A stretch of DNA of 64,000 nt from Planctomyces sp. SH-PL14 (GTDB taxonomy: Bacteria; Planctomycetota; Planctomycetia; Planctomycetales; Planctomycetaceae). The stretch is from assembly GCF_001610835.1 (NCBI RefSeq), contig NZ_CP011270.1, forward strand, positions 4,296,001 to 4,360,000, written 5' to 3'. Below the pieces are notes generated by a model. It was given only the letters and a program-made list of their open reading frames with translations, was not told the DNA's origin and did no database searches. The position numbers and the translations under genes were made by a program. This document shows positions 1 through 64,000 of this stretch, one piece after another (positions within the stretch are counted from its first letter, which is position 1; each line of letters begins with the position of its first letter).

Positions 1-2049
1 GGGATCCTGCGGCGTCCCCCCCTGACCGGCCCCCTTCTGTCCCTGGCCGTCGTCCTTCCGCGGTTCGTCCTTCGGCTGGCCTTCGCCGCCGTTGGGCTCC
101 CCGGGCTTGTTGTCCATCCCCTCGTCGCCGGGCATCGGACGGTTGTCGTCGTTCCGGCCGGGATCGGCGTTCGGGTTCTCGCCGGGATCGGCTTCCCCGC
201 CGCCGGGACGCTGCTCGTCCGGCTTCTTCTCGCCCATACCGTCTTGCGGCATCCCGTCCTCGGACATTCCCTCCTCAGGCCGCTGCTCGTCCGGACGCTG
301 TTCCTGCGGATTGCCCCGGTCCTCCTGCGGCGGCGGAGGGGCCTGATCGAGTTCGTCCTTGGCCCGCTGCTTCTCTTCTTCCGCCTTCTGCTGCGCCTGC
401 TTCGGATCAACGGCGTCGGTGATGTTGATGTTCAGCCGCGCCGACTTCGACACGTTCTCCTTGCGGTTGCCGAACGGCTCGAGGTTGTCCTTCGCCTCCA
501 GCCAGAACGTCAGCTTGTCGCCGGGGGCGACGGAAAACCGGTTCAGGTCGATCGTCGCCACGCCGCGGACCGACGGTTTGAGCGGCGGAGCCTCAAACAC
601 ATAGTCCGCTTCCGGAAGCTCCTGGCCCCGCTTCTCGTAGCGGAGGACCGTGTTCTTCAGCAGGAAGTCCGGATCGGACGCTTGGTAGGCGACCTGAACC
701 GAACCATTCGCCGGAGCCGACACGTCCGACTGCGGATGGATGATCTCGACCTTCGGAGCGAGGTCCTGGCGGATCCGGATCGGGTACAGAACGGGCGCGG
801 GGTCTTCGCTGCCGTCCTCGGTCTTGACGAAGATCCGGTAGAAGTGCGGATACGTCCCGTCGCTGCGGAACTGGAGCATCCAGGTCGCCGAGAGATTCGT
901 TCCGCCGTCGACCTTCATCGGCAGCTCTTCCGCCTTGAGGCTCGTGTCCTCCGTGTCGGAGAACAGGACGCGAGCGATCTGGACGGGGCGGTTCGTGGTC
1001 GCCCGCAGCGTGACGCGGGTCCCTTCCCAGCCATCGATCGTCGGGTTCGCCTGAGTCCGGTCCTGCAACCCCATGTAGGTGGGGTAGTCATAGGCAACGT
1101 CCGCCACGGTGGCCGACGGCGGCTGCGTGACGGTGATCGTGTAGGTCGGCGAGATCGCGTCCCCCGCCTCGACCCGGTAGGTGACCGACTGCATCAGCCC
1201 CTTGGCCCGCTCGCCGGAGAGAACGCCGCGGAAGCGGTTCAGCCCCTCGTCGGTGTCGGCCAGGATCAGCGGCTCGTCGACGAACCGCCGATCTTCCGTC
1301 GAGTACAGGACCTTCACCTGCTCCGGAATCTTCCCGGTGAGCTGGGCGATGATCTCGACGCTCGAGCGGCTGAGGACGTTGGCGTTCTCGGGGATCACCT
1401 TCTCGATCCGGGTCTGCGTGCCGACCGAGACGTTCGTGATCGGGATCAGGGCTCGGACGAGCGACGGGCCGAGCCGCTTGGGAGTCAGCATCGTGTAGAC
1501 GCAGATCCCGGCGACGATCGCCAGCAGGACGTACGACCACCGCATGAGCGTCCGGCGGTCGATCGCGTGATCGATGTCCATCTCCGAGAGCCGGACGGCG
1601 GCCCGCTTCTCGATCGCCTGCAGGATCTGGGGCGACACTTCGCGCCCCGCCTGCCGCAGGTCGATCAGCGTCAGGAGGTTGCTCTTGAGCTCCGGATGGG
1701 CCGCCTCGATCTCCTTGGCGGCAAACAGCGAGGTCACGCGCCGCAGGAACGGGCCGGCGACTTTCCAGGCGATCCAGGCCACCACGACGGTCGCCATCCC
1801 CAGCCACATCGCGACCCGCAGCGCGGTCCCGACTCCCTGCGCAAAGACCCACTGGTCGAGGATCAGGAAGACGAAGAGATACGAGGCGACGAACACCCCC
1901 AGCCCGACCGCCCCCATCAGAAGGTCGTTCGCCCGGATGCCGGACCGCGCCTTCTCCAGCTGAAAAGCGACGAACTCGTCGAAATCGACGTATTTCTTGG
2001 ACGATGAGCCCGGAAGCGATCCCGAACGGGACCCGGCGGTCGAAGACAT
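1..2049 (-). CDS. Large membrane protein, DUF4175-like, 3' end outside the window
   Basis: The frame is open from an ATG at 2049 to the window edge, giving 683 residues without a stop. The N-terminal third has two close hydrophobic segments at about residues 45-100 and a third near 180-200. A long soluble part with beta-rich, Ig-like spacing follows. The C-terminal 130 residues are low complexity, rich in Pro, Glu, Asp, Gly and Gln, with repeats such as DEQRP and DGMGE. This layout resembles the large DUF4175-like planctomycete proteins found beside MoxR/DUF58/VWA genes, but those neighbours would lie outside the window, so the family name is inference. The product is probably anchored in the inner membrane. 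The opposite strand is also open over much of this interval, which is a shadow of the GC-rich codon usage. Confidence 0.8.
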   Translation of the reverse strand, partial: MSSTAGSRSGSLPGSSSKKYVDFDEFVAFQLEKARSGIRANDLLMGAVGLGVFVASYLFVFLILDQWVFAQGVGTALRVAMWLGMATVVVAWIAWKVAGPFLRRVTSLFAAKEIEAAHPELKSNLLTLIDLRQAGREVSPQILQAIEKRAAVRLSEMDIDHAIDRRTLMRWSYVLLAIVAGICVYTMLTPKRLGPSLVRALIPITNVSVGTQTRIEKVIPENANVLSRSSVEIIAQLTGKIPEQVKVLYSTEDRRFVDEPLILADTDEGLNRFRGVLSGERAKGLMQSVTYRVEAGDAISPTYTITVTQPPSATVADVAYDYPTYMGLQDRTQANPTIDGWEGTRVTLRATTNRPVQIARVLFSDTEDTSLKAEELPMKVDGGTNLSATWMLQFRSDGTYPHFYRIFVKTEDGSEDPAPVLYPIRIRQDLAPKVEIIHPQSDVSAPANGSVQVAYQASDPDFLLKNTVLRYEKRGQELPEADYVFEAPPLKPSVRGVATIDLNRFSVAPGDKLTFWLEAKDNLEPFGNRKENVSKSARLNINITDAVDPKQAQQKAEEEKQRAKDELDQAPPPPQEDRGNPQEQRPDEQRPEEGMSEDGMPQDGMGEKKPDEQRPGGGEADPGENPNADPGRNDDNRPMPGDEGMDNKPGEPNGGEGQPKDEPRKDDGQGQKGAGQGGTPQDP

Positions 2050-2087
2050 CGGGACCTCTCTCCCCTCTCCCAACGGCCAGAAACGGC

Positions 2088-2151
2088 ATTCCCCCAATCA
2101 TAGTCGACGTCCGGAGACGGGAGAATGTTCCAAAAATCCTGATTGGGGAAT
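2088..2151. promoter_or_regulatory. Inverted repeat between divergent genes
   Basis: ATTCCCCCAATCA at 2088-2100 is mirrored by TGATTGGGGAAT at 2140-2151, a 12-13 bp arm with one length difference and a spacer of about 39 bases. It lies 39 bases upstream of the membrane protein start and about 230 bases upstream of the glycerophosphodiesterase start. It could be an operator or a stem in a leader. The remainder of the 329-base gap (2050-2378) shows nothing else that I can support. Confidence 0.4.
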
Positions 2152-2378
2152 ACGTTCGGACGATTCCGGTTGTGGGCGCCGCCGGTGAGATTTCGAGCGC
2201 ACGGCGTAAGCCCCGTGGAAACCGCGAGATCCGTGCCCCGCCCGGCCCCTCTGGACCGGACTTGAGGGCTCTTCGCGACCGCTCATTCTCCGTCTTCCCT
2301 GATTGGCCGCTGCAGCCGACAATCGCTCCGACTCCAGGCCGCCCGTGGTCTGGGCGAACCGTCCGACTTGAGAGTCGT

Positions 2379-3332
2379 ATGCCCACACCGATCGTCATCG
2401 CCCATCGCGGGGCCAGCGGATATCTCCCCGAGCACACCCTCCCCGCCAAGGCGTTGGCGGCGGGAATGGGGGCGGACTACCTGGAGCAGGACGTTGTCCT
2501 GACGCGGGATGGCGTCCCGATCGTCCTCCACGACATCCATCTCGACACCGTGACCGATGTTGCCGAGCGGTTCCCCGGTCGCGCGCGGCCGGACGGCCGC
2601 TATTACGCGATCGACTTCACATTGGAGGAGATCCGGACGCTGCTGGTTCGGGAGCGGTTCAGTCACAAGACCGGTCAGCCGGTCTTTTCGAAGCGGTTTC
2701 CGCATGTTGCCAGCCGGTTCACGCTGCACACGCTGGCGGAGGAGATCGCCTTCGTGCAGGGGCTGAATCGTTCGATGAGCCGGACCTTCGGGATCTACCC
2801 CGAGATCAAGCAGCCCGCCTTCCATCGCCGGGAGGGTCAGGACATTTCGGCGATCGTCCTGCGGGTGCTGGAGGAGTCGGGTTACCGGTCGAAGGAGGAG
2901 GCGTGCTACCTGCAGTGCTTTGACGAACCGGAGACGGAGCGCTGCCGCCGGGAGCTCAAGTGTCCATTGAAGATCATTCAGCTGCTGGAGGAGAAGGACT
3001 GGAAGCTGCTGCTGGCGGCACCGCGGCGGGGGGATCTCGACGCCGCGCTGGCGAAGGTCGCCGGCTATGCGGATGGCATCGGGCCTCCGGTCAGTCTTCT
3101 GGTGTCGGAGTTCCGTGCCGATGGAACGTTCGCCGCGACGGAACTGGCGGCTGCTGCGCACCACCACGGTCTAGTGATCCATCCCTGGACTCTCCGCCGT
3201 GATGAACTGCCGAAGTCGGTTCCGTCGTTCGATCGTCAGATGGAGATTCTCTTTGGAGAACTTCGCGTCGACGGGGCGTTCAGCGACTTCCCCGACCTGA
3301 CGCGGCAGTGGATCGATCGGCGGATGGCGTGA
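2379..3332 (+). CDS. Glycerophosphodiester phosphodiesterase (GDPD/GlpQ type)
   Basis: The 317-residue protein begins MPTPIVIAHRGASGYLPE. HRGA and the following P-E-H-T are the GDPD signature, continued by E-Q-D at about residues 36-38 and V-L-H-D near residue 50, the metal-binding and catalytic set of this TIM-barrel family. The family hydrolyses glycerophosphodiesters to glycerol-3-phosphate and an alcohol. The frame is open further upstream, but the ATG at 2379 puts the HRGA motif at the usual distance from the N-terminus. No clear signal peptide is visible with this start, so the protein is either cytoplasmic or starts upstream. Its length is close to that of the periplasmic GlpQ type. 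It is divergent from the gene on its left. Confidence 0.9.
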   Translation: MPTPIVIAHRGASGYLPEHTLPAKALAAGMGADYLEQDVVLTRDGVPIVLHDIHLDTVTDVAERFPGRARPDGRYYAIDFTLEEIRTLLVRERFSHKTGQPVFSKRFPHVASRFTLHTLAEEIAFVQGLNRSMSRTFGIYPEIKQPAFHRREGQDISAIVLRVLEESGYRSKEEACYLQCFDEPETERCRRELKCPLKIIQLLEEKDWKLLLAAPRRGDLDAALAKVAGYADGIGPPVSLLVSEFRADGTFAATELAAAAHHHGLVIHPWTLRRDELPKSVPSFDRQMEILFGELRVDGAFSDFPDLTRQWIDRRMA

Positions 3333-3400
3333 TCCGTCCCGTCGCTGGCCGACGCCTCATTGCGGGGACTCGATCTGGACCGGTACGCTGACGGAGGCCA

Positions 3401-3637
3401 TTGAGAACTGCCATGCCGATTTCGCTGGAAACATTGTTGAGCCGACTCTCGACCGCTGAGCGGCTGGAGTTGATCGATCGGCTCTGGGCCGAGATCGAAG
3501 AGGAGTCGCTCCCGTCTCTGCTGTCGGCCCAGCAACAGGCTGACCTGCTGGCCCGTCGCGCCGATCATGAGGCGCACCCCGACCAGGTTCTCTCCTGGGA
3601 GACTGTGAAGGCGGAGATGGAGGCCCGCCTGCCGTGA
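3401..3637 (+). CDS. Addiction module antitoxin, PF09720-like
   Basis: A 78-residue protein, or 74 residues if the ATG at 3413 (MPISLETLL) is used. The pattern L-x-L-S-x-x-E-R-L-E-L-I-D-x-L-W followed by an acidic stretch and A-R-R-A-D is typical of the short 'putative addiction module component' antitoxins that neutralise RelE/ParE toxins. It overlaps the next gene by four bases (GTGA), so the two are translationally coupled. The antitoxin-first order is the usual one for such pairs. It may autoregulate the operon together with the toxin, but I see no clear operator palindrome. Confidence 0.85.
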   Translation: MRTAMPISLETLLSRLSTAERLELIDRLWAEIEEESLPSLLSAQQQADLLARRADHEAHPDQVLSWETVKAEMEARLP

Positions 3638-3933
3638 CCTTTCGCATCGAGCTCATTCCCGCCGCGAGGGACGACCTGCTTGCGGCTCAGGAGTGGTACG
3701 AGTCCTGTCAGGAGAACCTGGGACGGACCTTTCGTGCCCGAGTCGATGAGGTCCTTGGCAGGCTGAGCCGGAATCCGAAGCTTTGTCCCCTCTGCGTCGA
3801 GGACGTTCGGATCGCCAAAGTCGGTCGATTTCCCTACGGCGTGGTCTATCGAATTCTTGAAGACGCCGTTGTCGTTCTGGCGGTCTATCACCTTCGTCAG
3901 GATCCGGGAAAGCTCCGCCGGCGGCTGAATTGA
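3634..3933 (+). CDS. RelE/ParE-family toxin
   Basis: A 99-residue basic protein starting at GTG 3634, inside the stop of the antitoxin gene. F-R-I-E-L-I-P-A-A-R-D-D-L at the start, A-Q-E-W-Y-E near residue 20, F-P-Y-G-V-V-Y-R around residue 67 and a terminal V-Y-H-L-R-Q-D-P match the plasmid stabilisation/ParE-like fold. These toxins either inhibit gyrase or cleave mRNA at the ribosome, and the sequence does not show which. The GTG start is supported by the four-base overlap and the family-typical N-terminus. A copy of the interspersed repeat begins about 50 bases downstream. Confidence 0.88.
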   Translation: MTFRIELIPAARDDLLAAQEWYESCQENLGRTFRARVDEVLGRLSRNPKLCPLCVEDVRIAKVGRFPYGVVYRILEDAVVVLAVYHLRQDPGKLRRRLN

Positions 3934-3983
3934 AGTAGGGTGCCTTCGCCCGCAGGAGGTCACCGTGCGCAGGACAGTCCACC

Positions 3984-4294
3984 GGGTCCAGGGGCACCCT
4001 GGTGGGGGGATGCAAGGGGGGCAACGCCCCCTTGCCCGCCGGAGGCCTGGCCGTCGAGAACTGTCTGAAGGAGCGCGTGTCCAAGCGCGGACACCGTGCC
4101 GGATGCCCCCTCACCAACCCACAGGGAGTGCAGAGCGAGCGGTGAGTCCTCAGCGCCGGTCCCACAAAGCGGACGCCCGTTGTGTCCCACGGTTCCTCAT
4201 GGAAGTGCCTCCGGCGGCAAGGGGTTGCCCCCTTGACCCCGACTGCCGTCGCACGTTGGGTTTGAGCAGACGACGCTGTGCCGGCGAGGACGGT
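3984..4294 (+). repeat. Interspersed repeat, copy A (about 310 bp)
   Basis: Copy A of a family also seen at 7298-7624, 19495-19687 and 22833-23146. It opens with GGGTCCAGGGGCACCCTGG and a G-rich/C-rich stem, then the GCCGGAGG arm, and closes with CCTCCGGCGGCAAGGGG and CCCCCTTGACCCC, so the ends form imperfect inverted repeats of more than 30 bases. An internal perfect stem GTGTCC-AAGCGC-GGACAC lies near 4077. No conserved reading frame runs through all copies. It lies between the toxin gene and the 3' end of the DinB-like gene. Confidence 0.85.
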
Positions 4295-4310
4295 GTTCGG
4301 CATGCCCAGT

Positions 4311-4805
4311 TCAGCTGGGCTTGTACAGCTCCATCGCCGACAGGATCTGCCGGATCGCTCCCAGGTGGTAGGCCGTATGAGCGACGCTGCTGATGCTGCC
4401 GGCGGCGGAGATGTGATCCCAGGCGGTCCGTTCGGCGACCCCCTTCTTCCACCGCGCCGCTTCGTCGCGAAAGCGCGTCCGAAGGCTCGCCCACTGCTCC
4501 GGCGTGACCGTCCCCCGCTTCCAGCTCTCCTTCCAGTCCGCCGTCGCCCAGGGATTGGCCTCCCCCGCGATCCAGCGGTTCAGGAGCGAAAGGCCGTAAC
4601 AGACGTGATCGACATGCGCGGCGACGGTTGTCGACCCTGGCATCGGCCGGCTCGAAGCAGCCTTCGCGTCAATGGTGTCGAGCTGCCGCAGCAGTCCCGG
4701 ATCGCCGGGGTTCAGGATGTACGCCTCGTCCCCCGGGGGACCGTCGAAGACTTCCGTCAGGAGCGTGCTCATGGCACCTTGAAAAATACCGTCATTCGAA
4801 GGCAT
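4311..4805 (-). CDS. DinB-like (DUF664/DfsB superfamily) protein
   Basis: A 164-residue protein (MPSNDGIFQGAMSTLL), or 153 residues from the ATG at 4772, which has AAGGTG a few bases upstream. It is predicted to be four-helical. H-V-D-H in the second helix and H-T-A-Y-H-L-G in the last helix supply the metal-binding histidines of the DinB-like superfamily, where many members are uncharacterised or act as thiol-dependent transferases. Substrate and partner are not indicated by the sequence. It is convergent with the antitoxin/toxin pair across repeat A and divergent from the esterase gene. Confidence 0.8.
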   Translation of the reverse strand: MPSNDGIFQGAMSTLLTEVFDGPPGDEAYILNPGDPGLLRQLDTIDAKAASSRPMPGSTTVAAHVDHVCYGLSLLNRWIAGEANPWATADWKESWKRGTVTPEQWASLRTRFRDEAARWKKGVAERTAWDHISAAGSISSVAHTAYHLGAIRQILSAMELYKPS

Positions 4806-5017
4806 CAGACCGTTCTCTCGTCGAGCGCGAAAGGTTTCGGAACGGGGCCGGCGTCCCCGACGGGTTTCCACGCTACCTCGTCCGGTTTGCACGTCCAGAC
4901 CATTTCCGGTCAGATGCCGGTCTCGAGCACCGCCGCCCGCCCCGTCGCGGCCGCAACCTGTTGGCCGGGCGGAGGATCGCGGTTTGTGAAAATCGACCCT
5001 TCGCCGGGAGCCGTCCG

Positions 5018-5851
5018 ATGTCCTTCCTTCGCCCGATGACCCGCCGGCTCTCTCTGTTTGCGGCATCCCTTCTTCTGCTGTGCCCGCTGGGAACAGAACG
5101 GTCAGCCGCAGGGGCCGAGCTGCCGCCGAAGGAGAAGTTCCACCTGTTCCTGCTCGTCGGCCAGTCCAACATGGCGGGCCGTGGGAAGGTTGAGGCCGAC
5201 GACCGCAAGCCCCACCCGCGCGTGCTGACGTTCTCGAAGGACAAGGAGTGGGTGCCGGCGGTCGATCCGCTCCACTTCGACAAGCCGTCGGTGGTCGGCG
5301 TCGGACTGGGACGGACCTTCGCCCTGACCCTCGCCGAGGCCGATCCGACGATCACGATCGGCCTGATTCCGTGTGCCGTCGGGGGCTCGCCGATCGAGAC
5401 CTGGGAGCCGGGGGCCTTCGACGCGCCGACCAAGACCCATCCGTGGGACGATGCGATGGCGCGGGCCGAAGGCGCGCTGCCGGCCGGCACGTTGAAAGGG
5501 ATCCTCTGGCACCAGGGAGAATCGGACTGCAATCCGGAACGGGCGCCGCGCTACGAGAAGCGGCTGCACGACCTCATCGACCGCTTCCGCGTGACGCTCA
5601 AGGCGCCCGACGTCCCGTTCATCGCCGGCCAGATGGGCCAGTTTGCGGAGAAGCCGTGGGACGCGGACAAGCGGCAGGTCGACGCGGTCCACCGGGCTCT
5701 CCCGACGAAGGTCCGGCGGACGGCGTTCGTCTCTTCCGACGATCTGCACCACAAAGGGGACTCGGTCCACTTTGACGCGGCCGCTTACCGCGAGCTCGGG
5801 CGACGGTACGCCGCCGCCTACCGGACGCTGACCGACAAGAAGGCCGACTGA
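5018..5851 (+). CDS. Secreted sialate O-acetylesterase-like SGNH hydrolase (DUF303/SASA)
   Basis: A 277-residue protein with a signal peptide: basic start MSFLRPMTRR, hydrophobic core to about residue 22, then an A-A-G-A site. G-Q-S-N-M-A-G-R supplies the nucleophile serine block, I-L-W-H-Q-G-E-S-D the second block and D-S-V-H-F-D the C-terminal Asp/His block of the SASA domain. Such enzymes remove acetyl groups from carbohydrates, and planctomycetes carry many of them for polysaccharide degradation. I chose the ATG at 5018 because the signal peptide follows directly. Length matches a single-domain member. Confidence 0.92.
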   Translation: MSFLRPMTRRLSLFAASLLLLCPLGTERSAAGAELPPKEKFHLFLLVGQSNMAGRGKVEADDRKPHPRVLTFSKDKEWVPAVDPLHFDKPSVVGVGLGRTFALTLAEADPTITIGLIPCAVGGSPIETWEPGAFDAPTKTHPWDDAMARAEGALPAGTLKGILWHQGESDCNPERAPRYEKRLHDLIDRFRVTLKAPDVPFIAGQMGQFAEKPWDADKRQVDAVHRALPTKVRRTAFVSSDDLHHKGDSVHFDAAAYRELGRRYAAAYRTLTDKKAD

Positions 5852-6184
5852 GCGGCCCCGGAGCGCCGGGTCTCTCACGTCGCGTCGCGGTTCGAATCGC
5901 GGAATAACGAACAAGTCATCAGACGGCCCGTTCTCGCCACCGGACGGTCGCGCCTAGGATCTTTCAGACCAGGCTCGCGGTCCTCTGATCTCAACAACGC
6001 CATCCTGCCGCCTCGGAGCGGTCCGGAAGATGGGCGCGAGCGGGTCGTTTTCGTCGTCCTCTGACGGACTCTCGCGCCGAGGGAAGTTCTTTCTCGGCCC
6101 GCGCGAGGGTTTGCGTCTCCTTCGTGCCGCCCGGTCCGCCCGGCGGACACAAGTCCCACCTGCCGGGCGGACGGGAGAGTCGCC
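5852..6184. other. Intergenic, no gene seen
   Basis: This 333-base gap has no supported gene. It contains GC-rich inverted stretches near 6138-6170 (CCGCCCGGCGG and CTGCCGGGCGG), which may form a leader structure for the small secreted protein downstream. Confidence 0.5.
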
Positions 6185-6358
6185 ATGTTTCGTCGCACCA
6201 TCCTGGGAACGCTCGCGGTGGCCGCCGGCCTGTTCGTCTTCGCTGGAACGGCGTCGGCCCGAGGCCATCACGTCGAACACTATCCGGCCTACTTCGGGGC
6301 CGCCAAGGGGGCCTATTCGCTGCCCCAGCACCACACCGTGCAGCACATCCGGCGATAG
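6185..6358 (+). CDS. Small secreted His-rich peptide (57 aa)
   Basis: ATG at 6185 to TAG at 6358. The N-terminus MFRRTILGTLAVAAG continues into a hydrophobic core and a T-A-S-A cleavage site near residue 25, a convincing signal peptide. The predicted mature part is about 32 residues with six histidines and several tyrosines (GHHVEHYPAYFG, then QHHTVQHIRR). I recognise no family. Histidine clusters may bind metal, but that is inference. Weak point: no strong ribosome binding site is visible (a GGGAGAG lies a few bases upstream). Planctomycetes often encode short secreted peptides of this shape. Confidence 0.55.
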   Translation: MFRRTILGTLAVAAGLFVFAGTASARGHHVEHYPAYFGAAKGAYSLPQHHTVQHIRR

Positions 6359-6413
6359 CGTGCATGCGGCGTGAACTTTGGTGCCGCGGCGGGTTATCCG
6401 GCCGAGCGCGAGC

Positions 6414-7172
6414 TTACTTCGCGCTCACGGTCGCTGGCGTGAGGAGCTGAACGTCTTCGAAAGTCAGTTCGCGGACGGAGCGGTTGCCCTTCGCTGCCAC
6501 CTCGACGGTGAAGGTCCGCCGCGGCAGGTCGAACCGGCCGAGCCGCTTCCATTCGAAGGTGTTCGTCAGGTTGGAGGTGATGTCACCGGTGGCCGGATCC
6601 CGGAAGACGACCGAGCTGATCCGCGGCAGTTCGTGTCCTTCCGCCGTCTTGAACATCTCGACGTTCGTGATTTCGAGCCACTGCTTTTCCCCCTTGCGGA
6701 GGACTTCGGCGATCACGCCGTCCTTGATCCGGAAGACTCCGGAGCCGTCGAGCTGCGCGATGAGCCGGCCGGATTCGGCCGTGTGGGGACCGGGGACGAA
6801 GCCGAACTCGCTCTCGGTGAAGTCGTCGGGCCGGCGGTGGGAGATGACCGACTGGAGCTTGGACTTCAGCCAGGGTTTTTGTGCCTCCTGGGGAAGGTCG
6901 AGGGTCCACTGGAAGTCGGGCGTGACGCGGATGGTGCCGCGGTGGACGGCATCGTCGGTGCGGACGGTCAGCTTGGCGGTGAATCCGGGGAAGTCGTTCC
7001 AGACGGCACGGGCGTTGTGGGCGTGGTGCATCAGTTCGCGGGCCGCTTTATCGGCGACGGGCGGTGTCTCGGCTCTCAGGTGGGGCGAGCCGGCGATGAT
7101 CGAAACGGCGACGGCCGCGGCGGCCAGGATCGCGGTGCGGGCGGGGCGTCGAGTGGAGGAAGTGAAGTTCAT
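6414..7172 (-). CDS. Secreted DUF3386-like protein
   Basis: A 252-residue protein with a signal peptide (basic MNFTSSTRRPARTA, hydrophobic stretch to about residue 30, then L-R-A-E). The mature part starts with A-A-R-E-L-M-H-H-A-H-N-A-R and W-N-D-F-P-G-F-T-A, a pattern I associate with DUF3386 proteins of cyanobacteria and planctomycetes. It continues beta-rich with W-T-L-D-L, E-F-G-F-V-P-G-P-H and V-E-V-A-A-K-G-N-R-S-V-R-E-L-T-F. Function is unknown. The family call is from memory of the motif, so moderate. Repeat copy B lies just upstream of its start. Confidence 0.75.
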   Translation of the reverse strand: MNFTSSTRRPARTAILAAAAVAVSIIAGSPHLRAETPPVADKAARELMHHAHNARAVWNDFPGFTAKLTVRTDDAVHRGTIRVTPDFQWTLDLPQEAQKPWLKSKLQSVISHRRPDDFTESEFGFVPGPHTAESGRLIAQLDGSGVFRIKDGVIAEVLRKGEKQWLEITNVEMFKTAEGHELPRISSVVFRDPATGDITSNLTNTFEWKRLGRFDLPRRTFTVEVAAKGNRSVRELTFEDVQLLTPATVSAK

Positions 7173-7297
7173 TGGAACGTGGGGTAAGGCGATTTGGGGC
7201 GGGGGTCATCCGAGCGGATACTCCGCGGATTCAGGAAGTCTGCGCGATGCTATGCCTCTGGTCCATGCTGTGAACGAGCGAGTGGCTTCCCTAAGAG

Positions 7298-7624
7298 CCG
7301 GGTCCAGGGGCGACCCTGGTGGGGGATGCAAGGGGGCAACGCCCTCTTGCCCGCCGGAGGCCTGGCCGTCGAGAGACATCTGAAGGAGTGAGTGTCCAAA
7401 CACGGACACGGTGCGGTATGCCCCCTCACCGAACCCGCGGGGATTGCAAAGCCAGCGGTGTGGTTTGGGTGAGTCCTCAGCGCTGGTACGACAAAGGGGA
7501 CGTCCGTTGTGTCCCACGGTTCCTCACAGAAGTGCCTCCGGCGGCAAGGGGGCGAGGCCCCCTTGACCCCAGCGGCCGTAGCACGTTGGGTTTGAGGTGG
7601 CACAGCCGCGCCGGCAAGGACGCT
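7298..7624 (+). repeat. Interspersed repeat, copy B (about 327 bp)
   Basis: Same arrangement as copy A. It opens with CCGGGTCCAGGGGCGACCCTGG and the first inverted arm, has the internal stem GTGTCC-AAACAC-GGACAC near 7392 (the loop differs from copy A while the stem is kept), and closes with CCTCCGGCGGCAAGGGGGCG, CCCCCTTGACCCC and a GCACGTTGGGTTTGAG tail. It fills the space between the DUF3386-like gene and the 3' end of the phosphodiesterase. Confidence 0.85.
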
Positions 7625-7649
7625 ATTCGACTTCCCTTCAAATCGCCGC

Positions 7650-9041
7650 CTACGGGGCGAGCGCGGCCTTCAGCACCGTTCCCTCAGCCGTCGGCAGCTT
7701 CACCTTGAGCAGCTCCGCCATCGTCGGCGCAACATCGATGTTCCGGATCGGGCCCAGATCCTTCGCCGGCGCCACCCCATAACCGGAGATCACGAACGTC
7801 CCATACAGATCCGGATGGTTCGGCAGATACCCATGCGTCCCCCCGGGCGCAGGACGAGGAACCACCAGGTCCTCCCCTTCAGCCGAGTCCGTGAAGCAAT
7901 ACCCCGATTCCGCCGAGAGCCAGACGTCCGGCGCATGCGGATCCTGCTCCGGCGCCGCGACGCCAAACTTCTCGAAGTCCTTGGGCTCCACGACCGCCGT
8001 CACCCCTTCCACCTTCGCCAGCACATCGCGGAGCTTGGGCAGCAGCTCCGCCTGCTTGGCGGGATCGAGGATGTAGACCATGCACCCACCCCCCTGGGCC
8101 ACGCTTTTCACCACCGGCCGGGCGTCCGGCGCGGCGTCCGCCAGCTTCTGCGTCCTGAACAGGACGTTCGGGCGGATGTCCTTCGCGATCGGCCGGAAGC
8201 CGTGGTCGCTCGTGACGATGATCGTCGTCTTGTCGGCGTGCTTCGACTTCCGGACCGATTCGACGATGTCCCGGACCCGCGTGTCCGCCTGATTGACCGC
8301 CCAGTAGGCCTCCGGCGTCTTGGGGCCGAAGGTGTGCTGCGTATGGTCGAGCTCGATCAGGTGGACGAGCAGCAGGTTGGGAGCATGGACCATCAGCACG
8401 TGGTCCGCCATGCGGCTGTAGAGCCAGTCCCGCATGACGCCGCAGACCTTGTCCTTGCACCACGCGGCGTGCGAATCGACCGGAATGCCCGCCTGCCGGA
8501 GCTCTTCCAGCCAGGAGGGAGTGCCGTACCTGGCCCAGTTGTCCTCGCCCATATCCGGCACGCTCCAGTCGAACGACTTCGCGTTCCGCGTCGCCGGCCA
8601 GAGAACCCCTGCGGTCGCCAGTCCCGCCTGATGGGCCGCATCGTAGATCGTCGGTACGCGGACGATCTCGTCCTTGTCGAACACCGGATCGACGATCAGT
8701 CCGACCGGCTTGGCGGTCTCGCGGTCGAGGAAGTTGTTCCCCAGGACGCCGTGGCGGGCCGGGTGGGCCCCGGTCACGAGCGTCGTGTGATTGGGCCAGG
8801 TGACGGTCGGGAATGAGCAGGTCATCTCATCGGACCAGGCGCCGTTCTTCGCCAGCTCGCGGATCGTCGGCATCTGGGCCCGCGGATCGTCGAAGTAGTA
8901 GCCCGCCAGTCCGTCGACGCTGATGAGCACGACGCACCGATCCCGATCCGGCTCGGTCGCGAGGAGCGTCGCGGAGGCGAGCCAGGCCAGAGAGGCGACG
9001 ACAGACAGAACCAACCGTGAAAGCGGGATCGGACGAAGCAT
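7650..9041 (-). CDS. Secreted alkaline-phosphatase-superfamily phosphodiesterase/nucleotide pyrophosphatase
   Basis: A 463-residue protein with a signal peptide (MLRPIPLSRLVLSVVASLAW, cleavage near residue 28). L-I-S-V-D-G-L gives the first metal-binding Asp and F-P-T-V-T-W-P-N-H the nucleophile Thr with its P-N-H. L-I-E-L-D-H-T-Q-H and T-S-D-H-G-F give the other metal ligands, and G-G-T-H-G-Y near the end the last histidine. This is the type I phosphodiesterase/NPP set, acting outside the cytoplasmic membrane on phosphodiester or phosphonate substrates. The start at 9041 is supported by GGAGA 8-10 bases upstream and by the signal peptide. The frame is open farther upstream, but that extension is low-complexity. 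Confidence 0.93.
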   Translation of the reverse strand: MLRPIPLSRLVLSVVASLAWLASATLLATEPDRDRCVVLISVDGLAGYYFDDPRAQMPTIRELAKNGAWSDEMTCSFPTVTWPNHTTLVTGAHPARHGVLGNNFLDRETAKPVGLIVDPVFDKDEIVRVPTIYDAAHQAGLATAGVLWPATRNAKSFDWSVPDMGEDNWARYGTPSWLEELRQAGIPVDSHAAWCKDKVCGVMRDWLYSRMADHVLMVHAPNLLLVHLIELDHTQHTFGPKTPEAYWAVNQADTRVRDIVESVRKSKHADKTTIIVTSDHGFRPIAKDIRPNVLFRTQKLADAAPDARPVVKSVAQGGGCMVYILDPAKQAELLPKLRDVLAKVEGVTAVVEPKDFEKFGVAAPEQDPHAPDVWLSAESGYCFTDSAEGEDLVVPRPAPGGTHGYLPNHPDLYGTFVISGYGVAPAKDLGPIRNIDVAPTMAELLKVKLPTAEGTVLKAALAP

Positions 9042-9370
9042 CAACGGATCTCCAGGGGAGAGGAGAGAGGCCGGCGGAGGGGGTGGGCGGAATATCCGGC
9101 GGGGACACGAGGACGGGGCCATGCTACCGGCGGCGGGACCCATCCACCAACGGCCCCGCTGTGAAGTTCCGATCAAGACCCGGTGCGGAATCGGCTTGTC
9201 TGGAGCCCCTCGTCGCCGCCGCCGCGGGAGGGAAATTGCGGGATCCGAACGGACTGCGGGCGATCCGACGGAATTCCTGTTCCGCGGCGAAATTCGGTTC
9301 ACGGAGCCCGTGGGAGGCGTCCGATCAGTCCGTCGCCCATGGAGGATGGCTCAACCCGTCAAGGGGGCGC

Positions 9371-9397
9371 TTGACAACGCCAAAACCATCCTATAAC
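9371..9397 (+). promoter_or_regulatory. Sigma70-like promoter for the hyperacidic gene
   Basis: TTGACA at 9371-9376 and TATAAC at 9392-9397 match the -35 and -10 consensus closely, but the spacer is 15 bases, shorter than the usual 17. They sit about 75 bases before the ATG at 9473. The 329 bases between the divergent phosphodiesterase start and this site hold nothing else that I can support. Confidence 0.45.
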
Positions 9398-9472
9398 CAA
9401 CGCGGCACCTGTTTGTTTTTGAAATGAGGCGGCAAAGGGCCGTTTCGAAGCGTGCCAGTCGAGGTTCACACG

Positions 9473-9826
9473 ATGCTGACCAAGAGCAAGACGACTTGGG
9501 ATTCTCTCACCGCGGACGAAACGGAGTTCCGCCTGGCGGGTGAGACCTCGCTGGACGTCGTTATGGCGGACGCGGAGGAAGAGTTCGCGGAAGACGAAGA
9601 ATTTGGCGACGAAGAAGACGACGACTTCGAGGACGAAGAAGACGACTTCGAGGATGAGGAAGAGGACTTCGAGGAAGAAGAACTCGAAGAGGAAGAGTTC
9701 GACGACGAGGAAGAATTCGAGGACGAAGAGTTCGACGACGAAGACGATGACTTCGACGACGACGATGATGAAGAGTTCGACGACGAAGGGGACGAAGGCT
9801 TCGAAGGGGGCGGCGACGACATGTGA
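9473..9826 (+). CDS. Hyperacidic low-complexity protein
   Basis: A 117-residue protein. The first 30 residues (MLTKSKTTWDSLTADETEF) are ordinary. From about residue 35 to the end it consists almost only of Glu, Asp and Phe in repeats such as DEEDDDFEDEEDDFEDEEE, ending G-G-G-D-D-M. The ATG at 9473 has GAGG eight bases upstream, and a GTG at 9452 is a less likely start. It is expressed alone, with its own promoter candidate and a strong terminator. Such proteins occur in planctomycetes without assigned function. Charge mimicry of nucleic acid, cation buffering or chaperoning are possible, none shown here. The gene is real by signals and not just repeat-derived, because the phase is held throughout. 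Confidence 0.8.
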   Translation: MLTKSKTTWDSLTADETEFRLAGETSLDVVMADAEEEFAEDEEFGDEEDDDFEDEEDDFEDEEEDFEEEELEEEEFDDEEEFEDEEFDDEDDDFDDDDDEEFDDEGDEGFEGGGDDM

Positions 9827-9866
9827 TCCCGCGTCCCGCGCGGACGGGAATCACTCGCGTATACGA

Positions 9867-9908
9867 AGAGAGGCACCGAACGACGCCGTTCGGTGCCTCT
9901 CTCTTTTT
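9867..9908 (+). terminator. Rho-independent terminator
   Basis: GAGAGGCACCGAACG and its complement CGTTCGGTGCCTCTC form a stem of about 15 bp around a four-base loop, followed by CTTTTTT. It directly follows the hyperacidic gene and separates it from the convergent symporter gene. Confidence 0.93.
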
Positions 9909-9970
9909 TGCGACAGGGATCGACGCGGCGTGCTCAAGCGGCGTCGACCCGCAGTTCGGATGGAGCGTGC

Positions 9971-12043
9971 CTAAGCTGCCGACGGATCGCGGCGGCTGTC
10001 CCACCCCCGCGTCAGGAGCGAGACGACGATCAGCGTCAGGAAGCCGAGCGGGATCGTGACGATCCCCGGCTGGCTGAACGGGACCGGGGCGTCGGCGGGA
10101 TTGAGCTTGTAGATCTCCTTGTAGGTGTCGGCACTGAGCAGGATCCAGGCGAGCGAACTCGTCATCCCGACCGTCACCGCGGCGATCACTCCCTGCCGCG
10201 TCACTCCCTTCCAGAACAGCAACATCACGAGCGACGGCAGGTTCGCCGAGGCCGCCACGCTGAACGCCCAGCCGACGAGGTAGGTGACGTTCATCTTCAT
10301 GAAGACGATCCCCAGGACGATCGCCACCGCGCCGACGACCACGGACGCCAGCTTCGCCAGGCGGACCTTCTCCGAATCGTCGAGCTCGATGCGGAAGACG
10401 TGCCCCACCAGGTCGTGCGTGACGGCCCCCGCCGCCGCCAGGATCAGGCCGCTCACGGTCCCCAGGACCGTTGTGAAGGCGATGCCGGAGATCGTCGCGA
10501 ACAGCCACTGGCTCATGCTGCGGGCCAGGAGCGGCGCCGCCATGTTCGAGTTCGTCACGTCGAGCGCGCCGCTGGTCATCGCCCCCAGCCCCAGATAGAG
10601 CGTCAGGACGTAGAACGCTCCGATGCTGGCGATCCCGACAATCGTGCTCTTGCGGGCCGCGGCGGCATCCTTGACCGTGTAGTAGCGGATCAGGATGTGC
10701 GGCAGCGATGCGGTGCCGCAGAACAGGGCCAGCATGAGCGACAGGAAGTTGATCTTGTCCTTCAGGTACGGACTGCGGATCCCCTTGAACGCCGCCGTCT
10801 CGCCGGGGCGAAGAATTTCGTTCCCCGGCGTCGGTTTCTGGGTGAAGACCGTCACGGCGCTGCCGTCCGCCTGCTTGATGGCGACCGGATCCTCCCGCCA
10901 CAGGACAACCTCGCTCTGCTGCAGCGTCGCCAGGTAGCCCGTCGGAGAGAGAGGCCCGGTCTTCGTCGCCCCCTCCGGCAGGCGGCTGATATGCCCGACC
11001 GGATGCAGCTCCGGCTCTCCGGCCTTGGTCCCCTTCGGCTGTCCGTTGACCAGCGTCTTCCCGTCCGCCGTCTTGGTCACGGTCTGCGCCTCGCGGAGCG
11101 TGACCGCCCCCTCCGGATTCTCGCTGATCGACCAGACGATGGTCTCGCCCTTGTCATCCCGCGTCCGGACATAGGGCCGGTCCTTCCACCCGTCCCCCTC
11201 CGGCGGAACCACGACCGGCATGAGGACCTGCGGCTCCGTGCCGCCCGCGTCCGGCGACGGCGGGTTCCGGAGGAGTCGGCCGGGTGCCGTCGGCCGGTCC
11301 TCGGCCCGCGATCCGGGATCGTTCGTCCCGTTCGAGCGCCATCCCGGCAGGACCCGGTCGAGCCGGTCCTTCGCGATCGGCCCGTAGGAGAGGAACTCGT
11401 GGCCGTCGTTCCCGCCGGACCGCGTCTCGAGTCCGCCGTTCAGGATCATCACGGTCAGGATCAGGCTGAAGAAGACGAGCAGCGACCCCTTGAGGAACTG
11501 GACCCACGTCGTCGAGACCATCCCGGCGGTGACGACGATCAGGATCACGACCGTCCCGACGAGCACGACGCCGACCCACGGAGCGAACCCGAACAGCGGC
11601 TGGATCAGGACCCCCGCGCCGACCATCTGGGGGATGAGGTAAAACAGACTCACGACCAGCGTGCTGATGCCGGCCGCCAGCTTGATTCCCCGCGAATGGA
11701 ACTTCGCGTCGAGGGCGTCGGCGAACGTGAACTTTCCGAGGGCCTTCATCGGCTCGGCGATCACAAACAGGGCCACGATCCATCCGGCGAGATAGCCGAT
11801 CGAGTACAGGAACCCGTCGTAACCGTAGAAGGCGATCATCCCGCAGATCCCGAGGAACGACGCCGCCGAGAGATAGTCTCCGGCGAACGCGATTCCGTTC
11901 ACGAACCACGGGATCTGCCCGTGGGCGGCGAAGTATCCCTGGGCCGACTTTGCCTTCCCCCCCAGGTAGAAGCTGAGTCCCAGCGTGAAGGCCACGAAGA
12001 GGCCGAAGATGGCGACGGCGACGAAGCTCGGTTCGTAGATCAT
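9971..12043 (-). CDS. actP: Sodium/solute symporter, ActP-like, with a long soluble insertion
   Basis: A 690-residue protein of the SSS family. The first 190 residues show typical helices, with G-D-Y-L-S-A-A-S-F-L-G near residue 55 (the sodium-site region) and M-V-G-A-G-V-L-I near residue 140. The helices resume at about residue 410 (L-F-C-G-T-A-S-L-P-H-I-L-I-R-Y-Y-T-V). Between them is a soluble stretch of roughly 200 residues that ordinary ActP proteins, about 550 residues long, lack. Family members import acetate or related monocarboxylates. The upstream DUF485 gene and this order are classical for yjcH-actP. Substrate is inferred from context. Confidence 0.87.
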   Translation of the reverse strand: MIYEPSFVAVAIFGLFVAFTLGLSFYLGGKAKSAQGYFAAHGQIPWFVNGIAFAGDYLSAASFLGICGMIAFYGYDGFLYSIGYLAGWIVALFVIAEPMKALGKFTFADALDAKFHSRGIKLAAGISTLVVSLFYLIPQMVGAGVLIQPLFGFAPWVGVVLVGTVVILIVVTAGMVSTTWVQFLKGSLLVFFSLILTVMILNGGLETRSGGNDGHEFLSYGPIAKDRLDRVLPGWRSNGTNDPGSRAEDRPTAPGRLLRNPPSPDAGGTEPQVLMPVVVPPEGDGWKDRPYVRTRDDKGETIVWSISENPEGAVTLREAQTVTKTADGKTLVNGQPKGTKAGEPELHPVGHISRLPEGATKTGPLSPTGYLATLQQSEVVLWREDPVAIKQADGSAVTVFTQKPTPGNEILRPGETAAFKGIRSPYLKDKINFLSLMLALFCGTASLPHILIRYYTVKDAAAARKSTIVGIASIGAFYVLTLYLGLGAMTSGALDVTNSNMAAPLLARSMSQWLFATISGIAFTTVLGTVSGLILAAAGAVTHDLVGHVFRIELDDSEKVRLAKLASVVVGAVAIVLGIVFMKMNVTYLVGWAFSVAASANLPSLVMLLFWKGVTRQGVIAAVTVGMTSSLAWILLSADTYKEIYKLNPADAPVPFSQPGIVTIPLGFLTLIVVSLLTRGWDSRRDPSAA

Positions 12044-12117
12044 AGAGAAGGACCAGGGTCCAGGGACGAGGGCCTGGAGGAGAGAGGCGAAGGGCGATGC
12101 CGAAGGAGAACGCGGCG

Positions 12118-12351
12118 TCAGGTCGTGGGGCCGGTCCGGGGGGGCTCATCGGCGGCGAGCGCGCCGTAGAGCAGCGACATGACGAGCGCGGCGATGATGA
12201 GGCCGAAGCCGTAGAGGATCGCCAGGTTGATCCCGCCGACGGGGGTCCACTCCATCGTTTTCGGCGAGAAGGCGTTCAGGAACACGAAGCCGCCGTACAG
12301 GGCGAGATAGATGACGAACAGCACCAGACCCAGCCGCGCATTCCGGGACAT
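12118..12351 (-). CDS. DUF485 (YjcH-like) small membrane protein
   Basis: A 77-residue protein starting MSRNARLGLVLFVIYLALYGG with two hydrophobic segments (residues 8-28 and 45-68) and the family pattern Y-G-G-F-V-F-L-N-A-F and G-G-I-N-L-A-I-L-Y-G-F-G-L-I. It lies 74 bases upstream of the ActP-like gene in the same direction, the arrangement known from acetate permease operons, where its role is unclear. The start at 12351 gives the family length. The longer frame upstream has no support. Confidence 0.88.
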   Translation of the reverse strand: MSRNARLGLVLFVIYLALYGGFVFLNAFSPKTMEWTPVGGINLAILYGFGLIIAALVMSLLYGALAADEPPRTGPTT

Positions 12352-12576
12352 GGAGACCTCGAGGAGCCAAGAAGAGAAAGGACGGCGGGCATTCTGAGGG
12401 AGCGAAGGACGCCACGCCACGCCGCCGGAGCAAAGTTTTCGACCGGGTACGGCTTCGAACCCGGTCGTGCGGTTCGCCCCCGGGAGGGCGAGGCTCCCGC
12501 CGAGCCGCAACCCGCCGACCGCGTCCCCTTCGGACCACCCCAGGCGAACTCCCCGCGCGGCAACTCTTCCGCCGCC

Positions 12577-13290
12577 TCAGCCGTTCTGCTTCGGGGGCTC
12601 GGCAGCCGGAGGCTCAGCCGCCGGAGCCTTGAGCGCCCCCTCCTGGCCCCGAATCATTCGAACGATATTGGAGCGATGGCGGAGGATGATGAGGGCTGGG
12701 ATGGCGAGGCTGAAGACGCCGAGGCTCCAGTGCTCGGAGGAGAACATGTTCGAGCCGGTGCGGATCCACTCGACGGTCGGAAACGTGAGGGCGGCGACGA
12801 GCGAGCCCATCGAGGAGACGCGCGTCACGGCGAACATCAGGAGATACGCGGCCAGGGCGAAGAGGCTGCTGATCGGTGACAGCACGAGCGCCACCCCCAG
12901 ACCGGTCGCCACTCCCTTTCCGCCGCGGAACCCGAGCCAGACCGGAAACATGTGCCCCAGGATGGCGAAGATGCCGGTCACCACCTGGACGTGGATCGAG
13001 TTCGGCGAGTCGCGGGTCAGGACGCGGGCGGCGAGGACGGGAAGGAGCCCCTTCAGCGCATCGAGAACGAGAGCGACAATCCCCCACTTCCAGCCGAGAA
13101 CGCGGGCGGCGTTCGTGGCGCCGATGTTTCCGCTGCCGTGCTGACGGATATCGACCCCTTTGGCGAAGCCGAGCAGGAGTCCCACCGGGATCGCCCCCAG
13201 GAAGTGACCGAGAATGGGACACAGCCACATCGCGATGGTGGTCGTGGCGCCGGCGGGGAGGGAATCGGCGAGGAGCGGGGGGACAGTCAT
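12577..13290 (-). CDS. plsY: Glycerol-3-phosphate acyltransferase PlsY
   Basis: A 237-residue integral membrane protein with at least five hydrophobic helices. [16 protein letters not shown] and [13 protein letters not shown] are the three conserved cytoplasmic motifs of PlsY, which transfers the acyl chain from acyl-phosphate to glycerol-3-phosphate in the first step of phospholipid synthesis. The start at 13290 (MTVPPLLAD) is the closest before the first helix. The C-terminus carries an extra Pro/Ala-rich tail ([16 protein letters not shown]). It lies upstream of the DUF485/ActP genes in the same direction, with a 225-base gap. Confidence 0.95.
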
Positions 13291-13512
13291 GCGGCGCAGG
13301 CGATTCGCTGGCAAGAAGGGAGGGGGCTCGCCGGGACAATACCCAAACCGGTCACTCCCAGCCACCGGCGTCCCGGGACCCGCACGTCGATCCGGGCGGG
13401 CGAGGCTCCGGCGAGTCGCAACCGGCAGCTCTCGTGGCCGATCAATCCTCGCTACCGCGCAGGGAACGGCTGTGCCGGGTCCCTCTCTCCTCTTCTCTGC
13501 GTCCTCCGCGCC

Positions 13513-13553
13513 CTCTGTGTTTCAAAACTCTTCCGGAGGAAGGAAACACAGAG
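13513..13553. repeat. Imperfect palindrome in the gap before the DUF1559 genes
   Basis: CTCTGTGTTTC at 13513-13523 and GAAACACAGAG at 13543-13553 are perfect arms around a loop that itself can pair (CTTCC/GGAAG). Short CTCTGTG-type repeats of this kind are common between genes of environmental bacteria. The rest of the 539-base gap 13291-13829 holds only the duplicated upstream segment described with the DUF1559 genes. Confidence 0.6.
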
Positions 13554-13730
13554 GCACAGAGATCACAGAGGAGGGCAGGCGATCCCGCGCACCGATTGGG
13601 GGTTGCGCAAACGCGTTCCCTATCCGCCACCTCGACCTTCCGCCTTAAGCCTTCCCTGGAATTCTTCCCACGATCACCGCCGGCAATCCGTACGCTTTCG
13701 CGGCAGGAATCCCCACGGGTATCCTCACCG

Positions 13731-13829
13731 GCGAGTCCTGGTCCCACTCGCCGCTTCGGGCAGCCTGTTCAGGTGACGAACGTCGGAACGCGACCGGTTC
13801 CGGTGTCGACGCCGCACGCGAGACAGCTC
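13731..13829 (+). repeat. Duplicated upstream segment, first copy
   Basis: About 100 bases (CGAGTCCTGGTCCCACTCGC through GCGAGACAGCTC) recur almost unchanged at 16590-16689, each directly before a DUF1559 gene. It shows that the gene was duplicated together with its promoter region. GTTCAGGTGACGAACG and GACCGGTTCC are the most conserved parts. Confidence 0.85.
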
Positions 13830-16430
13830 ATGCGCTCTCTTTCGGTCCGCTCCGCCGCACTGGCCTGCGCGCTCGTCCTGATCGGCTGCGATCAGACCGC
13901 TCCCAACGCCCCACCGGCTCCCGCGGCTCCTCCTGCCCCCCCGGCCACGGTCACGGCCGCGCCCGTTCCGATGCCGACCCCTCCGGTGACCGGCACCCCC
14001 TCTGCGGTCCCCATGCCGAGCCCGCCGGGCGAAGCGTCGCCCCCTGCGGTCCCGCTGCCGGACCCGAAGCCGATGTCGGATGCGAAACCGGCGGCGGAGC
14101 CCAAGTCCGCCGCGACCGCGTCACCCGCCAGAGAACCGGCGGCCTTGCCCGCCTCTCCCCCGGTCGCCACGACGCCAGTCAAAGCGGTCGCCGCTCCCGG
14201 CGCGACGCAGGTCGTCGCCCAGGCCGATCCACCTGCCCCGCGGCGTGAACTCCCCGTCCCGGATCTGGCGGCCCTTCCTGAAGTCCGGCTGATCGGCAAC
14301 GACGCCGTCCTCGTCTCGGTCCTGCACATCGATCGCATCCGCAAGTGGCCGGTCATCGACGTTATGCGGAAGGCGGGCGCCTTGAAAGAACCCGAGCGGG
14401 AGATGCAGCAGTTCGGCCTGACCCTGGACGACTTCGTGCGGGCCACGGTTGTCGTCGATCAGGAACTGGTGAACCTGATCGCCAAGCAGGCGGGGCTGGC
14501 GGTCCGGCTCGAGGAAGGAGCGGCCGCCGTCCAGCAGGTCGGAGAACTCCGCAATAACCTCAAGCAGATCGGACTGAGCTTTCACAACTACCACGATGTC
14601 TTCGGAAAGCTGCCGCGATCCGATGGAGACGGCGAAGGGCAGAAGACGGGACTGAGCTGGAGGGTTCACATCCTCCCCTTCCTGGACCAGGCGGCGCTCT
14701 ACAACCAGTTTCACCTGGACGAAGCCTGGGACAGCGAGCACAACAAGGCGCTGATCGAGAGGATGCCGAAGGTCTACCAGTCCCCCGGCGTGGACGAGCC
14801 GGGCAAGACCTCCGTGCACGTCTTCACGGGGAAGGGAACGCCGTTCGACGGCGACACGGGAAAGGGCTTCCGGGACTTCACCGACGGACTATCCAACACC
14901 CTGTTCGCGGTCCTGGCCGGCCCGGACACGGCCGAGATCTGGACGAAGCCCGGTGGACTCCCTTTCGACTCCGACAAGGCGGAGAAGAACAAGGGGGCGC
15001 TGGGCAAGCTCCCCGCGGGGGAGATCCAGGCCCTGTTTGCCGACGGCGCCTGCCGGCCGCTCCCGGTCGGGATCGATCCCCAGACCCTGACCAACATGAT
15101 CCAGATGAACGACGGGAATGTCGTGGATCTCCCCGAGGCTGGGATGGGAAGCTTGCGGCATGAGCCGATGCCGACCCTGGTCGTGAGCTTCGGGAAGAAC
15201 CTGGACCGGGCCCTGATCGCCAAGGCGGCGCCGAGCCAGGTCGATGTCGACGGGGAGACGCTCTACGTCGGCCCCGGAGTTTCGGTGTGGATTGCCGACG
15301 ACAGGACCGCCGTGGCAGGGATGCAGAAGACCGTCGAGCGGCTGATCCGCAACCGGAAGGCCAGACCGGAGGCTCCGCCGATCGCGGTCCGGCTGGTCGA
15401 TCTCGGGGCGGACGCCTCGCTGGCGGTCGATATCCGCTCCCAGTCGGCCCTCCTGGAGCAGGTCGCGGCGACGAACCCGCTGCTGGGGATCGTGACGCAG
15501 ATCGAGTCCCTCCTGCTCAACGCGAATGTCACGAAGCCGGCAGGGGAGACCTTGCTGGAACTGGTGGCGACGACCTCCGACGACGAGTCCGCCAAGACGC
15601 TGTCGCAGATCGTGACCCCCGCGCTGAAGGCGGCCAAGCAGCAATACCGTCAGCTTCCCATTCCCCCCCAGACGACCCCCGAGGCCCAGTCGGGGAAAGC
15701 GCTGGCGGACAAGGTCGTGAGTTCGGCCGCGGTGACGCAGGAGAAGACGCAGGTGGCGCTCCGGATCCCGGTCCCCGAAGGCTTCGAGACCCTGCCGGAT
15801 CTGCTGAAGCCGGCCGTGGCGGAGGCGCAGGCCGCGGCGGAACGGTCCCAGCGGCGGAACAATATCAAGATGCTGGGGATCGCCTTCCACAGCTTCCACG
15901 AAGTCCACAACATGTTTCCGGGGGCCGGCCGCGGGGCGGAGAAGGGCGGGGCGCTCAGCTGGCGGGTCCACCTGCTGCCGTACATCGACGAGGCGGCCCT
16001 GTACAACCAGTTCCACCTCGACGAGCCGTGGGACAGCCCGCACAACAAGACGCTGATCGAGAAGATGCCGGCGCTCTTCCAGGTCAAGGGGATCGACAAG
16101 CCGGGGATGACGTCGCTGCACGTCTTCACCGGCAAGGGAGCGCCCTTTGCGGACGATCGCACTCCGGCGATTCGCGACTACACGGACGGGACGTCGAACA
16201 CCGCTCTGGTGGTTGAAGCGGCTCCCGACACCGCCCAGATCTGGACGAAACCGGGCGGGCTCGACTTCGATCCCAAGAAGCCGCTGGAAGCGCTCGGCAA
16301 GCTGCCCGAGGACTTTTTCCTGATGCTCCTCACGGACGGGTCGGTGCGGACGGTCTCCAGGAACATCGATCAGCAGACCCTGCGACGGCTCATCGAGTTC
16401 CAGGACGGCGAACCGCTCAGCGACTTCTGA
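13830..16430 (+). CDS. Two-domain DUF1559-type lipoprotein, paralogue 1
   Basis: An 866-residue protein. [20 protein letters not shown] ends in a lipobox (L-I-G-C), so it is a likely lipoprotein. A Pro/Ala-rich linker follows to about residue 130. Two halves each contain the DUF1559 core: [14 protein letters not shown] near residue 245 and [14 protein letters not shown] near residue 680, each followed by L-S-W-R-V-H-x-[10 protein letters not shown]-x-W-D-S and I-W-T-K-P-G-G. The prepilin-like N-terminus of ordinary DUF1559 proteins is missing. These proteins are abundant in planctomycetes and their function is unknown. The ATG at 13830 is shared with the paralogue downstream. Confidence 0.9.
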
Positions 16431-16589
16431 CCCCGGCTCGCTGCACGAGAACCCCGCGCGGCGAGTGTCGTAGGGAGAACGAACGCCCCGACCGGATCGG
16501 AAACGGTCCCTGGAAGGGATCGGCGACGCGGCCGGGGCCTCCACTCCGGCACGCTGTCGCGACGGGAATCGATGCGGTTATTCTAACGG

Positions 16590-16689
16590 ACGAGTCCTGG
16601 TCCCACTCGCCGCTTCGGCCAGCCTGTTCAGGTGACGAACGTCTGGAACGTGACCGGTTCCGACGTCGACGCCGTACGCGAGACAGCTC
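16590..16689 (+). repeat. Duplicated upstream segment, second copy
   Basis: Second copy of the approximately 100-base segment at 13731-13829, ending directly at the ATG of the second DUF1559 gene. It differs from the first by a few substitutions and single-base indels. Confidence 0.85.
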
Positions 16690-19347
16690 ATGCGCTCTCT
16701 TTCGGTCCGCTCCACGGCCCTGGCCTGTGCGCTCTTCCTGATCGGCTGCGACAAGCCGGCCGGCAACGCGCCCGCTCCTCCCGCTCCCCCGTCGACGCCG
16801 GCACCACCCGTCCCGCCGACCGTCCCCGCCGCCCCGGTTCCACCCCCCTCTCCGCCGGCCTCTCCGCCGGCGGCGACGACTCTCGCTGTCCCGATGCCGA
16901 CCCCGCCGGGATCAACCGCGCCGGCGGTCCCCATGCCCACTCCACCGGCCGGCGCTCCCGCTGCCGGCGCCAATCCGCTGCCGGAGCCGAAGTCGACCTC
17001 CGAAACAAAGCCGGCCTCAGAGCCCAAACTGACCGCGGTCGCCGCACCGGCCAAAGAGCCGGCCAGCGGACCACCGGCCGAGGCGGCTCCCCTCAAGGCC
17101 GCCTCGACTCCTCCCGCGGCTCAGGTCGTCGCTCAGGCCAATCCTCCCGCGGCCCCGCGAGACGTTCCTGTTCCGGACCTCTCGGCCCTCCCCGAAGTCC
17201 GGCTCCTCGGCGATGACGCGGTCGCCGTGGCGGTCATCCGTCTCGACCGCCTCCGCCAGTGGCCGGTGTTCGACGTCCTGCGGAAGGCCGGCGCCTTTCG
17301 CGAACCCGAACGCATGATGCAGCCGGTCGGCCTGACCGTCGACGACTTCGTGCGGGCCGCGGTGGTCGTGGACCAGGACCTCGTCAACCTGGTGGCTCAG
17401 CAGGCCGGGCTGACCGTCCAGCTGGACGAAGGGGTGAAAGCTCTTCAAGAGCGCGAGGAGATCCGCAATACCCTCAAGATGATCGCGATCAGCTTTCACA
17501 ACTACCACGAGACGTTCGGCAAGTTCCCGCGGGCCAACGGAGGCGCCGACGGCAAGCAAACGGGGCTCAGCTGGCGCGTCTACATGCTCCCTTACCTGGG
17601 GCACGCGGCGCTCTACAACCAGTTCCATACCGACGAGCCCTGGGACAGCGAACACAACAAGACGCTGATCGAGAAGATGCCGGCGATGTTCCGCTCGCCG
17701 GGCGTCGACGCCCCTGACAAGACGTCCTACCACGTCTTCACCGGGAAGGGGTCGCTCTTCGACGGCGAGACCGGAATCGGGTTGCGGGACATCACCGACG
17801 GGACATCGAACACCCTCCTGGCGGTCGTTTCCGGTCCGGACACCGCCGAGATCTGGACCAAGCCGGGCGGGCTTCCGTTCGATGCCGCGAAGCCGAAGGA
17901 GAACAAGGCGGCTCTCGGCGAGCTCCCCGAGGGAGTCATCCAGGCGGTCTTCGCCGACGGCGCCGTGCGGCCCCTCCCGGTCGAGATCGAGCCCCAGACC
18001 TTGACCAACCTCATCCAGAGAAACGACGGCAACGTGGTCGACGTTCCCGACGTCGGGCCGGGAATGGGACGCTCGCGGCATGAGCCGATGCCGACCTTCG
18101 TTGTCACCTTCGGCAAGGATCTCGACCGGGGTCAGATGGACAAGGTCTCGCGCGGCGGTATCGACGTCGATGGCGAGAAGCTCTACGTCGGCCCTGGCAT
18201 CGCCGTCTGGATTGCCGGGGACCGCACGGCCGTGATGGGAATGCAGTCCAGCGTCGAGAAGATGATCCGCGATCGCAAGACGAAGCGCGCCGCCCCGCCG
18301 GTCGCCGCGCGGCTGCTCAACCTGGGGGCCGACGCTTCGCTCGCGGTCGATCTTCGTTCGCAGTCGGAACTGCTGGAGCAGGTCGCGGCCCGGAACCCGC
18401 TGCTCGGGATCATCCAGCAGGTCGAATCGCTCCTCCTGGAAGCGAACGTCACGAAGCCGGTCGGTCAGACGCTCCTCGAGCTGGTTGTGATGACCGCGGA
18501 TGAGGAGTCGGCCAAGGCCCTCTCGCAGATCGTGACTCCCGCCCTCAAGGCGGCCAAGCAGCAGTACCAGCAGCTGCGGATTCCGACCCCCGCTCCAGAG
18601 ATGAAGTCCGGCAAGGACCTGGCGGACAAGACGGTCGCCTCGGCGGAGATCACGCAGAAGGAATCCCGCGTCGCGCTGCGGATTCCGGTTCCCGAAGGCT
18701 TCGCGACCCTGCCGGACCTCCTGAAGCCGGCCGTGGAGGCGGCCGGGGCCGCGGCCGAGCGGTCCCAGCGGATGAACAATCTCAAGATGGTCGGTCTGGC
18801 CTTCCATAACTTCCACGATGTCTACGGAAAGTTCCCGGGGGCCGGCCGGGCACCGGAGAAGAACGCGGCCCTCAGCTGGCGGGTGCACCTCCTCCCGTTC
18901 CTGGACCAGGCGCCCCTTTATGAGCAGTTCCATCTCGACGAGGCGTGGGACAGCGAACACAACAAGACGCTGATTGAGAAGATGCCGGCCCTCTTTAAGG
19001 TGAAGGGAGTCGACAAGCCCGGCATGACGACGCTGCACGTCTTCACCGGCAAGGGCGCTCCCTTCGCGGAGGACCGCACGCCCGAGATCCGCGAGTTCAC
19101 CGACGGAACGTCGAACACCATCCTCGTGGTCCAGGCGGCTCCCGACACGGCCCAGATCTGGACGAAACCGGGCGGGCTCGACTTCGATCCCAAGAAGCCG
19201 CTGGAATCGCTGGGCAAATTGCCGGAAGAGTTCTTTCTCACGCTCTTTGCCGACGGCGCCGTCCGCACGGTCGCCAAGAGCATCGATCTGGAGACGCTGC
19301 GGCGGCTCATCGAGTTTCAGGACGGCGAACCGCTGGACAACTTCTAG
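16690..19347 (+). CDS. Two-domain DUF1559-type lipoprotein, paralogue 2
   Basis: An 885-residue protein closely similar to the gene upstream over its full length. It has the same lipobox signal (FLIGCDKPAGN), a longer Pro-rich linker to about residue 150, and two DUF1559 cores (N-T-L-K-M-I-A-I-S-F-H-N-Y-H and N-N-L-K-M-V-G-L-A-F-H-N-F-H). It ends in the same [12 protein letters not shown]. The linker diverges most, the catalytically featureless cores least. The intervening gap is about 260 bases. Together with the duplicated upstream segment this is a tandem duplication. Probably attached to a membrane facing a non-cytoplasmic compartment. Function unknown. Confidence 0.9.
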   Translation: MRSLSVRSTALACALFLIGCDKPAGNAPAPPAPPSTPAPPVPPTVPAAPVPPPSPPASPPAATTLAVPMPTPPGSTAPAVPMPTPPAGAPAAGANPLPEPKSTSETKPASEPKLTAVAAPAKEPASGPPAEAAPLKAASTPPAAQVVAQANPPAAPRDVPVPDLSALPEVRLLGDDAVAVAVIRLDRLRQWPVFDVLRKAGAFREPERMMQPVGLTVDDFVRAAVVVDQDLVNLVAQQAGLTVQLDEGVKALQEREEIRNTLKMIAISFHNYHETFGKFPRANGGADGKQTGLSWRVYMLPYLGHAALYNQFHTDEPWDSEHNKTLIEKMPAMFRSPGVDAPDKTSYHVFTGKGSLFDGETGIGLRDITDGTSNTLLAVVSGPDTAEIWTKPGGLPFDAAKPKENKAALGELPEGVIQAVFADGAVRPLPVEIEPQTLTNLIQRNDGNVVDVPDVGPGMGRSRHEPMPTFVVTFGKDLDRGQMDKVSRGGIDVDGEKLYVGPGIAVWIAGDRTAVMGMQSSVEKMIRDRKTKRAAPPVAARLLNLGADASLAVDLRSQSELLEQVAARNPLLGIIQQVESLLLEANVTKPVGQTLLELVVMTADEESAKALSQIVTPALKAAKQQYQQLRIPTPAPEMKSGKDLADKTVASAEITQKESRVALRIPVPEGFATLPDLLKPAVEAAGAAAERSQRMNNLKMVGLAFHNFHDVYGKFPGAGRAPEKNAALSWRVHLLPFLDQAPLYEQFHLDEAWDSEHNKTLIEKMPALFKVKGVDKPGMTTLHVFTGKGAPFAEDRTPEIREFTDGTSNTILVVQAAPDTAQIWTKPGGLDFDPKKPLESLGKLPEEFFLTLFADGAVRTVAKSIDLETLRRLIEFQDGEPLDNF

Positions 19348-19494
19348 CCGCCGGCCCAGACGCGGTTTTTGACGACCGATAGCACACCAGCCCGAAGCGC
19401 CAGCGAGGGAACCACCCCAGGTCCTTCGCCCGCACTTCGGCTGGTGCCGTATTCCAACCAAGATCCGGAGCGGTTGTCACGTCCTCGACGGCGA

Positions 19495-19687
19495 TGAGCC
19501 ACGGCGTTGAAGACTCCCTCACATCACACTGCTGGCTTTGCAATCCCCGCGGGTTGGTGAGGGGGCATGCGACACGTCGTCCGCGTTTGGACACGTGCTC
19601 CTTCCGATGGTGTCCGGCGAGACAGCCTCCGGCGGGCAAGGGGTGTGACCCCCTTGCATCCCCCACCAGGGTGCCCCTGGACCCGGT
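19495..19687 (-). repeat. Interspersed repeat, copy C (half element, inverted)
   Basis: On the minus strand this copy begins with ACCGGGTCCAGGGGCACCCTGG at 19687, carries the G-rich stem, the GCCGGAGGC arm, the internal GTGTCC-AAACGC-GGAC stem and ends within the middle of the element. The distal half, with the second inverted arm, is missing. It lies between the convergent ends of the second DUF1559 gene and the PVC-type cytochrome gene. Confidence 0.8.
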
Positions 19688-19719
19688 GAAATGTCTGTCG
19701 CTTGCGATGAGCTTGCTTC

Positions 19720-22710
19720 CTACTTCGCCACCGCGTCCGGATGCAGCAGGTAGTCAATCACATCCGCCAATTCCTGCGCCGTCAGCTTCTGCTCCAGCCC
19801 CTCCGGCATCAGCGACTTTCCGGTACTGACCAGCTCCTCCAGATCCGCCCGCGGCACCTCCTCCCGCAGCCCCTGCGGCCGCAGAAGCACGATCTGCGTC
19901 TCGGTCTCGCTCACGAGCAGTCCCGTCAACGACCGGCCGTCCTTGAGCACGGCAACATGGTCGACAAAGTTCGGCCCCACCTCGCGGTTCGGGTCGAGGA
20001 TGTGAACGAGCAGCTCCTGCGGCGAGCGGTTCCGGACCGAAGCGAGAGGCGGACCAACGTCATAGCCGACGTCGCGCGACTTGTGGCACTGCGCGCACTC
20101 CCGGCGAACCACGGCAAGCCCGCGGTCCGGATCGCTCGGCAGATCGAGCGTCCGTGCATGGCTGTCAAGAACCGACTGCCGACCGCTCACCGCCGCCGAG
20201 CCGAACAGCGCCTCCGCCCGAGTCTTCAGCGCCGGATCCGTCGCTCTCAGCAGCAAAGCCCGGCGGGCCGGCGGAACATCGGTCGCCCGGATGGTTCCGG
20301 CGTCGATGGACTCAAAGAGAAGCGGCTGCCAAGCCGGACGGGAGGCGAGTTGATCGACGACCTCCATCCGCACCACCGGTGACAGCGTCCGGTAGCGATC
20401 GACGAGAATCCGCCCCGCCTCCGGTGTTCCATACGCCGCGATGGCGCGGCCCGCCGCCAGTTGCAGCTCCCGCGGGGCCCGGGGGGAGAGCAGTTCGACG
20501 AAGAGCCCCGCGACCGAGTCGAGAGGATTCTGCTGGAGCAGCGGAACCGCCTGAAGCCGCGACGCAAGCAGGGCGGCCGGGTCTTCGAGGACCCGTCGCG
20601 CCCGCGCCTCGAGCGACTTCCAGTTCGGGCTCGCCCGCAGTCCGGTCCAGTCGAACGACTTGGCCCGGTTGCGGTTCTTCTGGAGCCCCTCCATCCAGCC
20701 GGACCAGAGGGCGAACTCGAACTCCAGCGGCAGCAGCGTGGAGGGAATCAGGTCGAGCGGAGACGCGGCCGAATCCGATTGACCGACGATCCGGCTCAGA
20801 TCGCGGAGGAGCGTCGCCCCGCCCGCAGGATCGGCGAACGTGGGCGTAGCGGCGTACGCTCTCACCAGCGGCTCAGCCCGGCCGGGAGGCGTGCTGGCCA
20901 GTGCCAGCCGCATCCACGGATCGCCACTGTCGCGGCGGGCCAGTTCCGCCAGCGCCGCCGTGGCCTCGGGTGTCTCGGCATTCCCCAGTGCGAACGCGGC
21001 CTGCAGCCGGACCCGCGGCGCCTCGTCGCGGCTCAGCGCGATGGCGACCTCGGTCGTCCGGGGATCCTCGGGAAACAGCCGATCCAGAACAACGAGGGCG
21101 TTCTCCCGCACGCCGCCATGCGAATCGCGAGTGGCGATCGCAACATCGTCCCACGTTGCCTGCCGCAGTCCGACGAGCGTCCACAGGACGTGGAGCCGGG
21201 CGAGCGGTTCATCGCTCCCGTCTCGCAGCGCGCGAAGCGCGGGGGCGATCGAAGTGTCCTGCCGCTCGTGGAGCAGCCGATGGGCGGTCTCCCGCCGCCA
21301 GCTGTTCCGGCTGGCGAGTTCCGCCACCAGGGCCGCGGAGTCGAAGTCTCCGAGCCGCGGCGTCGGGGCCCGTTGGTAGCCGGGAGGGACCAGCCGCCAC
21401 AGGCGGCCGCGGTCGTCGCCGGCGGTGAGGTCCATCCTGGCCCGGATGTCGTCGGGGATCGACCAGGGGTGTTCGATGTTGAGCCGGTACATGTCGACGA
21501 CGTGCAGCGTTCCGTCAGGCGCGTTGACGAAGTTAACCGGGCGGAACCAGTTGTCGGTCGACGCCAGGAACTCCGCTTCGGCCTCGGTCCGGACCGCCCG
21601 GAACGTGACGCCGTCGGGAATCAGCCGCTCGCGGTGGACGATGTTCGCCGCCACGTCGGCGACGAAAACGTTGCCGTAGAGATCCTCGGGATACTGGTCG
21701 CCGCGGTAGACCGTCACGCCGCTCGACGACGTGAAGAACCCGGCCCCGACGAGCTCGCTCCGGGGGTAATTGACCCGCTCCTGGACCCATCGTCGCGCCC
21801 GGTACTCCCGCCACGCCTCGACGGGGCTGATCCGGAAGACGGGGAGCGTCTCGCCCGACTCGGCGGCGTCGTGGAGCAGGCTTGGGATCGGCAGCAGGGG
21901 ATTGCGGAGGAGCGGCGCGAGCGGCAGCGGGACGTGCTGGATCGGGTTGCGGATGTTGCAGAGGAAGCGGTTCCCCCAGTCGTCGAACGAGGCCCCGAAC
22001 CGGGCTCCCCCGGAGGCGGCCTCGACCGTGCCGGCGACCGGATCGAAGATGAAGTCGCGACGGGTCACCGAGACTGCAGCCTGCTTCGGGTTGTCCGGGA
22101 TGGTCAGCGTCCCACCGTTCCCTGAGGCCGCGCCGTGGATGCGGTGGTCGAGTCCCCACTTGAGGCTGTTGGCGAGCGCCTGGACGTTCTCCTTCTTGAA
22201 CCCGGTCAGGACTTTTCGCCGCTCATCGGCGACGCCGTCGCCGTCGGTGTCGCGGGCGTACCAGACGTCCGGGGCGTCGAGGATGAAGACGCCCCCTTTC
22301 CAGCAGCAGACCGAGGTGGGCCAGTCGAGCTTGTCGACGAAGACGGTGCTGCGGTCGAAGCGGCCGTCGTTGTCGTCGTCGACGAGGAGCCGCACCTGGC
22401 TGATCGGGTCGGGCCGGGTCTGGTCCGGCTTCTCCGGGAGCGGATAGCCGCGCATTTCGACGACGTAGGCCCGTCCGGACTCGTCGTAGGCGACGTCGAC
22501 GGGATCGACTGTCAGCGGCTCGGCGGCGACGAGTTCCATGGAGAAGCCCCCCTGCAGGCGGAAGGCCTTCAGGGCCTCGGCGGGCTCGAGTGGCGGAGGG
22601 TTCGAGAACTCCTCGACGATCGGCGCGGTCGGCTGGGCGGCGAGGGGCGAGCTGACCAGCAGGCCGCTGACGACGAGGACGGAGAGAAGAGGGAGCGCGG
22701 GACGCATCAT
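19720..22710 (-). CDS. PVC-type dehydrogenase/HEAT/cytochrome c protein
   Basis: A 996-residue secreted protein (signal peptide MRPALPLLSVLVVSGLLVSS). Residues about 35-440 are the membrane-bound dehydrogenase-like beta-propeller domain (A-F-R-L-Q-G-G-F, V-A-E-P-L, Y-V-V-E-M-R-G-Y, D-T-D-G-D-G-V-A-D). A HEAT-like helical region spans about 450-840. A C-terminal heme domain has C-A-Q-C-H at residues 872-876 and L-V-H-I-L-D-P-N-R-E-V-G-P-N-F. This architecture is typical of Planctomycetes-Verrucomicrobia-Chlamydiae proteins of unknown substrate. ATG at 22710 is chosen; a GTG at 22719 in the same frame is an alternative. Repeat copies C and D flank the gene. Confidence 0.92.
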   Translation of the reverse strand: MMRPALPLLSVLVVSGLLVSSPLAAQPTAPIVEEFSNPPPLEPAEALKAFRLQGGFSMELVAAEPLTVDPVDVAYDESGRAYVVEMRGYPLPEKPDQTRPDPISQVRLLVDDDNDGRFDRSTVFVDKLDWPTSVCCWKGGVFILDAPDVWYARDTDGDGVADERRKVLTGFKKENVQALANSLKWGLDHRIHGAASGNGGTLTIPDNPKQAAVSVTRRDFIFDPVAGTVEAASGGARFGASFDDWGNRFLCNIRNPIQHVPLPLAPLLRNPLLPIPSLLHDAAESGETLPVFRISPVEAWREYRARRWVQERVNYPRSELVGAGFFTSSSGVTVYRGDQYPEDLYGNVFVADVAANIVHRERLIPDGVTFRAVRTEAEAEFLASTDNWFRPVNFVNAPDGTLHVVDMYRLNIEHPWSIPDDIRARMDLTAGDDRGRLWRLVPPGYQRAPTPRLGDFDSAALVAELASRNSWRRETAHRLLHERQDTSIAPALRALRDGSDEPLARLHVLWTLVGLRQATWDDVAIATRDSHGGVRENALVVLDRLFPEDPRTTEVAIALSRDEAPRVRLQAAFALGNAETPEATAALAELARRDSGDPWMRLALASTPPGRAEPLVRAYAATPTFADPAGGATLLRDLSRIVGQSDSAASPLDLIPSTLLPLEFEFALWSGWMEGLQKNRNRAKSFDWTGLRASPNWKSLEARARRVLEDPAALLASRLQAVPLLQQNPLDSVAGLFVELLSPRAPRELQLAAGRAIAAYGTPEAGRILVDRYRTLSPVVRMEVVDQLASRPAWQPLLFESIDAGTIRATDVPPARRALLLRATDPALKTRAEALFGSAAVSGRQSVLDSHARTLDLPSDPDRGLAVVRRECAQCHKSRDVGYDVGPPLASVRNRSPQELLVHILDPNREVGPNFVDHVAVLKDGRSLTGLLVSETETQIVLLRPQGLREEVPRADLEELVSTGKSLMPEGLEQKLTAQELADVIDYLLHPDAVAK

Positions 22711-22832
22711 CGAGATCACAGTTCCGAGTCGGACCGGCGTGAGCGCGTCGGGGGTGGGTCATCCTGTCAGAATCGTTGTGGGACGTGAAGCGACTCGTCG
22801 ATTGGCACGCAGGAACATCGCTCCCCCAAGAT

Positions 22833-23146
22833 CCGGGTCCAGGGGCACCCTGGTGGGGAGTGCAGAGGGGCAAGGCCCCTTTGCCCGCCGGAGGCCCTCT
22901 CGTCGAGAGATGTCTGAAGGAGAGCGTGTCCAAGCGCGGACACCGTACCGAATGCCCCCTCACCAACCCGCAGGGATTATGGAGCGAGTGGTGAGTTCTC
23001 AACGCCGGTTCCACAAAGGGGACGTCCGTTGTGTCCCACGGTTCCTCATGGAAGTGCCTCCGGCGGCAAGGGGGCGTGGCCCCCTTGACCCCAGGCTGCC
23101 GTCGCACGTTGGGTTTGAGCTATGGAAGTCGTGCCGGCGAGGACGC
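22833..23146 (+). repeat. Interspersed repeat, copy D (about 314 bp)
   Basis: Full-length copy in the same orientation as A and B. It has the first arm with GGTCCAGGGGCACCCTGG, the internal perfect stem GTGTCC-AAGCGC-GGACAC near 22926, the second arm CCTCCGGCGGCAAGGGGGCG, and the tail GCACGTTGGGTTTGAG followed by GCCGGCGAGGACG, which is also present in copy A. It is the last copy seen in the window and ends about 185 bases before the serine recombinase gene. Confidence 0.87.
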
Positions 23147-23282
23147 GGCTCTAATCAGCCCTGTGCTGTCCCGCCAATGAATTCCCTCAAAATCAGGCGT
23201 ATTGCTCGATGGCTGCTCGCTTTGCGCTCTCTCCGGAGAGTGTCAGCGGCAGTCACGAGTAATCAGGAATAGTCATCCAGTT

Positions 23283-23297
23283 TGGCACACTGTGCCA
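23283..23297. promoter_or_regulatory. Palindrome upstream of the serine recombinase
   Basis: TGGCACA-C-TGTGCCA is a perfect 7-bp dyad around a single base, 34 bases before the recombinase start. It could be an autoregulatory operator or lie in the recombination (att) site, which in this type of element usually adjoins the recombinase gene. The element's other end was not identified, so neither can be decided. Confidence 0.4.
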
Positions 23298-23330
23298 TCG
23301 CGGTCGGCTTCCGAAAGGAATCGAAAGCCG

Positions 23331-25268
23331 ATGCGAAGAAACAATCATCAATCGCCGTCCTGGAAGCACTCAGATCGAGTGTGGGTGATCATCGTCGCCC
23401 GAATCTCGACCGAGAAACAGGACGAGAGGAGTCTGGATGACCAGATCGCCTACTGCCGTAAGCGTCTGGAGGAATTGACTGACAGGCCGGTCAAAATCCA
23501 TGTCATCAAGAGTCAGGACAGCGGCGAGTATCTGGACCGCGTCGAGCTGCGTCAGCTGGAAGATCTGATCGAAAGCGGCGACTGGGACTTCGTGATTACG
23601 GAGGACCTGGGCCGCATTTGTCGGCGCTCCCATGCCCTGACGATCTGCGAAATGTGTGAGGACGCCGAGACACGCCTCATCGCCATCAACGATCACATCG
23701 ACATGGCTGAAGAAGGCTGGCGGTTGTGCTCGTACTTCGCGGCCTTCCGCCACGAGCAGTACAACCGGGACACGGCCCTCCGGATCCAGCGGAGCCAGAA
23801 GAACCGCTTCTTGAACGGAGGCGCCTTGCCCCGGCCATTCTGGGGGTACTTGGGCTGGGATAAAGCCAAGACCGACTCCGAGTTGCGGAAGGATCCGGAG
23901 GCCGAGGAACTCATCAGAGAGACCTTCCGCCGGTTGGACGATGGAGCGTCGTTCGCCGAAATCGCCGATTGGTTTAACGATTTGGGGATCCCGACCGGAC
24001 CGAGCTGCCGCCGCAAGAAGTGGACGACGATGTCGATCCAGCGGCTCGTGCGCAACCCGATCTTGAAAGGAATCCGGATCCGGAACCGGCTCGTCAGCAA
24101 GCGGATCAACAAGACCGGTCGGCGGCGCGCGGAATTGGCTCCTCAAGACGAGTGGCTGGTTCGGGAAGTTCCTCACCTGGCCTACTTTGAGTCGGCCTAT
24201 TACGACCATGTCATCCACGTGGTTAGCGAGCGGAACAAGAATATCGGCCGCCCCGCTAATCGCGACCGCCTCAGCCGGCTTGGCGTTCCACGCAAGCGGA
24301 CGACCTGGCCCCTCCAGCATGCCCGTTGTGGAATCTGTGGTCATACGATCTGGAAGGCGGGGACTCATGGTGAGCGACTGGCCTGCTGCTCTGGTGCGTT
24401 ACAGTACCGCTGCTGGAACGGCATGATGATCCAAGTCGACAACACCCAGAAATGGATTCTGGGGGCGGTCCTCGATCGGATCCGGCAGTGCACAGACTTC
24501 GCAAAGGTGGTACGGGAGCGAATCGAGCAGGCTCGGAAGGAGAACGACCTGTCCGAGCAGCGCCGCCTCTATGAGCGACAGATCACCCGCCACCAGAACG
24601 AAGTCACGAACCTGACGGACGCCATTGTGGTGGGGGGCGATATTCCGGAACTGGTCAGGCAGCTTCAGAAGGCGCGGTCCGCGCTGAATGAGGCAACTTA
24701 CCAGCTCGACAGGATCAAGTCCCAGGAGCGCGAGGCGCCGAGAGCGTTGCCTGACGCCGAGTGTCTTTACCAGCTTGTCGAGGAGACGATGCGGCTCGTC
24801 GTCAATGAGGACGACCAGGCCTCGCGTCTGCTCTGCCGGATTCTGCCCCGGATGACCCTTTACCCAGTCATCCTCTGTGATGGGCGAGCGGTCGAGGTCC
24901 AGGCGGAGGTCGAGTTCGATCTTTCCGCCGCCGCCTCCGCGCTGGTAGGGATGTCGGTTGACATGCCGTCGGAAGTCGTGACAGTCGACCTCTTCGATCG
25001 TCCTCCTTACGTCGAGCACGCCGAGAGACTCGGAACCGTCGAACAGCGGGGGGAGACCGTCGTCGCGACGGCCAAGGCCCTCGGCATGTCGCTCACCATG
25101 GCAGCCTGGGCGCGTCGGCTGTACCGTCGCATGCAGGAACTGGGGATCCAAGAACCGTACATGCGGGTTGATATGCCGCCCGCGCGCGGCTGGCGCTGTC
25201 GGCGGCACAAACATCCGCGGTACCACTTCGAACCCCAGAAGAATGACGTGCCGCCCGAAGCGGCATAG
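23331..25268 (+). CDS. Large serine recombinase
   Basis: A 645-residue site-specific recombinase. The catalytic domain starts V-I-I-V-A-R-I-S-T-E-K-Q with the nucleophile serine at residue 26, then S-L-D-D-Q and D-F-V-I-T-E-D-L-G-R-I. A recombinase domain follows at about residues 165-300 (F-W-G-Y-L-G-W, R-L-D-D-G-A-S-F-A-E-I-A, I-Q-R-L-V-R-N-P-I-L-K-G). Then comes a zinc ribbon with C-G-I-C-G near residue 335, and a coiled-coil around 400-480. Large serine recombinases integrate and excise phages and mobile islands between unlike att sites. ATG at 23331 precedes the catalytic domain directly. It marks the left side of an acquired element. Confidence 0.93.
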   Translation: MRRNNHQSPSWKHSDRVWVIIVARISTEKQDERSLDDQIAYCRKRLEELTDRPVKIHVIKSQDSGEYLDRVELRQLEDLIESGDWDFVITEDLGRICRRSHALTICEMCEDAETRLIAINDHIDMAEEGWRLCSYFAAFRHEQYNRDTALRIQRSQKNRFLNGGALPRPFWGYLGWDKAKTDSELRKDPEAEELIRETFRRLDDGASFAEIADWFNDLGIPTGPSCRRKKWTTMSIQRLVRNPILKGIRIRNRLVSKRINKTGRRRAELAPQDEWLVREVPHLAYFESAYYDHVIHVVSERNKNIGRPANRDRLSRLGVPRKRTTWPLQHARCGICGHTIWKAGTHGERLACCSGALQYRCWNGMMIQVDNTQKWILGAVLDRIRQCTDFAKVVRERIEQARKENDLSEQRRLYERQITRHQNEVTNLTDAIVVGGDIPELVRQLQKARSALNEATYQLDRIKSQEREAPRALPDAECLYQLVEETMRLVVNEDDQASRLLCRILPRMTLYPVILCDGRAVEVQAEVEFDLSAAASALVGMSVDMPSEVVTVDLFDRPPYVEHAERLGTVEQRGETVVATAKALGMSLTMAAWARRLYRRMQELGIQEPYMRVDMPPARGWRCRRHKHPRYHFEPQKNDVPPEAA

Positions 25269-25298
25269 CAAAGTGCTTCTTCAACTCCAACGGCGCTC

Positions 25299-25332
25299 AA
25301 GGCTCCGTCGATCATCGACGGAGCCTCTTTTC
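25299..25332 (+). terminator. Rho-independent terminator after the recombinase
   Basis: GGCTCCGTCG and CGACGGAGCC pair perfectly around a five-base loop and are followed by TCTTTTC. It ends the recombinase transcript just before the next small gene. Confidence 0.88.
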
Positions 25333-25347
25333 ATTTCTGGAGAAGTC

Positions 25348-25530
25348 ATGAACACCGAACCAACCTCGTCCGAATCGAGCAGCTTCCAGTTGTGGCGTCG
25401 GTTCTGGGCCCTTGTTTTTGAGCGAGTGGCGAAAGCACCGATGCCGCAGCGCCGTTGTCCTCATCTCGCCCGAACCGATTCCGAGGAAGTCACGCCTTGT
25501 CCGTCTTCCGACGCGGATACGCCCGTCTGA
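25348..25530 (+). CDS. Small hypothetical protein (60 aa)
   Basis: ATG at 25348 with an ideal GGAG seven bases upstream. The protein (MNTEPTSSESSSFQLWRRFW) has a Ser/Thr-rich start, an aromatic/basic centre around residues 15-35, and two cysteines near residues 36 and 50. No family is recognised. It follows the terminator of the recombinase and precedes the lipoprotein-like gene, so it belongs to the same mobile element. The 181 bases after it (25531-25711) may hold a further short membrane peptide, but the evidence is weak. Confidence 0.5.
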   Translation: MNTEPTSSESSSFQLWRRFWALVFERVAKAPMPQRRCPHLARTDSEEVTPCPSSDADTPV

Positions 25531-25711
25531 CCGAAGTCGCCGACGAAGCGGTCCCTTACTCCACATCTCCATCGCGAGTTTCCCATGTCGATGGCTCTCA
25601 GCCTCGTCTCCTTTGTCCTGTTGCTGGCCTGTCTCGTCATTCTGCGAGAACGCCGCCTCCGCCGCGGTTGGCAGCGTCTCCTGCAACGCATCCTCACCGA
25701 AAGAAATCACC

Positions 25712-26188
25712 ATGCATCGGATTCTGATCGTGATCCTCATCGGCCTCGTGACAGCGTGCGGATGTCATTCCGAACCGTCGGAAGCCCAGTCGACCCGGGA
25801 GTTCGTGGCCATTCAGGCCGAACAGAATCGGCGTCTGGCGGATCTGCAATCCCAGCTGCAGTCGCAGCAGACGACGCTCAACCAGCAGCGGGATGCCCTG
25901 GAAACCGAACGCCGCGAGCTGGCAGCCAAGCGTCTCCGTGATCCTGTGATCGCTGAAGCGATCACAGCCATCGGCACGCTGCTGGCCTGTCTGGCACCGA
26001 TCCTTCTGACGTGGGTCGTGTTGGGCCGCGGCAATCAGGAGCTCGACGCAGAGCTGATTGCCGACGCGTTGATCGCCGATCTGGCCTCAGGCGGCAAGTC
26101 TGTCCTCTTACCCGCTCTGCAGCCCCAGCCGGCTGCATCGCGGCTTCAGGTCAATCCCCATCTTCCTTCGTTAAAGGAGTCTCACTGA
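25712..26188 (+). CDS. Lipoprotein-like coiled-coil membrane protein
   Basis: A 158-residue protein. MHRILIVILIGLVTACGC looks like a lipoprotein signal (T-A-C-G), followed by a coiled coil at about residues 28-75 rich in Gln, Glu, Arg and Leu. A second hydrophobic segment lies near residues 82-105 (AITAIGTLLACLAPILLTWV), then an acidic helix and a short tail ending LPSLKESH. No family recognised. The stop is three bases before the DUF1257 gene start, and AAAGGAG for that gene lies inside its last codons, so the two are co-translated. It may tether the following proteins to the membrane, as inference only. Confidence 0.7.
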   Translation: MHRILIVILIGLVTACGCHSEPSEAQSTREFVAIQAEQNRRLADLQSQLQSQQTTLNQQRDALETERRELAAKRLRDPVIAEAITAIGTLLACLAPILLTWVVLGRGNQELDAELIADALIADLASGGKSVLLPALQPQPAASRLQVNPHLPSLKESH

Positions 26189-26191
26189 AGT

Positions 26192-26554
26192 ATGTCCCAC
26201 ATCGTCCATATCCAAACGGAAGTCCGCGATCCAGTCGCAATCTCCAGTGCTTGCACTCGGCTCTCGCTCCCTCAGCCAGTTCAAGGCGAGCATCAGCTTT
26301 TCACGAAGCGGGTCACGGGGTTGGGCGTTCGGCTCCCGCAATGGCAGTTTCCAGTCGTGTGTCAGATCGAGACAGGCCAAGTCCAGTACGACAACTACGA
26401 GGGTCGATGGGGAGATCCCACCCAACTCGATCGCTTCCTGCAGGGGTACGCCGTCGAAGCGGCCAAGCAGGAGGCCCGCCGGCAGGGGTACAGCGTCACC
26501 GAGCAGCCCCTCGCAGACGGCTCGGTTCGGCTCACCGTCCAGGTCGGAGGCTGA
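26192..26554 (+). CDS. Ycf35-like protein (DUF1257)
   Basis: A 120-residue protein starting MSHIVHIQTEVRDPVAISSA. The pattern S-H-I-V-x-I-x-T-x-x-x-D, V-C-Q-I-E-T-G-Q-V-Q-Y-D-N-Y-E-G-R-W-G-D and L-D-R-F-L-Q-G-Y-A-V-E is that of DUF1257, the family of plastid/cyanobacterial Ycf35. Molecular function is unknown. In this window it is the first of three genes (DUF1257, DUF2997, Ycf46-like ATPase) that keep company in other genomes, which suggests a shared complex. The preceding gene ends three bases before the start. Confidence 0.85.
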   Translation: MSHIVHIQTEVRDPVAISSACTRLSLPQPVQGEHQLFTKRVTGLGVRLPQWQFPVVCQIETGQVQYDNYEGRWGDPTQLDRFLQGYAVEAAKQEARRQGYSVTEQPLADGSVRLTVQVGG

Positions 26555-26562
26555 GCCACTCT

Positions 26563-26754
26563 ATGAAGACGATCGAAATCACTGTCACTCCCAACGGTCA
26601 GACCAAGGTCGAGACCAAAGGCTTCGAAGGAACCTCCTGCCGCCAGGCGAGCGCGTTCCTGGAGCAAGCCCTCGGCCCAAGAACGCATGAGCAGCTGAAG
26701 TCGGACTTCTATGCCGCGCAGCCTGAGGAACAGCAGACCGCGACCTCGGTCTGA
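26563..26754 (+). CDS. DUF2997 protein
   Basis: A 63-residue protein starting MKTIEITVTPNGQTKVETKG with G-T-S-C-R-Q-A-S-A-F-L-E-Q-A-L-G, the complete DUF2997 pattern. It begins eight bases after the DUF1257 stop, so the pair is co-translated. These two short families occur side by side with Ycf46-like ATPases in cyanobacteria and in mobile regions of other bacteria. The conserved cysteine near residue 27 is present. No biochemical role is known to me. Confidence 0.85.
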   Translation: MKTIEITVTPNGQTKVETKGFEGTSCRQASAFLEQALGPRTHEQLKSDFYAAQPEEQQTATSV

Positions 26755-26858
26755 GGTCCCATTCCGCATCCTTCTCTCCGCTCTCTGCCTTCTCGTGGTG
26801 GCTCACGTCGCGAGCCTCTCTCTAACACTCTTACTTTCCAATTTAAAGGAGCTTTGCC

Positions 26859-28319
26859 ATGACGCTCACCGAGCGTTTACGGGAGTCGGTCCGCGCCTGC
26901 TTCACCGGGCTGTGGATCGAATCCCACGAACATCACGACGCGCTGCTGGAGATCCAGCAGCTCTGCAGCCAGGAAGGCTGGCAACTTGCCACCTGGGACA
27001 TCGATCAGGGGCTTGTCGGTCCTGGCGCCGTAGCGGATTCGGCGACGGATCCGCTCTCGGCGATCCGGGCTCTCAGCCCCCTCGCCCAACCGGAGGGCAC
27101 GACGCTCCTCGTTCTGCAGAACTTCCACCGGTTCCTGCAGTCGGCGGAGGTCGTCCAGACGCTTTCCCGGCAGATCCTGGCCGGGAAACAGAACCGGACG
27201 TTCGTCGTCGTCTTGGCGCCGGTCGTCACGATCCCTGTCGAACTTGAAAAGCTGTTCCTCGTCCTGGAGCACGAGCTCCCGGGACGGGATCAGCTGGCCG
27301 AGATTGCTCGCGGGATCGGAACGGAGGAGGGCGATCTTCCGTCGGGCGGCGAGTTGGACACTCTCCTCGACGCCGCTTCGGGCCTCACCCGGTACGAAGC
27401 GGAAGGGGCCTTCAGCCTCTCCCTCGTCCGGCAGGGCCGGATTACCCCCGACACGGTCTGGGAGCTGAAGACGCAGGCTCTCCGAAAGAGCGGCCTGATG
27501 TCCCTCTACCGCGGCGAAGAGTCCTTCGACAGCCTGGGTGGGCTCGCCGCCCTCAAGGCCTTTTGTCGGCGATCCCTGCTCCATCCCCGCGCACAAACGA
27601 AGCCGAAAGGTGTGCTCCTGCTGGGAGTGCCGGGGACCGGCAAGAGTGCATTTGCCAAAGCCCTGGGGAAGGAGACAGGACGTCCGACCCTCTGTCTCGA
27701 CATCGGGGCCCTGATGGGCTCCCTCGTCGGGCAGACCGAGCAGAACATCCGGCAGGCGCTCCGCATCGCCGATGCGATGACGCCCTGTGTCCTGTTCATT
27801 GACGAAGTGGAGAAGGCCCTCAGCGGTGTCTCGGGAACAGGTGACTCGGGAGTCTCCTCCCGGCTCTTCGGATCTCTCCTGACCTGGATGAACGACCACA
27901 CGTCCGACGTTTACCTCGTCGCCACCTGCAATGACATCTCCCGCCTTCCCCCGGAGTTCTCTCGGGCAGAACGGTTCGACGGGATCTTCTTCTTGAACCT
28001 GCCCGGCCGGGGCGAGCGGGAAGCGATCTGGCGGCTCTACATCGAGCAGTTCGGGCTCGATCCCGATCAGAGGCCGGCAGACGAGCAATGGACGGGAGCA
28101 GAGATCCGGGCCTGCTGCCGCTTGGCGGCGCTCCTCGATCTGCCGCTCGTTCAGGCGGCTCAGAACGTCGTGCCGGTCGCCGTGACCGCCGCCGACTCGG
28201 TCGATCGGCTGCGGAACTGGGCCAGCGGACGGTGTCTTTCGGCAGACCAGCCGGGAATCTACACCGCTGGTGCCAGTCCCAAGACGTCCCGGCGGAAGAT
28301 CGCCCCCTCGACCAACTGA
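26859..28319 (+). CDS. Ycf46-like AAA ATPase
   Basis: A 486-residue AAA protein. The N-terminal 210 residues resemble the degenerate AAA-like domain of Ycf46. The active domain has the Walker A G-V-P-G-T-G-K-S at residues 256-263, Walker B V-L-F-I-D-E-V-E-K with D315/E316, sensor A-T-C-N and the arginine-finger region S-R-A-E-R-F-D. A helical lid follows (W-T-G-A-E-I-R-A-C-C-R-L-A). AAAGGAG lies eight bases before the ATG. Ycf46 in cyanobacteria is linked to photosynthesis or inorganic carbon regulation, which cannot be the role here, so a chaperone-like or remodelling function on the element's own partners is more likely. Confidence 0.9.
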   Translation: MTLTERLRESVRACFTGLWIESHEHHDALLEIQQLCSQEGWQLATWDIDQGLVGPGAVADSATDPLSAIRALSPLAQPEGTTLLVLQNFHRFLQSAEVVQTLSRQILAGKQNRTFVVVLAPVVTIPVELEKLFLVLEHELPGRDQLAEIARGIGTEEGDLPSGGELDTLLDAASGLTRYEAEGAFSLSLVRQGRITPDTVWELKTQALRKSGLMSLYRGEESFDSLGGLAALKAFCRRSLLHPRAQTKPKGVLLLGVPGTGKSAFAKALGKETGRPTLCLDIGALMGSLVGQTEQNIRQALRIADAMTPCVLFIDEVEKALSGVSGTGDSGVSSRLFGSLLTWMNDHTSDVYLVATCNDISRLPPEFSRAERFDGIFFLNLPGRGEREAIWRLYIEQFGLDPDQRPADEQWTGAEIRACCRLAALLDLPLVQAAQNVVPVAVTAADSVDRLRNWASGRCLSADQPGIYTAGASPKTSRRKIAPSTN

Positions 28320-28343
28320 GGAGGGGGCTCGCACTCGTGACTC

Positions 28344-28703
28344 TCAGCCGAGGATCTCGACCAACGTCAGAAAGGCTTCCCGGATCCGCTGGGAGGGGAC
28401 TTCGGCCCCTTGTGCGGCCTTATACAGCAGGAGCGCTGCATCGAGGCCGTGGGAGCTTTGCAGATCGGATGACGCGGAAGCCGACTTCGATTTGGCGGAC
28501 ACCTTGGCCCGCGTCCGGGCGGACTTTACCTTCGACTTGGCCTTGATCACCGACACCATCTGCGGGGAAACGGTAATTCCCTGCACGCGAAGCGCCGCCA
28601 CGATCTCCTTCGGCTTGGCCTCCGGGTTCTTCTCCAGGTATTCGCGAATCGCGGCGGACTTGTTGACGGACGTGCCTTCTGCCGTGGTGGCTTTCTTGGC
28701 CAT
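28344..28703 (-). CDS. Small basic DNA-binding-like protein
   Basis: A 119-residue protein (MAKKATTAEGTSVNKSAAIR). The N-terminal half (A-I-R-E-Y-L-E-K-N-P-E-A-K-P-K-E-I-V-A-A-L) looks like a helix-turn-helix, and the centre is Lys/Ser/Ala-rich like a histone tail (SKVKSARTRAKVSAKSKS). A last helix (R-I-R-E-A-F-L-T-L-V-E) may dimerise. I have seen this N-terminal pattern in several planctomycete proteins, with no assigned function. It is divergent from the element's right-hand genes and preceded by a promoter with palindromes, so it is a plausible repressor of the element. It is convergent with the ATPase gene. Confidence 0.75.
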   Translation of the reverse strand: MAKKATTAEGTSVNKSAAIREYLEKNPEAKPKEIVAALRVQGITVSPQMVSVIKAKSKVKSARTRAKVSAKSKSASASSDLQSSHGLDAALLLYKAAQGAEVPSQRIREAFLTLVEILG

Positions 28704-28729
28704 TAATGCTGCTTTCGTTGAGTGAGGAA

Positions 28730-28773
28730 GTCTTAGCCCTAAGACACCTTATAAGACGACCTCACCCTGTCAA
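28730..28773 (-). promoter_or_regulatory. Promoter and operator palindromes for the basic protein gene
   Basis: On the minus strand TTGACA (28773-28768) and TATAAG (28753-28748) form -35 and -10 boxes with a short 14-base spacer. The -10 lies in the 8-bp palindrome CTTATAAG (28748-28755). Just downstream, GTCTTAG-CC-CTAAGAC (28730-28745) is a perfect 7-bp dyad, probably overlapping the transcript start. The TAAGAC half-site recurs beside the -10. This placement suits autorepression. Confidence 0.55.
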
Positions 28774-28937
28774 TACGCTCGCATCAGCGTTCTGTTGCTT
28801 TGATGAGCTTTTCCGCGATTGGAGCAGCGGTCTCGGAATGATCGCTCTCCAGCGAACGGAGACCGCAGTCTCTCGTGCATTTTTCCCGGGAGCGGCTTGG
28901 CCGCTCCTTTCTCATTTCCCATAGGAGTTCCTTACGC

Positions 28938-29903
28938 ATGTCCACGACGACTCTCGAGGAGCCGGAGACGGCGACTCTTCAGGCGATCCAGGCCGCTCAG
29001 CGGCTTCGGACGACGATGGCCGCCACCCGAGTCAGTTTCACCTGGTTGGGAGTCCACAAGACCCTCAGTCCGGAACAGAAGGCTCAGGCCGCGGACCGCT
29101 TCGATGCCGAGGCGAAGTTCATCTCCGCCAGCAAGAAGCTGCTCGATACTCAGCATCCCCGGTTCCGGGCCGTTACGGCGGTCCGGGGCAAGATCCTCCA
29201 GCACTGGAAGGATCAGACACTTCCCTACCCCGAGCCAGGAGTGCGGCTCATCCAGCAGAAGGAGATTGACCGCTTCGACCGGACGCTGCAGGCGTACCAG
29301 CGGGAGCTGGCTCGGGCGGTTTCTGACCTCGACTCCACCTATGCCGAGCTGAGGGACGTGGCGCGGGAGCGGTTGGGACGGCTGTTCAATCCATCCGACT
29401 ATCCCATTTCGCTCCGGGATGAGTTTGCGGTGACGTGGGACTTCCCGGGTGTGGAACCGCCGAACTACCTCCAGCAGCTCAATCCGGCCCTCTACGAGCA
29501 GCAGTGCCAGCGGGTCCAGGCCCGCTTCGACGAAGCCGTTCAGCTGGCCGAGCAAGCGTTCCTGGAGGAACTGTCGAAGCTGGTCGAGCATCTCGCCGAG
29601 CGGCTCTCCGGGGCCGACGATGGAAAGCCCAAAGTCTTCCGGGACTCGGCCGTCGACAACCTCGGGGAGTTCTTCGATCGCTTCCGGCGGCTCAACGTCC
29701 GCTCGAACGAGCAGCTGGACGGGGTCGTCGAGCGGGCGCGGAACCTCGTCCAGGGCGTTCAGCCCCAGGAGCTGCGGGACAACGCCCAGCTGCGGGGCCG
29801 AATGGCCACCCAGCTCTCGAACGTCCAGGCCTCGCTCGATGGCCTGATGGTCGACCGGCCGCGGCGGTCGATCCTCCGGAGCCCCAGGTCGGAGACACCG
29901 TGA
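28938..29903 (+). CDS. Hypothetical helical protein of the mobile element
   Basis: A 321-residue protein (MSTTTLEEPETATLQAIQAA) that is predicted to be almost entirely helical. It contains a long coiled-coil-like centre (L-Q-A-Y-Q-R-E-L-A-R-A-V) and a C-terminal region ending R-R-S-I-L-R-S-P-R. No family is recognised; in length and pattern it faintly resembles DUF3150 phage proteins, but I am not confident. AGGAG lies 10 bases before the ATG. The stop overlaps the next gene (TGATG), so the two are translationally coupled and likely act together. Confidence 0.65.
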   Translation: MSTTTLEEPETATLQAIQAAQRLRTTMAATRVSFTWLGVHKTLSPEQKAQAADRFDAEAKFISASKKLLDTQHPRFRAVTAVRGKILQHWKDQTLPYPEPGVRLIQQKEIDRFDRTLQAYQRELARAVSDLDSTYAELRDVARERLGRLFNPSDYPISLRDEFAVTWDFPGVEPPNYLQQLNPALYEQQCQRVQARFDEAVQLAEQAFLEELSKLVEHLAERLSGADDGKPKVFRDSAVDNLGEFFDRFRRLNVRSNEQLDGVVERARNLVQGVQPQELRDNAQLRGRMATQLSNVQASLDGLMVDRPRRSILRSPRSETP

Positions 29904-30157
29904 TGGAGCTGGTCATCAGTCCTTCCGGCAAGATCACAACGATCTACAGCGAAGTCCTGAATCTGGCGGCCCTCGGCGCCCAGCGGATCGAACGGGCCAG
30001 CCATGTCGAACCGGATGCTTTTGGCCGCTGGTTCGCCCAGATCATCGATGGGCCGGTCTTCGGCCCGTTTGAGCGGCGATCCGAGGCGATCGCCGCCGAG
30101 CTCGCCTGGCTGACGGTCGCTCTGCGCCAGCCGACGACGCATGCCGGCGTCCACTGA
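29903..30157 (+). CDS. Small hypothetical protein coupled to the helical gene
   Basis: An 84-residue protein (MELVISPSGKITTIYSEVLN) whose ATG overlaps the stop of the preceding gene. It continues I-E-R-A-S-H-V-E-P and W-F-A-Q-I-I-D-G-P-V-F-G-P-F-E-R-R-S-E-A-I-A-A-E-L-A-W-L, which looks like a small alpha/beta domain. No known family. The tight overlap makes a shared function with the 321-residue protein likely. A terminator follows 30 bases downstream. Confidence 0.65.
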   Translation: MELVISPSGKITTIYSEVLNLAALGAQRIERASHVEPDAFGRWFAQIIDGPVFGPFERRSEAIAAELAWLTVALRQPTTHAGVH

Positions 30158-30184
30158 TCGCCGTAGTCGCTCAACAGTCCTTTT

Positions 30185-30214
30185 GTGGCCGTCCCATGTG
30201 GGGCGGCTTTTTTT
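30185..30214 (+). terminator. Rho-independent terminator
   Basis: GCCGTCCC and GGGGCGGC pair as 8 bp (one G-U) around a four-base loop at 30188-30207, followed by seven T (30208-30214). It ends the transcript of the coupled genes at 28938-30157. Confidence 0.88.
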
Positions 30215-30235
30215 ATGCCTTACGGAGAACACTGA

Positions 30236-30475
30236 ATGTCATTGCGCCTTAAGAGTGCCTTTGACGGTTTCGCCAGTCCCGCGAAGCAGGGGGGCCTCGC
30301 TCCCCTCTCACAAGCCGAGCTGTACCGGCAGGTCTCTCGGGCCACCGGGGACCCGGTCGCCGAGATTGAGCGGCGGGGGTTTGTCCCGCTGACGCCATTC
30401 CCGGTCGAGCGTGATCATGATGGAGTCGAGGTGGACTTGGACGGCTTCGAGTTGCAGTGGAGCCTGATGGCTTAG
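30236..30475 (+). CDS. Small hypothetical protein (79 aa)
   Basis: A 79-residue protein beginning MSLRLKSAFDGFASPAKQGG with GGAG eight bases upstream of the ATG. The sequence is mixed helix and loop: Y-R-Q-V-S-R-A-T-G-D, then P-F-P-V-E-R-D-H-D-G-V-E-V-D-L-D-G-F. No family is recognised. It is the last tightly packed gene of the element before a 240-base gap with GC-rich repeats and the single-pass membrane gene. It has its own start signals after the terminator at 30185. Confidence 0.6.
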   Translation: MSLRLKSAFDGFASPAKQGGLAPLSQAELYRQVSRATGDPVAEIERRGFVPLTPFPVERDHDGVEVDLDGFELQWSLMA

Positions 30476-30715
30476 CCGGGTGTCCTCCTACGAGTTTCTT
30501 GGTCGCGCCGCTCGGTGGGCTCGCTGACGCGCCCGTTTGTTGCACGTAACAACCGCGGCTCAAAGTCCAAAGCGGTTGTGGCCGGGCCTTCTGCGGGCCA
30601 TCCCGAAGCCGCTGCCTCAAGCGGCTTTGATCCAGGGGCTGGGGCGATGCTCTCGGGCCTCCCACTCAGGTTTGAGTTCGTTTTCCAATCCATTTCTCAA
30701 GAAAGGCTGGCTCCA

Positions 30716-31174
30716 ATGAATGAGCCCGTTTCCGCGTCTGCCCCCCATCCTTCTCGTGCTCGTGGCCTCGAAGGGGGGGTGATTCTGTTCGTGTTGCTCA
30801 TGGTGGCTCTGTCTAACTGGGCGCTGAGGTCGTCGATCAACCAATTGGCTCCCAAGCCGGTGCTCGAATTCGGCGGGGCCACGTGGACCCAGACCGGTGA
30901 CGTGGAGGAGATCGTGTTCGCGGCGCGGGTTAAGAACAACGGCGGAACGGGAGCCGTTACGGTGTATGCGAATCTTGAGACCGACAGCGGCAAGTGGGAA
31001 CAGCGGGAGACCGTTGTGATCCCCAAGTTCTACGGCGAAGACTTCCGGTTCGTGTTCCGGAGCTGGACGGGGACAAACCCGACCTACAGCCTGAGCCTGT
31101 CGGAGGACCATTGGTCGCATCACGGCCGTCGCGTCGCGGTCCCGCCGTATTCGGAGGGGTTTCTGCTGAGGTAG
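30716..31174 (+). CDS. Single-pass membrane protein with exported domain
   Basis: A 152-residue protein (MNEPVSASAPHPSRARGLEGG). A hydrophobic segment at about residues 20-40 (V-I-L-F-V-L-L-M-V-A-L-S-N-W-A-L) is followed by a beta-rich domain with V-L-E-F-G-G-A-T-W-T, G-T-G-A-V-T-V-Y-A-N-L and H-W-S-H-H-G-R-R-V-A-V. The architecture is a short cytoplasmic tail, one helix and an external Ig-like domain. AAAGG lies before the ATG. No family is recognised. It may belong to the mobile element or to the region after it. Confidence 0.65.
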   Translation: MNEPVSASAPHPSRARGLEGGVILFVLLMVALSNWALRSSINQLAPKPVLEFGGATWTQTGDVEEIVFAARVKNNGGTGAVTVYANLETDSGKWEQRETVVIPKFYGEDFRFVFRSWTGTNPTYSLSLSEDHWSHHGRRVAVPPYSEGFLLR

Positions 31175-31839
31175 ATCCCCGGCCGCGCCGGGAGTTGAGA
31201 GGGACCTTTCATCAGCGAGTTTGGGAAGGCTCCCGGGAGCGGTGACCTGCCGCTCCCGGGACATTCCTCGTTGTTATCTATCAGGAATCCGGCTGCGGAA
31301 TCCCATAAGGGAGCCGCGTCCGACGCAGGCCAGGATTGTTAGGCCACTGTTCCAAGCCGAGGCACGATCGAGAGTCCGTCCCTGTTGGTGCGAGCGGCCG
31401 AACGGGCACGATGATCGACGGCTCATGGCTTCACGATGGATGGCCGTCCTCAGGACGGGTAACATTTCGGGGAGCCTTCATCGAAGGTGAACTCGTTTCG
31501 TGTTTGCTCTGGAGCTTTTGACTGACTTCCGAGGTGGCCAAGCGTACCACCTCGTCAACTCGAAGACGCGCGAGCGTCAAGAACTGCATCCCGCAAATAC
31601 CGCCAACTGAGCCGCAAGGCTCTTTGCACATGACGCAGTACTTGGACCGCGCCCCCGCAAGGGGGCGTCGGCCATGTGCTGTTCATGTGCCCCTTGGCGG
31701 GGGTTGCGGGAGCGGCCGCGGTTCGGCGCTCCTGATTTTTTTCCCGCGGGGTCAATAATCGTGTCACAGTTCGGAAAGAGACCGGACCGCTTGTCCGGCA
31801 GCAGGGCCTTCCCCACGCCTCGTCCTGTGCGAGGCGCCG
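31175..31839. other. Gap with hairpins, no supported gene
   Basis: This 665-base stretch has no convincing gene. TCCCGGGAGCGG and CCGCTCCCGGGA at 31231-31261 form a 12-bp stem around seven bases, but no T-run follows. A G/C-rich inverted pair lies near 31649-31705 (CCGCCCCCGCAAGGGGGC, then CCCCTTGGCGGGGG). A short frame ending at 31521 has a MORN-like motif (GWPSSGRVTFRGAF) but is too short to claim. Confidence 0.5.
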
Positions 31840-32565
31840 ATGTCTGATATCCCCACTCAACTATATCTGCGGCTGCGCGGCGAGGTCATCGGCCCACTCT
31901 CGTCCACCGAGTTCGACGAGCTTCGGGCTTCTGGCGCGCTGCAGTATGCAGCCGAGGTCTCGAACGATCAGGCCACTTGGCGGCCTGTCAGCGGATCGAA
32001 GCCCCGGGCCCCCATTCATGACGTGCAGAAAGCCCCAGATGCGGGGTGTCCCCTGTGGTTTCATGCTCTGCTCGCCTTCTCAGGCTTCTTCCTGGGGACA
32101 ATCTTCACATTGGCGTTTGCCACGGCACTAGGTGCAATGACCGGGGCCGGGGAAGCGACAGGTGCCCCCGCCTCCACGAATGCGACCAGCGAGGCGACCT
32201 GGAACTACTGGAACCGGGCTGCCGAAGCGGTGGCGGCCGTCAACGCGAGTGGTCCCCTCGACGGCGGACTGGCGGAGGCGATGGCCGTTCAACTCGAAGG
32301 AATGTCGCAGACCAACGTCGATCCCGACGTGGTGCAGTGCGTCCAGAGCCTAATCACAGTGACCCGCCAAGTCATCGACCACACCCGTCAGAATTCCGTG
32401 GCCATCGACGGGACGCTAAGCCCGGGACGCACCAGTCAGCTCACTCCGACCTCCGGCGGACTGCCCGTGCAAGAAAACGTCAAAGCTCTCACGAATCAGA
32501 TCGAGCTGACTCGATCCACGCTGGCTCAACGCTACCGCCGCGTGTTTCCGTCAATCGCCTTTTGA
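31840..32565 (+). CDS. GYF_2-domain membrane protein 1
   Basis: A 241-residue protein. Residues 5-55 form a GYF_2 (DUF4339) domain: L-Y-L-R-L-R-G-E-V-I-G-P-L-S-S-T-E-F and T-W-R-P-V-S. One hydrophobic segment at about residues 73-100 (F-H-A-L-L-A-F-S-G-F-F-L-G-T-I-F) is followed by a helical domain with little recognised. It is the first of three consecutive genes whose products each begin with such a domain and continue into membrane segments. The gap to the next gene is 21 bases. GYF_2 domains occur widely in planctomycete and actinobacterial membrane proteins, with unknown binding partner. Confidence 0.8.
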   Translation: MSDIPTQLYLRLRGEVIGPLSSTEFDELRASGALQYAAEVSNDQATWRPVSGSKPRAPIHDVQKAPDAGCPLWFHALLAFSGFFLGTIFTLAFATALGAMTGAGEATGAPASTNATSEATWNYWNRAAEAVAAVNASGPLDGGLAEAMAVQLEGMSQTNVDPDVVQCVQSLITVTRQVIDHTRQNSVAIDGTLSPGRTSQLTPTSGGLPVQENVKALTNQIELTRSTLAQRYRRVFPSIAF

Positions 32566-32586
32566 TCATTTTCTCAGGGCCCTCCC

Positions 32587-33330
32587 ATGAATCCCGATGA
32601 ACTCCACCCGCAATGGTGGCTCGCCGTCGATGGCCGGCCGACCGGTCCTTACAGCAAAGCCTATGTACTTGCTTCACTGGTCGGAGGCACGGTCCGCACC
32701 GACCAGCGCGTCGCTTCCACGGCGGGCGGTGACTGGCGGCCCCTCGGCGCCTGGCCTGCGTTTCAGGACGCGGCCCGGAAGTACCCACCGCCCTTCTTGC
32801 CGGTGTCCATCTCACCGACGAAGCTCGACAGGATCCTCCAGTCGACCGTGGCCTGGTTCTTCCTGGTCGGAGACCCGCTTCTGCTGATCTGGAAGGGGGT
32901 CGTAGGCATGATGTATCCCTGGGCGTACCTCGAAGCGGCCCCGCAGCGAAGCTTCGAGATGACGGTCACGACGCTAATCGTATTCGCACATGTCGGTCTT
33001 TGTGCCGCCGGCTGGCTGGGAGGTCTCCGGCTCCTCCAGGGGTCTCGCGATGCTGTGTATTGGCTCTCGGCAGTCATCGGCCTGAGTTGGTTCCTCGCTA
33101 TAAGCACCACGTTGGTCGGGGAATTCTTAGCGGCGCTCTCAGACACCGCCATGAGGAATCCCGGTCAGGCGACATTCGAGGCCTCGGGATTGGGAATGAC
33201 CGTACTGGGCATCACTCTCTTGCTGGGACTGATCACAGTGACGGTGCACGTTGTCGGAGGGATCTGGCTCTGGACACGATGGACGCGGATCGCCGTTTCC
33301 CGTCGGGGATTCCAAGAGGAGGCGAGATAA
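32587..33330 (+). CDS. GYF_2-domain membrane protein 2
   Basis: A 247-residue protein. The N-terminal domain has W-W-L-A-V-D-G-R-P-T-G-P-Y-S-K-A-Y and D-W-R-P-L-G-A-W. Four hydrophobic segments lie at about residues 90-110, 127-147, 152-180 and 205-235. The last ends in a basic tail (R-W-T-R-I-A-V-S-R-R-G). It is the middle gene of the GYF_2 operon and ends three bases before the third gene. The single GYF_2 domain is predicted to be cytoplasmic if the following helices are inserted with an N-in topology, but that is inference. Confidence 0.8.
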   Translation: MNPDELHPQWWLAVDGRPTGPYSKAYVLASLVGGTVRTDQRVASTAGGDWRPLGAWPAFQDAARKYPPPFLPVSISPTKLDRILQSTVAWFFLVGDPLLLIWKGVVGMMYPWAYLEAAPQRSFEMTVTTLIVFAHVGLCAAGWLGGLRLLQGSRDAVYWLSAVIGLSWFLAISTTLVGEFLAALSDTAMRNPGQATFEASGLGMTVLGITLLLGLITVTVHVVGGIWLWTRWTRIAVSRRGFQEEAR

Positions 33331-33333
33331 GCG

Positions 33334-33879
33334 ATGCGGTACGAAGTCCTGATCGATGACAGCGTCAAGGGGCCCTACACATTGGACGAGTTGCAAGCCC
33401 AACTGACGAACGGGGTAATCTGGCCCAGCACTCCTGCTCGAGGCGTAGGCCAAAATGACTGGAGAGCGACTGCGGACGTTGTGGAACAACAGCGGAGGCT
33501 TCCGCTTCCTGGGGCCACCAGGGGGCATCGTTTTCCGCCACCGGTCCCGAACCATGACAGCCGGCCAACACAACTTGATTCGCGAGTCGCCCCTACGATC
33601 GCCGTGGAGTCCGTCATCGACAAGGTTTTCCGAGTCTGGGGATGGATCCTGGGGAGCTCGTTGCTTGTCGGATTGATCGCCGCAGGGGTCTACGTCTGGT
33701 ATTCTGCGAAAGATCCGGATGAGCAGCGTTTGCTGCAACGCCTGGGACGAAGCGTGCTGATCACACTGAACGCCGGCGTCTGGAAGCCCCTGGTCTTGAT
33801 TCCATTTGTGCTGATCGCCTTTTGGAAGTCTGTCGTGAAGCGAGCGAAGAAGATCTTAGGAACCGACCTCGACCGGTAA
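33334..33879 (+). CDS. GYF_2-domain membrane protein 3
   Basis: A 181-residue protein. The N-terminal domain starts M-R-Y-E-V-L-I-D-D-S-V-K-G-P-Y-T-L-D-E-L and ends D-W-R-A-T-A-D-V. A disordered linker (about residues 55-90) precedes two hydrophobic segments near residues 105-128 and 148-165, and a basic tail (K-S-V-V-K-R-A-K-K-I). It starts three bases after the second gene's stop, with GGAGG upstream, so it is co-translated. All three proteins keep the G-P-[LY]-[ST] core of GYF_2 while the membrane parts differ. This suggests one complex rather than three independent genes. Confidence 0.78.
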   Translation: MRYEVLIDDSVKGPYTLDELQAQLTNGVIWPSTPARGVGQNDWRATADVVEQQRRLPLPGATRGHRFPPPVPNHDSRPTQLDSRVAPTIAVESVIDKVFRVWGWILGSSLLVGLIAAGVYVWYSAKDPDEQRLLQRLGRSVLITLNAGVWKPLVLIPFVLIAFWKSVVKRAKKILGTDLDR

Positions 33880-34445
33880 AGACGCCGAAATCGGGCCCGC
33901 CAGTCGAAGGTTCGTTTCATAAGGCACCGTCGCGGCAGCAGCATGAAGCCCTTTTTCGCATTAGTGTGTTTTCACAACTTCCATTTCGATCCCCAGAGCG
34001 CGGGCCGCCTCAGCCGGGGCGTCTCCCGCCCACAGCCCTGGCGCGGACGATCAACGCGGAGGCTGACGAGCCGGAAGAGTGAGAAAACTAGTAGGTGTCA
34101 CTTTCCTTCAAGGTTCTACAGCACCGTTTCAACGCAGAAGAGTTCCGCACGGATGGAGCTAGAAGTACGGAATGGGTAGCGGGGGAGTATTCACGAATAC
34201 CTCAACCGGTTCGTGCCTGTCCTACTCGGCCACTTCTGTCACTGGATCTGGTAGGAAAGCTGATCGGACAGGGCCTTGAGGAAGAGGCCATCGGGAGCCC
34301 TGCCATCCGGGCCACTCGTGTTGAGTAGATGGGGGTGATACTGAGGTCCCTGCACCGCTGGGGCGGCCCACTTGTCGCCACTTCTGCTCTGCCGACCACG
34401 ACGAAAGCGGAGAGCGAATGTCGCCCCTGATTCGACCATCGCCGC
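33880..34445. other. Gap, no supported gene
   Basis: 566 bases between the GYF_2 operon and the winged-helix genes. Short frames on both strands have no start signals or recognisable content. No clear hairpin or promoter stands out. Confidence 0.5.
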
Positions 34446-34682
34446 CTAGCTGTCCGGGACTCGGACCATGGGGCCGCCCTCCTGCACGGCGAGCATTGCA
34501 GCCCGGCGCCCGAGCGTCGACAGGTGAACGACGTTCCGCCCTTTTATCGCGAAACCCCTTTCACACAGGTACTCGACCACTGCCCGCTCAACGAGACAGT
34601 CGGACAGCACCAGCATTCCCCCGCTGCTGTCCAAGCGTTTCAGGTAGGCAGTCTCATCTTGCCATAGAACAACTTCACTCAT
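34446..34682 (-). CDS. Winged-helix-like small protein, subfamily B (W1)
   Basis: A 78-residue protein starting MSEVVLWQDETAYLKRLD. It aligns with the proteins at 35813-36079 and 44914-45177: V-V-L-W-Q-D-E-T-A-Y-L-K-R matches L-V-L-L-P-D-E-V-A-L-L-K-R, and the centre L-V-E-R-A-V-V-E-Y-L-C-E-R-G-F matches A-A-F-E-F-F-C-E-Q-G-L. The end has the wing pattern V-V-H-L-S-T-L-G-R-R-A-A-M-L. The predicted fold is a stand-alone winged helix. The start has no strong ribosome binding site. It is the last of five genes in the minus-strand cluster. No target is known. Confidence 0.65.
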   Translation of the reverse strand: MSEVVLWQDETAYLKRLDSSGGMLVLSDCLVERAVVEYLCERGFAIKGRNVVHLSTLGRRAAMLAVQEGGPMVRVPDS

Positions 34683-34880
34683 AAGTCATCTCTTATCCAT
34701 TCCTTGGCCGCAGCGAGGGTCTCTCGAACACACGACGATACGGACACCGCCTGCGAGGAGCAGTCCTCTGTAGCCTGCGCGATTGTCTGCCCCGCACGCT
34801 GTCGACCGCTTCGACCCGTCACCACGTCAAAGTTCCATTTCAGCGGTCGTGGGCAGCGGCACCGCCACAAGAGTCTGGGC

Positions 34881-35171
34881 CTATCCTTGTAAGTCTCCGA
34901 CCTCGAACCGGTAGAAGACGCTTGTCTGATAAGTGGGTGATGCAGCGAGGAGCCGCCGTCCCCGCGCAGTGACGGCGTACGTGTTCTCGTCCCGCGATAT
35001 CAGGCCGAAACACTCCAGCAACTCCAAGTCATCGGGTGCCGGCGGTGCGACGGCCGGTGTGCCGCCGTCGTCGGTCGCGACCTCTTGAAGTGTTTGAAAC
35101 TCGGAAATCAGCAGCAGCAGGCCGCCGCGCGGCGGGGCTCCTGAAGACACATGGGCATTCTCAGCGGCCAT
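34881..35171 (-). CDS. Winged-helix-like small protein, subfamily A (W2)
   Basis: A 96-residue protein. The pattern G-L-L-L-L-I-S-E-F-Q-T-L at residues 17-28, the short helix D-D-L-E-L-L-E-C-F-G-L-I, then Y-A-V-T-A-R-G-R-R-L-L-A-A-S-P is the module seen at 44009, 57738 and 59465. It ends S-V-F-Y-R-F-E-V-G-D-L-Q-G, related to the F-D-x-x-K-L-G-W ending of those proteins. No clear ribosome binding site is seen before the ATG at 35171, so the start is uncertain. It lies in the minus-strand winged-helix cluster. Confidence 0.6.
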   Translation of the reverse strand: MAAENAHVSSGAPPRGGLLLLISEFQTLQEVATDDGGTPAVAPPAPDDLELLECFGLISRDENTYAVTARGRRLLAASPTYQTSVFYRFEVGDLQG

Positions 35172-35364
35172 TGAAGAATCGATCGGCTATGAGTGTCTGC
35201 TGCTTTCCACGGGAGCTGCACAAGTCATCCCGGAGGTGTGGCCTGGAAACCAGGGAATCTTCCCCTTACGCCAACAGCGTGCCGCAAATCGCGGTCCGCG
35301 ACCGAGGTAGCCGCCACTCACTTCGTCATTCGATCCGTGGTGGGCCGTTTCTCCAAGGCGGCGT

Positions 35365-35685
35365 TCAACTTCCCCATGGGCTGCGACCTGCACCATTGAG
35401 GGCAGCCCATCGTTTTGACAGCTCCGTAGTCCACAGGGCACCTGCCCTGACCCGGACGCCGGCCCCACCCGCCGACTGCTCGGTCTCAGCGAGACACACG
35501 ACACGCCCCCGGGTAGTCGCCACCAAATGGCCGTCCTCTTGCGTTACAAGTTGGAGCTGCGCCAGGCGGCACGCTATCGAGGCAGCCGACAGACTCAACT
35601 GCCTGAGCGGCAAGCCATCCCCCGTCGCTGACGCCTGCAGGAGTTCATAGCTCATGTTTGAGAACAACAAATCTTCCGCTACCAC
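35365..35685 (-). CDS. Winged-helix-like small protein, subfamily C (W3)
   Basis: A 106-residue protein from the GTG at 35685, which has GGAGAG six bases upstream. It is a clear paralogue of 45310-45630, which also starts GTG and has 106 residues. Shared are V-x-A-E-D-L-[LV]-F-S-[ND]-[MI]-S-Y-E-L-L-Q, a helix L-A-x-L-x-L-V, the wing G-x-[LV]-V-A-T-T-R-[GA], then L-A-E-T-E and a C-terminal V-R-V-R-A-G-[AS]-L-W. A longer upstream frame is not supported. It lies directly downstream of the B-type gene W4, the same order as in the second cluster. Confidence 0.75.
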   Translation of the reverse strand: MVAEDLLFSNMSYELLQASATGDGLPLRQLSLSAASIACRLAQLQLVTQEDGHLVATTRGRVVCLAETEQSAGGAGVRVRAGALWTTELSKRWAALNGAGRSPWGS

Positions 35686-35812
35686 GCTCTCTCCATCCAA
35701 ACAAGGCGGCGTTGCGGGACGCGGGTTCGGGCGATAGTCCGTCCCGATCACCGCCGAGCCAGGTACATCATCCCGCAACGCGCTACCTTGGGATGTCGAC
35801 ACGAAGCCGATT

Positions 35813-36079
35813 TCAGTTCGCTCGAAGCACGTCGAGCTGTGACTCCAGCAACCAGACCGCCCCGACCGAGCCGTCACGAATCAGCTTTCGAGCTATGCAA
35901 TCGCCCCACGGCGTTAGACGGAAGTCTTCGCCCTGTCGCTCGCCGAGACCCTGCTGACAACAGAAGTCACATGCCCCGTCCTGCGACAGCGTTCCCCCGG
36001 TCCCGCTGACCACGCTCTGAGTGGAAGTCAATTTCAGCAACGCCACTTCATCCCGCAACAACACCAGATCCATCTTCAT
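35813..36079 (-). CDS. Winged-helix-like small protein, subfamily B (W4)
   Basis: An 88-residue protein starting MKMDLVLLRDEVALLKLT, with AAGGG before the ATG at 36079. It aligns with 44914-45177 throughout: L-V-L-L-x-D-E-V-A-L-L-K, L-S-Q-[DE]-x-A-x-[DE]-F-x-C-[EQ]-Q-G-L, R-L-T-x-W-G-[DN] and A-R-[KE]-L-[IV]-[RE]-D-G-[SN]-V-G. Each has the helix-helix-wing layout. It is followed by W3 in the same direction. Confidence 0.72.
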   Translation of the reverse strand: MKMDLVLLRDEVALLKLTSTQSVVSGTGGTLSQDGACDFCCQQGLGERQGEDFRLTPWGDCIARKLIRDGSVGAVWLLESQLDVLRAN

Positions 36080-36199
36080 TTCGTCCCTTTGTGAGTCACT
36101 CTGCCGAAGGCGGAACCGGCAGGCCACTCCATGTGCCCTCTATTCTCACTCGCCCCGCTGCGTAGGACACCGTGTAGGTGGCATCCGACCGCGCATTGT

Positions 36200-36397
36200 T
36201 CACGGACTAGGCTTTACCGGGGGAGCGCTGGACTCCCGGCGAGGGGGACTCGAACTGAACCGGTACTGCACCCACGCCTGGTAAAGCTGCCGCCCCGCCT
36301 CGGTAGCGCGATACTGGTGCTCCTCATACACACCATGCCGTGCTTGCAGAGACTCTAAGGCTTCGAGCACCTCGCCGAAGGGCTCCTTCCTCGCCAT
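36200..36397 (-). CDS. Winged-helix-like small protein (W5, divergent)
   Basis: A 65-residue protein starting MARKEPFGEVLEALESLQARHG. The ATG at 36397 follows GGAGCGGAGG, which supports it over the start 33 bases upstream. The end of the module is present (Y-R-A-T-E-A-G-R-Q-L-Y-Q-A-W), like the wings of the neighbouring proteins, but the N-terminal helix pattern is shorter. A Pro/Ser-rich tail follows. Probably the first gene of the minus-strand cluster. The assignment to the family is tentative. Confidence 0.5.
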   Translation of the reverse strand: MARKEPFGEVLEALESLQARHGVYEEHQYRATEAGRQLYQAWVQYRFSSSPPRRESSAPPVKPSP

Positions 36398-36705
36398 CGG
36401 CCTCCGCTCCACATTGACCATCATCTGCACGTGCAGAGGCGTCAGTTGGACATCCCAGCCGGGAATTTAGTCCCACGGGGGTTTCCTGGTTGACGCCCGC
36501 ACCCGTTCAATCGAATTGACGGTAAAGACAGAATGGCTCGAGTAGTAGAGCTCGCAGGACGGTCGTCGGCTCGCTCCTGGCGGCATATGCCGCAGGCTGT
36601 CGTCTGATCGCGTTGTCGCCGACACTCTGAACGCCGGCGGCATGGGAAGCCGTTTTCCGGCCCTCAAGGTGTGGAGAGGGTGCCCTCTCACTCGAAATCG
36701 AAGTC
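36398..36705. other. Gap, no supported gene
   Basis: 308 bases between the divergent ends of the winged-helix cluster and the excisionase-like pseudogene. Only short unsupported frames are present. The promoter of the minus-strand cluster should lie here, but no convincing boxes were recognised. Confidence 0.45.
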
Positions 36706-37062
36706 ATGATTGAATCTCGTGAGCTGGCCGAGGATGCGGACTGTGTAGAACTCGTTTCAGGCTGTCTGTCGCTGACTCTGACGGAATCAGTCCCGTCGCT
36801 TGTCGCGGTAGACGCTCCATCGCCAATTCGGAAGCAGAGGTGGGTAAAGCCTCGGCGAGCTCCCGGCGTGCCGCCGGAGCTGGCCGACCACCTCGTGATC
36901 ATGGAGGACGTGTGTGCTCGCCTGAACTAATCGAAGTGGACCGTTTACCGTCTCATTGAGCGAGGAGAACTTGCACGGTCCAAGAAGAGGATTTGCAACT
37001 GCCTCGCGATCACCAAGAAGTCTCTGGACGCTTACACCCGCCGAATCGCAAGAGAGACCTGA
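36706..37062 (+). pseudogene. Excisionase/HTH_17-like gene with an in-frame stop
   Basis: The frame reads M-E-D-V-C-A-R-L-N, then TAA at 36928-36930, and continues without frame change S-K-W-T-V-Y-R-L-I-E-R-G-E-L-A-R-S-K-K and K-K-S-L-D-A-Y to TGA at 37062. V-C-x-x-L-N-x-S-K-W-T-V-Y-R-L-I-E-R-G-E-L is the MerR/excisionase-type helix-turn-helix that accompanies integrases. The stop lies exactly in the turn, so the gene is inactive unless read through. An upstream part from 36706 in the same frame may belong to it. It sits immediately before an IS630 relic. Confidence 0.65.
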
Positions 37063-37175
37063 TCAAAAGCCCGGGGACAGGAACGGTCGCGATGCAATCC
37101 GATTTCGAGACTGCTCAACCGTCCCCAGGCGGAACACGAATTAAGTGCCCGAGGTCTGGGCTCGGATAGGAAGCC

Positions 37176-38028
37176 TTGCTTTACCGCTATCGAGCTTCAT
37201 CAGTATCCGCCGGCTGGAGGAATCCGCAAGAAAGGAACACGGGAACATTCAGTCCCCGCTCGGGAAAGACCGGGCCCAAGTTGAAGCTCGAAGAGCACCG
37301 CGCTGCGATCCTCCAGGCGATTCGAGCAGCTCCGGGAACGACCCTGGAGGAACTCCGAACTCAGCTCAAGCTGCCGGGTTGCCTGGCGACGTTGTGGACG
37401 GCTCTCCAGCGGTGGGGAATCACCCTCAAAAAAAGTCCTGTACGCCGCTGAGCAATTGCGGCCGGATGTTCGGCAGCGTCGTCGTTGGTGGGACATTCTG
37501 TTGCGGAAGCAGACTCCGGCCGAGCGGCTGGTGTTCCTGGACGAGACGGCCATCCAGACAGGCCTGTCGCGGATGTATGGGTGGGGCGAGACTTCGCAGC
37601 GTGTCGTCGACCATCAGCCGCTCAGTCACTGGAAGACGTTCACGTTTCTGTGCGCCCTCCGGACCACTGGACTCTCTGCTCCGCTCGTCTTGGAGGGAGC
37701 GATGACGGGAGATGCCTTTGCCGCGTGGGTCGAGCAGTCCTTGGCTCCGACGCTCAAGCGGGGGGAATGCGTCATCCAGGACAATGTCGCTCCTCACAAG
37801 GATGAGCGGATCGAGAGACTGGTCCATCGGACGGGAGCGAAGCTGCTGTATCTCCTGCCGTACTCACCGGACCTGAATCCCATCGAGAACGCGTACTGGA
37901 AGCTCAAGACGCTGCTCCGCAAAGCGGCGTCCAAGACGTTCGAGACGCTGTGGGCGACGTTGGCAGATGCCCTCGACCGCTTCTCCCCGTCCAAATGCCA
38001 GAACTACATCCGGCACTGCGGCTACTGA
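37176..38028 (+). mobile_element. IS630-family transposase, frameshifted and 5'-truncated
   Basis: Two overlapping frames form one transposase. The first (to 37451) has the winged helix-turn-helix part: L-K-L-E-E-H-R-A-A-I-L, T-L-E-E-L-R-T-Q-L and W-G-I-T-L-K-K. It then meets a run of seven A (37428-37434). In the next frame the protein goes on V-L-Y-A-A-E-Q-L-R-P-D-V, then F-L-D-E-T-A-I, V-I-Q-D-N-V-A-P-H and Y-S-P-D-L-N-P-I-E-N, the three acidic catalytic positions, ending at 38028. Relative to a continuous reading there is one extra A. It may be a programmed slippage or a mutation. The extreme N-terminus and clear terminal inverted repeats were not found, so it is probably a relic. Confidence 0.85.
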
Positions 38029-38276
38029 ATACGAATTGTGAAAGCGCTCTAGCGTCGAGTCAGCAATGTACTACACGCCGGGATTGCGGCGTCCTGAAGC
38101 GATTCGAGTCGCTTGGTGAGCGACACGGCTTCCGGCGATTGACGCTCGTGATCTGGACGGGCTGTCGATGAACCCGCCACGCCGCCACCAGGACTCGAGC
38201 TTGAAGCACTCTGCCCCGGGAGTACACTCGGCCGAACTTCAGGGTTTCAGTAACAAGGGCAAAGGGAGTCTCTCCA

Positions 38277-39296
38277 ATGATCCGAGTTGCGCGCTCGATC
38301 GCCCTGTTCCTCGCCATTCCGGTGGCGACGGCTCAGGCGGCCAATGTCACGGTGAACTTTCAGGGGACCATTCGATCGGTCGTCGACGCCAGCACCGTCG
38401 AGATGGCGCCGATCGACTTTCATCCCGCCCCCGTCGGAAGCTCGTTTTCCGGAACTATGACGTATGACGACAGTTCGCCTGTTACCGACAGCGGGCCGGG
38501 TTATGCCCGCTTCATCGACATGCCGTCGTCGAGCGGCTCCCTGACCCTCAACGGACACACGATCGTGACCGATGGGCCGGTTAGCGCGCTTCCCGTCTCC
38601 GCGGAGAGTGGCTTCGGGCTGTCGGGGATCAGCTTTGTCAACCAGCCGGTGACGCTGCCGGCCGGCTGGAGCGTCCCCTACAGCCAGCTCCCGTATTTCA
38701 CGGTTCAGCTCCGGGACGTGCCGCCGAAAGTCCGGCCGCTGACGCTGCCCTCCCTCGAAAGCGAGTTTGCGACCGACGAGATGAATCTTGTGCTTGATTT
38801 CCAGCGGAGCGTGACGGTGGCGGGCCAGACGTACGAAGGCCGGGTCTACGTCAGCGGAACGATTACCTCGCTCACGGTCATCAGTCCCCCGCCCCCGCCG
38901 CGGCAGGTGGCGATCGACGTCATCCCCACGAGCCGGGACAACGAAATCAACCTGAAACCCAAGAAGCCGAAGCCGCTCGACGTCGCCGTCCTGGGTGCGG
39001 CCGATTTCGACGTCCGGACGATCGTTCCGGAAACGGTTGTCCTGGGGGATCCGCAGTTGACGGACCCCAACGGCTCCGGTCAGAAGGTGGCTGCCACGGC
39101 GGTCTACCAGGCGGACGTCAATTCCGATGGTCGACTGGACCTTCTGTTGAGGTTCGACATTCCGGACCTCAAGGACTTCGGAGCCATCGATTCCTCGTCG
39201 ACCTCACTGGCGCTAGAGGCCTACCTGGACAACCAGGGGCTGGTGTTCGGAAGCGACGCGGTGTCGATCGCCGGCGGCGGAGGGAAGAAGAAGTAG
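38277..39296 (+). CDS. Secreted protein with a C-terminal EF-hand-like repeat
   Basis: A 339-residue protein with signal peptide (MIRVARSIALFLAIPVATAQ, cleavage after A-Q-A). The first two thirds are beta-rich with many Ser, Thr and Pro. The last third contains a calcium-loop-like stretch D-V-N-S-D-G-R-L-D near residue 280 and E-I-N-L-K-P-K-K, a composition seen in planctomycete surface proteins. It ends G-G-G-G-K-K-K. AGGGAG lies before the ATG. No family is recognised. Adhesion or matrix function is a guess. Confidence 0.7.
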   Translation: MIRVARSIALFLAIPVATAQAANVTVNFQGTIRSVVDASTVEMAPIDFHPAPVGSSFSGTMTYDDSSPVTDSGPGYARFIDMPSSSGSLTLNGHTIVTDGPVSALPVSAESGFGLSGISFVNQPVTLPAGWSVPYSQLPYFTVQLRDVPPKVRPLTLPSLESEFATDEMNLVLDFQRSVTVAGQTYEGRVYVSGTITSLTVISPPPPPRQVAIDVIPTSRDNEINLKPKKPKPLDVAVLGAADFDVRTIVPETVVLGDPQLTDPNGSGQKVAATAVYQADVNSDGRLDLLLRFDIPDLKDFGAIDSSSTSLALEAYLDNQGLVFGSDAVSIAGGGGKKK

Positions 39297-39484
39297 CCAT
39301 TCTGCGCCTGCACGATGCCGCCGCTTTGGACAGCCGGGGGCCGGCATGCGCTCTCCCGAACCAAGGGGCTCGGGCTAGAGCCAGTTATGCACTTTTGTCT
39401 TGATCTGCTCGCGCCGGGAAGGGTGCGGTCGGTCGCGGGCATTCGTTTGTTTCTTCGCGTGCAAATCGTTCGGAGGAAGTCACT

Positions 39485-39895
39485 ATGCGTGCGTTTTGCG
39501 GGCTGATTCTCGGTGGCCTGATGTTCGTCTGCATGGTTGCGGGCTGCGCGCCGAAGCAGCTGTCGCCGGCGGAACTCGAATCGGCGTTGGTCGGCACGTG
39601 GAAGGATCAGAAGGGGATGCCGATCGAATTTCGCGCGGACAAGACCCTGACAACGCCGATCGATAAGCAAGATCGGAACGGCACATGGTCCTTGAATGCT
39701 CAGTCGGGCGAGGTCGCGATCGAGATCTCAGAAGGGCAGCCGCGGGACGGCCGCACTTACCCCGCCGCGACTTGGACCGCTTACGTCAGCAAGGACGGTC
39801 GGGCTCTGCGGTTATATACACTGGCTCCGAGCGCGATCGAATACGCGAAAAAGCAGTTGGGCAAGGATCCCGTCGCCGTCCTGCGCAAAGATTGA
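39485..39895 (+). CDS. Small lipoprotein with lipocalin-like start
   Basis: A 136-residue protein. MRAFCGLILGGLMFVCMVAGC has a lipobox (V-A-G-C) at residue 21. The mature part begins L-S-P-A-E-L-E-S-A-L-V-G-T-W-K-D and continues beta-rich (I-E-F-R-A-D-K-T, G-T-W-S-L-N-A-Q-S-G-E), the G-x-W pattern of lipocalin-like small proteins. GGAGG is seven bases before the ATG. No specific function assigned. Confidence 0.75.
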   Translation: MRAFCGLILGGLMFVCMVAGCAPKQLSPAELESALVGTWKDQKGMPIEFRADKTLTTPIDKQDRNGTWSLNAQSGEVAIEISEGQPRDGRTYPAATWTAYVSKDGRALRLYTLAPSAIEYAKKQLGKDPVAVLRKD

Positions 39896-40033
39896 TGAAG
39901 CCCGCGTTCGCAAGTCGCGTCTGACCAGCCGTGTGGCACTCCCACTTCGCCAACGGGCCTAAGGATTGCGCCCGCAGTTCGGTATTGCGGCGGATCCTCG
40001 GCGCGAGAATGAGGCTATCTTAGAAGGTGACAG

Positions 40034-40381
40034 ATGAATGCGCTGCAAAAGGAGCAACCTGCCTTCGACCGTGCCGTCTGCGATGCGATGGTTGCAAGCA
40101 CTCCGGACGACTGGAGCGTGATCGTGCTGACAATCGAGCGACCCGACGGATCAACTGCTATCGGCGAACTTTCCCACGAGCTCAGCACGCCGGATCGAAA
40201 CGGGTCGGCAACGCCGGACGATTCGCTGTACGAGGCGACGTACCGGCTGGACGAATTGTTCCAACGGCATGGTGCAGTGTTTCGACGCGCCGTCTATCGT
40301 GTTGAGCTCCTTCCTGAGTCGTGGCGGTATACGGTCGACTTCGAATACGTCGCTTCGAAATCCAAAAAGCGTTTCAGATAA
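40034..40381 (+). CDS. Hypothetical protein, immunity-protein-like
   Basis: A 115-residue protein (MNALQKEQPAFDRAVCDAMV). The pattern D-D-W-S-V-I-V-L-T-I-E-R-P-D-G-S, L-Y-E-A-T-Y-R-L-D-E-L-F and P-E-S-W-R-Y-T-V-D-F-E-Y resembles the small alpha/beta proteins of the YezG/immunity type, but I cannot be sure. GAAGG precedes the ATG. No toxin partner is seen in the neighbouring 2 kb. Confidence 0.55.
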   Translation: MNALQKEQPAFDRAVCDAMVASTPDDWSVIVLTIERPDGSTAIGELSHELSTPDRNGSATPDDSLYEATYRLDELFQRHGAVFRRAVYRVELLPESWRYTVDFEYVASKSKKRFR

Positions 40382-40656
40382 GGCACGCCCTGCGGACACG
40401 TGTCCTGACAAACGACTGCGAACTCGAAAGCGGTCGTCAGGGACCATACTGCGATGCACTGACGAAGGGGCCGTGGCTGGGAGGGTCCCCGCCCGACCAC
40501 AGGGAGCGGGGGGACCCCGCGCAGGCCTCGGAGTCGTCGGGGGTCCGCCGTCTGTCCCAGTTCGAACTAGGGAAACCCTCGGGCAAAGTTGGGGCAATGG
40601 AGTATTCTGAACGGTCGTCCACCCAGCATGATTCCCAACCGTGAGTATGAGCCCCC

Positions 40657-41352
40657 ATGGAGACGCCAGATTCTGACAGCGAGCCTCGATACCGAATCGT
40701 CGTCGTTGATGATCACGCGTTGACGCGGCTTGGCGTCGCTCATGTGGTTAGGAGTCGACCGGACTGGGAGCTCTGTGGGGAAGCCGGTGAGTGCGTACAG
40801 GCGATTCAGTTGGTTCGCGACGTTCGGCCGGATCTGGCGATCGTGGACCTGCGCCTTCCCGGTGGCGACAGCATGAAGCTCATTGAGCAAATCCGGCGTG
40901 ACGTACCGTCTTGTCGCGTTCTCGCTCTCTCGGCGCAAGATGAGGAATTGTTTGCTCAAAGGGTCTTGCGAGCCGGCGGACAGGGCTTCATCAGCAAGAT
41001 GGAGCCGCTGCCAGCGCTTGTTGAGGCCATCGAGAAGGTACTGGCGGGCCGGATCGCCCTGAGCCCGCGGATGACCGATCGTCTCCTGGCTGCCAGCAGC
41101 GGACACGACTTTGAAAACAGGTCTCCCCTGGAATGCCTCAGCAATCGGGAGATGGAGGTCTTTGATCGCCTCGGCCGGGGAAGTGCGCCGAAGGAGATCG
41201 CACGAGACCTGCACCTGAGCATCAAGACGGTGGAGTATCATCGCCAGAACATCGTTCAGAAGCTGCAGTTGTCGGGGAGCAAGGACCTGCTTCGTCACGC
41301 AACGTTGCATGTGACAGGCCAGTTGAACGGTCAGGCTCCCGCGATGACTTGA
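40657..41352 (+). CDS. NarL/FixJ-type response regulator 1
   Basis: A 231-residue response regulator. The receiver domain has V-V-V-D-D-H-A-L-T-R near residue 15, the phosphate-accepting Asp in L-A-I-V-D-L-R-L-P near residue 64 and the conserved Lys in F-I-S-K-M-E-P near residue 114. A LuxR-type helix-turn-helix follows (L-S-N-R-E-M-E-V-F-D-R-L, P-K-E-I-A-R-D-L, I-K-T-V-E-Y-H-R). It is a close paralogue of 58168-58938. No histidine kinase gene is in the window, so the signal source is unknown. It may control neighbouring winged-helix genes, as inference. Confidence 0.92.
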   Translation: METPDSDSEPRYRIVVVDDHALTRLGVAHVVRSRPDWELCGEAGECVQAIQLVRDVRPDLAIVDLRLPGGDSMKLIEQIRRDVPSCRVLALSAQDEELFAQRVLRAGGQGFISKMEPLPALVEAIEKVLAGRIALSPRMTDRLLAASSGHDFENRSPLECLSNREMEVFDRLGRGSAPKEIARDLHLSIKTVEYHRQNIVQKLQLSGSKDLLRHATLHVTGQLNGQAPAMT

Positions 41353-41404
41353 AACGTGGTGCGCCGGCACTCTGCGTGTAGGGACACAGGCATCGGAGGA
41401 TGCC

Positions 41405-41593
41405 ATGGCACGAAAAGCAGCTGCGAAACGCGAACTGATCGACACGGGGACTGACAAGCGGTACGTCCGCCGCGATGAGAATGGGCAGTTCAAGGAGAGC
41501 GACGACGTCGGGCGGTCACTGAGCCAAGATCGTCTGCGGCATGCCAAGACGGTTGCCAAGAAAGGGCAGGGGGACAAAGGGGATCACGGCTGA
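41405..41593 (+). CDS. Small basic protein found on plasmids and islands
   Basis: A 62-residue protein starting MARKAAAKRELIDTGTDKRY, continuing V-R-R-D-E-N-G-Q-F-K-E-S-D-D-V-G-R-S-L and ending in a Lys-rich tail. I recognise this pattern (D-T-G-T-D-K-R-[YF]-V-R-R-D-x-x-G-Q-F) from many small plasmid- and island-borne proteins of unknown function. GGAGG precedes the ATG. It follows the response regulator in the same direction with a 52-base gap. Confidence 0.75.
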   Translation: MARKAAAKRELIDTGTDKRYVRRDENGQFKESDDVGRSLSQDRLRHAKTVAKKGQGDKGDHG

Positions 41594-41660
41594 TTGCATT
41601 CGAGAGGATGGTGTGCAGCGACTGCACGCATCCCGTGCCCCTTGTTCGATCCGGCGACTC

Positions 41661-41951
41661 TTAATTCCCACGCTTCCGCAGGATGATGGCGATGTCAGCC
41701 ACGCGGTACAGAAGTGCGGCCGTGTAGGTCTCGGACGGCTCCATCCCCGCAACGGCGTGTCCAAGTTCGGTGCATGTGTAGCCGGCTGCCGTTGATGCGA
41801 CGAGCCGCTGCTGCACGAGCGCGTCCATGTGAAGGAAGTCAACGATCCCGGTTGGCGTTGCCATGGGCGTATCTCGGGTGCAGATCTGTTGCAACAAATG
41901 CAGTTCGGACTTTGCGACAACAATGTCGTCAGCCGGCCGTGCCGTGACCAT
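41661..41951 (-). CDS. Winged-helix-like small protein (W6)
   Basis: A 96-residue protein from the ATG at 41951, with AGGGG 9 bases before it. S-E-L-H-L-L-Q-Q-I, then L-H-M-D-A-L-V-Q-Q-R-L-V-A-S and the wing G-Y-T-C-T-E-L-G-H-A-V fit the same layout as the clustered winged-helix-like proteins. The tail (L-L-Y-R-V-A-D-I-A-I-I-L-R-K) is its own. It lies alone on the minus strand between two plus-strand genes. Confidence 0.55.
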   Translation of the reverse strand: MVTARPADDIVVAKSELHLLQQICTRDTPMATPTGIVDFLHMDALVQQRLVASTAAGYTCTELGHAVAGMEPSETYTAALLYRVADIAIILRKRGN

Positions 41952-42078
41952 CTTGGCCCCTGAGTTCCTGGGTCCCTCCGGCAGGAAATAACCTAGTCGT
42001 CCACGGCTTCTGCATCCTGCGCGCCTGTCGCAGCAAAACGGAACAGTCTCTGCGGCGTGGTACTGTCGAGGTGCCACT

Positions 42079-42624
42079 ATGACCGACGACAAACGGGGCC
42101 GGATGCCCGCGGCGCAAAGCTGCAACTCGGTAGTTCAACGCAACATTCGGGATGTAATTCAAGCTCGAAAGAGAATCGAACGGAGGGAGTCGGGTAGCGA
42201 ACGAATCGCTCGGAAGATCACAGAGCTGGCCGGCAATATGGGATTCGCCTACTTCCACTGTGCGTGGTTTGGGGTGTGGATCGCCTTCAATCTGTGGACG
42301 GGGGAGCGGGCGTTTGATCCTTTCCCATTCGTGCTTCTGATCACCGTCGTCTCGCTTGAGGCCATCTTTCTGACTTTGATGGTCCTGGTCAGTCAAAACC
42401 GCGAGGCGAAGTTGGAAGAGCAGCGAGCCGATCTCGATCTGCAGATCGATCTCCTGGCGGAATACGAAGTGACGCGGCTCCTCTGTCTCGTCTCCGCCAT
42501 CGCCAAGAAGCTGGAAATCGACGACACTGACGACGAGGACATGAAGGAACTGCTGAAGACCGTCCGGCCAAAAGATCTCCTCGACGAGTTGGAGACTCTT
42601 GAGGAACGCAAAGCCGTTCCCTGA
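42079..42624 (+). CDS. DUF1003 membrane protein
   Basis: A 181-residue protein. The pattern D-x-I-A-R-K-I-T-E-L-A-G-N-M-G-F-A-Y-F-H, F-N-L-W-T-G-E-R-A-F-D-P-F-P-F and L-L-I-T-V-V-S-L-E-A-I-F-L-T is DUF1003, with two membrane helices at about residues 55-73 and 85-108. A long charged coiled coil follows (A-E-L-E-E-Q-R-A-D-L-D-L). The family is widespread and its function is unknown. GAGGTG lies before the ATG. Confidence 0.88.
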   Translation: MTDDKRGRMPAAQSCNSVVQRNIRDVIQARKRIERRESGSERIARKITELAGNMGFAYFHCAWFGVWIAFNLWTGERAFDPFPFVLLITVVSLEAIFLTLMVLVSQNREAKLEEQRADLDLQIDLLAEYEVTRLLCLVSAIAKKLEIDDTDDEDMKELLKTVRPKDLLDELETLEERKAVP

Positions 42625-42873
42625 CAGGGCAGGGCTTGGCACGGCAACCTCCACGGTGCTTGTCGTGCCGTCGCCGAGACTGGGGCCGGCACCTGCTCGT
42701 AGGCGGCTCGTATCAGTAGGCGGTCGCCGAGGCGAAGTGGCCTCGAAAATGGGCGGCTCAAAGTTTGCTGATCGGCGAAGTGAATCCGTTTGTTGGGATT
42801 CCCAGGGCGGGGTCGTTGTGCGGCGACCTCGCCCGTTTCATTTCCCTTGAGGTCGGGCGATAATCGCGGGAGG

Positions 42874-43230
42874 ATGGACACTCCTCCTCAGTCCTCGGGC
42901 GAAAATGGCGTGTTCGTACTCTCCAGATCTTTGGGGCAGAGTCTTGTCGTCGACGAGGCATTCATCCTTGTTGTCGCATCGATCGGCGAACTCGAAGCGA
43001 CGCTGATTCGCACCGACGAGTCAGGTCTGCATGGCGTCGAGCTCACGATCCGCCCAGGTTCCATGACAGAGATCGCGCCGGGAGTGGGAGCGACGCTGAT
43101 CCCGTTCGAGAGACGAAAGGTTCGGATCGGATTTGTCACGGGCGATGGGCATATCGTACGTGCCCGTTCTTCGGCGTTGCGTTCATCATCGAAGCGCAAG
43201 AGTGCCGACGGCTCCACTGGCAGTAGCTGA
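42874..43230 (+). CDS. CsrA-like protein with an internal insertion
   Basis: A 118-residue protein. The start G-V-F-V-L-S-R-S-L-G-Q-S-L-V-V-D-E matches the CsrA N-terminus (strand 1 and 2), and the late R-K-V-R-I-G-F-V matches its strand 4 region. In between, about 40 residues (starting near residue 40) with two D/E and G-rich strands have no counterpart in CsrA. The HREE strand at the end is replaced by I-V-R-A-R-S-S-A. The usual family length is 60-75. CsrA binds GGA motifs in mRNA. Whether this variant does is unclear. The ATG is immediately preceded by GGGAGG, an unusually short spacing. Confidence 0.65.
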   Translation: MDTPPQSSGENGVFVLSRSLGQSLVVDEAFILVVASIGELEATLIRTDESGLHGVELTIRPGSMTEIAPGVGATLIPFERRKVRIGFVTGDGHIVRARSSALRSSSKRKSADGSTGSS

Positions 43231-44008
43231 CCATTCGACGGCGCAACCGCTGACGGACGCTTGAGCGCGGAGCAGCCACTCCGTGCTCGCGTCCGATCAG
43301 CGTCTTTGAGGAACTCAGCCGTATGCCTTGGCCATGGAGAAAGAGCCGATAGAAAAGTCCCGGCAACATCGCTCTTCCAGGCTGCCGGACCTGGGGCGAC
43401 GCTGCCGGGACATGATCCACCGATCGCAAAAAAGACGCCCGGACGAGTGCTACGTCCGGGCATCCCCCTCCTCACAGCCTGGGTCAAAAATAGGCTCTGT
43501 TTTCTGAGAGTGCGACCCAGGTTTTTCCCGGTCTTCGCTGTCTTCATGTGAAGCGTTTTTTCGTACGTGTTTCCATAGCCGATAGCATTCGTACGGCTGA
43601 GAGCGAAGGGACGGTGGGCAGGTCGGCCCCGGCCTGCCGTCCCTTCTTGGCTGCATCGTTTCGTGCGCTACATTCCGACATCTGAAAGCTTGCTGCCGAG
43701 TGCCGACAGCTCCGGGCTGCGGCCGAATTGCTGAGAGAGCGAACTCACTTTGCGGACCCTTATCCCGAGCAGCTAAAGGCCCGCGCGACGGCTTGGATCC
43801 AGTTGCAACAAGTTCTTGTTCCGAGCTACGTGTGACCGTGGCCTCCACTCTTCGTAAGGCGACATACGGGCAAGGGGCATGCATCTGGCATGGACGGCTC
43901 GCACAGCCCCCTGGTAGAGTGAAGGTCGGGTTAAAAGCGGCACTGCGTGCGAGGCGCAGTGCCATCAGATGCTGAAGCGGTGACCGGCCTGCCAAGGGGC
44001 GACGGACG
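43231..44008. other. Gap with a minus-strand terminator, no supported gene
   Basis: 778 bases without a convincing gene. Frames on both strands are open but lack start signals and recognisable content. A minus-strand terminator-like hairpin is at 43428-43461, and a plus-strand stem GGGACGG/CCGTCCC with a GGCAGG/CCTGCC core lies near 43608-43650. A non-coding transcript here is possible. Confidence 0.5.
43428..43461 (-). terminator. Rho-independent terminator, orphan, minus strand
   Basis: On the minus strand GCCCGGAC (43461-43454) pairs with GTCCGGGC (43444-43437) around nine bases and is followed by GTCTTTTTT. No minus-strand gene is identified to its right, so it may end a non-coding RNA. 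It may also serve as a bidirectional barrier after the CsrA-like gene. Confidence 0.75.
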
Positions 44009-44335
44009 ATGAAGGACCTGTTCGGAGAGGGAGCTCCCCCCGGGAATGAGGTTACTTCAAGTGGCCAGGCCGACGGGCTGGTTCCGCGAGGCCTGCTGCG
44101 GATGTTGATGGGCGAGTACTCGTTGCTCCGCGATATTTCGGCAGCACCCATGGCGGCAGGGCCATTGGCACCAAGCGTCGCGGACGCGGTGGACTTCCTT
44201 CGGTCGCACGAGCTTGTGCTTGTTGACGAACAACAGGTCTCTGTCACCGATCGAGGTCGCCAGCTTCTCGAGGCGACTCCTATCAGCAGCACCAAGTACA
44301 CGTTGGCATTCGATCGAAAACGTCTGGGCTGGTAG
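44009..44335 (+). CDS. Winged-helix-like small protein, subfamily A (W7)
   Basis: A 108-residue protein starting MKDLFGEGAPPGNEVTSSG. The module begins V-P-R-G-L-L-R-M-L-M-G-E-Y-S-L-L-R near residue 25, has the recognition-helix position A-V-D-F-L-R-S-H-E-L-V-L and the wing V-S-V-T-D-R-G-R-Q-L-L-E-A-T-P. It ends K-Y-T-L-A-F-D-R-K-R-L-G-W. This ending is shared with 57738-58019 and related to 44372-44680 and 59465-59749. AAGGGG precedes the ATG. First gene of the plus-strand cluster of five. Confidence 0.75.
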   Translation: MKDLFGEGAPPGNEVTSSGQADGLVPRGLLRMLMGEYSLLRDISAAPMAAGPLAPSVADAVDFLRSHELVLVDEQQVSVTDRGRQLLEATPISSTKYTLAFDRKRLGW

Positions 44336-44371
44336 AGGCGAGTACCGGCCCCACGATGGGAGGTCGAGAGC

Positions 44372-44680
44372 ATGAACAATCCTGCAGAAAGGCACGACGT
44401 CGACAGGCGATGCAAGGTCGTGCTGAAAGGGGGCCTGCTCTCAATCCCTCTGGAAGCGTTCGCCACGTTGCGAACCGTCGCGAGGGATTTAGAGCTGACT
44501 GCCGGCGAGTTACCGCCATCTCTCCGTCACGGGGCGCGGGAGCTGGCGGCGGTCGGTCTGCTGGCGGATGGGGACGGCGCGTTCCACATCACAGACCTAG
44601 GGCGTCGGGTGGCGGACGCGGTCCCGATGGGGCAGAGCGAGGACGTCGTGATGTTTGACGTCCGCCAGTTCGGCCTCTAG
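44372..44680 (+). CDS. Winged-helix-like small protein, subfamily A (W8)
   Basis: A 102-residue protein (MNNPAERHDVDRRCKVVLKG). The core is I-P-L-E-A-F-A-T-L-R-T-V-A, then L-R-H-G-A-R-E-L-A-A-V-G-L-L and the wing F-H-I-T-D-L-G-R-R-V-A-D-A-V-P. It ends V-V-M-F-D-V-R-Q-F-G-L, the same terminal motif type as W7. GGGAGG lies nine bases before the ATG. It follows W7 by 36 bases, likely co-transcribed. Confidence 0.75.
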   Translation: MNNPAERHDVDRRCKVVLKGGLLSIPLEAFATLRTVARDLELTAGELPPSLRHGARELAAVGLLADGDGAFHITDLGRRVADAVPMGQSEDVVMFDVRQFGL

Positions 44681-44913
44681 CGCGGACGAAGAGACCCGCC
44701 CCGCGGAAATCGACGCGCGTCGATTATCTTCCCAGGCGGCTCGGCCCGTGCGCCGTCCACATGGCGGAGTGCCCGGAGAATCTCTGGTCTTGATGGAAGT
44801 CGCCGGGGCTTGGAACTTGGCGAGTAGCCTAAGGTCGCATCATGCCCAAGGATTGACCTAACGCGACGCGGCCTGCCGGGTGCTGCCGTCGCGACAAGCA
44901 AGGGAGTCGACAG

Positions 44914-45177
44914 ATGCAAGACCTGGTACTTTTGCCTGATGAAGTGGCGTTGCTGAAACGAAGCGCGTTGCAGGGAGGGCTGTGCGGAACGCACGAGGAT
45001 CTCTCCCAGGAGGCAGCGTTCGAATTCTTTTGCGAGCAGGGGCTGGCGGAGCTCCGGGCGAATGGCCTTCGTCTGACTTCTTGGGGCAACCAGGTTGCAC
45101 GAGAGCTGGTCGAGGATGGCAATGTCGGCGTTGTCCGGCTTCGCCCGTCAGTGCTCGCAGCCTTGCACCGCGCGTAA
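44914..45177 (+). CDS. Winged-helix-like small protein, subfamily B (W9)
   Basis: An 87-residue protein starting MQDLVLLPDEVALLKRSALQ. It is nearly collinear with 35813-36079 (minus-strand cluster) and related to 34446-34682. The wing is G-L-R-L-T-S-W-G-N-Q-V-A-R-E-L and the tail V-G-V-V-R-L-R-P-S-V-L. AGGGAG lies eight bases before the ATG. It is followed by W10 after 132 bases, the same B-then-C order as W4-W3. Confidence 0.75.
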   Translation: MQDLVLLPDEVALLKRSALQGGLCGTHEDLSQEAAFEFFCEQGLAELRANGLRLTSWGNQVARELVEDGNVGVVRLRPSVLAALHRA

Positions 45178-45309
45178 CGCGCGTTGGCTGAGCAGACTTT
45201 CCCAGCGGGACGTTGGGGGAAAGCCTGATCTCGTCGAGCGTCTGCCGGGCTTGCCCATCGCTCGTCGATCTTTCCCCTAACGCCCGTGGCGGATGGCAAG
45301 AGGAAAAAT

Positions 45310-45630
45310 GTGATTGCGGAAGACTTGGTGTTCTCAGACATCAGCTACGAACTCCTGCAGGGGGCCGCGTCCGGTGAAGGGGTTCCGGTTCAGCGGTTGA
45401 CCGTTACAGATGCGGCCGCGGCGTGGTGGCTGGCGCACCTCTGCCTCGTTGCCCTGGAGAATGGTCGGGTGGTCGCGACGACCCGAGCGCACGTCGTCTC
45501 GCTCGCCGAGACGGAGAAGGCCCCCGGTGATTCGCACGTTCGTGTCAGGGCGGGATCCCTGTGGTCGACGGGGCTCTCTCATCGGTGGGCTGCTCTGGAT
45601 CCCCGGAGTCGCATCCCGTGGGGCGGGTGA
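45310..45630 (+). CDS. Winged-helix-like small protein, subfamily C (W10)
   Basis: A 106-residue protein from the GTG at 45310, with GAGG six bases upstream. A GTG at 45286 is an alternative but less well placed. It matches 35365-35685 throughout: V-I-A-E-D-L-V-F-S-D-I-S-Y-E-L-L-Q, W-L-A-H-L-C-L-V, G-R-V-V-A-T-T-R-A, S-L-A-E-T-E-K and V-R-V-R-A-G-S-L-W. Both end L-x-x-R-W-A-A-L-x(5-6)-P-W-G. Confidence 0.77.
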   Translation: MIAEDLVFSDISYELLQGAASGEGVPVQRLTVTDAAAAWWLAHLCLVALENGRVVATTRAHVVSLAETEKAPGDSHVRVRAGSLWSTGLSHRWAALDPRSRIPWGG

Positions 45631-45652
45631 GTCGTTTAAAGGAGGAGGCGAC

Positions 45653-45949
45653 ATGCGACGGATCACGATGAGTGAGGGCGAGTGGCGGTTGCTCGTCGAC
45701 CTGGTCGACGGGTTCCGGAGGTCCGACTACGACCCCGACGACCTGGAGCTGGCGACACACGAGCTCGTCCGCGTCGGGTTGCTGGAGCGGACTGAGAGGG
45801 GAGTCGAGGTGTCCGAGCTGGGGCGCCGGGTCAGGGCAGATGCCCCGGCGTTCAGTCGCGGCGCCCCGCGAGTCTGGGTCGGCGAGGACAAGCCGACGAA
45901 GCGACCTGTCGGGTCAGAGTCCGTGAACGACCTCGGCCCCTCGGCCTGA
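45653..45949 (+). CDS. Winged-helix-like small protein, subfamily D (W11)
   Basis: A 98-residue protein starting MRRITMSEGEWRLLVDLVDG, with AAAGGAGG eight bases upstream, a strong site. The core E-W-R-L-L-V-D-L-V-D-G is related to D-E-W-N-L-L-V-E-I-A-D-G at 60494 and A-E-W-G-W-L-T-R-L-A-R-G at 59200. Then D-L-E-L-A-T-H-E-L-V-R-V-G-L-L and the wing V-E-V-S-E-L-G-R-R-V-R-A-D-A-P. The charged tail E-D-K-P-T-K-R has no match. Last gene of the plus-strand cluster, 22 bases after W10. Confidence 0.72.
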   Translation: MRRITMSEGEWRLLVDLVDGFRRSDYDPDDLELATHELVRVGLLERTERGVEVSELGRRVRADAPAFSRGAPRVWVGEDKPTKRPVGSESVNDLGPSA

Positions 45950-46079
45950 CCCATCTAACAGGCCATGTTATACGCGCGATCCCGGTCAGTTTGGCCCCGG
46001 TTTCGCGCGCTCCAGGACGTCGTTACGGAATCCGCTGCTATCCACTTTCTAATGATTTGGGCGCACCTTCCGGGCTAGT

Positions 46080-46265
46080 TCCTCATCCGCCGGTCTTCGT
46101 AGTTCTGCCGTGCCGAGGACCATTCCGCACCATGCCTTCCCTGCCCAGTGGTCCCTCCACCGTCCGTCCATTGGAACTCCGCAGCACCCGCGTCAGCTTT
46201 GAGAACACCAGCTCGATGGGTTCAGGTCCGGACTGTACGGCGGGAAGTAGGCCAGTGCCAAAGTT
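46080..46265 (-). pseudogene. IS630-family transposase remnant
   Basis: On the minus strand the stretch reads L-A-Y-F-P-P-Y-S-P-D-L-N-P, then after one missing base I-E-L-V-F-S-K-L-T-R-V-L-R and R-T-V-E-G. Y-S-P-D-L-N-P-I-E is the third catalytic block of IS630 transposases. Only this C-terminal fragment remains. It lies in the gap between the winged-helix cluster and ligD. Confidence 0.65.
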
Positions 46266-46482
46266 GTTTCCAGATCCAAAGTGTTTCCCCTGATCATTCT
46301 GAGAGGTCTGGGGATCCGAGTCCTTGTGATCTTGTCACCCTATTGCGATCGGAAACCAGTCCGACGCCCGGTCGCCTTCCTCTCCTTCGGAGTAACGATC
46401 CGATGGCTAGCTGTCGAGGAAGCATCAGAGGTCGCAGGCCTGAAGTTTGCACAGACGGGCTGAAAACAGGAGCACACAGGCA

Positions 46483-49179
46483 ATGGCGTCGGCTCAATCA
46501 CAGCTCAAGGAATACAAGCGGAAACGGGACTTCCACAAAACCAGCGAACCGGCGGGGAAGTCCTCCCGACACCGTTCGACGCAGAAGGAACTCGCCTTCG
46601 TCGTCCAGAAGCACGACGCGAGTCATCTCCACTACGATTTCCGTCTGGAATGGGAAGGCGTTCTGAAAAGTTGGGCCGTCCCGCAGGGCCCGTGCCTCGA
46701 CCCCTCGCTGAAACGCCTCGCCGTCCAGGTCGAAGACCACCCGCTCGAATACGGCACCTTCGAAGGGATCATCCCGCCGGGCCAGTACGGGGGCGGCACC
46801 GTCATCGTCTGGGACAACGGCACCTGGGAGCCGCTGGGGGACGCGGCGGAAGGTCTGAGGAGCGGCAAGCTCAAGTTCCATCTCCATGGCGAGAAGCTGA
46901 CGGGCGGCTGGACCCTCGTCCGGATGCGTCGCAAGCCGGGGGAGAAGAAGGACAACTGGCTCCTCATCAAGGAGCGGGACGACGCGGCCCGGCCGCTGAA
47001 GGAACGGGACATCGTGAAGGACGAGCCGGCCAGTGTCATCAGCGGTGTCACGATCGGCGAGATGGCTGAGGAACCTCCCGCCGAGTGGAACTCCGAAGGC
47101 CCGAAGACCGGCCGCAAGTCCCGCCCGACTTCGAAGACAACCCGATCCAAGCCCGCGGCGAAGCCCAAGACTGTGGCGAAGCCCAGGACGTCGGGCGACA
47201 AGTTCCCGAAGTCGATCCAGGCCGAACTGGCGACGCTCGTCGAAGCCCCGCCGATGGGGGACGACTGGCTGCACGAGATCAAGCTCGACGGCTACCGCGT
47301 CGTCGCCTTCGTTCACAAGGACAAGGTCCAGCTCAAGACGCGGAACGACCTCGACTGGTCGCACCGCTTCCCGGAGATCGCCCAGGACCTCCAGCGGCGG
47401 TTCCACGGCGAGGACCTGGTCTTTGACGGTGAAGTGTGCGCGGTCGATGACGAAGGGGTGACGCGGTTTGGGATGCTCCAGGAGGCACTCAGCGACAGCC
47501 AGACCGACGGGCTCGTCTACTACGTCTTCGACCTCTTGTGGCGGGACGGAACGGACCTCCGCGGAAAGTCGCTGGAGGTCCGCAAGGATCAGCTCGCGGA
47601 GCTCCTCGGCAACCGTCCCCACGGCCGGATTCTCTATTCGGACCACCAGGTCGGGCACGGCGAAAAGCTGTTCCGGAAGGCCTCCGATATGGGGCTGGAG
47701 GGGATCGTCTCCAAGCGCCGCGACCAGCCGTACATCTCCGGGCGCGGCGGCAACTGGGTGAAGTCCAAGACGAGCCAGCAGGACGAGTTCGTCATTGGCG
47801 GCTTCACGGATTCCACCTCCGCAACGCGGCGTCTCGGGGCGCTCCTCATCGGCTACCACGACAACGGCCAGTTCAAGTACGCCGGCAAAGTCGGGACCGG
47901 CTTCACCGAGGCCATGACGGCGGATCTCCGGGAACGCCTCGTGACCCGGGAGAGCAATGAGTCCCCGTTCGCGGACCGCGTCACCGGAGCGGGGCGGGGC
48001 GTCCACTGGGTCGAGCCGAACCTCGTCGCCCAGATCGGCTTCACGCAGTGGACCCGCGACGGCCGCCTGCGGCACCCGGTCTTCCAGGGCCTGCGGGAAG
48101 ACAAGCCGGCCCGCTCGGTGAAACGCGACATTCCGAAGGAGGCCCCGGCGATGGAGGAAGCACCGCACAAGACAAAGTCGTCCCCGGGTGGCAAACGAAG
48201 GCCCGCAAGCGCGACCGCCAGGAAAGCTCCAGCCAGGCGACGCCCCACCCAGCACCACAGCGGCCCCGAACTCTCAGCAGCGGACCAGAAGCAGCTCGAA
48301 CAGCTCCACCTCACGCATCCCGAGAAGGTCCTCTATCCCGCGGAAGGGATCACCAAGCTCGACCTCGTCGAGTTCTACGCCGCGGTCGCGGAGTGGATGC
48401 TCCCGCACATCGAGAACCGGCCGCTGAGCCTCGTCCGCTGCCCGGACGGCGTCGGCGGTCCGCGGTTCTTCCAGAAGCACGCCGCCGGCGGCACCCCCGA
48501 CGCGCTCAAGCGGATCCCCATCCGGGAGAAGGACGAAACCGAGGACTACCTCTACATCGACAGCCTCGCGGGGCTCCTCTCGACGTGCCAGATGGGAACG
48601 CTCGAGATCCACCCCTGGGGCTCCCGCTGTGACGACATCGAGAAGCCCGACCGCCTGATCTTCGACATCGATCCCGACGAAGGTCTCGCCTGGTCCAAGG
48701 TCGTCGGAGCCGCCCGCGAGGTGCGGGACCGCCTCCAGGATCTGGGCCTCGAAAGCTTTCTGAAGGTGACGGGAGGGAAGGGGCTCCACGTCGTCGCCCC
48801 GATCGTCCGCCGCGCCGAATGGCCGGAGATCAAAGCCTTCACGCGCGGCTTCGTCCGACAGATGGCGGCCGACGATCCCCGCTCCTACACGACGAACATG
48901 AGCAAGAGCGAACGCCGCGGAAAGATCTTCCTCGACTACCTGCGGAACGACCGCGGCGCCACCGCCGTCGCCCCCTACTCCACCCGGGCCAGGGACGAAG
49001 CCTCCGTCGCGGTCCCGATCGCCTGGACACAGCTCACCCCGCAGATGCGTTCGGACCACTTCACCATGAAGAACCTCACCGCCACCCTCGCGCGGCGGAA
49101 GCGCGACCCCTGGGAAGAAATGCTCACCCTCCGGCAATCCCTCACCGCCGCCATGCGGAAGACCGTCGAAGACGCCTGA
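46483..49179 (+). CDS. ligD: ATP-dependent DNA ligase LigD (three-domain)
   Basis: An 898-residue protein with domains in the order phosphoesterase, ligase, polymerase. Phosphoesterase: H-D-A-S-H-L-H-Y-D-F-R near residue 50 and H-P-L-E-Y-G-T-F-E-G near 90. Ligase: E-I-K-L-D-G-Y-R with the adenylated lysine K267, then D-G-E-V and L-E-G-I-V-S-K-R near 415. Polymerase: from about residue 610, with D728 and D730 in I-F-D-I-D-P-D and G-G-K-G-L-H-V-V-A-P. Linkers are Lys/Pro/Ala-rich. It repairs double-strand breaks with Ku, whose gene starts 34 bases downstream. ATG at 46483 has AGGAG upstream. Confidence 0.96.
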   Translation: MASAQSQLKEYKRKRDFHKTSEPAGKSSRHRSTQKELAFVVQKHDASHLHYDFRLEWEGVLKSWAVPQGPCLDPSLKRLAVQVEDHPLEYGTFEGIIPPGQYGGGTVIVWDNGTWEPLGDAAEGLRSGKLKFHLHGEKLTGGWTLVRMRRKPGEKKDNWLLIKERDDAARPLKERDIVKDEPASVISGVTIGEMAEEPPAEWNSEGPKTGRKSRPTSKTTRSKPAAKPKTVAKPRTSGDKFPKSIQAELATLVEAPPMGDDWLHEIKLDGYRVVAFVHKDKVQLKTRNDLDWSHRFPEIAQDLQRRFHGEDLVFDGEVCAVDDEGVTRFGMLQEALSDSQTDGLVYYVFDLLWRDGTDLRGKSLEVRKDQLAELLGNRPHGRILYSDHQVGHGEKLFRKASDMGLEGIVSKRRDQPYISGRGGNWVKSKTSQQDEFVIGGFTDSTSATRRLGALLIGYHDNGQFKYAGKVGTGFTEAMTADLRERLVTRESNESPFADRVTGAGRGVHWVEPNLVAQIGFTQWTRDGRLRHPVFQGLREDKPARSVKRDIPKEAPAMEEAPHKTKSSPGGKRRPASATARKAPARRRPTQHHSGPELSAADQKQLEQLHLTHPEKVLYPAEGITKLDLVEFYAAVAEWMLPHIENRPLSLVRCPDGVGGPRFFQKHAAGGTPDALKRIPIREKDETEDYLYIDSLAGLLSTCQMGTLEIHPWGSRCDDIEKPDRLIFDIDPDEGLAWSKVVGAAREVRDRLQDLGLESFLKVTGGKGLHVVAPIVRRAEWPEIKAFTRGFVRQMAADDPRSYTTNMSKSERRGKIFLDYLRNDRGATAVAPYSTRARDEASVAVPIAWTQLTPQMRSDHFTMKNLTATLARRKRDPWEEMLTLRQSLTAAMRKTVEDA

Positions 49180-49213
49180 CGCCCGGCTGTGACTGACTAC
49201 GAAAACTTCCACC

Positions 49214-50131
49214 ATGGCCCGCAAGAAAAGCTCCCGCACGACCAAGAAGACGACAAAGAAAAAACCCTCCGGCCCACGGGCCAGCTGGCGGGGGACGGTC
49301 CAGCTCGGCCTTGTGACGTTTGAGGTCAACGCCATCAACGCCCACGCCCCGCAGGAGGACCGCGTCTCCTTCCACCAGCTCCACAAGGAGTGCCACAGCC
49401 GCATCCGCTATCAGAAGGTCTGCCCCGTCCACGGCCCCGTCGAGCAGGATGAGATCGTGAGCGGCTACGAGTACAGCAAGGGGAAGTACGTCGAGATCGA
49501 CGCCGACGAGCTCGAAGCCCTCAGCTCCCGCGAGGATCGCTCGCTCACCATCGACGCCTTCATCTCCCCGGACGAAATCGACCCGATCCACTTCGACGGC
49601 CGGATGTACTACCTCTCTCCGTCGACCGACGCCGCCCGCGAGCCGTACCGCATCTTTCTCAAGGCGATGAAAAAGAAGGACCGCTGGGGTGTCGGCCAGG
49701 TGATCTGGTCCGGCCGCGAACAGCTCGTCGTCCTCCGCCCCTACGAGGACGCCCTCCATATGGCGATGCTGAACTACGAGGCCGAGATCCGCGACCCCGC
49801 GGACACGATCACGCCCCTCCCCACCACGGCGCCGCCCGCCCGCAGCGTCCGCCTGGCGGAGCAGCTCATCGACTCCTGGAGCGACGACAAGTTCAACCTC
49901 GCCGCGTACCACAACGAGTACTACGAGAAGGTGAGCGGCATCATCGACGACAAGGTCAAAGGGCGGGAGACGGTCGAGCCCGAGGTCGAAGAGAAGCCCG
50001 AGGTCATCAACCTCATGGACGCCCTTAAGAAGAGCATGGAGCACACCGTCCATCGCCGCCGCCCGGCGACTTCCACCCCCCGTCGTACCACGCATCCCCG
50101 GTCGAATCGCTATCGTTCGAGTGGTCGCTGA
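49214..50131 (+). CDS. ku: Ku end-binding protein
   Basis: A 305-residue protein. After a Lys/Thr-rich N-terminal tail (residues 1-20) comes the Ku core: S-W-R-G-T-V-Q-L-G-L-V-T, C-H-S-R-I-R-Y-Q-K-V-C-P, G-Y-E-Y-S-K-G-K-Y-V and I-D-A-F-I near residue 115. The C-terminus is basic. Bacterial Ku is a homodimeric ring that holds DNA ends for LigD. The basic N-terminal extension is unusual, since most bacterial Ku proteins carry the basic tail only at the C-terminus. It is the second gene of the operon. Confidence 0.95.
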   Translation: MARKKSSRTTKKTTKKKPSGPRASWRGTVQLGLVTFEVNAINAHAPQEDRVSFHQLHKECHSRIRYQKVCPVHGPVEQDEIVSGYEYSKGKYVEIDADELEALSSREDRSLTIDAFISPDEIDPIHFDGRMYYLSPSTDAAREPYRIFLKAMKKKDRWGVGQVIWSGREQLVVLRPYEDALHMAMLNYEAEIRDPADTITPLPTTAPPARSVRLAEQLIDSWSDDKFNLAAYHNEYYEKVSGIIDDKVKGRETVEPEVEEKPEVINLMDALKKSMEHTVHRRRPATSTPRRTTHPRSNRYRSSGR

Positions 50132-50489
50132 CGCGTGAGACACGGACCTTCTCTAAATCCCCGGGTGAGTTGTTCGATTGATGGCTAAGCTAGGATTTGC
50201 CCGATGCACATTTCCTCGCTAACGATCCACGACGCGTCTGGTACCGGAGAATACGGTGTAGGAGCATTTGACCGGCTTTTCGAGAACGCCGCCTGCCCCT
50301 CGCCGGTAGTGGCTGTTGCCCTATCTGGCTAGCCTGAGCACATGGTCGACGTCTCGACCGGAGAGGTGCGGCTGGAGCAGGCGTTCGCCGACTTTCCACT
50401 CGCACTGCGTTGTTCGAGACCGGCAGAGTCCGTCCTAAGATGTGACACCTCTCTCGACCGCTAAACCAACCAGCAGGAACATCTGGATC
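50132..50489. other. Gap, no supported gene
   Basis: 358 bases between the Ku gene and the next plus-strand gene. No start signals or recognisable frames. AT-richer stretches around 50150-50200 may hold a promoter. Confidence 0.45.
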
Positions 50490-50798
50490 ATGCACCTGTT
50501 CGAGATCTTCCTCCCAACAGCAGACAAAGCTGGTCATCCGTGGCCCAGGAGCTTGTTCGAGGAGGTGCGGGGAGAGCTGACCGACCGTTTCGGAGGGGTC
50601 ACTGCATTTCTGCGTGCACCGGGACAGGGGCTTTGGCGCTCCACGAGTGGGGACGTTCAAGAAGATGACATCGCCGTAATCGAGGTTATGTGCGATCACG
50701 TCGACAGGGAATGGTGGAGCGTCTACCGGAGACGTTTGGAGAATCAATTCGATCAAGACGTTGTCCTGATACGAGTCTCGTCAGCAGAAACGATTTAG
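50490..50798 (+). CDS. Hypothetical protein of a conserved 100-residue family
   Basis: A 102-residue protein (MHLFEIFLPTADKAGHPWPR). The pattern L-F-E-I-F-L-P, F-x-x-V-R-G-E-L-T-D-R-F-G-G-V-T-A-F, A-P-G-Q-G-L-W, D-D-I-A-V-I-E-V-M and W-W-x-x-Y-R-R-R-L-E matches a family I know from many proteobacteria and planctomycetes, which is always small, single-domain and of unknown function. The start at 50490 is the family start; an upstream ATG at 50442 is not needed. Confidence 0.8.
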   Translation: MHLFEIFLPTADKAGHPWPRSLFEEVRGELTDRFGGVTAFLRAPGQGLWRSTSGDVQEDDIAVIEVMCDHVDREWWSVYRRRLENQFDQDVVLIRVSSAETI

Positions 50799-50867
50799 TC
50801 GGCGGCCAATTGTTGATGGCAATACCAATGGAAGGAATCCGATTGACTGAACGGACCGAGGAACGAG

Positions 50868-51491
50868 ATGACACCAAGTCGTAATCCCGATCTGCATGGG
50901 AGCGCACCGGACAAGTCCGATGTCGTGCTATTGTTGATCGACGTCATCAATGACTTTAATTTTCCTGAGGGAGACCAGCTGCTTTTGCATGCGATGTCCA
51001 TGGCTCCCCACCTGTCAGCACTGAAGGCGGAGGCTAAGCAACTGCGGATTCCGGTTGTGTACGTGAACGACAACTTCGGCCGCTGGCGGTCCGACTTTCG
51101 CCACATCGTTGAACATTGTACCCGTCCTGAGGCGGCAGGTCGGAGGTTCGTGGAGCAGCTGCGTCCTGCCGATGATGACTATTTCATTCTGAAGCCAAAG
51201 CACTCCGGATTCTTTGCAACGGGGCTTGAGATGCTCCTTGCCTATTTGGGAACGCAGCGCGTCATCCTCACGGGTATTGCCGGGAACATCTGTGTCCTTT
51301 TCACTGCCAACGACGCCTACATGCGTGACCTGGGGCTTGTAGTTCCACGGAACTGCGTTGCGTCAAATACGCAAGCAGAGAACGATTTCGCCCTTTGTCA
51401 GATGGGAGGAATCCTGAAAGCGAACACGTCCGAGTCAACGGCCTTGGATTTAGCAGCCACTGGTTCGCGCGCGAGTGGGAATGAGAGCTAA
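50868..51491 (+). CDS. Isochorismatase-family cysteine hydrolase
   Basis: A 207-residue protein. The catalytic triad positions are seen: D25 in L-L-L-I-D-V-I-N-D-F, K109 in Y-F-I-L-K-P-K-H-S-G-F and C142 in I-A-G-N-I-C-V-L-F-T-A. The family hydrolyses vinyl ethers or amides such as isochorismate or nicotinamide. This sequence does not reveal the substrate. GAGG lies before the ATG. It lies alone, 70 bases after the previous gene. Confidence 0.9.
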   Translation: MTPSRNPDLHGSAPDKSDVVLLLIDVINDFNFPEGDQLLLHAMSMAPHLSALKAEAKQLRIPVVYVNDNFGRWRSDFRHIVEHCTRPEAAGRRFVEQLRPADDDYFILKPKHSGFFATGLEMLLAYLGTQRVILTGIAGNICVLFTANDAYMRDLGLVVPRNCVASNTQAENDFALCQMGGILKANTSESTALDLAATGSRASGNES

Positions 51492-51548
51492 CCCAGTGTG
51501 GCCTGTCGCAGCACTTGTAACTACGCATCCTAGATCCGGAGCAAGGTG

Positions 51549-52283
51549 ATGGAAGGCCCTTCATTGGTCATCCTTCGCGAAGAAATGGTGAGGTTCGTCG
51601 GCAAGCGTGCCGTCGAGCGCTCGACATCGATCGCTCAGATTTCGCCCGACGTTTTCAAGAAGCGATTGGTCACCATCGAAACTTGGGGAAAGCACCTGCT
51701 GATGCAGTTCGGGGATCAGACGATCAAGGTCCATTTCTTGATGTTCGGCAGTTATCGGATCAATGAGGAGCGAGACGGAAAGATCCCACGACTTCATCTG
51801 GGATTTCGCAATGGCCAGATCAACTTCTACTCATGTTCCATCACTCATCTCAGTGGGTGCGTCGAGGACTTGTATGATTGGCGGGTCGACCTTATGTCAC
51901 CGCGGTGGGACCCCAAGTACGTCACCCAACTCCTGACGAAGCATTCCTCCGCAATGCTCTGCGATCTCCTTCTAGACCAGGATCTCTTCGCCGGCGCGGG
52001 AAACATCATCAAGAACGAGGTTCTCTTCAACCTTCGCCTCCATCCGGAGTGCCGACTTGAAGACTGCCAGTCGGCGATCCGTCGTCGGATGGTCAAGGAG
52101 ATGCACAGTTACTCCCAAAAGTTCTATGAATGGAAGAAGGCCTTCGTTCTCAAGCGGAATTGGCAGGTCTACCGTAAGCAGCAATGTCCCCATTGCGGAG
52201 AAGATGTCACCGTGCAAAAGACCGGGGATTTGAGACGGGTGAGTTTTTACTGCCCGTCCTGTCAGCCAATGCCTGCGAAGTGA
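51549..52283 (+). CDS. Fpg/Nei-family DNA glycosylase, unusual N-terminus
   Basis: A 244-residue protein. The helix-two-turn-helix G-N-I-I-K-N-E-V-L-F and a C-terminal zinc finger C-P-H-C-(x)n-C-P-S-C show the Fpg/Nei family, which excises oxidised bases and nicks the abasic site. The N-terminus is M-E-G-P-S-L-V-I-L; the classical start is (M)P-E-G-P, where the Pro after the removed Met is the catalytic nucleophile. Here that Pro is missing. An in-frame GTG at 51546 directly before the ATG would put Met at the Pro position. A lysine in T-W-G-K-H matches the conserved Lys. GGAGCAAGG lies before the start. Confidence 0.85.
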   Translation: MEGPSLVILREEMVRFVGKRAVERSTSIAQISPDVFKKRLVTIETWGKHLLMQFGDQTIKVHFLMFGSYRINEERDGKIPRLHLGFRNGQINFYSCSITHLSGCVEDLYDWRVDLMSPRWDPKYVTQLLTKHSSAMLCDLLLDQDLFAGAGNIIKNEVLFNLRLHPECRLEDCQSAIRRRMVKEMHSYSQKFYEWKKAFVLKRNWQVYRKQQCPHCGEDVTVQKTGDLRRVSFYCPSCQPMPAK

Positions 52284-52426
52284 CGTAGGCTGCTCCCTGG
52301 CGACGCTCGCGTCGCGCGGGCAGGATCGCCCTCAGAATACAATCGGTTGTGACATCGGCGACAGCCATCGGGAACCGACAGCCGCTCGTAACACTTCTCG
52401 GCCACGCCCAAACCCCATGAATGCAG

Positions 52427-52681
52427 TCAATTCGCCGGGTCTCGGACACGAGGCGGATCGACTAGGATGAGATTGTCGAGCTCCCGATCGCCGATGATTG
52501 GGAGGAGTGCGTGGGTGGCAAGTTGCTTGACGTAGTATGTCGGGCTATTGCCTCGCACCGTCACACGTCCGCCGCAGATTTCGACGCAACAGTTCTTGAC
52601 CTGGCTTCCGACCTTTGAATCGACTGCCTTTCGAAGATCCGAGACGAGGTCTGTCGCCTGAAGCGCGTCTGTGCAGTCCAT
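52427..52681 (-). CDS. BON-like small protein
   Basis: An 84-residue protein (MDCTDALQATDLVSDLRKAV). The centre V-E-I-C-G-G-R-V-T-V-R-G-N-S-P-T-Y-Y-V-K-Q-L-A, I-G-D-R-E-L-D-N-L-I-L-V matches the beta-alpha-beta pattern of a BON domain (V-x-G-x-V-x(0-1)-S). BON domains bind phospholipid or act in osmotic protection. No signal peptide is present. It is convergent with the glycosylase and lies after the SDR fusion gene in the same direction. Confidence 0.7.
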   Translation of the reverse strand: MDCTDALQATDLVSDLRKAVDSKVGSQVKNCCVEICGGRVTVRGNSPTYYVKQLATHALLPIIGDRELDNLILVDPPRVRDPAN

Positions 52682-52719
52682 CTGAAGTTCTCGTTCTGTA
52701 CCGCGATTCTGCCCGAAAC

Positions 52720-54342
52720 TCAGCCCCCCGTCTTCGTGTCTCCCGGCTCGAGCGGGCAGGGACGACGGGCGCGTTCAACATGGTCTGGCGCATTGGGCGT
52801 GAGGAGCTTTTTCCGCTCTTCACGCTGGCGTCCGACCAACAGTTCGTCGGCACGTCGTTCCACATCTTTGGCTTCGGCGTCGTCCAAGATCCGCGATGTC
52901 ATGTGAACCGCCGCGGTCGGCTGGCCGATTGCCTTGACGAGACGACCGAGCACCCCTTTCCACATCTGATTCTGGAGCACCCAGGCGAAGGTCTGCTCCG
53001 CCAGCCAGTCGGGAAGACTTCCGGCCCTGGCGAAGACCTCGATCTGGAACCGTGTGCGCGAGGCTGCGTCCGGCTGGCTCCCTGGCCCTCCGGCGGGGCG
53101 AGGGCCCGCGGAGAATCGAACGAGCCCCGCCAGCGGATGCCCTTCCACGGTCATGAAGACAATCTCCGTCGGCTCATTGACCTCCACCCGGATCTGGATG
53201 TGACCGCGGACCGGCAGGTGGGCGGTAAAGGTCTGCCCTGGCGCGACTTCGTCGGAGGCGCCGGGCTCTGCGCAGAAGTCGATCGGCATGATTTCCATGA
53301 CGTTCCTACGAAACAGCTCGACTGCCTCTTCCGGGCCAACACTGTCCAGGTCGGCCCAGAAGACCTTGTTCTGCAGCGCGCCGACGCCGCGGGAAGGGGG
53401 AAGCTCCGGCAGCTCGTCGACGAGTCGCCGCAGCCCTTCCTGGACCGGAGTCGGAGGCCGATCGAGCAGGTCGGCGAGCCGCGGGCCCTCCGGCCTCCGG
53501 ACGAGGTTCTCCTCGAGGAGCATCGTCAGCTGCGACTCGTTGATCGGCGGAGCGACGGAGGTTCGCAGGCCGGTCCATCGCAGGACCGCCTGCAGCGCGT
53601 CGAGCAAACGCTGCCCGAGCCGGATGAAGAACGCGGGGAGGCAGATCGCGGGGACAGGCCGCCGCGTCAGGTTCTGGAAGTGCTCGAGGAGCTTGTGCGG
53701 AGTCAGGATCTCGTCCCCCGCCAGCTCCAGCGTCTTTCCCGCCACCGTCCCGTCTGGGACGCATCGGGTCAGCGCCACACCAAGATCTTCAAACCAGATC
53801 GGCTGGAACCGCTGGTTCCCCCGTCCGACCTGCGGCACCGCGGGATAGGCCCGGACCATCCGCAGGAAGCGGCAGAAGACATCGTCTCCGGGACCGTAGA
53901 CGTTCCCGGGGCGGACGATGACCCACTCGCGCGAGAACCGGCGGACCTCCTCTTCGGCCTGCCGCTTGGAAACGTGGTAGGGAGAACGGCCTCGGTCCGC
54001 CCCCAGGGACGAGACGGCGATCAGCCGCCGGACGCCGGCGCGCTCGGCCTCTTCAACGAGGTTCCGCGTCCCCTCCACGTGGATCCGCTGGTAGGTTCGC
54101 CCGGGGGGCTCCTCGGCGATGATGCCCGCCACATGGACCACGCAGTCGATCCCCTCCAGCGTCCCGCGGAGCGAGTCCCGATCGGCGATGTCCGCGTCCA
54201 GACCGCGGATCGGAGCGGGCCACTCGGCGCACTCCCGGGAGGCGTGGCGCGACAGCAGGCTCACGTCGTGTCCCGCCTTCAGCAACGCGGGAATCAGCCC
54301 GCGGCCAATCACGCCCGTTCCGCCGGTGACCAGGACCTTCAC
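52720..54342 (-). CDS. Atypical SDR (NDUFA9-like) fused to a C-terminal extra domain
   Basis: A 540-residue protein. Residues 1-300 form an NAD(P)-binding epimerase-like domain: G-G-T-G-V-I-G-R-G at residues 7-15, V-V-H-V-A-G near 70, S-S-L-G-A-D and Y-H-V-S-K near 120. The last 200 residues (L-P-V-R-G-H-I-Q-I-R-V-E-V, then T-R-F-Q-I-E-V-F-A-R-A-G-S) read as a polyketide-cyclase/DUF2867-like lipid- or sugar-binding fold. Similar fusions (complex I NDUFA9-like plus DUF2867) exist. The substrate is not evident. It lies 18 bases downstream of the YihY-like gene in the same direction, so it is co-transcribed. Confidence 0.83.
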   Translation of the reverse strand: MKVLVTGGTGVIGRGLIPALLKAGHDVSLLSRHASRECAEWPAPIRGLDADIADRDSLRGTLEGIDCVVHVAGIIAEEPPGRTYQRIHVEGTRNLVEEAERAGVRRLIAVSSLGADRGRSPYHVSKRQAEEEVRRFSREWVIVRPGNVYGPGDDVFCRFLRMVRAYPAVPQVGRGNQRFQPIWFEDLGVALTRCVPDGTVAGKTLELAGDEILTPHKLLEHFQNLTRRPVPAICLPAFFIRLGQRLLDALQAVLRWTGLRTSVAPPINESQLTMLLEENLVRRPEGPRLADLLDRPPTPVQEGLRRLVDELPELPPSRGVGALQNKVFWADLDSVGPEEAVELFRRNVMEIMPIDFCAEPGASDEVAPGQTFTAHLPVRGHIQIRVEVNEPTEIVFMTVEGHPLAGLVRFSAGPRPAGGPGSQPDAASRTRFQIEVFARAGSLPDWLAEQTFAWVLQNQMWKGVLGRLVKAIGQPTAAVHMTSRILDDAEAKDVERRADELLVGRQREERKKLLTPNAPDHVERARRPCPLEPGDTKTGG

Positions 54343-54360
54343 GACTGCCTTCCTTGGAAA

Positions 54361-55335
54361 TCAGGCCGTATGCGGCGGCCGCAGGAACGGATCCGGTGCG
54401 GACGCCTGGCGAGAGTCACGTCTCGGAATTCCGGCCTGGGCCCTGGCTTCCTCTGTGACCGGGACGGCGTTATCCGAGGGGAGGATGCGACTGCCGTACT
54501 GGTTGGCGTAGACCTGCGTCAGTTCCGCACCGAAAAAGAGAATCTGGGCAGAGTAGTAGACCCACACCAGAAGGACGACGAGTGACCCCGCAACACCGTA
54601 GGAGGACGACAGGGCGCTGTGTCCCAAGTACATCCCAATAGCCCCCTTACCGAGACTGAACAGGATCGCCGTCACGATCGCCCCAAGCCAGACGTCTTTC
54701 CACGCCATTTTGACATCAGGGAGCAGCTTGAACATGAGCGCGAACAGAACAGATATGACCACCGTAGAGATAATTGCGTTCAGCGCTCCACCCAGAAACT
54801 GACTTTCTCCAAGGAAGTGCTGCAGGTAGCTGGTGGCGAATGTGAGACCGGCACTGACGACGAGGGAGACCAGCAGCAGGAACGCGACTCCCAGCACCAT
54901 AGCGAAGGACAGAAAGCGGTCACGAACGAAGCCCCACACGCCTCGTCCCGGCTTGGGCTCGACCTCCCAGATTGTGTTGAGACTCACCTGAAGCTGCCCG
55001 AAGACCCCGGAGGCCCCGAAGAGGAGCGTTACGAGACTCAGGATCGTCGCCACCAATCCACCTTGGGAGTCGTCCGCGTTGTCGATCATCGCTTGGATCG
55101 CTTCTGCTCCCTCCTCCCCCATCAACGACTGAGTCTGATGTTCGATCTCCAACCGCGCAGCTTGGTCGTCTCCGAAGATAGCCGCCGCGATGCGGAGCAG
55201 CAGCACCAGCAGCGGAGCGAGCGAGAGAGCAGTGTAAAACGCCAGTGCTGCCCCAAGCTGAGGCGCTCGATCCTCGTTCCACTCGGCCGCCGTCTGCTTG
55301 AGGAGCGGCCAAGTGAATGAAAGATTCTTGCACAT
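54361..55335 (-). CDS. YihY/BrkB-family inner membrane protein
   Basis: A 324-residue protein. G-A-A-L-A-F-Y-T-A-L-S-L-A-P-L-L-V-L, then L-F-G-A-S-G-V-F-G-Q-L-Q-V-S-L-N-T-I-W and the last block W-V-Y-Y-S-A-Q-I-L-F-F-G-A-E-L-T-Q-V are the family motifs, with about six hydrophobic segments. The family was once taken as RNase BN and is now known as YihY/BrkB of unclear function. The start at 55335 (MCKNLSFTWPLLKQ) gives the usual N-terminus. The C-terminus is basic and extended. Confidence 0.9.
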   Translation of the reverse strand: MCKNLSFTWPLLKQTAAEWNEDRAPQLGAALAFYTALSLAPLLVLLLRIAAAIFGDDQAARLEIEHQTQSLMGEEGAEAIQAMIDNADDSQGGLVATILSLVTLLFGASGVFGQLQVSLNTIWEVEPKPGRGVWGFVRDRFLSFAMVLGVAFLLLVSLVVSAGLTFATSYLQHFLGESQFLGGALNAIISTVVISVLFALMFKLLPDVKMAWKDVWLGAIVTAILFSLGKGAIGMYLGHSALSSSYGVAGSLVVLLVWVYYSAQILFFGAELTQVYANQYGSRILPSDNAVPVTEEARAQAGIPRRDSRQASAPDPFLRPPHTA

Positions 55336-56254
55336 ACCGACCACCTTGGTTCCACGGTCGATTTCGCCGCGAGGCAACGGCGGCGCTTCCGCCATCCCGT
55401 GGAAGGCGGGAGCACGTCCTGTTCCCAACAGGTTTGCGGCCTAAGTCGAACCGAGCTGACCGCAAGGCAGAGGGAACGAAGGAACCGTCTGCCGGCGGCC
55501 GTATGGTTAGCCGCTTCCCGAACAAGTTATGCAGAGGTTTTATCCTTCTTTACCGCGACGGCCTCAACTTGCGCCTACGATTCCGCCGGAGATCCGTCCG
55601 AGTGCCCAGCGCCTTCCGTAATCACTTTCCAGGCTACGCGTCGGACTTCCAGGTCCATGGCGAGCCGTCGGCTTGGCTGCTCATCCCGTTGCGATCGCTC
55701 CCACTCCTTCGCGTGCTCGCTGACGAAGTGTCCGCCGCGGCATTCGCAGTCGCGAGGTATTCGGGCCTGTCGGTCGCGTCCGTGGACGATCCGGTGGCCC
55801 TCCGGGACGGATTGATATCCCTCTGCAATGGAGCGCGCGATGGTAGCTAGCGTCCAGTTCCATCGGGGGCCTGGGTTGCAGCCAGCGCCGATCGGTTACA
55901 TAGAGGCGATTCGGCCGCGAGAGGATCGCGGTCTGGCCGCTTCGTGGAAGGGGCCTGCGATGGTCCAGCTAGTGAAACTTTTAGTACCCGGCCGGATGAT
56001 CACCACGAAGCCGGGCAATCCACCCCACTCCGCCCAGACGGCCACGCTGCCAATTATCTGCCGAGATGACAGGGAGTACTCAACGCTACGCGGTGCGATT
56101 TTCCCCAAAGTCTTGGCGAATTTCCTCTTCGAGCGACGCAATCTCACTGGCGCGCGGCTTGCTCGCGGTGTCGCCCCATGCCGGAGGTGACTTCCCTCTC
56201 CGGCCATCGCCCTAACTGAAGGGGCACGGCCACAACCCCGAAAGGAGATGAAAG
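55336..56254. other. Gap, no supported gene
   Basis: 919 bases between the divergent YihY-like and Hsp20 genes. Several frames are open on the plus strand (for example to 55850), but composition is irregular and no start signal or family is seen. CGAAAGGAGATGAAAG just before 56255 is the Hsp20 ribosome binding site. Confidence 0.45.
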
Positions 56255-56698
56255 ATGATGCCCCCGCTGAATGAACGCTGGAACGCCTTGTTTTCCGATC
56301 CGTTCGAGGCCGTTCGCCGCGAGATCGCCAACCGCCCGCGGGCGATCGCAAACGGTTTCGGCGCCTTGGCCTCATGGGAAGATGAAAGGAATTACTACGT
56401 CGAGATGGATGTCCCGGGAGTCGCCCTCGACGATCTGAGCATCACGTTCGAGAAGGAACACCTGCTAATCGAGGTCACCCGAAAGGCGCCCGCGAACGCC
56501 CGTGATGGCTGGTACGACGAACGCGCGTACGGCACGCTCCGACGATCGCTGCGGCTGACCGATGAGGTCGACGCCGAGTCCGTCGAGGCGATCCTGTCGG
56601 ATGGTGTGGTCCAGATCAAGATCGCCAAGAAGCCGGAACACCAGCCACGGCGGATCCCCGTACGGGCCGACGGGCAGAAACGGCTCGCCACCTCGTAG
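56255..56698 (+). CDS. Hsp20 small heat shock protein
   Basis: A 147-residue protein. The alpha-crystallin domain runs from about residue 42: Y-Y-V-E-M-D-V-P-G-V, L-L-I-E-V-T-R and Y-G-x-x-x-R-S-L-R-L, ending with G-V-V-Q-I-K-I-A-K-K. It is an ATP-independent holdase. ATG at 56255 (with a second ATG next to it) follows an excellent AAGGAG. Upstream the gene has no operon partner. A stress-responsive promoter is expected but not identified. Confidence 0.93.
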   Translation: MMPPLNERWNALFSDPFEAVRREIANRPRAIANGFGALASWEDERNYYVEMDVPGVALDDLSITFEKEHLLIEVTRKAPANARDGWYDERAYGTLRRSLRLTDEVDAESVEAILSDGVVQIKIAKKPEHQPRRIPVRADGQKRLATS

Positions 56699-56816
56699 GT
56701 TCTCGTTCCGCATCATGCGATGAGTGAGTGCCCGACGATGGTCGAGCGGAGTGTAGAGCTGGCCCGCCTCACTGTGCTCCCGTCGTCGGGACTCTTTCTT
56801 CTGGCGGCCTCGTTCC

Positions 56817-57560
56817 ATGAAGATCACGCTTCACACCCCAGAGACGATCTACTCGCCACGACACGTGCCGAGCTGGCTGCTTCTGGCTTGTGCGGCCGGG
56901 ATGGTCAACGGCTTCGCCTTTCTGATGTGCGAGCAGTTCGTGACACATGTCACGGGAACCGTAACACGGATGGGGCTCGAGTGGCCGGTCGTCGGGGTGG
57001 CAATCGAATATGCCGTTGTGCTCGCCAGCTTTGTCCTGGGAGCGGCTGTTGCGGTCATCGTCATTCAGTCCCGGGCAAGGCAGGGAAAGCAGCCACGCTG
57101 GGCGGCGCCGCTCCTTCTGGTCGTCGCGCTCTTGGCGAGCGTTGCCATTGCCGGACGCGGCGGCGCTTTCGGCCAGCTGGCACGGACGGCCGTCACGGAG
57201 GCCCCTCCGGTCGCGTTTCTCTCCCTGCTGGCCTTCACGATGGGCCTCCAGAACTCGGCGGTTGCGTCGACGACGGGGCTGGCCGTCCGAACGACTCACT
57301 TGAGCGGTCCGGCAACTGACACCGGAATGCACCTGGGAACCGCCATCCTGGCCGACGGGGAAGAGCGTCGGGCGGCCCTGCGTGGGGCCGCTCTTCGAGG
57401 AGGGAAGATTTTGGCGTTCATGCTCGGGGCTGGCGTAGCCGTCCCGTTGACCCTTTCTTTCGACTATCTCACCTTGCTGGCACCGGCATTCTTGGTCAGC
57501 GTGGCCACGGCTCTCAGCTTTACCAGCGCATGGAGTCCCAGCGATATTGGCATCGGCTAG
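56817..57560 (+). CDS. DUF1275 (YoaK-like) membrane protein
   Basis: A 247-residue protein with six hydrophobic segments. G-M-V-N-G-F-A-F near residue 30, H-V-T-G-T-V-T-R-M, G-L-Q-N-S-A-V-A-S near 145 and R-T-T-H-L-S-G-P-A-T-D near 160 form the DUF1275 signature. The family has unknown transport-like function. It follows Hsp20 after 118 bases in the same direction. Confidence 0.92.
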   Translation: MKITLHTPETIYSPRHVPSWLLLACAAGMVNGFAFLMCEQFVTHVTGTVTRMGLEWPVVGVAIEYAVVLASFVLGAAVAVIVIQSRARQGKQPRWAAPLLLVVALLASVAIAGRGGAFGQLARTAVTEAPPVAFLSLLAFTMGLQNSAVASTTGLAVRTTHLSGPATDTGMHLGTAILADGEERRAALRGAALRGGKILAFMLGAGVAVPLTLSFDYLTLLAPAFLVSVATALSFTSAWSPSDIGIG

Positions 57561-57737
57561 GCTCACTTGCTGTAACCGGCTCCTGTGGGCGGGACATGTG
57601 GCATTCGTCGCGACGTCCAATGCGGCCGATGACGCTTGGTTCATGACAGCGGTGTCGGTTGCTCCTCCAACGCCCGATGTGCGACGATTTGCTGACAGTG
57701 CGTCTGCCGTTGGGGCACTTTCTGCATGAGGCTGGAC

Positions 57738-58019
57738 ATGGAGCAGAACTCGCTCGGACCGAGAACGCCAGGTCGCCTCTTTCGCATGCTGATCTCGGAG
57801 TACATCACCCTTCGAAAGATCGGCGTGAAGCCGATCGTCGTGACACTCGTTGCTCCTTCGGTTGCCGGGGATGTCGAGTTCTTGGTGGGAGCCGAACTGG
57901 CGTCTCGCGAAGGGGACACGGTGACGATCAATCCGCGGGGCGCGGAGCTCCTAAAGGTGCAGCCGTACAGTTGGAGCCCCGTCGTGGTCAGTTTCGACAT
58001 TCAGAAGCTTGGATGGTGA
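57738..58019 (+). CDS. Winged-helix-like small protein, subfamily A (W12)
   Basis: A 93-residue protein from the ATG at 57738 with GAGG six bases upstream (an ATG at 57726 is in frame). The module L-F-R-M-L-I-S-E-Y-I-T-L-R-K, A-P-S-V-A-G-D-V-E-F-L-V and the wing V-T-I-N-P-R-G-A-E-L-L-K match W7. It ends V-V-V-S-F-D-I-Q-K-L-G-W, identical in the final pattern to W7. The response regulator gene follows after 148 bases. Confidence 0.77.
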   Translation: MEQNSLGPRTPGRLFRMLISEYITLRKIGVKPIVVTLVAPSVAGDVEFLVGAELASREGDTVTINPRGAELLKVQPYSWSPVVVSFDIQKLGW

Positions 58020-58167
58020 CCGCTGCGGCGCCCATCCGTCATACTTCCGTTTACGGCGAGGATTGAAGGCGAAGGTGGCGCGACATGTGCGAGGGCTCAT
58101 TCCAACTCTTTGAACGCCTGACGTTTCTCGTGCAGGGCCATCGATGTAACTCCCACCGGAGATTTCG

Positions 58168-58938
58168 ATGGAAATTCCCACGACTGGCGCCTCTCTCTCT
58201 CAATTGGAAAGCGCCCTGAGCCCCACCGCCCGGGGCGAAAGTTCGCCTCCGGAGCCCGGGGTATCAGACGGCCGCCGACGATTATTCCTCGTCGAAGATC
58301 ATGCCTTGATGCGGATGGGAATCGCGCATCTGATCGGCAAGCGACCGGAGTGGGAGCTGTGCGGCGAAGCGGATGACTGTGTGCAAGCGTACCAACTGAT
58401 CCGGGAATCGAGTCCGGACCTTGCAATCATTGACTTGCGGCTGTGCAACGGCGATGGACTCGAATTGATCAAGCGGATCCGCGACAGCGTTTCAACATGC
58501 CGAATGCTCGTGTTCTCGGCACACGAAGAGGAACTGTTCGCTGAGCGAGTGCTGCGGGCTGGAGCCCACGGGTTCGTTAACAAGCAGGAGCCGATCGCGA
58601 CGGTTATCGCGGCGATCGAAAAGGTTCTCGAAGGAAGGATCGCTCTGAGTTCGAGAATGACCGATCGCCTCTTGGCAAGTCGCTTGGCGCCTGCTTCAGA
58701 GAATGTTTCATCGCTCGCAATTCTCTCTGACCGGGAGATGGAGGTCTTCGAACGCTTGGGCCGAGGGATGACCGCCAAGGAGATAGCGCGGGATCTGCAC
58801 CTGAGTATCAAGACGATCGAATACCATCGTCAGAACATCAAGGAGAAACTGCAGCTCTCCGGCAGCAGCGCGGTCGTGCGATACGCTACCGTCCACGTGC
58901 TGGGGCGCTCCAATGACCAACAAGCGGCGATGAGCTGA
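58168..58938 (+). CDS. NarL/FixJ-type response regulator 2
   Basis: A 256-residue paralogue of 40657-41352, with a longer N-terminus. The receiver has L-F-L-V-E-D-H-A-L-M-R, phosphate-accepting Asp in L-A-I-I-D-L-R-L near residue 91, and Lys in F-V-N-K-Q-E-P. The helix-turn-helix reads L-S-D-R-E-M-E-V-F-E-R-L-G-R-G, T-A-K-E-I-A-R-D-L and I-K-T-I-E-Y-H-R. The start M-E-I-P-T-T-G has GGAG 9-12 bases upstream. Between W12 and W13, with no kinase nearby. Confidence 0.92.
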   Translation: MEIPTTGASLSQLESALSPTARGESSPPEPGVSDGRRRLFLVEDHALMRMGIAHLIGKRPEWELCGEADDCVQAYQLIRESSPDLAIIDLRLCNGDGLELIKRIRDSVSTCRMLVFSAHEEELFAERVLRAGAHGFVNKQEPIATVIAAIEKVLEGRIALSSRMTDRLLASRLAPASENVSSLAILSDREMEVFERLGRGMTAKEIARDLHLSIKTIEYHRQNIKEKLQLSGSSAVVRYATVHVLGRSNDQQAAMS

Positions 58939-59199
58939 GGCCGCGATGAGGGACCGCGCAGCGGGCTTAGCGGACGACTCTGCGGCAGGGCTGCGAAACC
59001 AGCACGCGAATTGCTCGGCAGCGTTTCCGTAATCCGTTGAGGTATCTGTTGGCACTAGGAAAAAGACGGGGGATCTCCCGGGCCAAGTCCGGCAGTGAAG
59101 CACCCGGCGACAGAGTAGAGTTGGCATGGGCCGTGCGCCGCGAACCGGCAGTCGATGGGTGGTCGCGGCGTTTGTATGAAAGGCGGCGAGAGTGTCCTG

Positions 59200-59448
59200 A
59201 TGTTTCGAGTCATGGTCGATCAGGCTGAGTGGGGCTGGCTGACGCGGCTGGCCCGAGGGCCAGTCGAAGCCGGCCTCCTGACGTCGCCTGAGGCGAACAT
59301 CATCAATGGCATGCGGGTTCAAAAGCTTGTAGCAGAGGCTGGAGGGTTGCTGTTTTTGACGGTGTTGGGATTAGGGCTGGTGACAGCCGCCCCCCGGCCG
59401 TCGGCAGGCGGAGTCAGAATCTGGGCCGAGGCAGGCTGGCCTTCGTGA
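59200..59448 (+). CDS. Winged-helix-like small protein, subfamily D (W13)
   Basis: An 82-residue protein from the ATG at 59200 (another at 59176). A-E-W-G-W-L-T-R-L-A-R-G is related to W11 and W15. Then R-V-Q-K-L-V-A-E-A-G-G-L-L-F-L-T-V-L-G-L-G-L-V, a long hydrophobic end of the wing. Ribosome binding site is weak. It lies 16 bases before W14, so they are co-transcribed. Confidence 0.6.
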   Translation: MFRVMVDQAEWGWLTRLARGPVEAGLLTSPEANIINGMRVQKLVAEAGGLLFLTVLGLGLVTAAPRPSAGGVRIWAEAGWPS

Positions 59449-59464
59449 CGGGAGACTGCGGCCA

Positions 59465-59749
59465 ATGTCCGAGCCGGATCCGGCGGCGAGTGAGATGCCG
59501 AAGCGGGCGTTCCGACTAATGGTCCGGGAGTACGCACTAGTCCGTGACTTGGCCGTGACACCGGTCAATCTGGATTGGGCGGCACCCAGCGTTCAAGAGG
59601 CCGTCAACTTTCTCTTGAGCCAGAAGCTCGTTACTCAGGAAGGGAAGATCGTCTCGATTTCCGATCGTGGGCGGGCACTTCTCGAATTGCCGATCCTTAG
59701 CCAGACCGCGTACACGGTGGCGTTCGACCCCACCAAACTTGACGGATAA
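59465..59749 (+). CDS. Winged-helix-like small protein, subfamily A (W14)
   Basis: A 94-residue protein (MSEPDPAASEMPKRAFRLMV) with GGGAG nine bases before the ATG. The module R-L-M-V-R-E-Y-A-L-V-R-D-L, A-P-S-V-Q-E-A-V-N-F-L-L-S and wing V-S-I-S-D-R-G-R-A-L-L-E-L-P match W7 and W12. The end A-Y-T-V-A-F-D-P-T-K-L-D-G is a variant of the FDxxKLGW ending. Confidence 0.75.
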   Translation: MSEPDPAASEMPKRAFRLMVREYALVRDLAVTPVNLDWAAPSVQEAVNFLLSQKLVTQEGKIVSISDRGRALLELPILSQTAYTVAFDPTKLDG

Positions 59750-59796
59750 CGGAATGCCAGGCGGGATGCCCAGCGGAGTCAGCCCTGACGGCGATC

Positions 59797-60042
59797 TCAT
59801 CGCCCCATGACCCTACCGTCGTAGCTTCGGCCCTCGGTGTCCTTTGCGTTGATCGAGCCATCACGTTCGACGCGGCCGTGGGCAAATGCGGAGCCGCTCT
59901 CGTACAGGACGAACCCACCGTCGATTCCGACCGTGCCGATGAGATGAAGACCAGTCGGGCCCCAAAGGGACAGGACGCCTCCGGTCAAGCTGCCGTGAAG
60001 CTTCGCGTCGTCGACTCTGCTCAGGTCAACCGAACCTTCCAT
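59797..60042 (-). CDS. Small beta-rich protein (81 aa)
   Basis: An 81-residue protein (MEGSVDLSRVDDAKLHGSLT). Alternating strands with Gly turns: G-V-L-S-L-W-G-P-T-G-L-H-L-I-G-T-V, F-A-H-G-R-V-E-R-D-G-S-I, G-R-S-Y-D-G-R-V, somewhat MORN-like. GGAG lies eight bases before the ATG at 60042. It lies 39 bases downstream of the 69-residue gene in the same direction, probably one transcript. Function unknown. Confidence 0.55.
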   Translation of the reverse strand: MEGSVDLSRVDDAKLHGSLTGGVLSLWGPTGLHLIGTVGIDGGFVLYESGSAFAHGRVERDGSINAKDTEGRSYDGRVMGR

Positions 60043-60081
60043 ACGGGCTCCATCATTGCGGCGAAGCTCTCTCCTCCGCAG

Positions 60082-60291
60082 TCAGACTTTGATCTTCGTC
60101 TCGATCTCCTCCGGCCTGAGGTAATCCACCGTGGTCTCGTTGCATCGCCAGACGTTACCGAGGCACGGCTCGAGCCCCCATGCCCTGAGGTAAAGCTTGG
60201 CCGACTCGGGCGTAAGGGGTTCCCCCTCACGACGAGCGTTTTCGACGAATCGGCGAAGGTTCACTTTCACGAAATAGGTTGGTTTTTCCAT
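60082..60291 (-). CDS. FVKVNL-family small protein, paralogue 1 (69 aa)
   Basis: A 69-residue protein starting MEKPTYFVKVNLRRFVENAR. It matches 61790-62035 over most of its length: F-V-K-V-N-L-[RK]-R-F-V-E-N-A-R-x-E-G-E-P-L-T-P, A-K-L-Y-L-x-A-W-G, C-x-G-N-V-W-R-C-N-E and L-R-P-[ED]-E-I-E. Two cysteines flank the G-N-V-W motif. GGAGGT lies 9 bases before the ATG. No family recognised. Both paralogues lie on the minus strand. Confidence 0.7.
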   Translation of the reverse strand: MEKPTYFVKVNLRRFVENARREGEPLTPESAKLYLRAWGLEPCLGNVWRCNETTVDYLRPEEIETKIKV

Positions 60292-60493
60292 GGTCCCGAC
60301 CTCCGTAGGTCCGCCCGCAAGTTGTCATTTTGGTCGGCGCGTGTCGCCTGTCAAGAATCTCGCCCTCCTCTCGCGTCGTGGGGCGAGTGTGAGCCAGACG
60401 CGCCGCCGTGTCACCCAGGATTCTCCCGGTGGTCACCAGGAAGCTCCTGCTCTTAGACTGATCGCAAATTGAGTCGTGGGGCCGGGTGAAGTG

Positions 60494-60958
60494 ATGAGCA
60501 GCGTGGCGCTCTTGGACGACGAATGGAACTTGCTGGTCGAGATTGCTGACGGCGCACAGAAACGTTGGCCGGACCATGGGCAACTTCAACTGGCTCTCGA
60601 CGCACTGCTGCGTCTTAAGCTGGTCCGCCATGAAAAGGGACGGATGGTGCCAACGCTCCGGGGCCAGAGGATGCGAGCTGACAACCCTCCTCCGGACAGC
60701 GGCGGCATCCGATCCAGCACCCCTCTGAGCGACAACAGAGTTGGTGATTCTGCGAGCGTTGAAGGATGCTTTACGTTCCCCCGCCGGCAGGGCAGACTGA
60801 GTGGACGCAGGCCAGGAAGGTCGATTGCGAGCTCCGCAAGGTTCGCGGGGCGTTTCTTACTCGGAGGGGCCCGTGGCACTGAACTTCATTCCCGAGGACG
60901 AGCTCATCCCCGGGAAGTGGTACGCAGTCAGATACGAGCCATCGCGGGTTCCATCTAG
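60494..60958 (+). CDS. Winged-helix-like small protein, subfamily D (W15), extended
   Basis: A 154-residue protein (MSSVALLDDEWNLLVEIADG) with the same core as W11: D-D-E-W-N-L-L-V-E-I-A-D-G, Q-L-A-L-D-A-L-L-R-L-K-L-V and the wing R-M-V-P-T-L-R-G-Q-R-M-R-A-D. After about residue 65 the composition is irregular, and the frame overlaps the next gene by 86 bases. The extension could be a decayed C-terminus after a frameshift. The winged part is well supported. Confidence 0.55.
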   Translation: MSSVALLDDEWNLLVEIADGAQKRWPDHGQLQLALDALLRLKLVRHEKGRMVPTLRGQRMRADNPPPDSGGIRSSTPLSDNRVGDSASVEGCFTFPRRQGRLSGRRPGRSIASSARFAGRFLLGGARGTELHSRGRAHPREVVRSQIRAIAGSI

Positions 60959-61106
60959 GCTGCGCGGCGACACCTCGGTCTCGACGCTGCTCCGATTCGC
61001 GATCGCGGGACCGTTTGACTCCGAAGCCGCCGCGGCGGAATGGTTCGATCAGCACCAAGAGTTCGGCGGCGAGCACGCTCACGTGCGGCAGGTGCCGGTG
61101 GCATGA
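60873..61106 (+). CDS. Small hypothetical protein (77 aa)
   Basis: A 77-residue protein from the GTG at 60873 with GGAGGGG six bases before it. It starts M-A-L-N-F-I-P-E-D-E-L-I-P-G-K-W-Y-A-V-R-Y-E, then F-A-I-A-G-P-F-D-S-E-A-A-A-A-E-W-F, which looks like a compact alpha/beta domain. No family recognised. The ribosome binding site is strong. It overlaps the C-terminal extension of W15, which argues that the extension is not real. Confidence 0.6.
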   Translation: MALNFIPEDELIPGKWYAVRYEPSRVPSRLRGDTSVSTLLRFAIAGPFDSEAAAAEWFDQHQEFGGEHAHVRQVPVA

Positions 61107-61524
61107 TCCGAGACGAAGATTGCCCGGTGACGCGAACCAGCAAGGGGTATTGCCGAACTGCCTAGAGTCGACCGCACACGGGCCAGGCGAGTGTGAAGAA
61201 CATGACCGACCGCTTCAAGCCGAAGCAATCCCGGGGGCGGGATCAGAGCAGGCGATCACTGGTCCGCTCACCGTCCCCCGGGGGCTGGTGCGACAAACAC
61301 TCGACCGGGCATCAGCCCTGACCGAGCGAGAGTGTCGGCGGCTGCCGGACCAAATCCGACACTCCAGCGTGTCATCCGAGCAGAGAACATGCCTCGCCGC
61401 CCTAGGAAGATCCTAGGAACACCCCACAACTTCGGAGGGATTGAAAGAACTCCACAAGGCGAAAAGAGGTGCCTCATCGCGCCGCAGCGCGATCGCCATT
61501 CGTGCCACGGCTCGGTTAGTCGGA
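61107..61524. other. Gap, no supported gene
   Basis: 418 bases without a supported gene. A short stretch near 61250-61320 in one frame reads L-T-V-P-R-G-L-V-R-Q-T-L-D-R-A-S-A-L-T-E, a faint echo of the winged-helix N-terminal module, too short to claim. Confidence 0.4.
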
Positions 61525-61755
61525 TTACTTTCCACCCAGAAGAACGAAGAGCCACCCCACGATGTCATTTGCCAGCGGGACGTTCTGGATGGCCCAGCGA
61601 GGAGGGGCGAACACGATGGTGAACGGCACTGACAGTCCTTCGGGAACGTACCCCTTCTGGTAGAGCACGGCGATGACGACGAAGCTGCCGATGTAGACGA
61701 TGCTGAGCAAGGCGGACCATGCGACCCATCGTGCGACTTTTCGTCCAGCCTGCAT
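61525..61755 (-). CDS. Small two-helix membrane protein
   Basis: A 76-residue protein starting MQAGRKVARWVAWSALLSIV. One hydrophobic segment at residues 10-32 and another at residues 55-72 (W-A-I-Q-N-V-P-L-A-N-D-I-V-G-W-L-F-V-L-L). GGGGGA lies before the ATG. It lies 34 bases downstream of the 81-residue gene, in the same direction. No family recognised. Confidence 0.6.
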   Translation of the reverse strand: MQAGRKVARWVAWSALLSIVYIGSFVVIAVLYQKGYVPEGLSVPFTIVFAPPRWAIQNVPLANDIVGWLFVLLGGK

Positions 61756-61789
61756 GCTGTTCCCCCGTTCGGGCCCCGTCGCAGGATCG

Positions 61790-62035
61790 TCAGCTCCGTG
61801 ACGCATCCAACGACGTCTCAGGGTCACCGGATAGCCGGATGACCTTCTCGATCTCGTCCGGACGAAGGTAGCTCAGCGTGACTTCGTTGCAGCGCCACAC
61901 ATTTCCGATGCATGGCTTGATGCCCCATGCTTGAAGGTAGAGTTTTGCAGTCGTTGGGGTCAGCGGCTCCCCCTCACTGCGAGCGTTCTCGACGAAACGT
62001 TTCAGGTTCACTTTCACAAAAATCGGCGTTTCCAT
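61790..62035 (-). CDS. FVKVNL-family small protein, paralogue 2 (81 aa)
   Basis: An 81-residue protein starting METPIFVKVNLKRFVENARS, paralogue of 60082-60291 with the same L-T-P, A-K-L-Y-L-Q-A-W-G, C-I-G-N-V-W-R-C-N-E and L-R-P-D-E-I-E patterns, and a longer C-terminus (K-V-I-R-L-S-G-D-P-E-T-S-L). GAGGT lies before the ATG. It is followed by the two-helix membrane protein. A longer upstream frame is not supported. Confidence 0.7.
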   Translation of the reverse strand: METPIFVKVNLKRFVENARSEGEPLTPTTAKLYLQAWGIKPCIGNVWRCNEVTLSYLRPDEIEKVIRLSGDPETSLDASRS

Positions 62036-62363
62036 CTTGCGACCTCGAGAGTGCAGTCGTGGTCCCAAGACGCCATTTTGTCCGGAAATCTGCTTTGCTC
62101 GCAAGCGAAAACGCTCGAAGACGGAAGCAGGCTCGGCTGCCCGGTCCAACCCGTCTTCCGCTCCCGAGCGGCTGGAAAAAAAGACTCGGTTGGGGGAGGA
62201 ATCCGACCGAGCTAGGGCGTAGCGACTGAGAGCCGCCTCCGACCTTGTGCAGCAGCGTTCGTAGCTACTGATCCATGGGCGTTTTCCCGGACTCATACGC
62301 GAGTCTGTGTGGGCATGCACTTTGCCGGCGGAAATGGCATCACTGCCTACCAAGGAGCAAAAC
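62036..62363. other. Gap between divergent genes
   Basis: 328 bases between the divergent starts at 62035 and 62364. Frames on both strands lack start signals. CAAGGAG just before 62364 is the ribosome binding site of the 2TM gene. No promoter boxes were convincing. Confidence 0.4.
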
Positions 62364-62657
62364 ATGGCCACGCGCGAAGTCGCAGAGCACAAGATCAACC
62401 GAGGGTTCGCAATTCATTTTGCCGTATACGCGATCGTCGTAGGTGCGTTGGCGTACATGAACCACACCCGCAACCCTGATAATTTGTGGGTGATGTGGGT
62501 AGCCGGAGGTTGGGGCCTAGGCGTGGTTCTTCATGCAATCCTGGCATTCACCCCGGCGACGCGTGAGAAGGGCGTCCATAACGTGATGGAACGGCAGAAC
62601 GAGCGCGAAGCACGCGGCAGTAACATGACCGACAAGATGAGTCAGCCTGCTCGGTAA
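62364..62657 (+). CDS. 2TM-domain membrane protein
   Basis: A 97-residue protein (MATREVAEHKINRGFAIHFA). Two hydrophobic segments at about residues 14-33 and 42-65, the second with M-W-V-A-G-G-W-G-L-G-V-V-L-H-A, fit the 2TM (PF13239) family, which is often fused to or next to histidine kinases but stands alone here. CAAGGAG precedes the ATG. The tail is charged and flexible. Confidence 0.75.
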   Translation: MATREVAEHKINRGFAIHFAVYAIVVGALAYMNHTRNPDNLWVMWVAGGWGLGVVLHAILAFTPATREKGVHNVMERQNEREARGSNMTDKMSQPAR

Positions 62658-63447
62658 GCAATCAATGTTCGCGACCACTGAGTCGCGTTCTGGGTTCACA
62701 GCCGGAGCTTCAACTGTCCTGATTCGACGATCGCACTGGAAACCTCGTATCCAGCCAGGCACGTTGATCAGCCAGTTGAGGCTCTGGCTTGTTTTCTTGA
62801 CGATGACAGCTTGGTCAAAAAGAACACCCGGGCAGGTCGGACGCCTAACCCGGGTGAGACGTGCGAGTGGCTGCCGGACCACTAGCACTCTGCTCGACTT
62901 ATAAGCAGATCGTGTGCCCCGCGACCCAGGAACAATCGGGGCGAATGTACTTCGCCCACCTGGGAGTGGAGCTGCAGGACTTTGGCCCTGCGAGTCTGCC
63001 GCCCGTCTCCTCGGCATCGCCACCTTTGGATGTGAAAATCGATCGGGGCGGAAGCGGACATGAAGCCGGGCAAGCGCGACGCTGCCCCGACTCGACCATC
63101 CCCGAGCGATAACCAGTATTGGCAGGAACCGATCCGGAAAGTTCCTGATGGACACCCGCGTTGCTCAACCGACTTGAAGGCAAGTTAGAAAGGGCCAAGA
63201 AGAAGAACGCCCGGAGACGCCAGTAGGAGCGCGCCGGCATTCGTCTCATCCTCCTCGCCGTTATCCCCGGGCTACGCCAGTCTATCAGGATGGCCACCAC
63301 AAGCGTTCCCCGTGGCGCTTGAAAGTTCGCTCATCCGAGAGTTCGGAGTGGCACCTCGACCTCGACAATTGGAGGTTCGTTGGATCAAGATGCGGCCCGA
63401 CGCAGCTGAGTGCGTCTTCCGCAACCTGGTACCGTGGGGCCGTGACG
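62658..63447. other. Gap with a GC-rich hairpin, no supported gene
   Basis: 790 bases with no supported gene. CACCCGGG at 62825-62832 and CCCGGGTG at 62849-62856 form an 8-bp stem; on the minus strand it is followed by TTCTTTTT, so it may be a minus-strand terminator with no identified gene. Several frames on both strands lack start signals. Confidence 0.45.
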
Positions 63448-63867
63448 ATGCGTGCTGTTCTGTCGATGGCGGTCGCTCTTTTCCTTGCTTGTGAGATCAC
63501 CACATCCGCTGCCGAAGAGGTCAAGGATCAGTTTGCCGCCGGATCCGTCTGGAACGGAGAGCTCCGTGTGGCTGGCAAGGAGGAGGCGGGGAAGGCGATC
63601 CTTACCGTCAGTGAGCGAATGGGCGAGTCATTCAAAGGTGAGTTCCTAGCCAAGAGTCCCGCAGGCAAGGTCGTTACGTTCCAGGTCAGCGGGACAGCGA
63701 CGAACAAGGCTTCCGGCGCCGTGATCTTCGAGACGGAGAAGCAGGGTGTCTCTCAGTTGAAGATGCGCGGGAAGCTCACGAACAACGCGGTCAATCTCGT
63801 GTTCGTCGGCACGAGTCCGTTCGGCGGCAAGGGCGGTGGGGCGATCGTGCTGACTCCCAAACTGTAG
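63448..63867 (+). CDS. Small secreted beta-rich protein
   Basis: A 139-residue protein. MRAVLSMAVALFLACEITTS forms a signal peptide with cleavage after S-A-A. The mature part is beta-rich with charged turns (V-W-N-G-E-L-R-V-A-G, F-K-G-E-F-L-A-K-S, A-V-I-F-E-T-E-K-Q-G) and ends G-G-G-A-I-V-L-T-P-K-L. No family recognised. The GTG at 63442 in frame is a possible alternative start. Confidence 0.65.
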   Translation: MRAVLSMAVALFLACEITTSAAEEVKDQFAAGSVWNGELRVAGKEEAGKAILTVSERMGESFKGEFLAKSPAGKVVTFQVSGTATNKASGAVIFETEKQGVSQLKMRGKLTNNAVNLVFVGTSPFGGKGGGAIVLTPKL

Positions 63868-64000
63868 CTGGAAGTCGTTCTGCAGAAGATCAATGACCGG
63901 GGACGGGAACAGAGGCGGTCCTTCAACCTCGCCCCGTTTAGTTATCCCAGGGCCATTCGTCCAAAGCACTCGGCAGAGTGGTCCCTGCCCAAGCGTGAGA

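Follow-up and report, generated by a model that had tools for sequence, protein, structure and literature searches.

The window, a 64,000-nucleotide stretch of the Planctomyces sp. SH-PL14 genome (NZ_CP011270.1, positions 4,296,001 to 4,360,000), carries a row of genes behind a large serine recombinase; coordinates below refer to the window. The recombinase gene (23331 to 25268, plus strand) encodes both an N-terminal Resolvase domain and a Recombinase domain (Pfam E values of 4.6e-13 and 1e-14) and matches an integrase family (phrog_95, 7.6e-51). It is followed on the same strand by a short coiled-coil, lipoprotein-like gene (25712 to 26188; lipobox read by eye), a DUF1257 (Ycf35-like) gene (26192 to 26554), a DUF2997 gene (26563 to 26754), and a gene for a Ycf46-like AAA ATPase (26859 to 28319). 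By open reading frame coordinates, the gaps between the last four genes are 3, 8, and 104 bases. A sequence-only reading had described these frames and gaps as a tight unit at 23331 to 28319, and the coordinates are borne out. Its view of what the unit comprises holds in part: DUF1257, DUF2997, and the AAA ATPase belong to it, but the lipoprotein-like gene is optional and the unit is longer, running to 30475 with three further common genes.

These three genes, all on the plus strand, encode a coiled-coil, DUF3150-like protein (28938 to 29903), assigned by an iterative family and profile search, and two conserved small proteins, S1 (84 aa; 29903 to 30157) and S2 (79 aa; 30236 to 30475). The shared core, in order, is DUF1257, DUF2997, AAA, coiled coil, S1, and S2; S2 is core in planctomycetes, and the recombinase is an optional companion. 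Between the AAA and coiled-coil genes lies a small antisense gene (28344 to 28703, minus strand) that is not core: it matches no Pfam family above the cut-off, its family search returns itself alone, and copies C, D, and E of the cassette (see below) have other genes at its place. The lipoprotein-like gene was rejected as a core member for this genome because it is absent from the shared set of copies B to E. Among the matches listed, its family occurs in 12 of 206 loci including the window, all planctomycete; locus counts here and below describe the nearer relatives of the window AAA, the two AAA locus scans having taken the best 80 loci each.

Proteins of the shared core

The DUF2997 protein matches PF11211 over model positions 1 to 47 of 47 (61.6 bits against a cut-off of 24.1; E value of 6.3e-17), and residues G12, G23, and C26 are invariant in an alignment of 33 sequences. 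The window DUF1257 protein scores below the Pfam cut-off for PF06868 (18.7 versus 22.2 bits; E value of 0.0021) and is assigned by membership in an iterative family, which also includes two proteins above the cut-off, from copy F (27.4 bits) and phage HJ05 (34.6 bits). This family comprises 137 open reading frames in 129 of the 206 loci among the matches listed. Synechococcus elongatus was the only one of 14 control genomes to contain DUF2997 or DUF1257.

The AAA protein (Pfam AAA, 1.4e-28; phrog_8638, 2.5e-86) has invariant Walker residues, GxxGxGK and DE, in an alignment of nine sequences. Its C-terminal half is the AAA motor, while its N-terminal half resembles, and judging from its sequence probably is, a degenerate AAA domain; a profile match between the two halves spans 150 columns with an E value of 0.0014 and a probability of 18%. 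By sequence, the closest solved structures are Cdc48/VCP proteins. The AAA protein of a Geminocystis plasmid is 34% identical, in a comparison confined to sequences other than chromosomal cyanobacterial and plastid Ycf46. In a tree of the same scope, the planctomycete and viral copies group in one 66-row clade with a local support of 99.

The coiled-coil protein of the window has no match to DUF3150 (PF11348) in Pfam even at an E value of 1. Nevertheless, its iterative family (93 open reading frames) shares 90 members with a family grown from one annotated DUF3150 protein (90 open reading frames), and its profile finds an annotated Cupriavidus DUF3150 protein (162 bits) and a Burkholderia hypothetical protein (149 bits), neither of which was used to build it. 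The Cupriavidus protein itself scores 22.1 bits against the Pfam cut-off of 24.9. A literature search found no paper on DUF3150. When 36 coiled-coil proteins were scanned with PADLOC, each of six families was matched by at most three members and none by the window protein. The AF2 model of the coiled coil has a mean pLDDT of 89.9. We rejected a known fold for this protein and for a DUF1257-DUF2997 fusion, although absence of a match does not amount to a new fold: sequence searches of solved structures gave best E values of 0.012 to 0.087, Foldseek returned nothing at 0.001 or better, and the best VIA-align rows, with Z scores of 9.8 (rmsd 2.5, 96 residues, a helical bundle) and 6.9 (rmsd 2.8, 76 residues), fall in the range that the tool's notes call common. 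Among the matches listed, S1 and S2 occur in 56 and 27 of the 206 loci, respectively.

Copies, distribution, and the recombinase

The host genome contains five near-identical copies of the cassette, the window copy (A) and copies B to E, together with one divergent chromosomal copy, F, which adjoins a radical SAM gene. The AAA proteins of copies B to E are 92 to 94% identical to that of the window. Among the five copies, dN/dS is 0.07 to 0.09 for the AAA gene and 0.09 to 0.17 for the coiled coil, indicating purifying selection. S2 is common to copies A to E, and S1 was found by BLAST in A, B, and C and by profile in D and E. We conclude that the cassette is a real unit, beyond chance. Recombinases next to different copies share little identity (25% between A and B; 35 to 37% between B and either D or E), which shows that genes do come and go at this site, as they would if an ordinary gene cluster with no joint function had settled on a recombinase element. 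That account is contradicted by the purifying selection and by the joint occurrence of the same genes, among the matches listed, across viral contigs, plasmids, and several bacterial phyla, and we regard it as scarcely credible.

Sampling of the phylum found DUF2997 in 44 of 294 genomes; within the family, 78 of 170 genomes have it. Four of 7 named phages and 4 of 5 plasmids examined carry AAA, DUF1257, and DUF2997 together, as do many viral contigs among the matches listed; the contigs with the module include ones of about 200 kb. Together with the planctomycete-viral grouping in the AAA tree, these loci indicate that photosynthesis is not the main setting of the module, and a photosynthesis-linked role was rejected as such. 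The sequence-only reading had doubted that role and would have been refuted by a near-absence of the cassette outside phototrophs without shared neighbors; instead, the module occurs in phages, plasmids, and planctomycetes.

A serine recombinase lies within 4 kb of five of the six DUF2997 genes in this genome, and five of its nine serine recombinases are within 4 kb of a cassette, an enrichment beside the module. Across 13 other genomes, the figures are 3 of 28 DUF2997 loci within 4 kb and 6 of 28 within 12.5 kb, counting chromosomal-type copies that lack the coiled coil (L087 and L089). The proposed association with serine recombinases thus stands as a frequent neighborhood here but not as a core feature, and an obligate link was rejected. 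Similarly, the earlier placement of the cassette on a mobile element fits its phage and plasmid relatives, but no element ends were found for the window copy. Allowing up to 3 mismatches, the dyad at the left end of copies D and E is confined to these two sites in the genome, and no counterpart for the right end turned up in the stretches read. A tRNA integration site was rejected: the window has no tRNA, and eight neighboring loci contain a single one, which lies off the edges of the shared block. The few window proteins that were scanned included no phage structural protein that would mark a prophage. Elsewhere, in five genomes, the DUF1257 gene is interrupted by a recombinase element that carries a replacement DUF1257, which might compensate for the damage; the window DUF1257 gene is intact.

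The phage loci bear on a different function, in which the cassette would help to replicate or maintain mobile DNA: the AAA protein would remodel initiator, helicase, or partition complexes of phages, plasmids, and integrated elements, and the planctomycete copies would be element cargo, retained for the benefit of the element itself. Of the seven named phages, four (L070, L258, L260, and L261) have annotated lysis genes upstream of the AAA gene, and three (L258, L259, and L260) have a DnaB helicase gene downstream. A downstream protein in phage L071 resembles replication protein O (Pfam 5.6e-5, under the cut-off; PHROG 5.8e-4), with a weak likeness in L259 (0.0085). The coiled-coil profile matched none of the seven phages among the matches listed. 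In these tailed phages the AAA genes lie near replication genes, which also suits a replication role, and the recombinases near the copies in this genome and a PD-(D/E)XK nuclease downstream of the cassette in some planctomycetes are consistent with it. The scarcity of recombinases near other planctomycete copies argues against it, as do the neighbors described next, which would be unexpected for a replication factor; overall we consider it possible but doubtful.

Tagging and defense genes beside sister cassettes

At ten loci in five sister genomes, the core continues in one row into four further genes, giving the order DUF1257, DUF2997, AAA, coiled coil, S1, S2, Ubl, E2-like, JAB, and E1. The E1 and Ubl proteins match ThiF (1e-15; 58 versus 28.1 bits) and ThiS (9e-6; 26.6 versus 22.5 bits) in Pfam, and the JAB protein falls just below the Prok-JAB cut-off (3e-5; 24.2 versus 25 bits). 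The E2-like protein has no Pfam match and owes its name to a motif recognized by eye. Within the 170 family genomes, 38 of 76 E2-like matches lie no more than 10 kb from a listed DUF2997 gene, as do 18 of 25 in single-contig genomes; five of the other 7 belong to two genomes with no DUF2997 match (G429 and G318). In an alternative continuation, the core is followed by a 454-aa gene, to which a nuclease gene is sometimes added. The 454-aa family has no Pfam match, and a by-eye likeness to a sliding clamp is not claimed.

Defense genes are also found near sister cassettes. Of the HsdM_N and DISARM DrmD genes, 4 of 18 and 5 of 12, respectively, are within 12.5 kb of a DUF2997 gene, jointly 9 of 30 against 0.27 expected, an approximately 30-fold enrichment of DISARM and type I restriction-modification genes for markers that were picked after being sighted near cassettes; only 9 of the 34 DUF2997 loci in 14 genomes have either marker nearby. 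The genome of the window has no HsdM_N, no DrmD, and, at 1e-10, no E2-like match, so the defense and ubiquitin-like contexts come from the sister genomes. Ubl, E2-like, JAB, and E1 genes were likewise absent at an E value of 1 from the window and the stretches around copies B to E.

These neighbors and the Cdc48-like AAA make the remodeling or defense role raised in the sequence-only reading plausible. We give about an even chance to the cassette being a mobile AAA+ protein-remodeling module used in genetic-element conflict or defense and, in certain lineages, coupled with ubiquitin-like tagging. A remodeling action is likely: at the center would be the Cdc48/p97-like ATPase, its C-terminal half acting as the motor, with the DUF3150-like coiled coil as a proposed adaptor or scaffold and DUF1257, DUF2997 (with its one invariant cysteine), S1, and S2 as putative partners or substrate-recognition parts. 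The machine would remodel or pull apart a protein target; the likeliest candidate would be a nucleoprotein complex that belongs to a competing or invading element. Such activity could be a conflict or replication tool for phages and plasmids and a defense module for cells, the defense role being our inference. Given the ThiS-like Ubl, E2-like, JAB, and E1 (ThiF) genes of the sister operons, the target there could be tagged by Ubl, E2-like, and E1 proteins, with the JAB peptidase alongside, and then extracted by the AAA protein; the window copy would be the version without tagging genes.

More tentatively, these observations may be joined in a single scheme that we think rather unlikely as a whole: a bacterial equivalent of the ubiquitin-Cdc48/p97 segregase pathway, spread by phages and other elements and itself targeted at DUF1257 by recombinase elements. 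Ubl, E1, E2-like, and JAB proteins would tag and untag an invader target, and the Cdc48-like AAA with its DUF3150, DUF1257, and DUF2997 adaptors would dismantle it. The tagging arm and the nuclease-associated arm would be interchangeable ends of one core, of which the window copy would be the core-only form.

Comparison with known systems

Ycf35, DUF2997, and Ycf46 are familiar chiefly as uncharacterized genes of cyanobacteria and algal plastids, and the cassette genes belong to the same families. DUF2997 and DUF1257 are adjacent in cyanobacteria, according to passages of PMC4284462. The cassette differs in having the AAA gene in the same block, in its DUF3150-like, S1, and S2 genes and multiple copies, and in its relatives in phages, plasmids, and non-photosynthetic bacteria. 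The AAA domain also resembles IetA of the IetAS system (PADLOC, 1.4e-20; NCBIfam, 3e-18), but the likeness is confined to that domain (66.1 of 510 bits in NCBIfam), and the Pfam scan of the cassette proteins showed no subtilase. No PADLOC model was matched full-length by any cassette protein in a scan covering all but S2.

MoxR AAA proteins and VWA proteins form chaperone pairs. By analogy, a motor-plus-adaptor arrangement is suggested by a plasmid-borne DUF3150 gene standing between genes for an AAA_5-like ATPase (0.00031, just under the cut-off) and a DUF2201/VWA-like protein; the cassette AAA, however, is of the Cdc48 type, and DUF1257 and DUF2997 are present instead of a VWA protein, none being found among the cassette genes scanned. 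This arrangement invites a reading of the cassette as a MoxR/CbbQ-like chaperone that inserts a cofactor or metal into an iron-sulfur or radical-SAM enzyme. The invariant DUF2997 cysteine, the radical SAM gene beside copy F, and the cyanobacterial cluster duf2997-ycf35-fed7 (in passages of PMC4284462) are in keeping with it, as is a family annotated as 4Fe-4S in Treponema that occurs in 14 AAA loci. Those 14 loci, scored within 5.5 kb of the AAA gene, include neither this genome nor any GTDB planctomycete locus, and we consider the chaperone reading improbable.

Cdc48 extracts ubiquitin-tagged targets, and the pairing of ubiquitin-like conjugation with a p97-type AAA is otherwise familiar from eukaryotes. 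In bacteria, Ubl, E2-like, JAB, and E1 proteins are the main parts of the type 6d operon, as described in sections of Iyer et al. (2006; PMC1779556), the main text of which contains no word starting with "AAA". As far as those sections go, the sister loci resemble type 6d in their E2-like, JAB, and ThiF/E1 genes and in their ThiS-like Ubl, which has a glycine close to the end. Our search found no paper joining at least four of five topics (bacterial ubiquitin, JAB, AAA, anti-phage, and planctomycetes). Unlike type 6d, the window copy lacks the four tagging genes, and in the sister genomes these come after a Cdc48-like AAA gene and five others, which brings a ubiquitin-like conjugation set and a p97-type AAA together in a single gene row. 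The elements inserted in DUF1257 offer an independent, easily testable site-specific integration system, and Ycf35, DUF2997, and Ycf46 gain a testable biochemical frame from their placement with a Cdc48-like motor in a module of phages and mobile elements.

The cassette and its copies in Planctomyces sp. SH-PL14

The open reading frames of the window bear out the genes and gaps that the sequence-only reading had assigned to the cassette, and Pfam confirmed the recombinase, DUF2997 and Ycf46-like AAA proteins. The window DUF1257 alone scores under the Pfam cut-off; the same iterative family has members above it. Both the AAA protein and DUF2997 are present in phages, as shown by matches to phrog_8638 (2.5e-86) and phrog_23133 (2.6e-7), respectively. 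G12, G23 and C26 of DUF2997 are invariant in an alignment of 33 sequences, and Synechococcus elongatus was the only one of 14 control genomes with DUF2997 or DUF1257. At five loci (L165, L168, L208, L212 and L220), DUF1257 and DUF2997 are naturally fused in one protein.

DUF3150 was not found by Pfam in the window coiled-coil protein. An iterative family seeded with this protein (93 ORFs) and one seeded with a Manganitrophus plasmid protein annotated as DUF3150 (Pfam 1.9e-9; 90 ORFs) have 90 ORFs in common. The coiled-coil profile also matches two proteins outside its building set, an annotated Cupriavidus DUF3150 (162 bits) and a Burkholderia hypothetical protein (149 bits), each with an ATP-binding protein on one side and a VWA-like protein on the other; in Cupriavidus, the former is an AAA_5-like ATPase (slightly below the cut-off) and the latter DUF2201. 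Judged by these profile matches, the window coiled coil is DUF3150-like. AF2 modeled the coiled coil with a mean pLDDT of 89.9, and a naturally occurring DUF1257-DUF2997 fusion encoded in a Clostridia genome with one of 89.4; both models are confident, but neither helped to assign a function.

The genome (one contig of 8,442,773 bases) contains six copies of DUF2997. The AAA proteins of copies B to E are 92 to 94% identical to that of copy A, the window copy, and that of copy F is 35% identical. Copy F is a divergent chromosomal copy (L036, 11239-15980) with a radical SAM gene; a 4Fe-4S family is found at 14 other AAA loci. Alignment of the five regions A to E defined a common block of DUF1257, DUF2997, AAA, the coiled-coil gene and the conserved small proteins S1 (84 aa) and S2 (79 aa), starting at the DUF1257 start codon or within ~20 bases of it. 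Copies D and E have more sequence in common upstream of this point, and gene content between AAA and the coiled coil varies. The lipoprotein-like gene, originally counted as a cassette member, is not common to the five regions.

Purifying selection was seen in every copy pair tested, with dN/dS values of 0.07 to 0.09 for AAA, 0.11 to 0.18 for DUF1257 (excluding copy C, where the gene is interrupted), 0.09 to 0.17 for the coiled coil, 0.09 to 0.28 for DUF2997 and 0.20 to 0.36 for S1 (copies A, B and C only). Between copies A and C, dS is 0.44 for the AAA genes and 1.08 for the coiled-coil genes, and the lower value for AAA suggests exchange among copies.

Several repeats and neighboring features were also observed. 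A region downstream of copy D repeats window positions 61520-64000 at 96.6% identity, and copies C and D have further blocks in common (about 90 to 98%). The left ends of the D and E units (L030, 6839; L033, 9555) have a site in common, dyad-like in D and found nowhere else in the genome, which is a possible attachment site. A dispersed repeat of ~320 bases occurs in the window at 3981-4299, 7285-7631, 22825-23151 and, as a shorter and inverted piece, 19502-19695; its copies are ~80 to 88% identical, with many more in other stretches of the genome. Judged by eye, a pair of adjacent genes at 46483-50131 resembles LigD and Ku.

Serine recombinases as companions and insertions

The ten PF07508 matches in the genome correspond to nine recombinase genes, as two are pieces of one gene. 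For five of the nine, a DUF2997 is no more than 4 kb away, against an expectation of 0.05 (p, 7e-10), and a sixth adjoins another Ycf46-like AAA without DUF2997. These recombinases are diverse: A and B are 25% identical, B is 35 to 37% identical to D and E, D and E are 94% identical, and A and D gave no match to each other. Of 40 recombinase matches in 13 other genomes, 3 had a DUF2997 within 4 kb (0.14 expected) and 7 had one within 12.5 kb (0.42 expected), yet only 3 of 28 DUF2997 loci had a recombinase within 4 kb and 6 within 12.5 kb. The proposed tie between recombinase and cassette thus stands as a frequent association and fails as an obligate one.

Recombinases also occur inside DUF1257. 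In copy C, this gene is split by ~3 kb holding an opposite-strand recombinase, which is broken. DUF1257 is split at the same codon in genome G238, with similar insert ends, and each insert contains a complete second DUF1257. With the recombinase of this element as query, a search of 170 family genomes matched 27, and we read 20 of the matched loci with flanks of up to 1.5 kb. A split DUF1257 with a complete one in the insert was present at five (L027, about 10773-13752; L274; L275; L278; L279), in the window genome, G238, G316, G384 and G299; no DUF1257 was found within these flanks at the other 15. The insertion codon is VEK in three of the split genes and GRW in two, where the recombinases are 45 to 46% identical to the query. 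Since G238 and G316 belong to one genus and have 98% identical recombinases, five genomes need not represent five events.

Distribution and AAA phylogeny

DUF2997 occurs in 44 of 294 genomes sampled from the phylum and in 78 of 170 genomes of the family, with up to eight copies per genome. By tblastn, the AAA protein matched 128 phage and 1331 plasmid records, but at least 80% of it was covered at one place in 0 and 16 of these, respectively; many matches therefore represent the AAA domain alone. By Pfam or profiles, DUF1257 and DUF2997 were present in four of seven phages examined (L070, L071, L258 and L260) and not found in L076, L259 and L261, and the coiled-coil profile matched none of the seven. 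Four of five plasmids (L072, L073, L075 and L077) had both domains and L074 neither; the coiled-coil profile matched L072 only.

We annotated 206 loci with profiles and restricted counts to AAA loci flanked by 4 kb or more on either side. Among 54 best-match viral contigs, the coiled coil was found in 41, DUF1257 in 33, DUF2997 in 32, S1 in 12 and a window-type recombinase in 2. The 41 best-match loci of named genomes had DUF1257 in 26, DUF2997 in 29, the coiled coil in 8, S1 in 7 and the recombinase in 1. In 18 GTDB planctomycete loci selected by DUF2997, all from the first 20 stretches taken from ~65 places, we counted 16 coiled coils, 16 S1, 15 S2, 6 lipoprotein-like genes and 2 recombinases; ten further stretches were taken later. 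One block-containing viral contig (L179; 204 kb) has a terminase gpA match (1.1e-7).

In a FastTree phylogeny of 193 AAA proteins, the window copies and other planctomycete coiled-coil copies fall within a 66-row clade (local support, 99) made up of 32 cellular rows with the coiled coil, 31 viral rows and 3 others; a nested 44-row clade has 30, 12 and 2, respectively. Copy F belongs to a separate cellular group without the coiled coil. As the tree is midpoint rooted, with local support values in place of bootstraps and several long viral branches, it suggests a possible phage origin.

Operon continuations, defense neighbors and proposed function

Gene calls and profiles revealed two continuations after S2 in planctomycete cassettes elsewhere. 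Type U consists of a ThiS-like Ubl, an E2-like protein (E2x), JAB and E1, in this order, at ten loci of five genomes (L078 to L082 and L084 in G238; L085, where AAA is in two frames; L090; L096; L102). These genes are permuted in L106, and viral contig L213 has E2x, JAB and E1 ~3 kb from its AAA. Pfam matches were ThiF (1e-15), ThiS (9e-6) and Prok-JAB (3e-5; 24.2 of 25 bits). E2x has no E2 match in Pfam; it carries cysteine pairs as well as a conserved motif, HPHV..D..CxG, features typical of E2-like proteins in bacteria. In the Ubl, KIEG is conserved, and after it come either a few more residues or a longer tail. At several type U loci, a 197-aa gene (L079, 8291-8884) lies between DUF2997 and AAA; it appears TOPRIM-like by eye and has no Pfam match. 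Type C is a 454-aa family that matches nothing in Pfam and is accompanied at some loci by a PD-(D/E)XK nuclease (4e-31). Copy B is type C; neither continuation was found in the stretches read for copies A, C, D and E. The E1 and 454-aa families co-occur in L107 only.

The E2-like protein gave 76 matches in 44 of the 170 family genomes and none in the whole window genome. At least 38 of the 76 lie within 10 kb (3.6 to 8.1 kb) of a DUF2997, and at least 18 of 25 in single-contig genomes; these are lower bounds, as DUF2997 was taken from the matches listed and many contigs are short. Five of the seven single-contig misses are in G429 and G318, both without a DUF2997 match, which counts against the link.

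PADLOC identified DISARM DrmD (1068 bits), a DrmMI/type IIG-like protein and type I methyltransferases at cassette loci. Across 14 genomes, a DUF2997 was no more than 12.5 kb away for 4 of 18 HsdM_N matches (0.13 expected) and for 5 of 12 DrmD matches (0.14 expected). The combined Poisson p of 2e-11 (9 of 30 versus 0.27 expected) overstates the association because both markers were picked after being sighted close to cassettes and positions depend in part on one another. HsdM_N or DrmD is near 9 of 34 DUF2997 loci, none of them in the window genome, which has no match to either.

The C-terminal half of the AAA protein retains conserved motor residues and, in sequence searches against solved structures, matches Cdc48/VCP proteins best. 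The N-terminal half lacks a Walker A motif in the profile alignment and is likely a degenerate first AAA domain; the profiles of the two halves align along 150 columns, with an E-value of 0.0014 and a probability of 18%. The mechanism we propose comes from Cdc48 biology: the AAA ring would extract or unfold a protein target, and the coiled-coil, DUF1257, DUF2997 and S1 proteins would choose it. We are highly confident of the identity of the module and consider protein remodeling its probable function. The neighboring genes point to conflict with phages or other elements, and we put a defense or conflict role tentatively, at slightly less than an even chance. In several phages, AAA genes lie close to replication genes, which makes a replication role a possible alternative.

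Our searches of the open-licence literature brought up no paper on the AAA-DUF1257-DUF2997-DUF3150 module. Of the known systems, the cyanobacterial cluster is described as duf2997-ycf35-fed7 (PMC4284462), and operon type 6d, in a source whose main text has no word starting "AAA," is described as Ubl, E2-like protein, JAB and E1 (PMC1779556).
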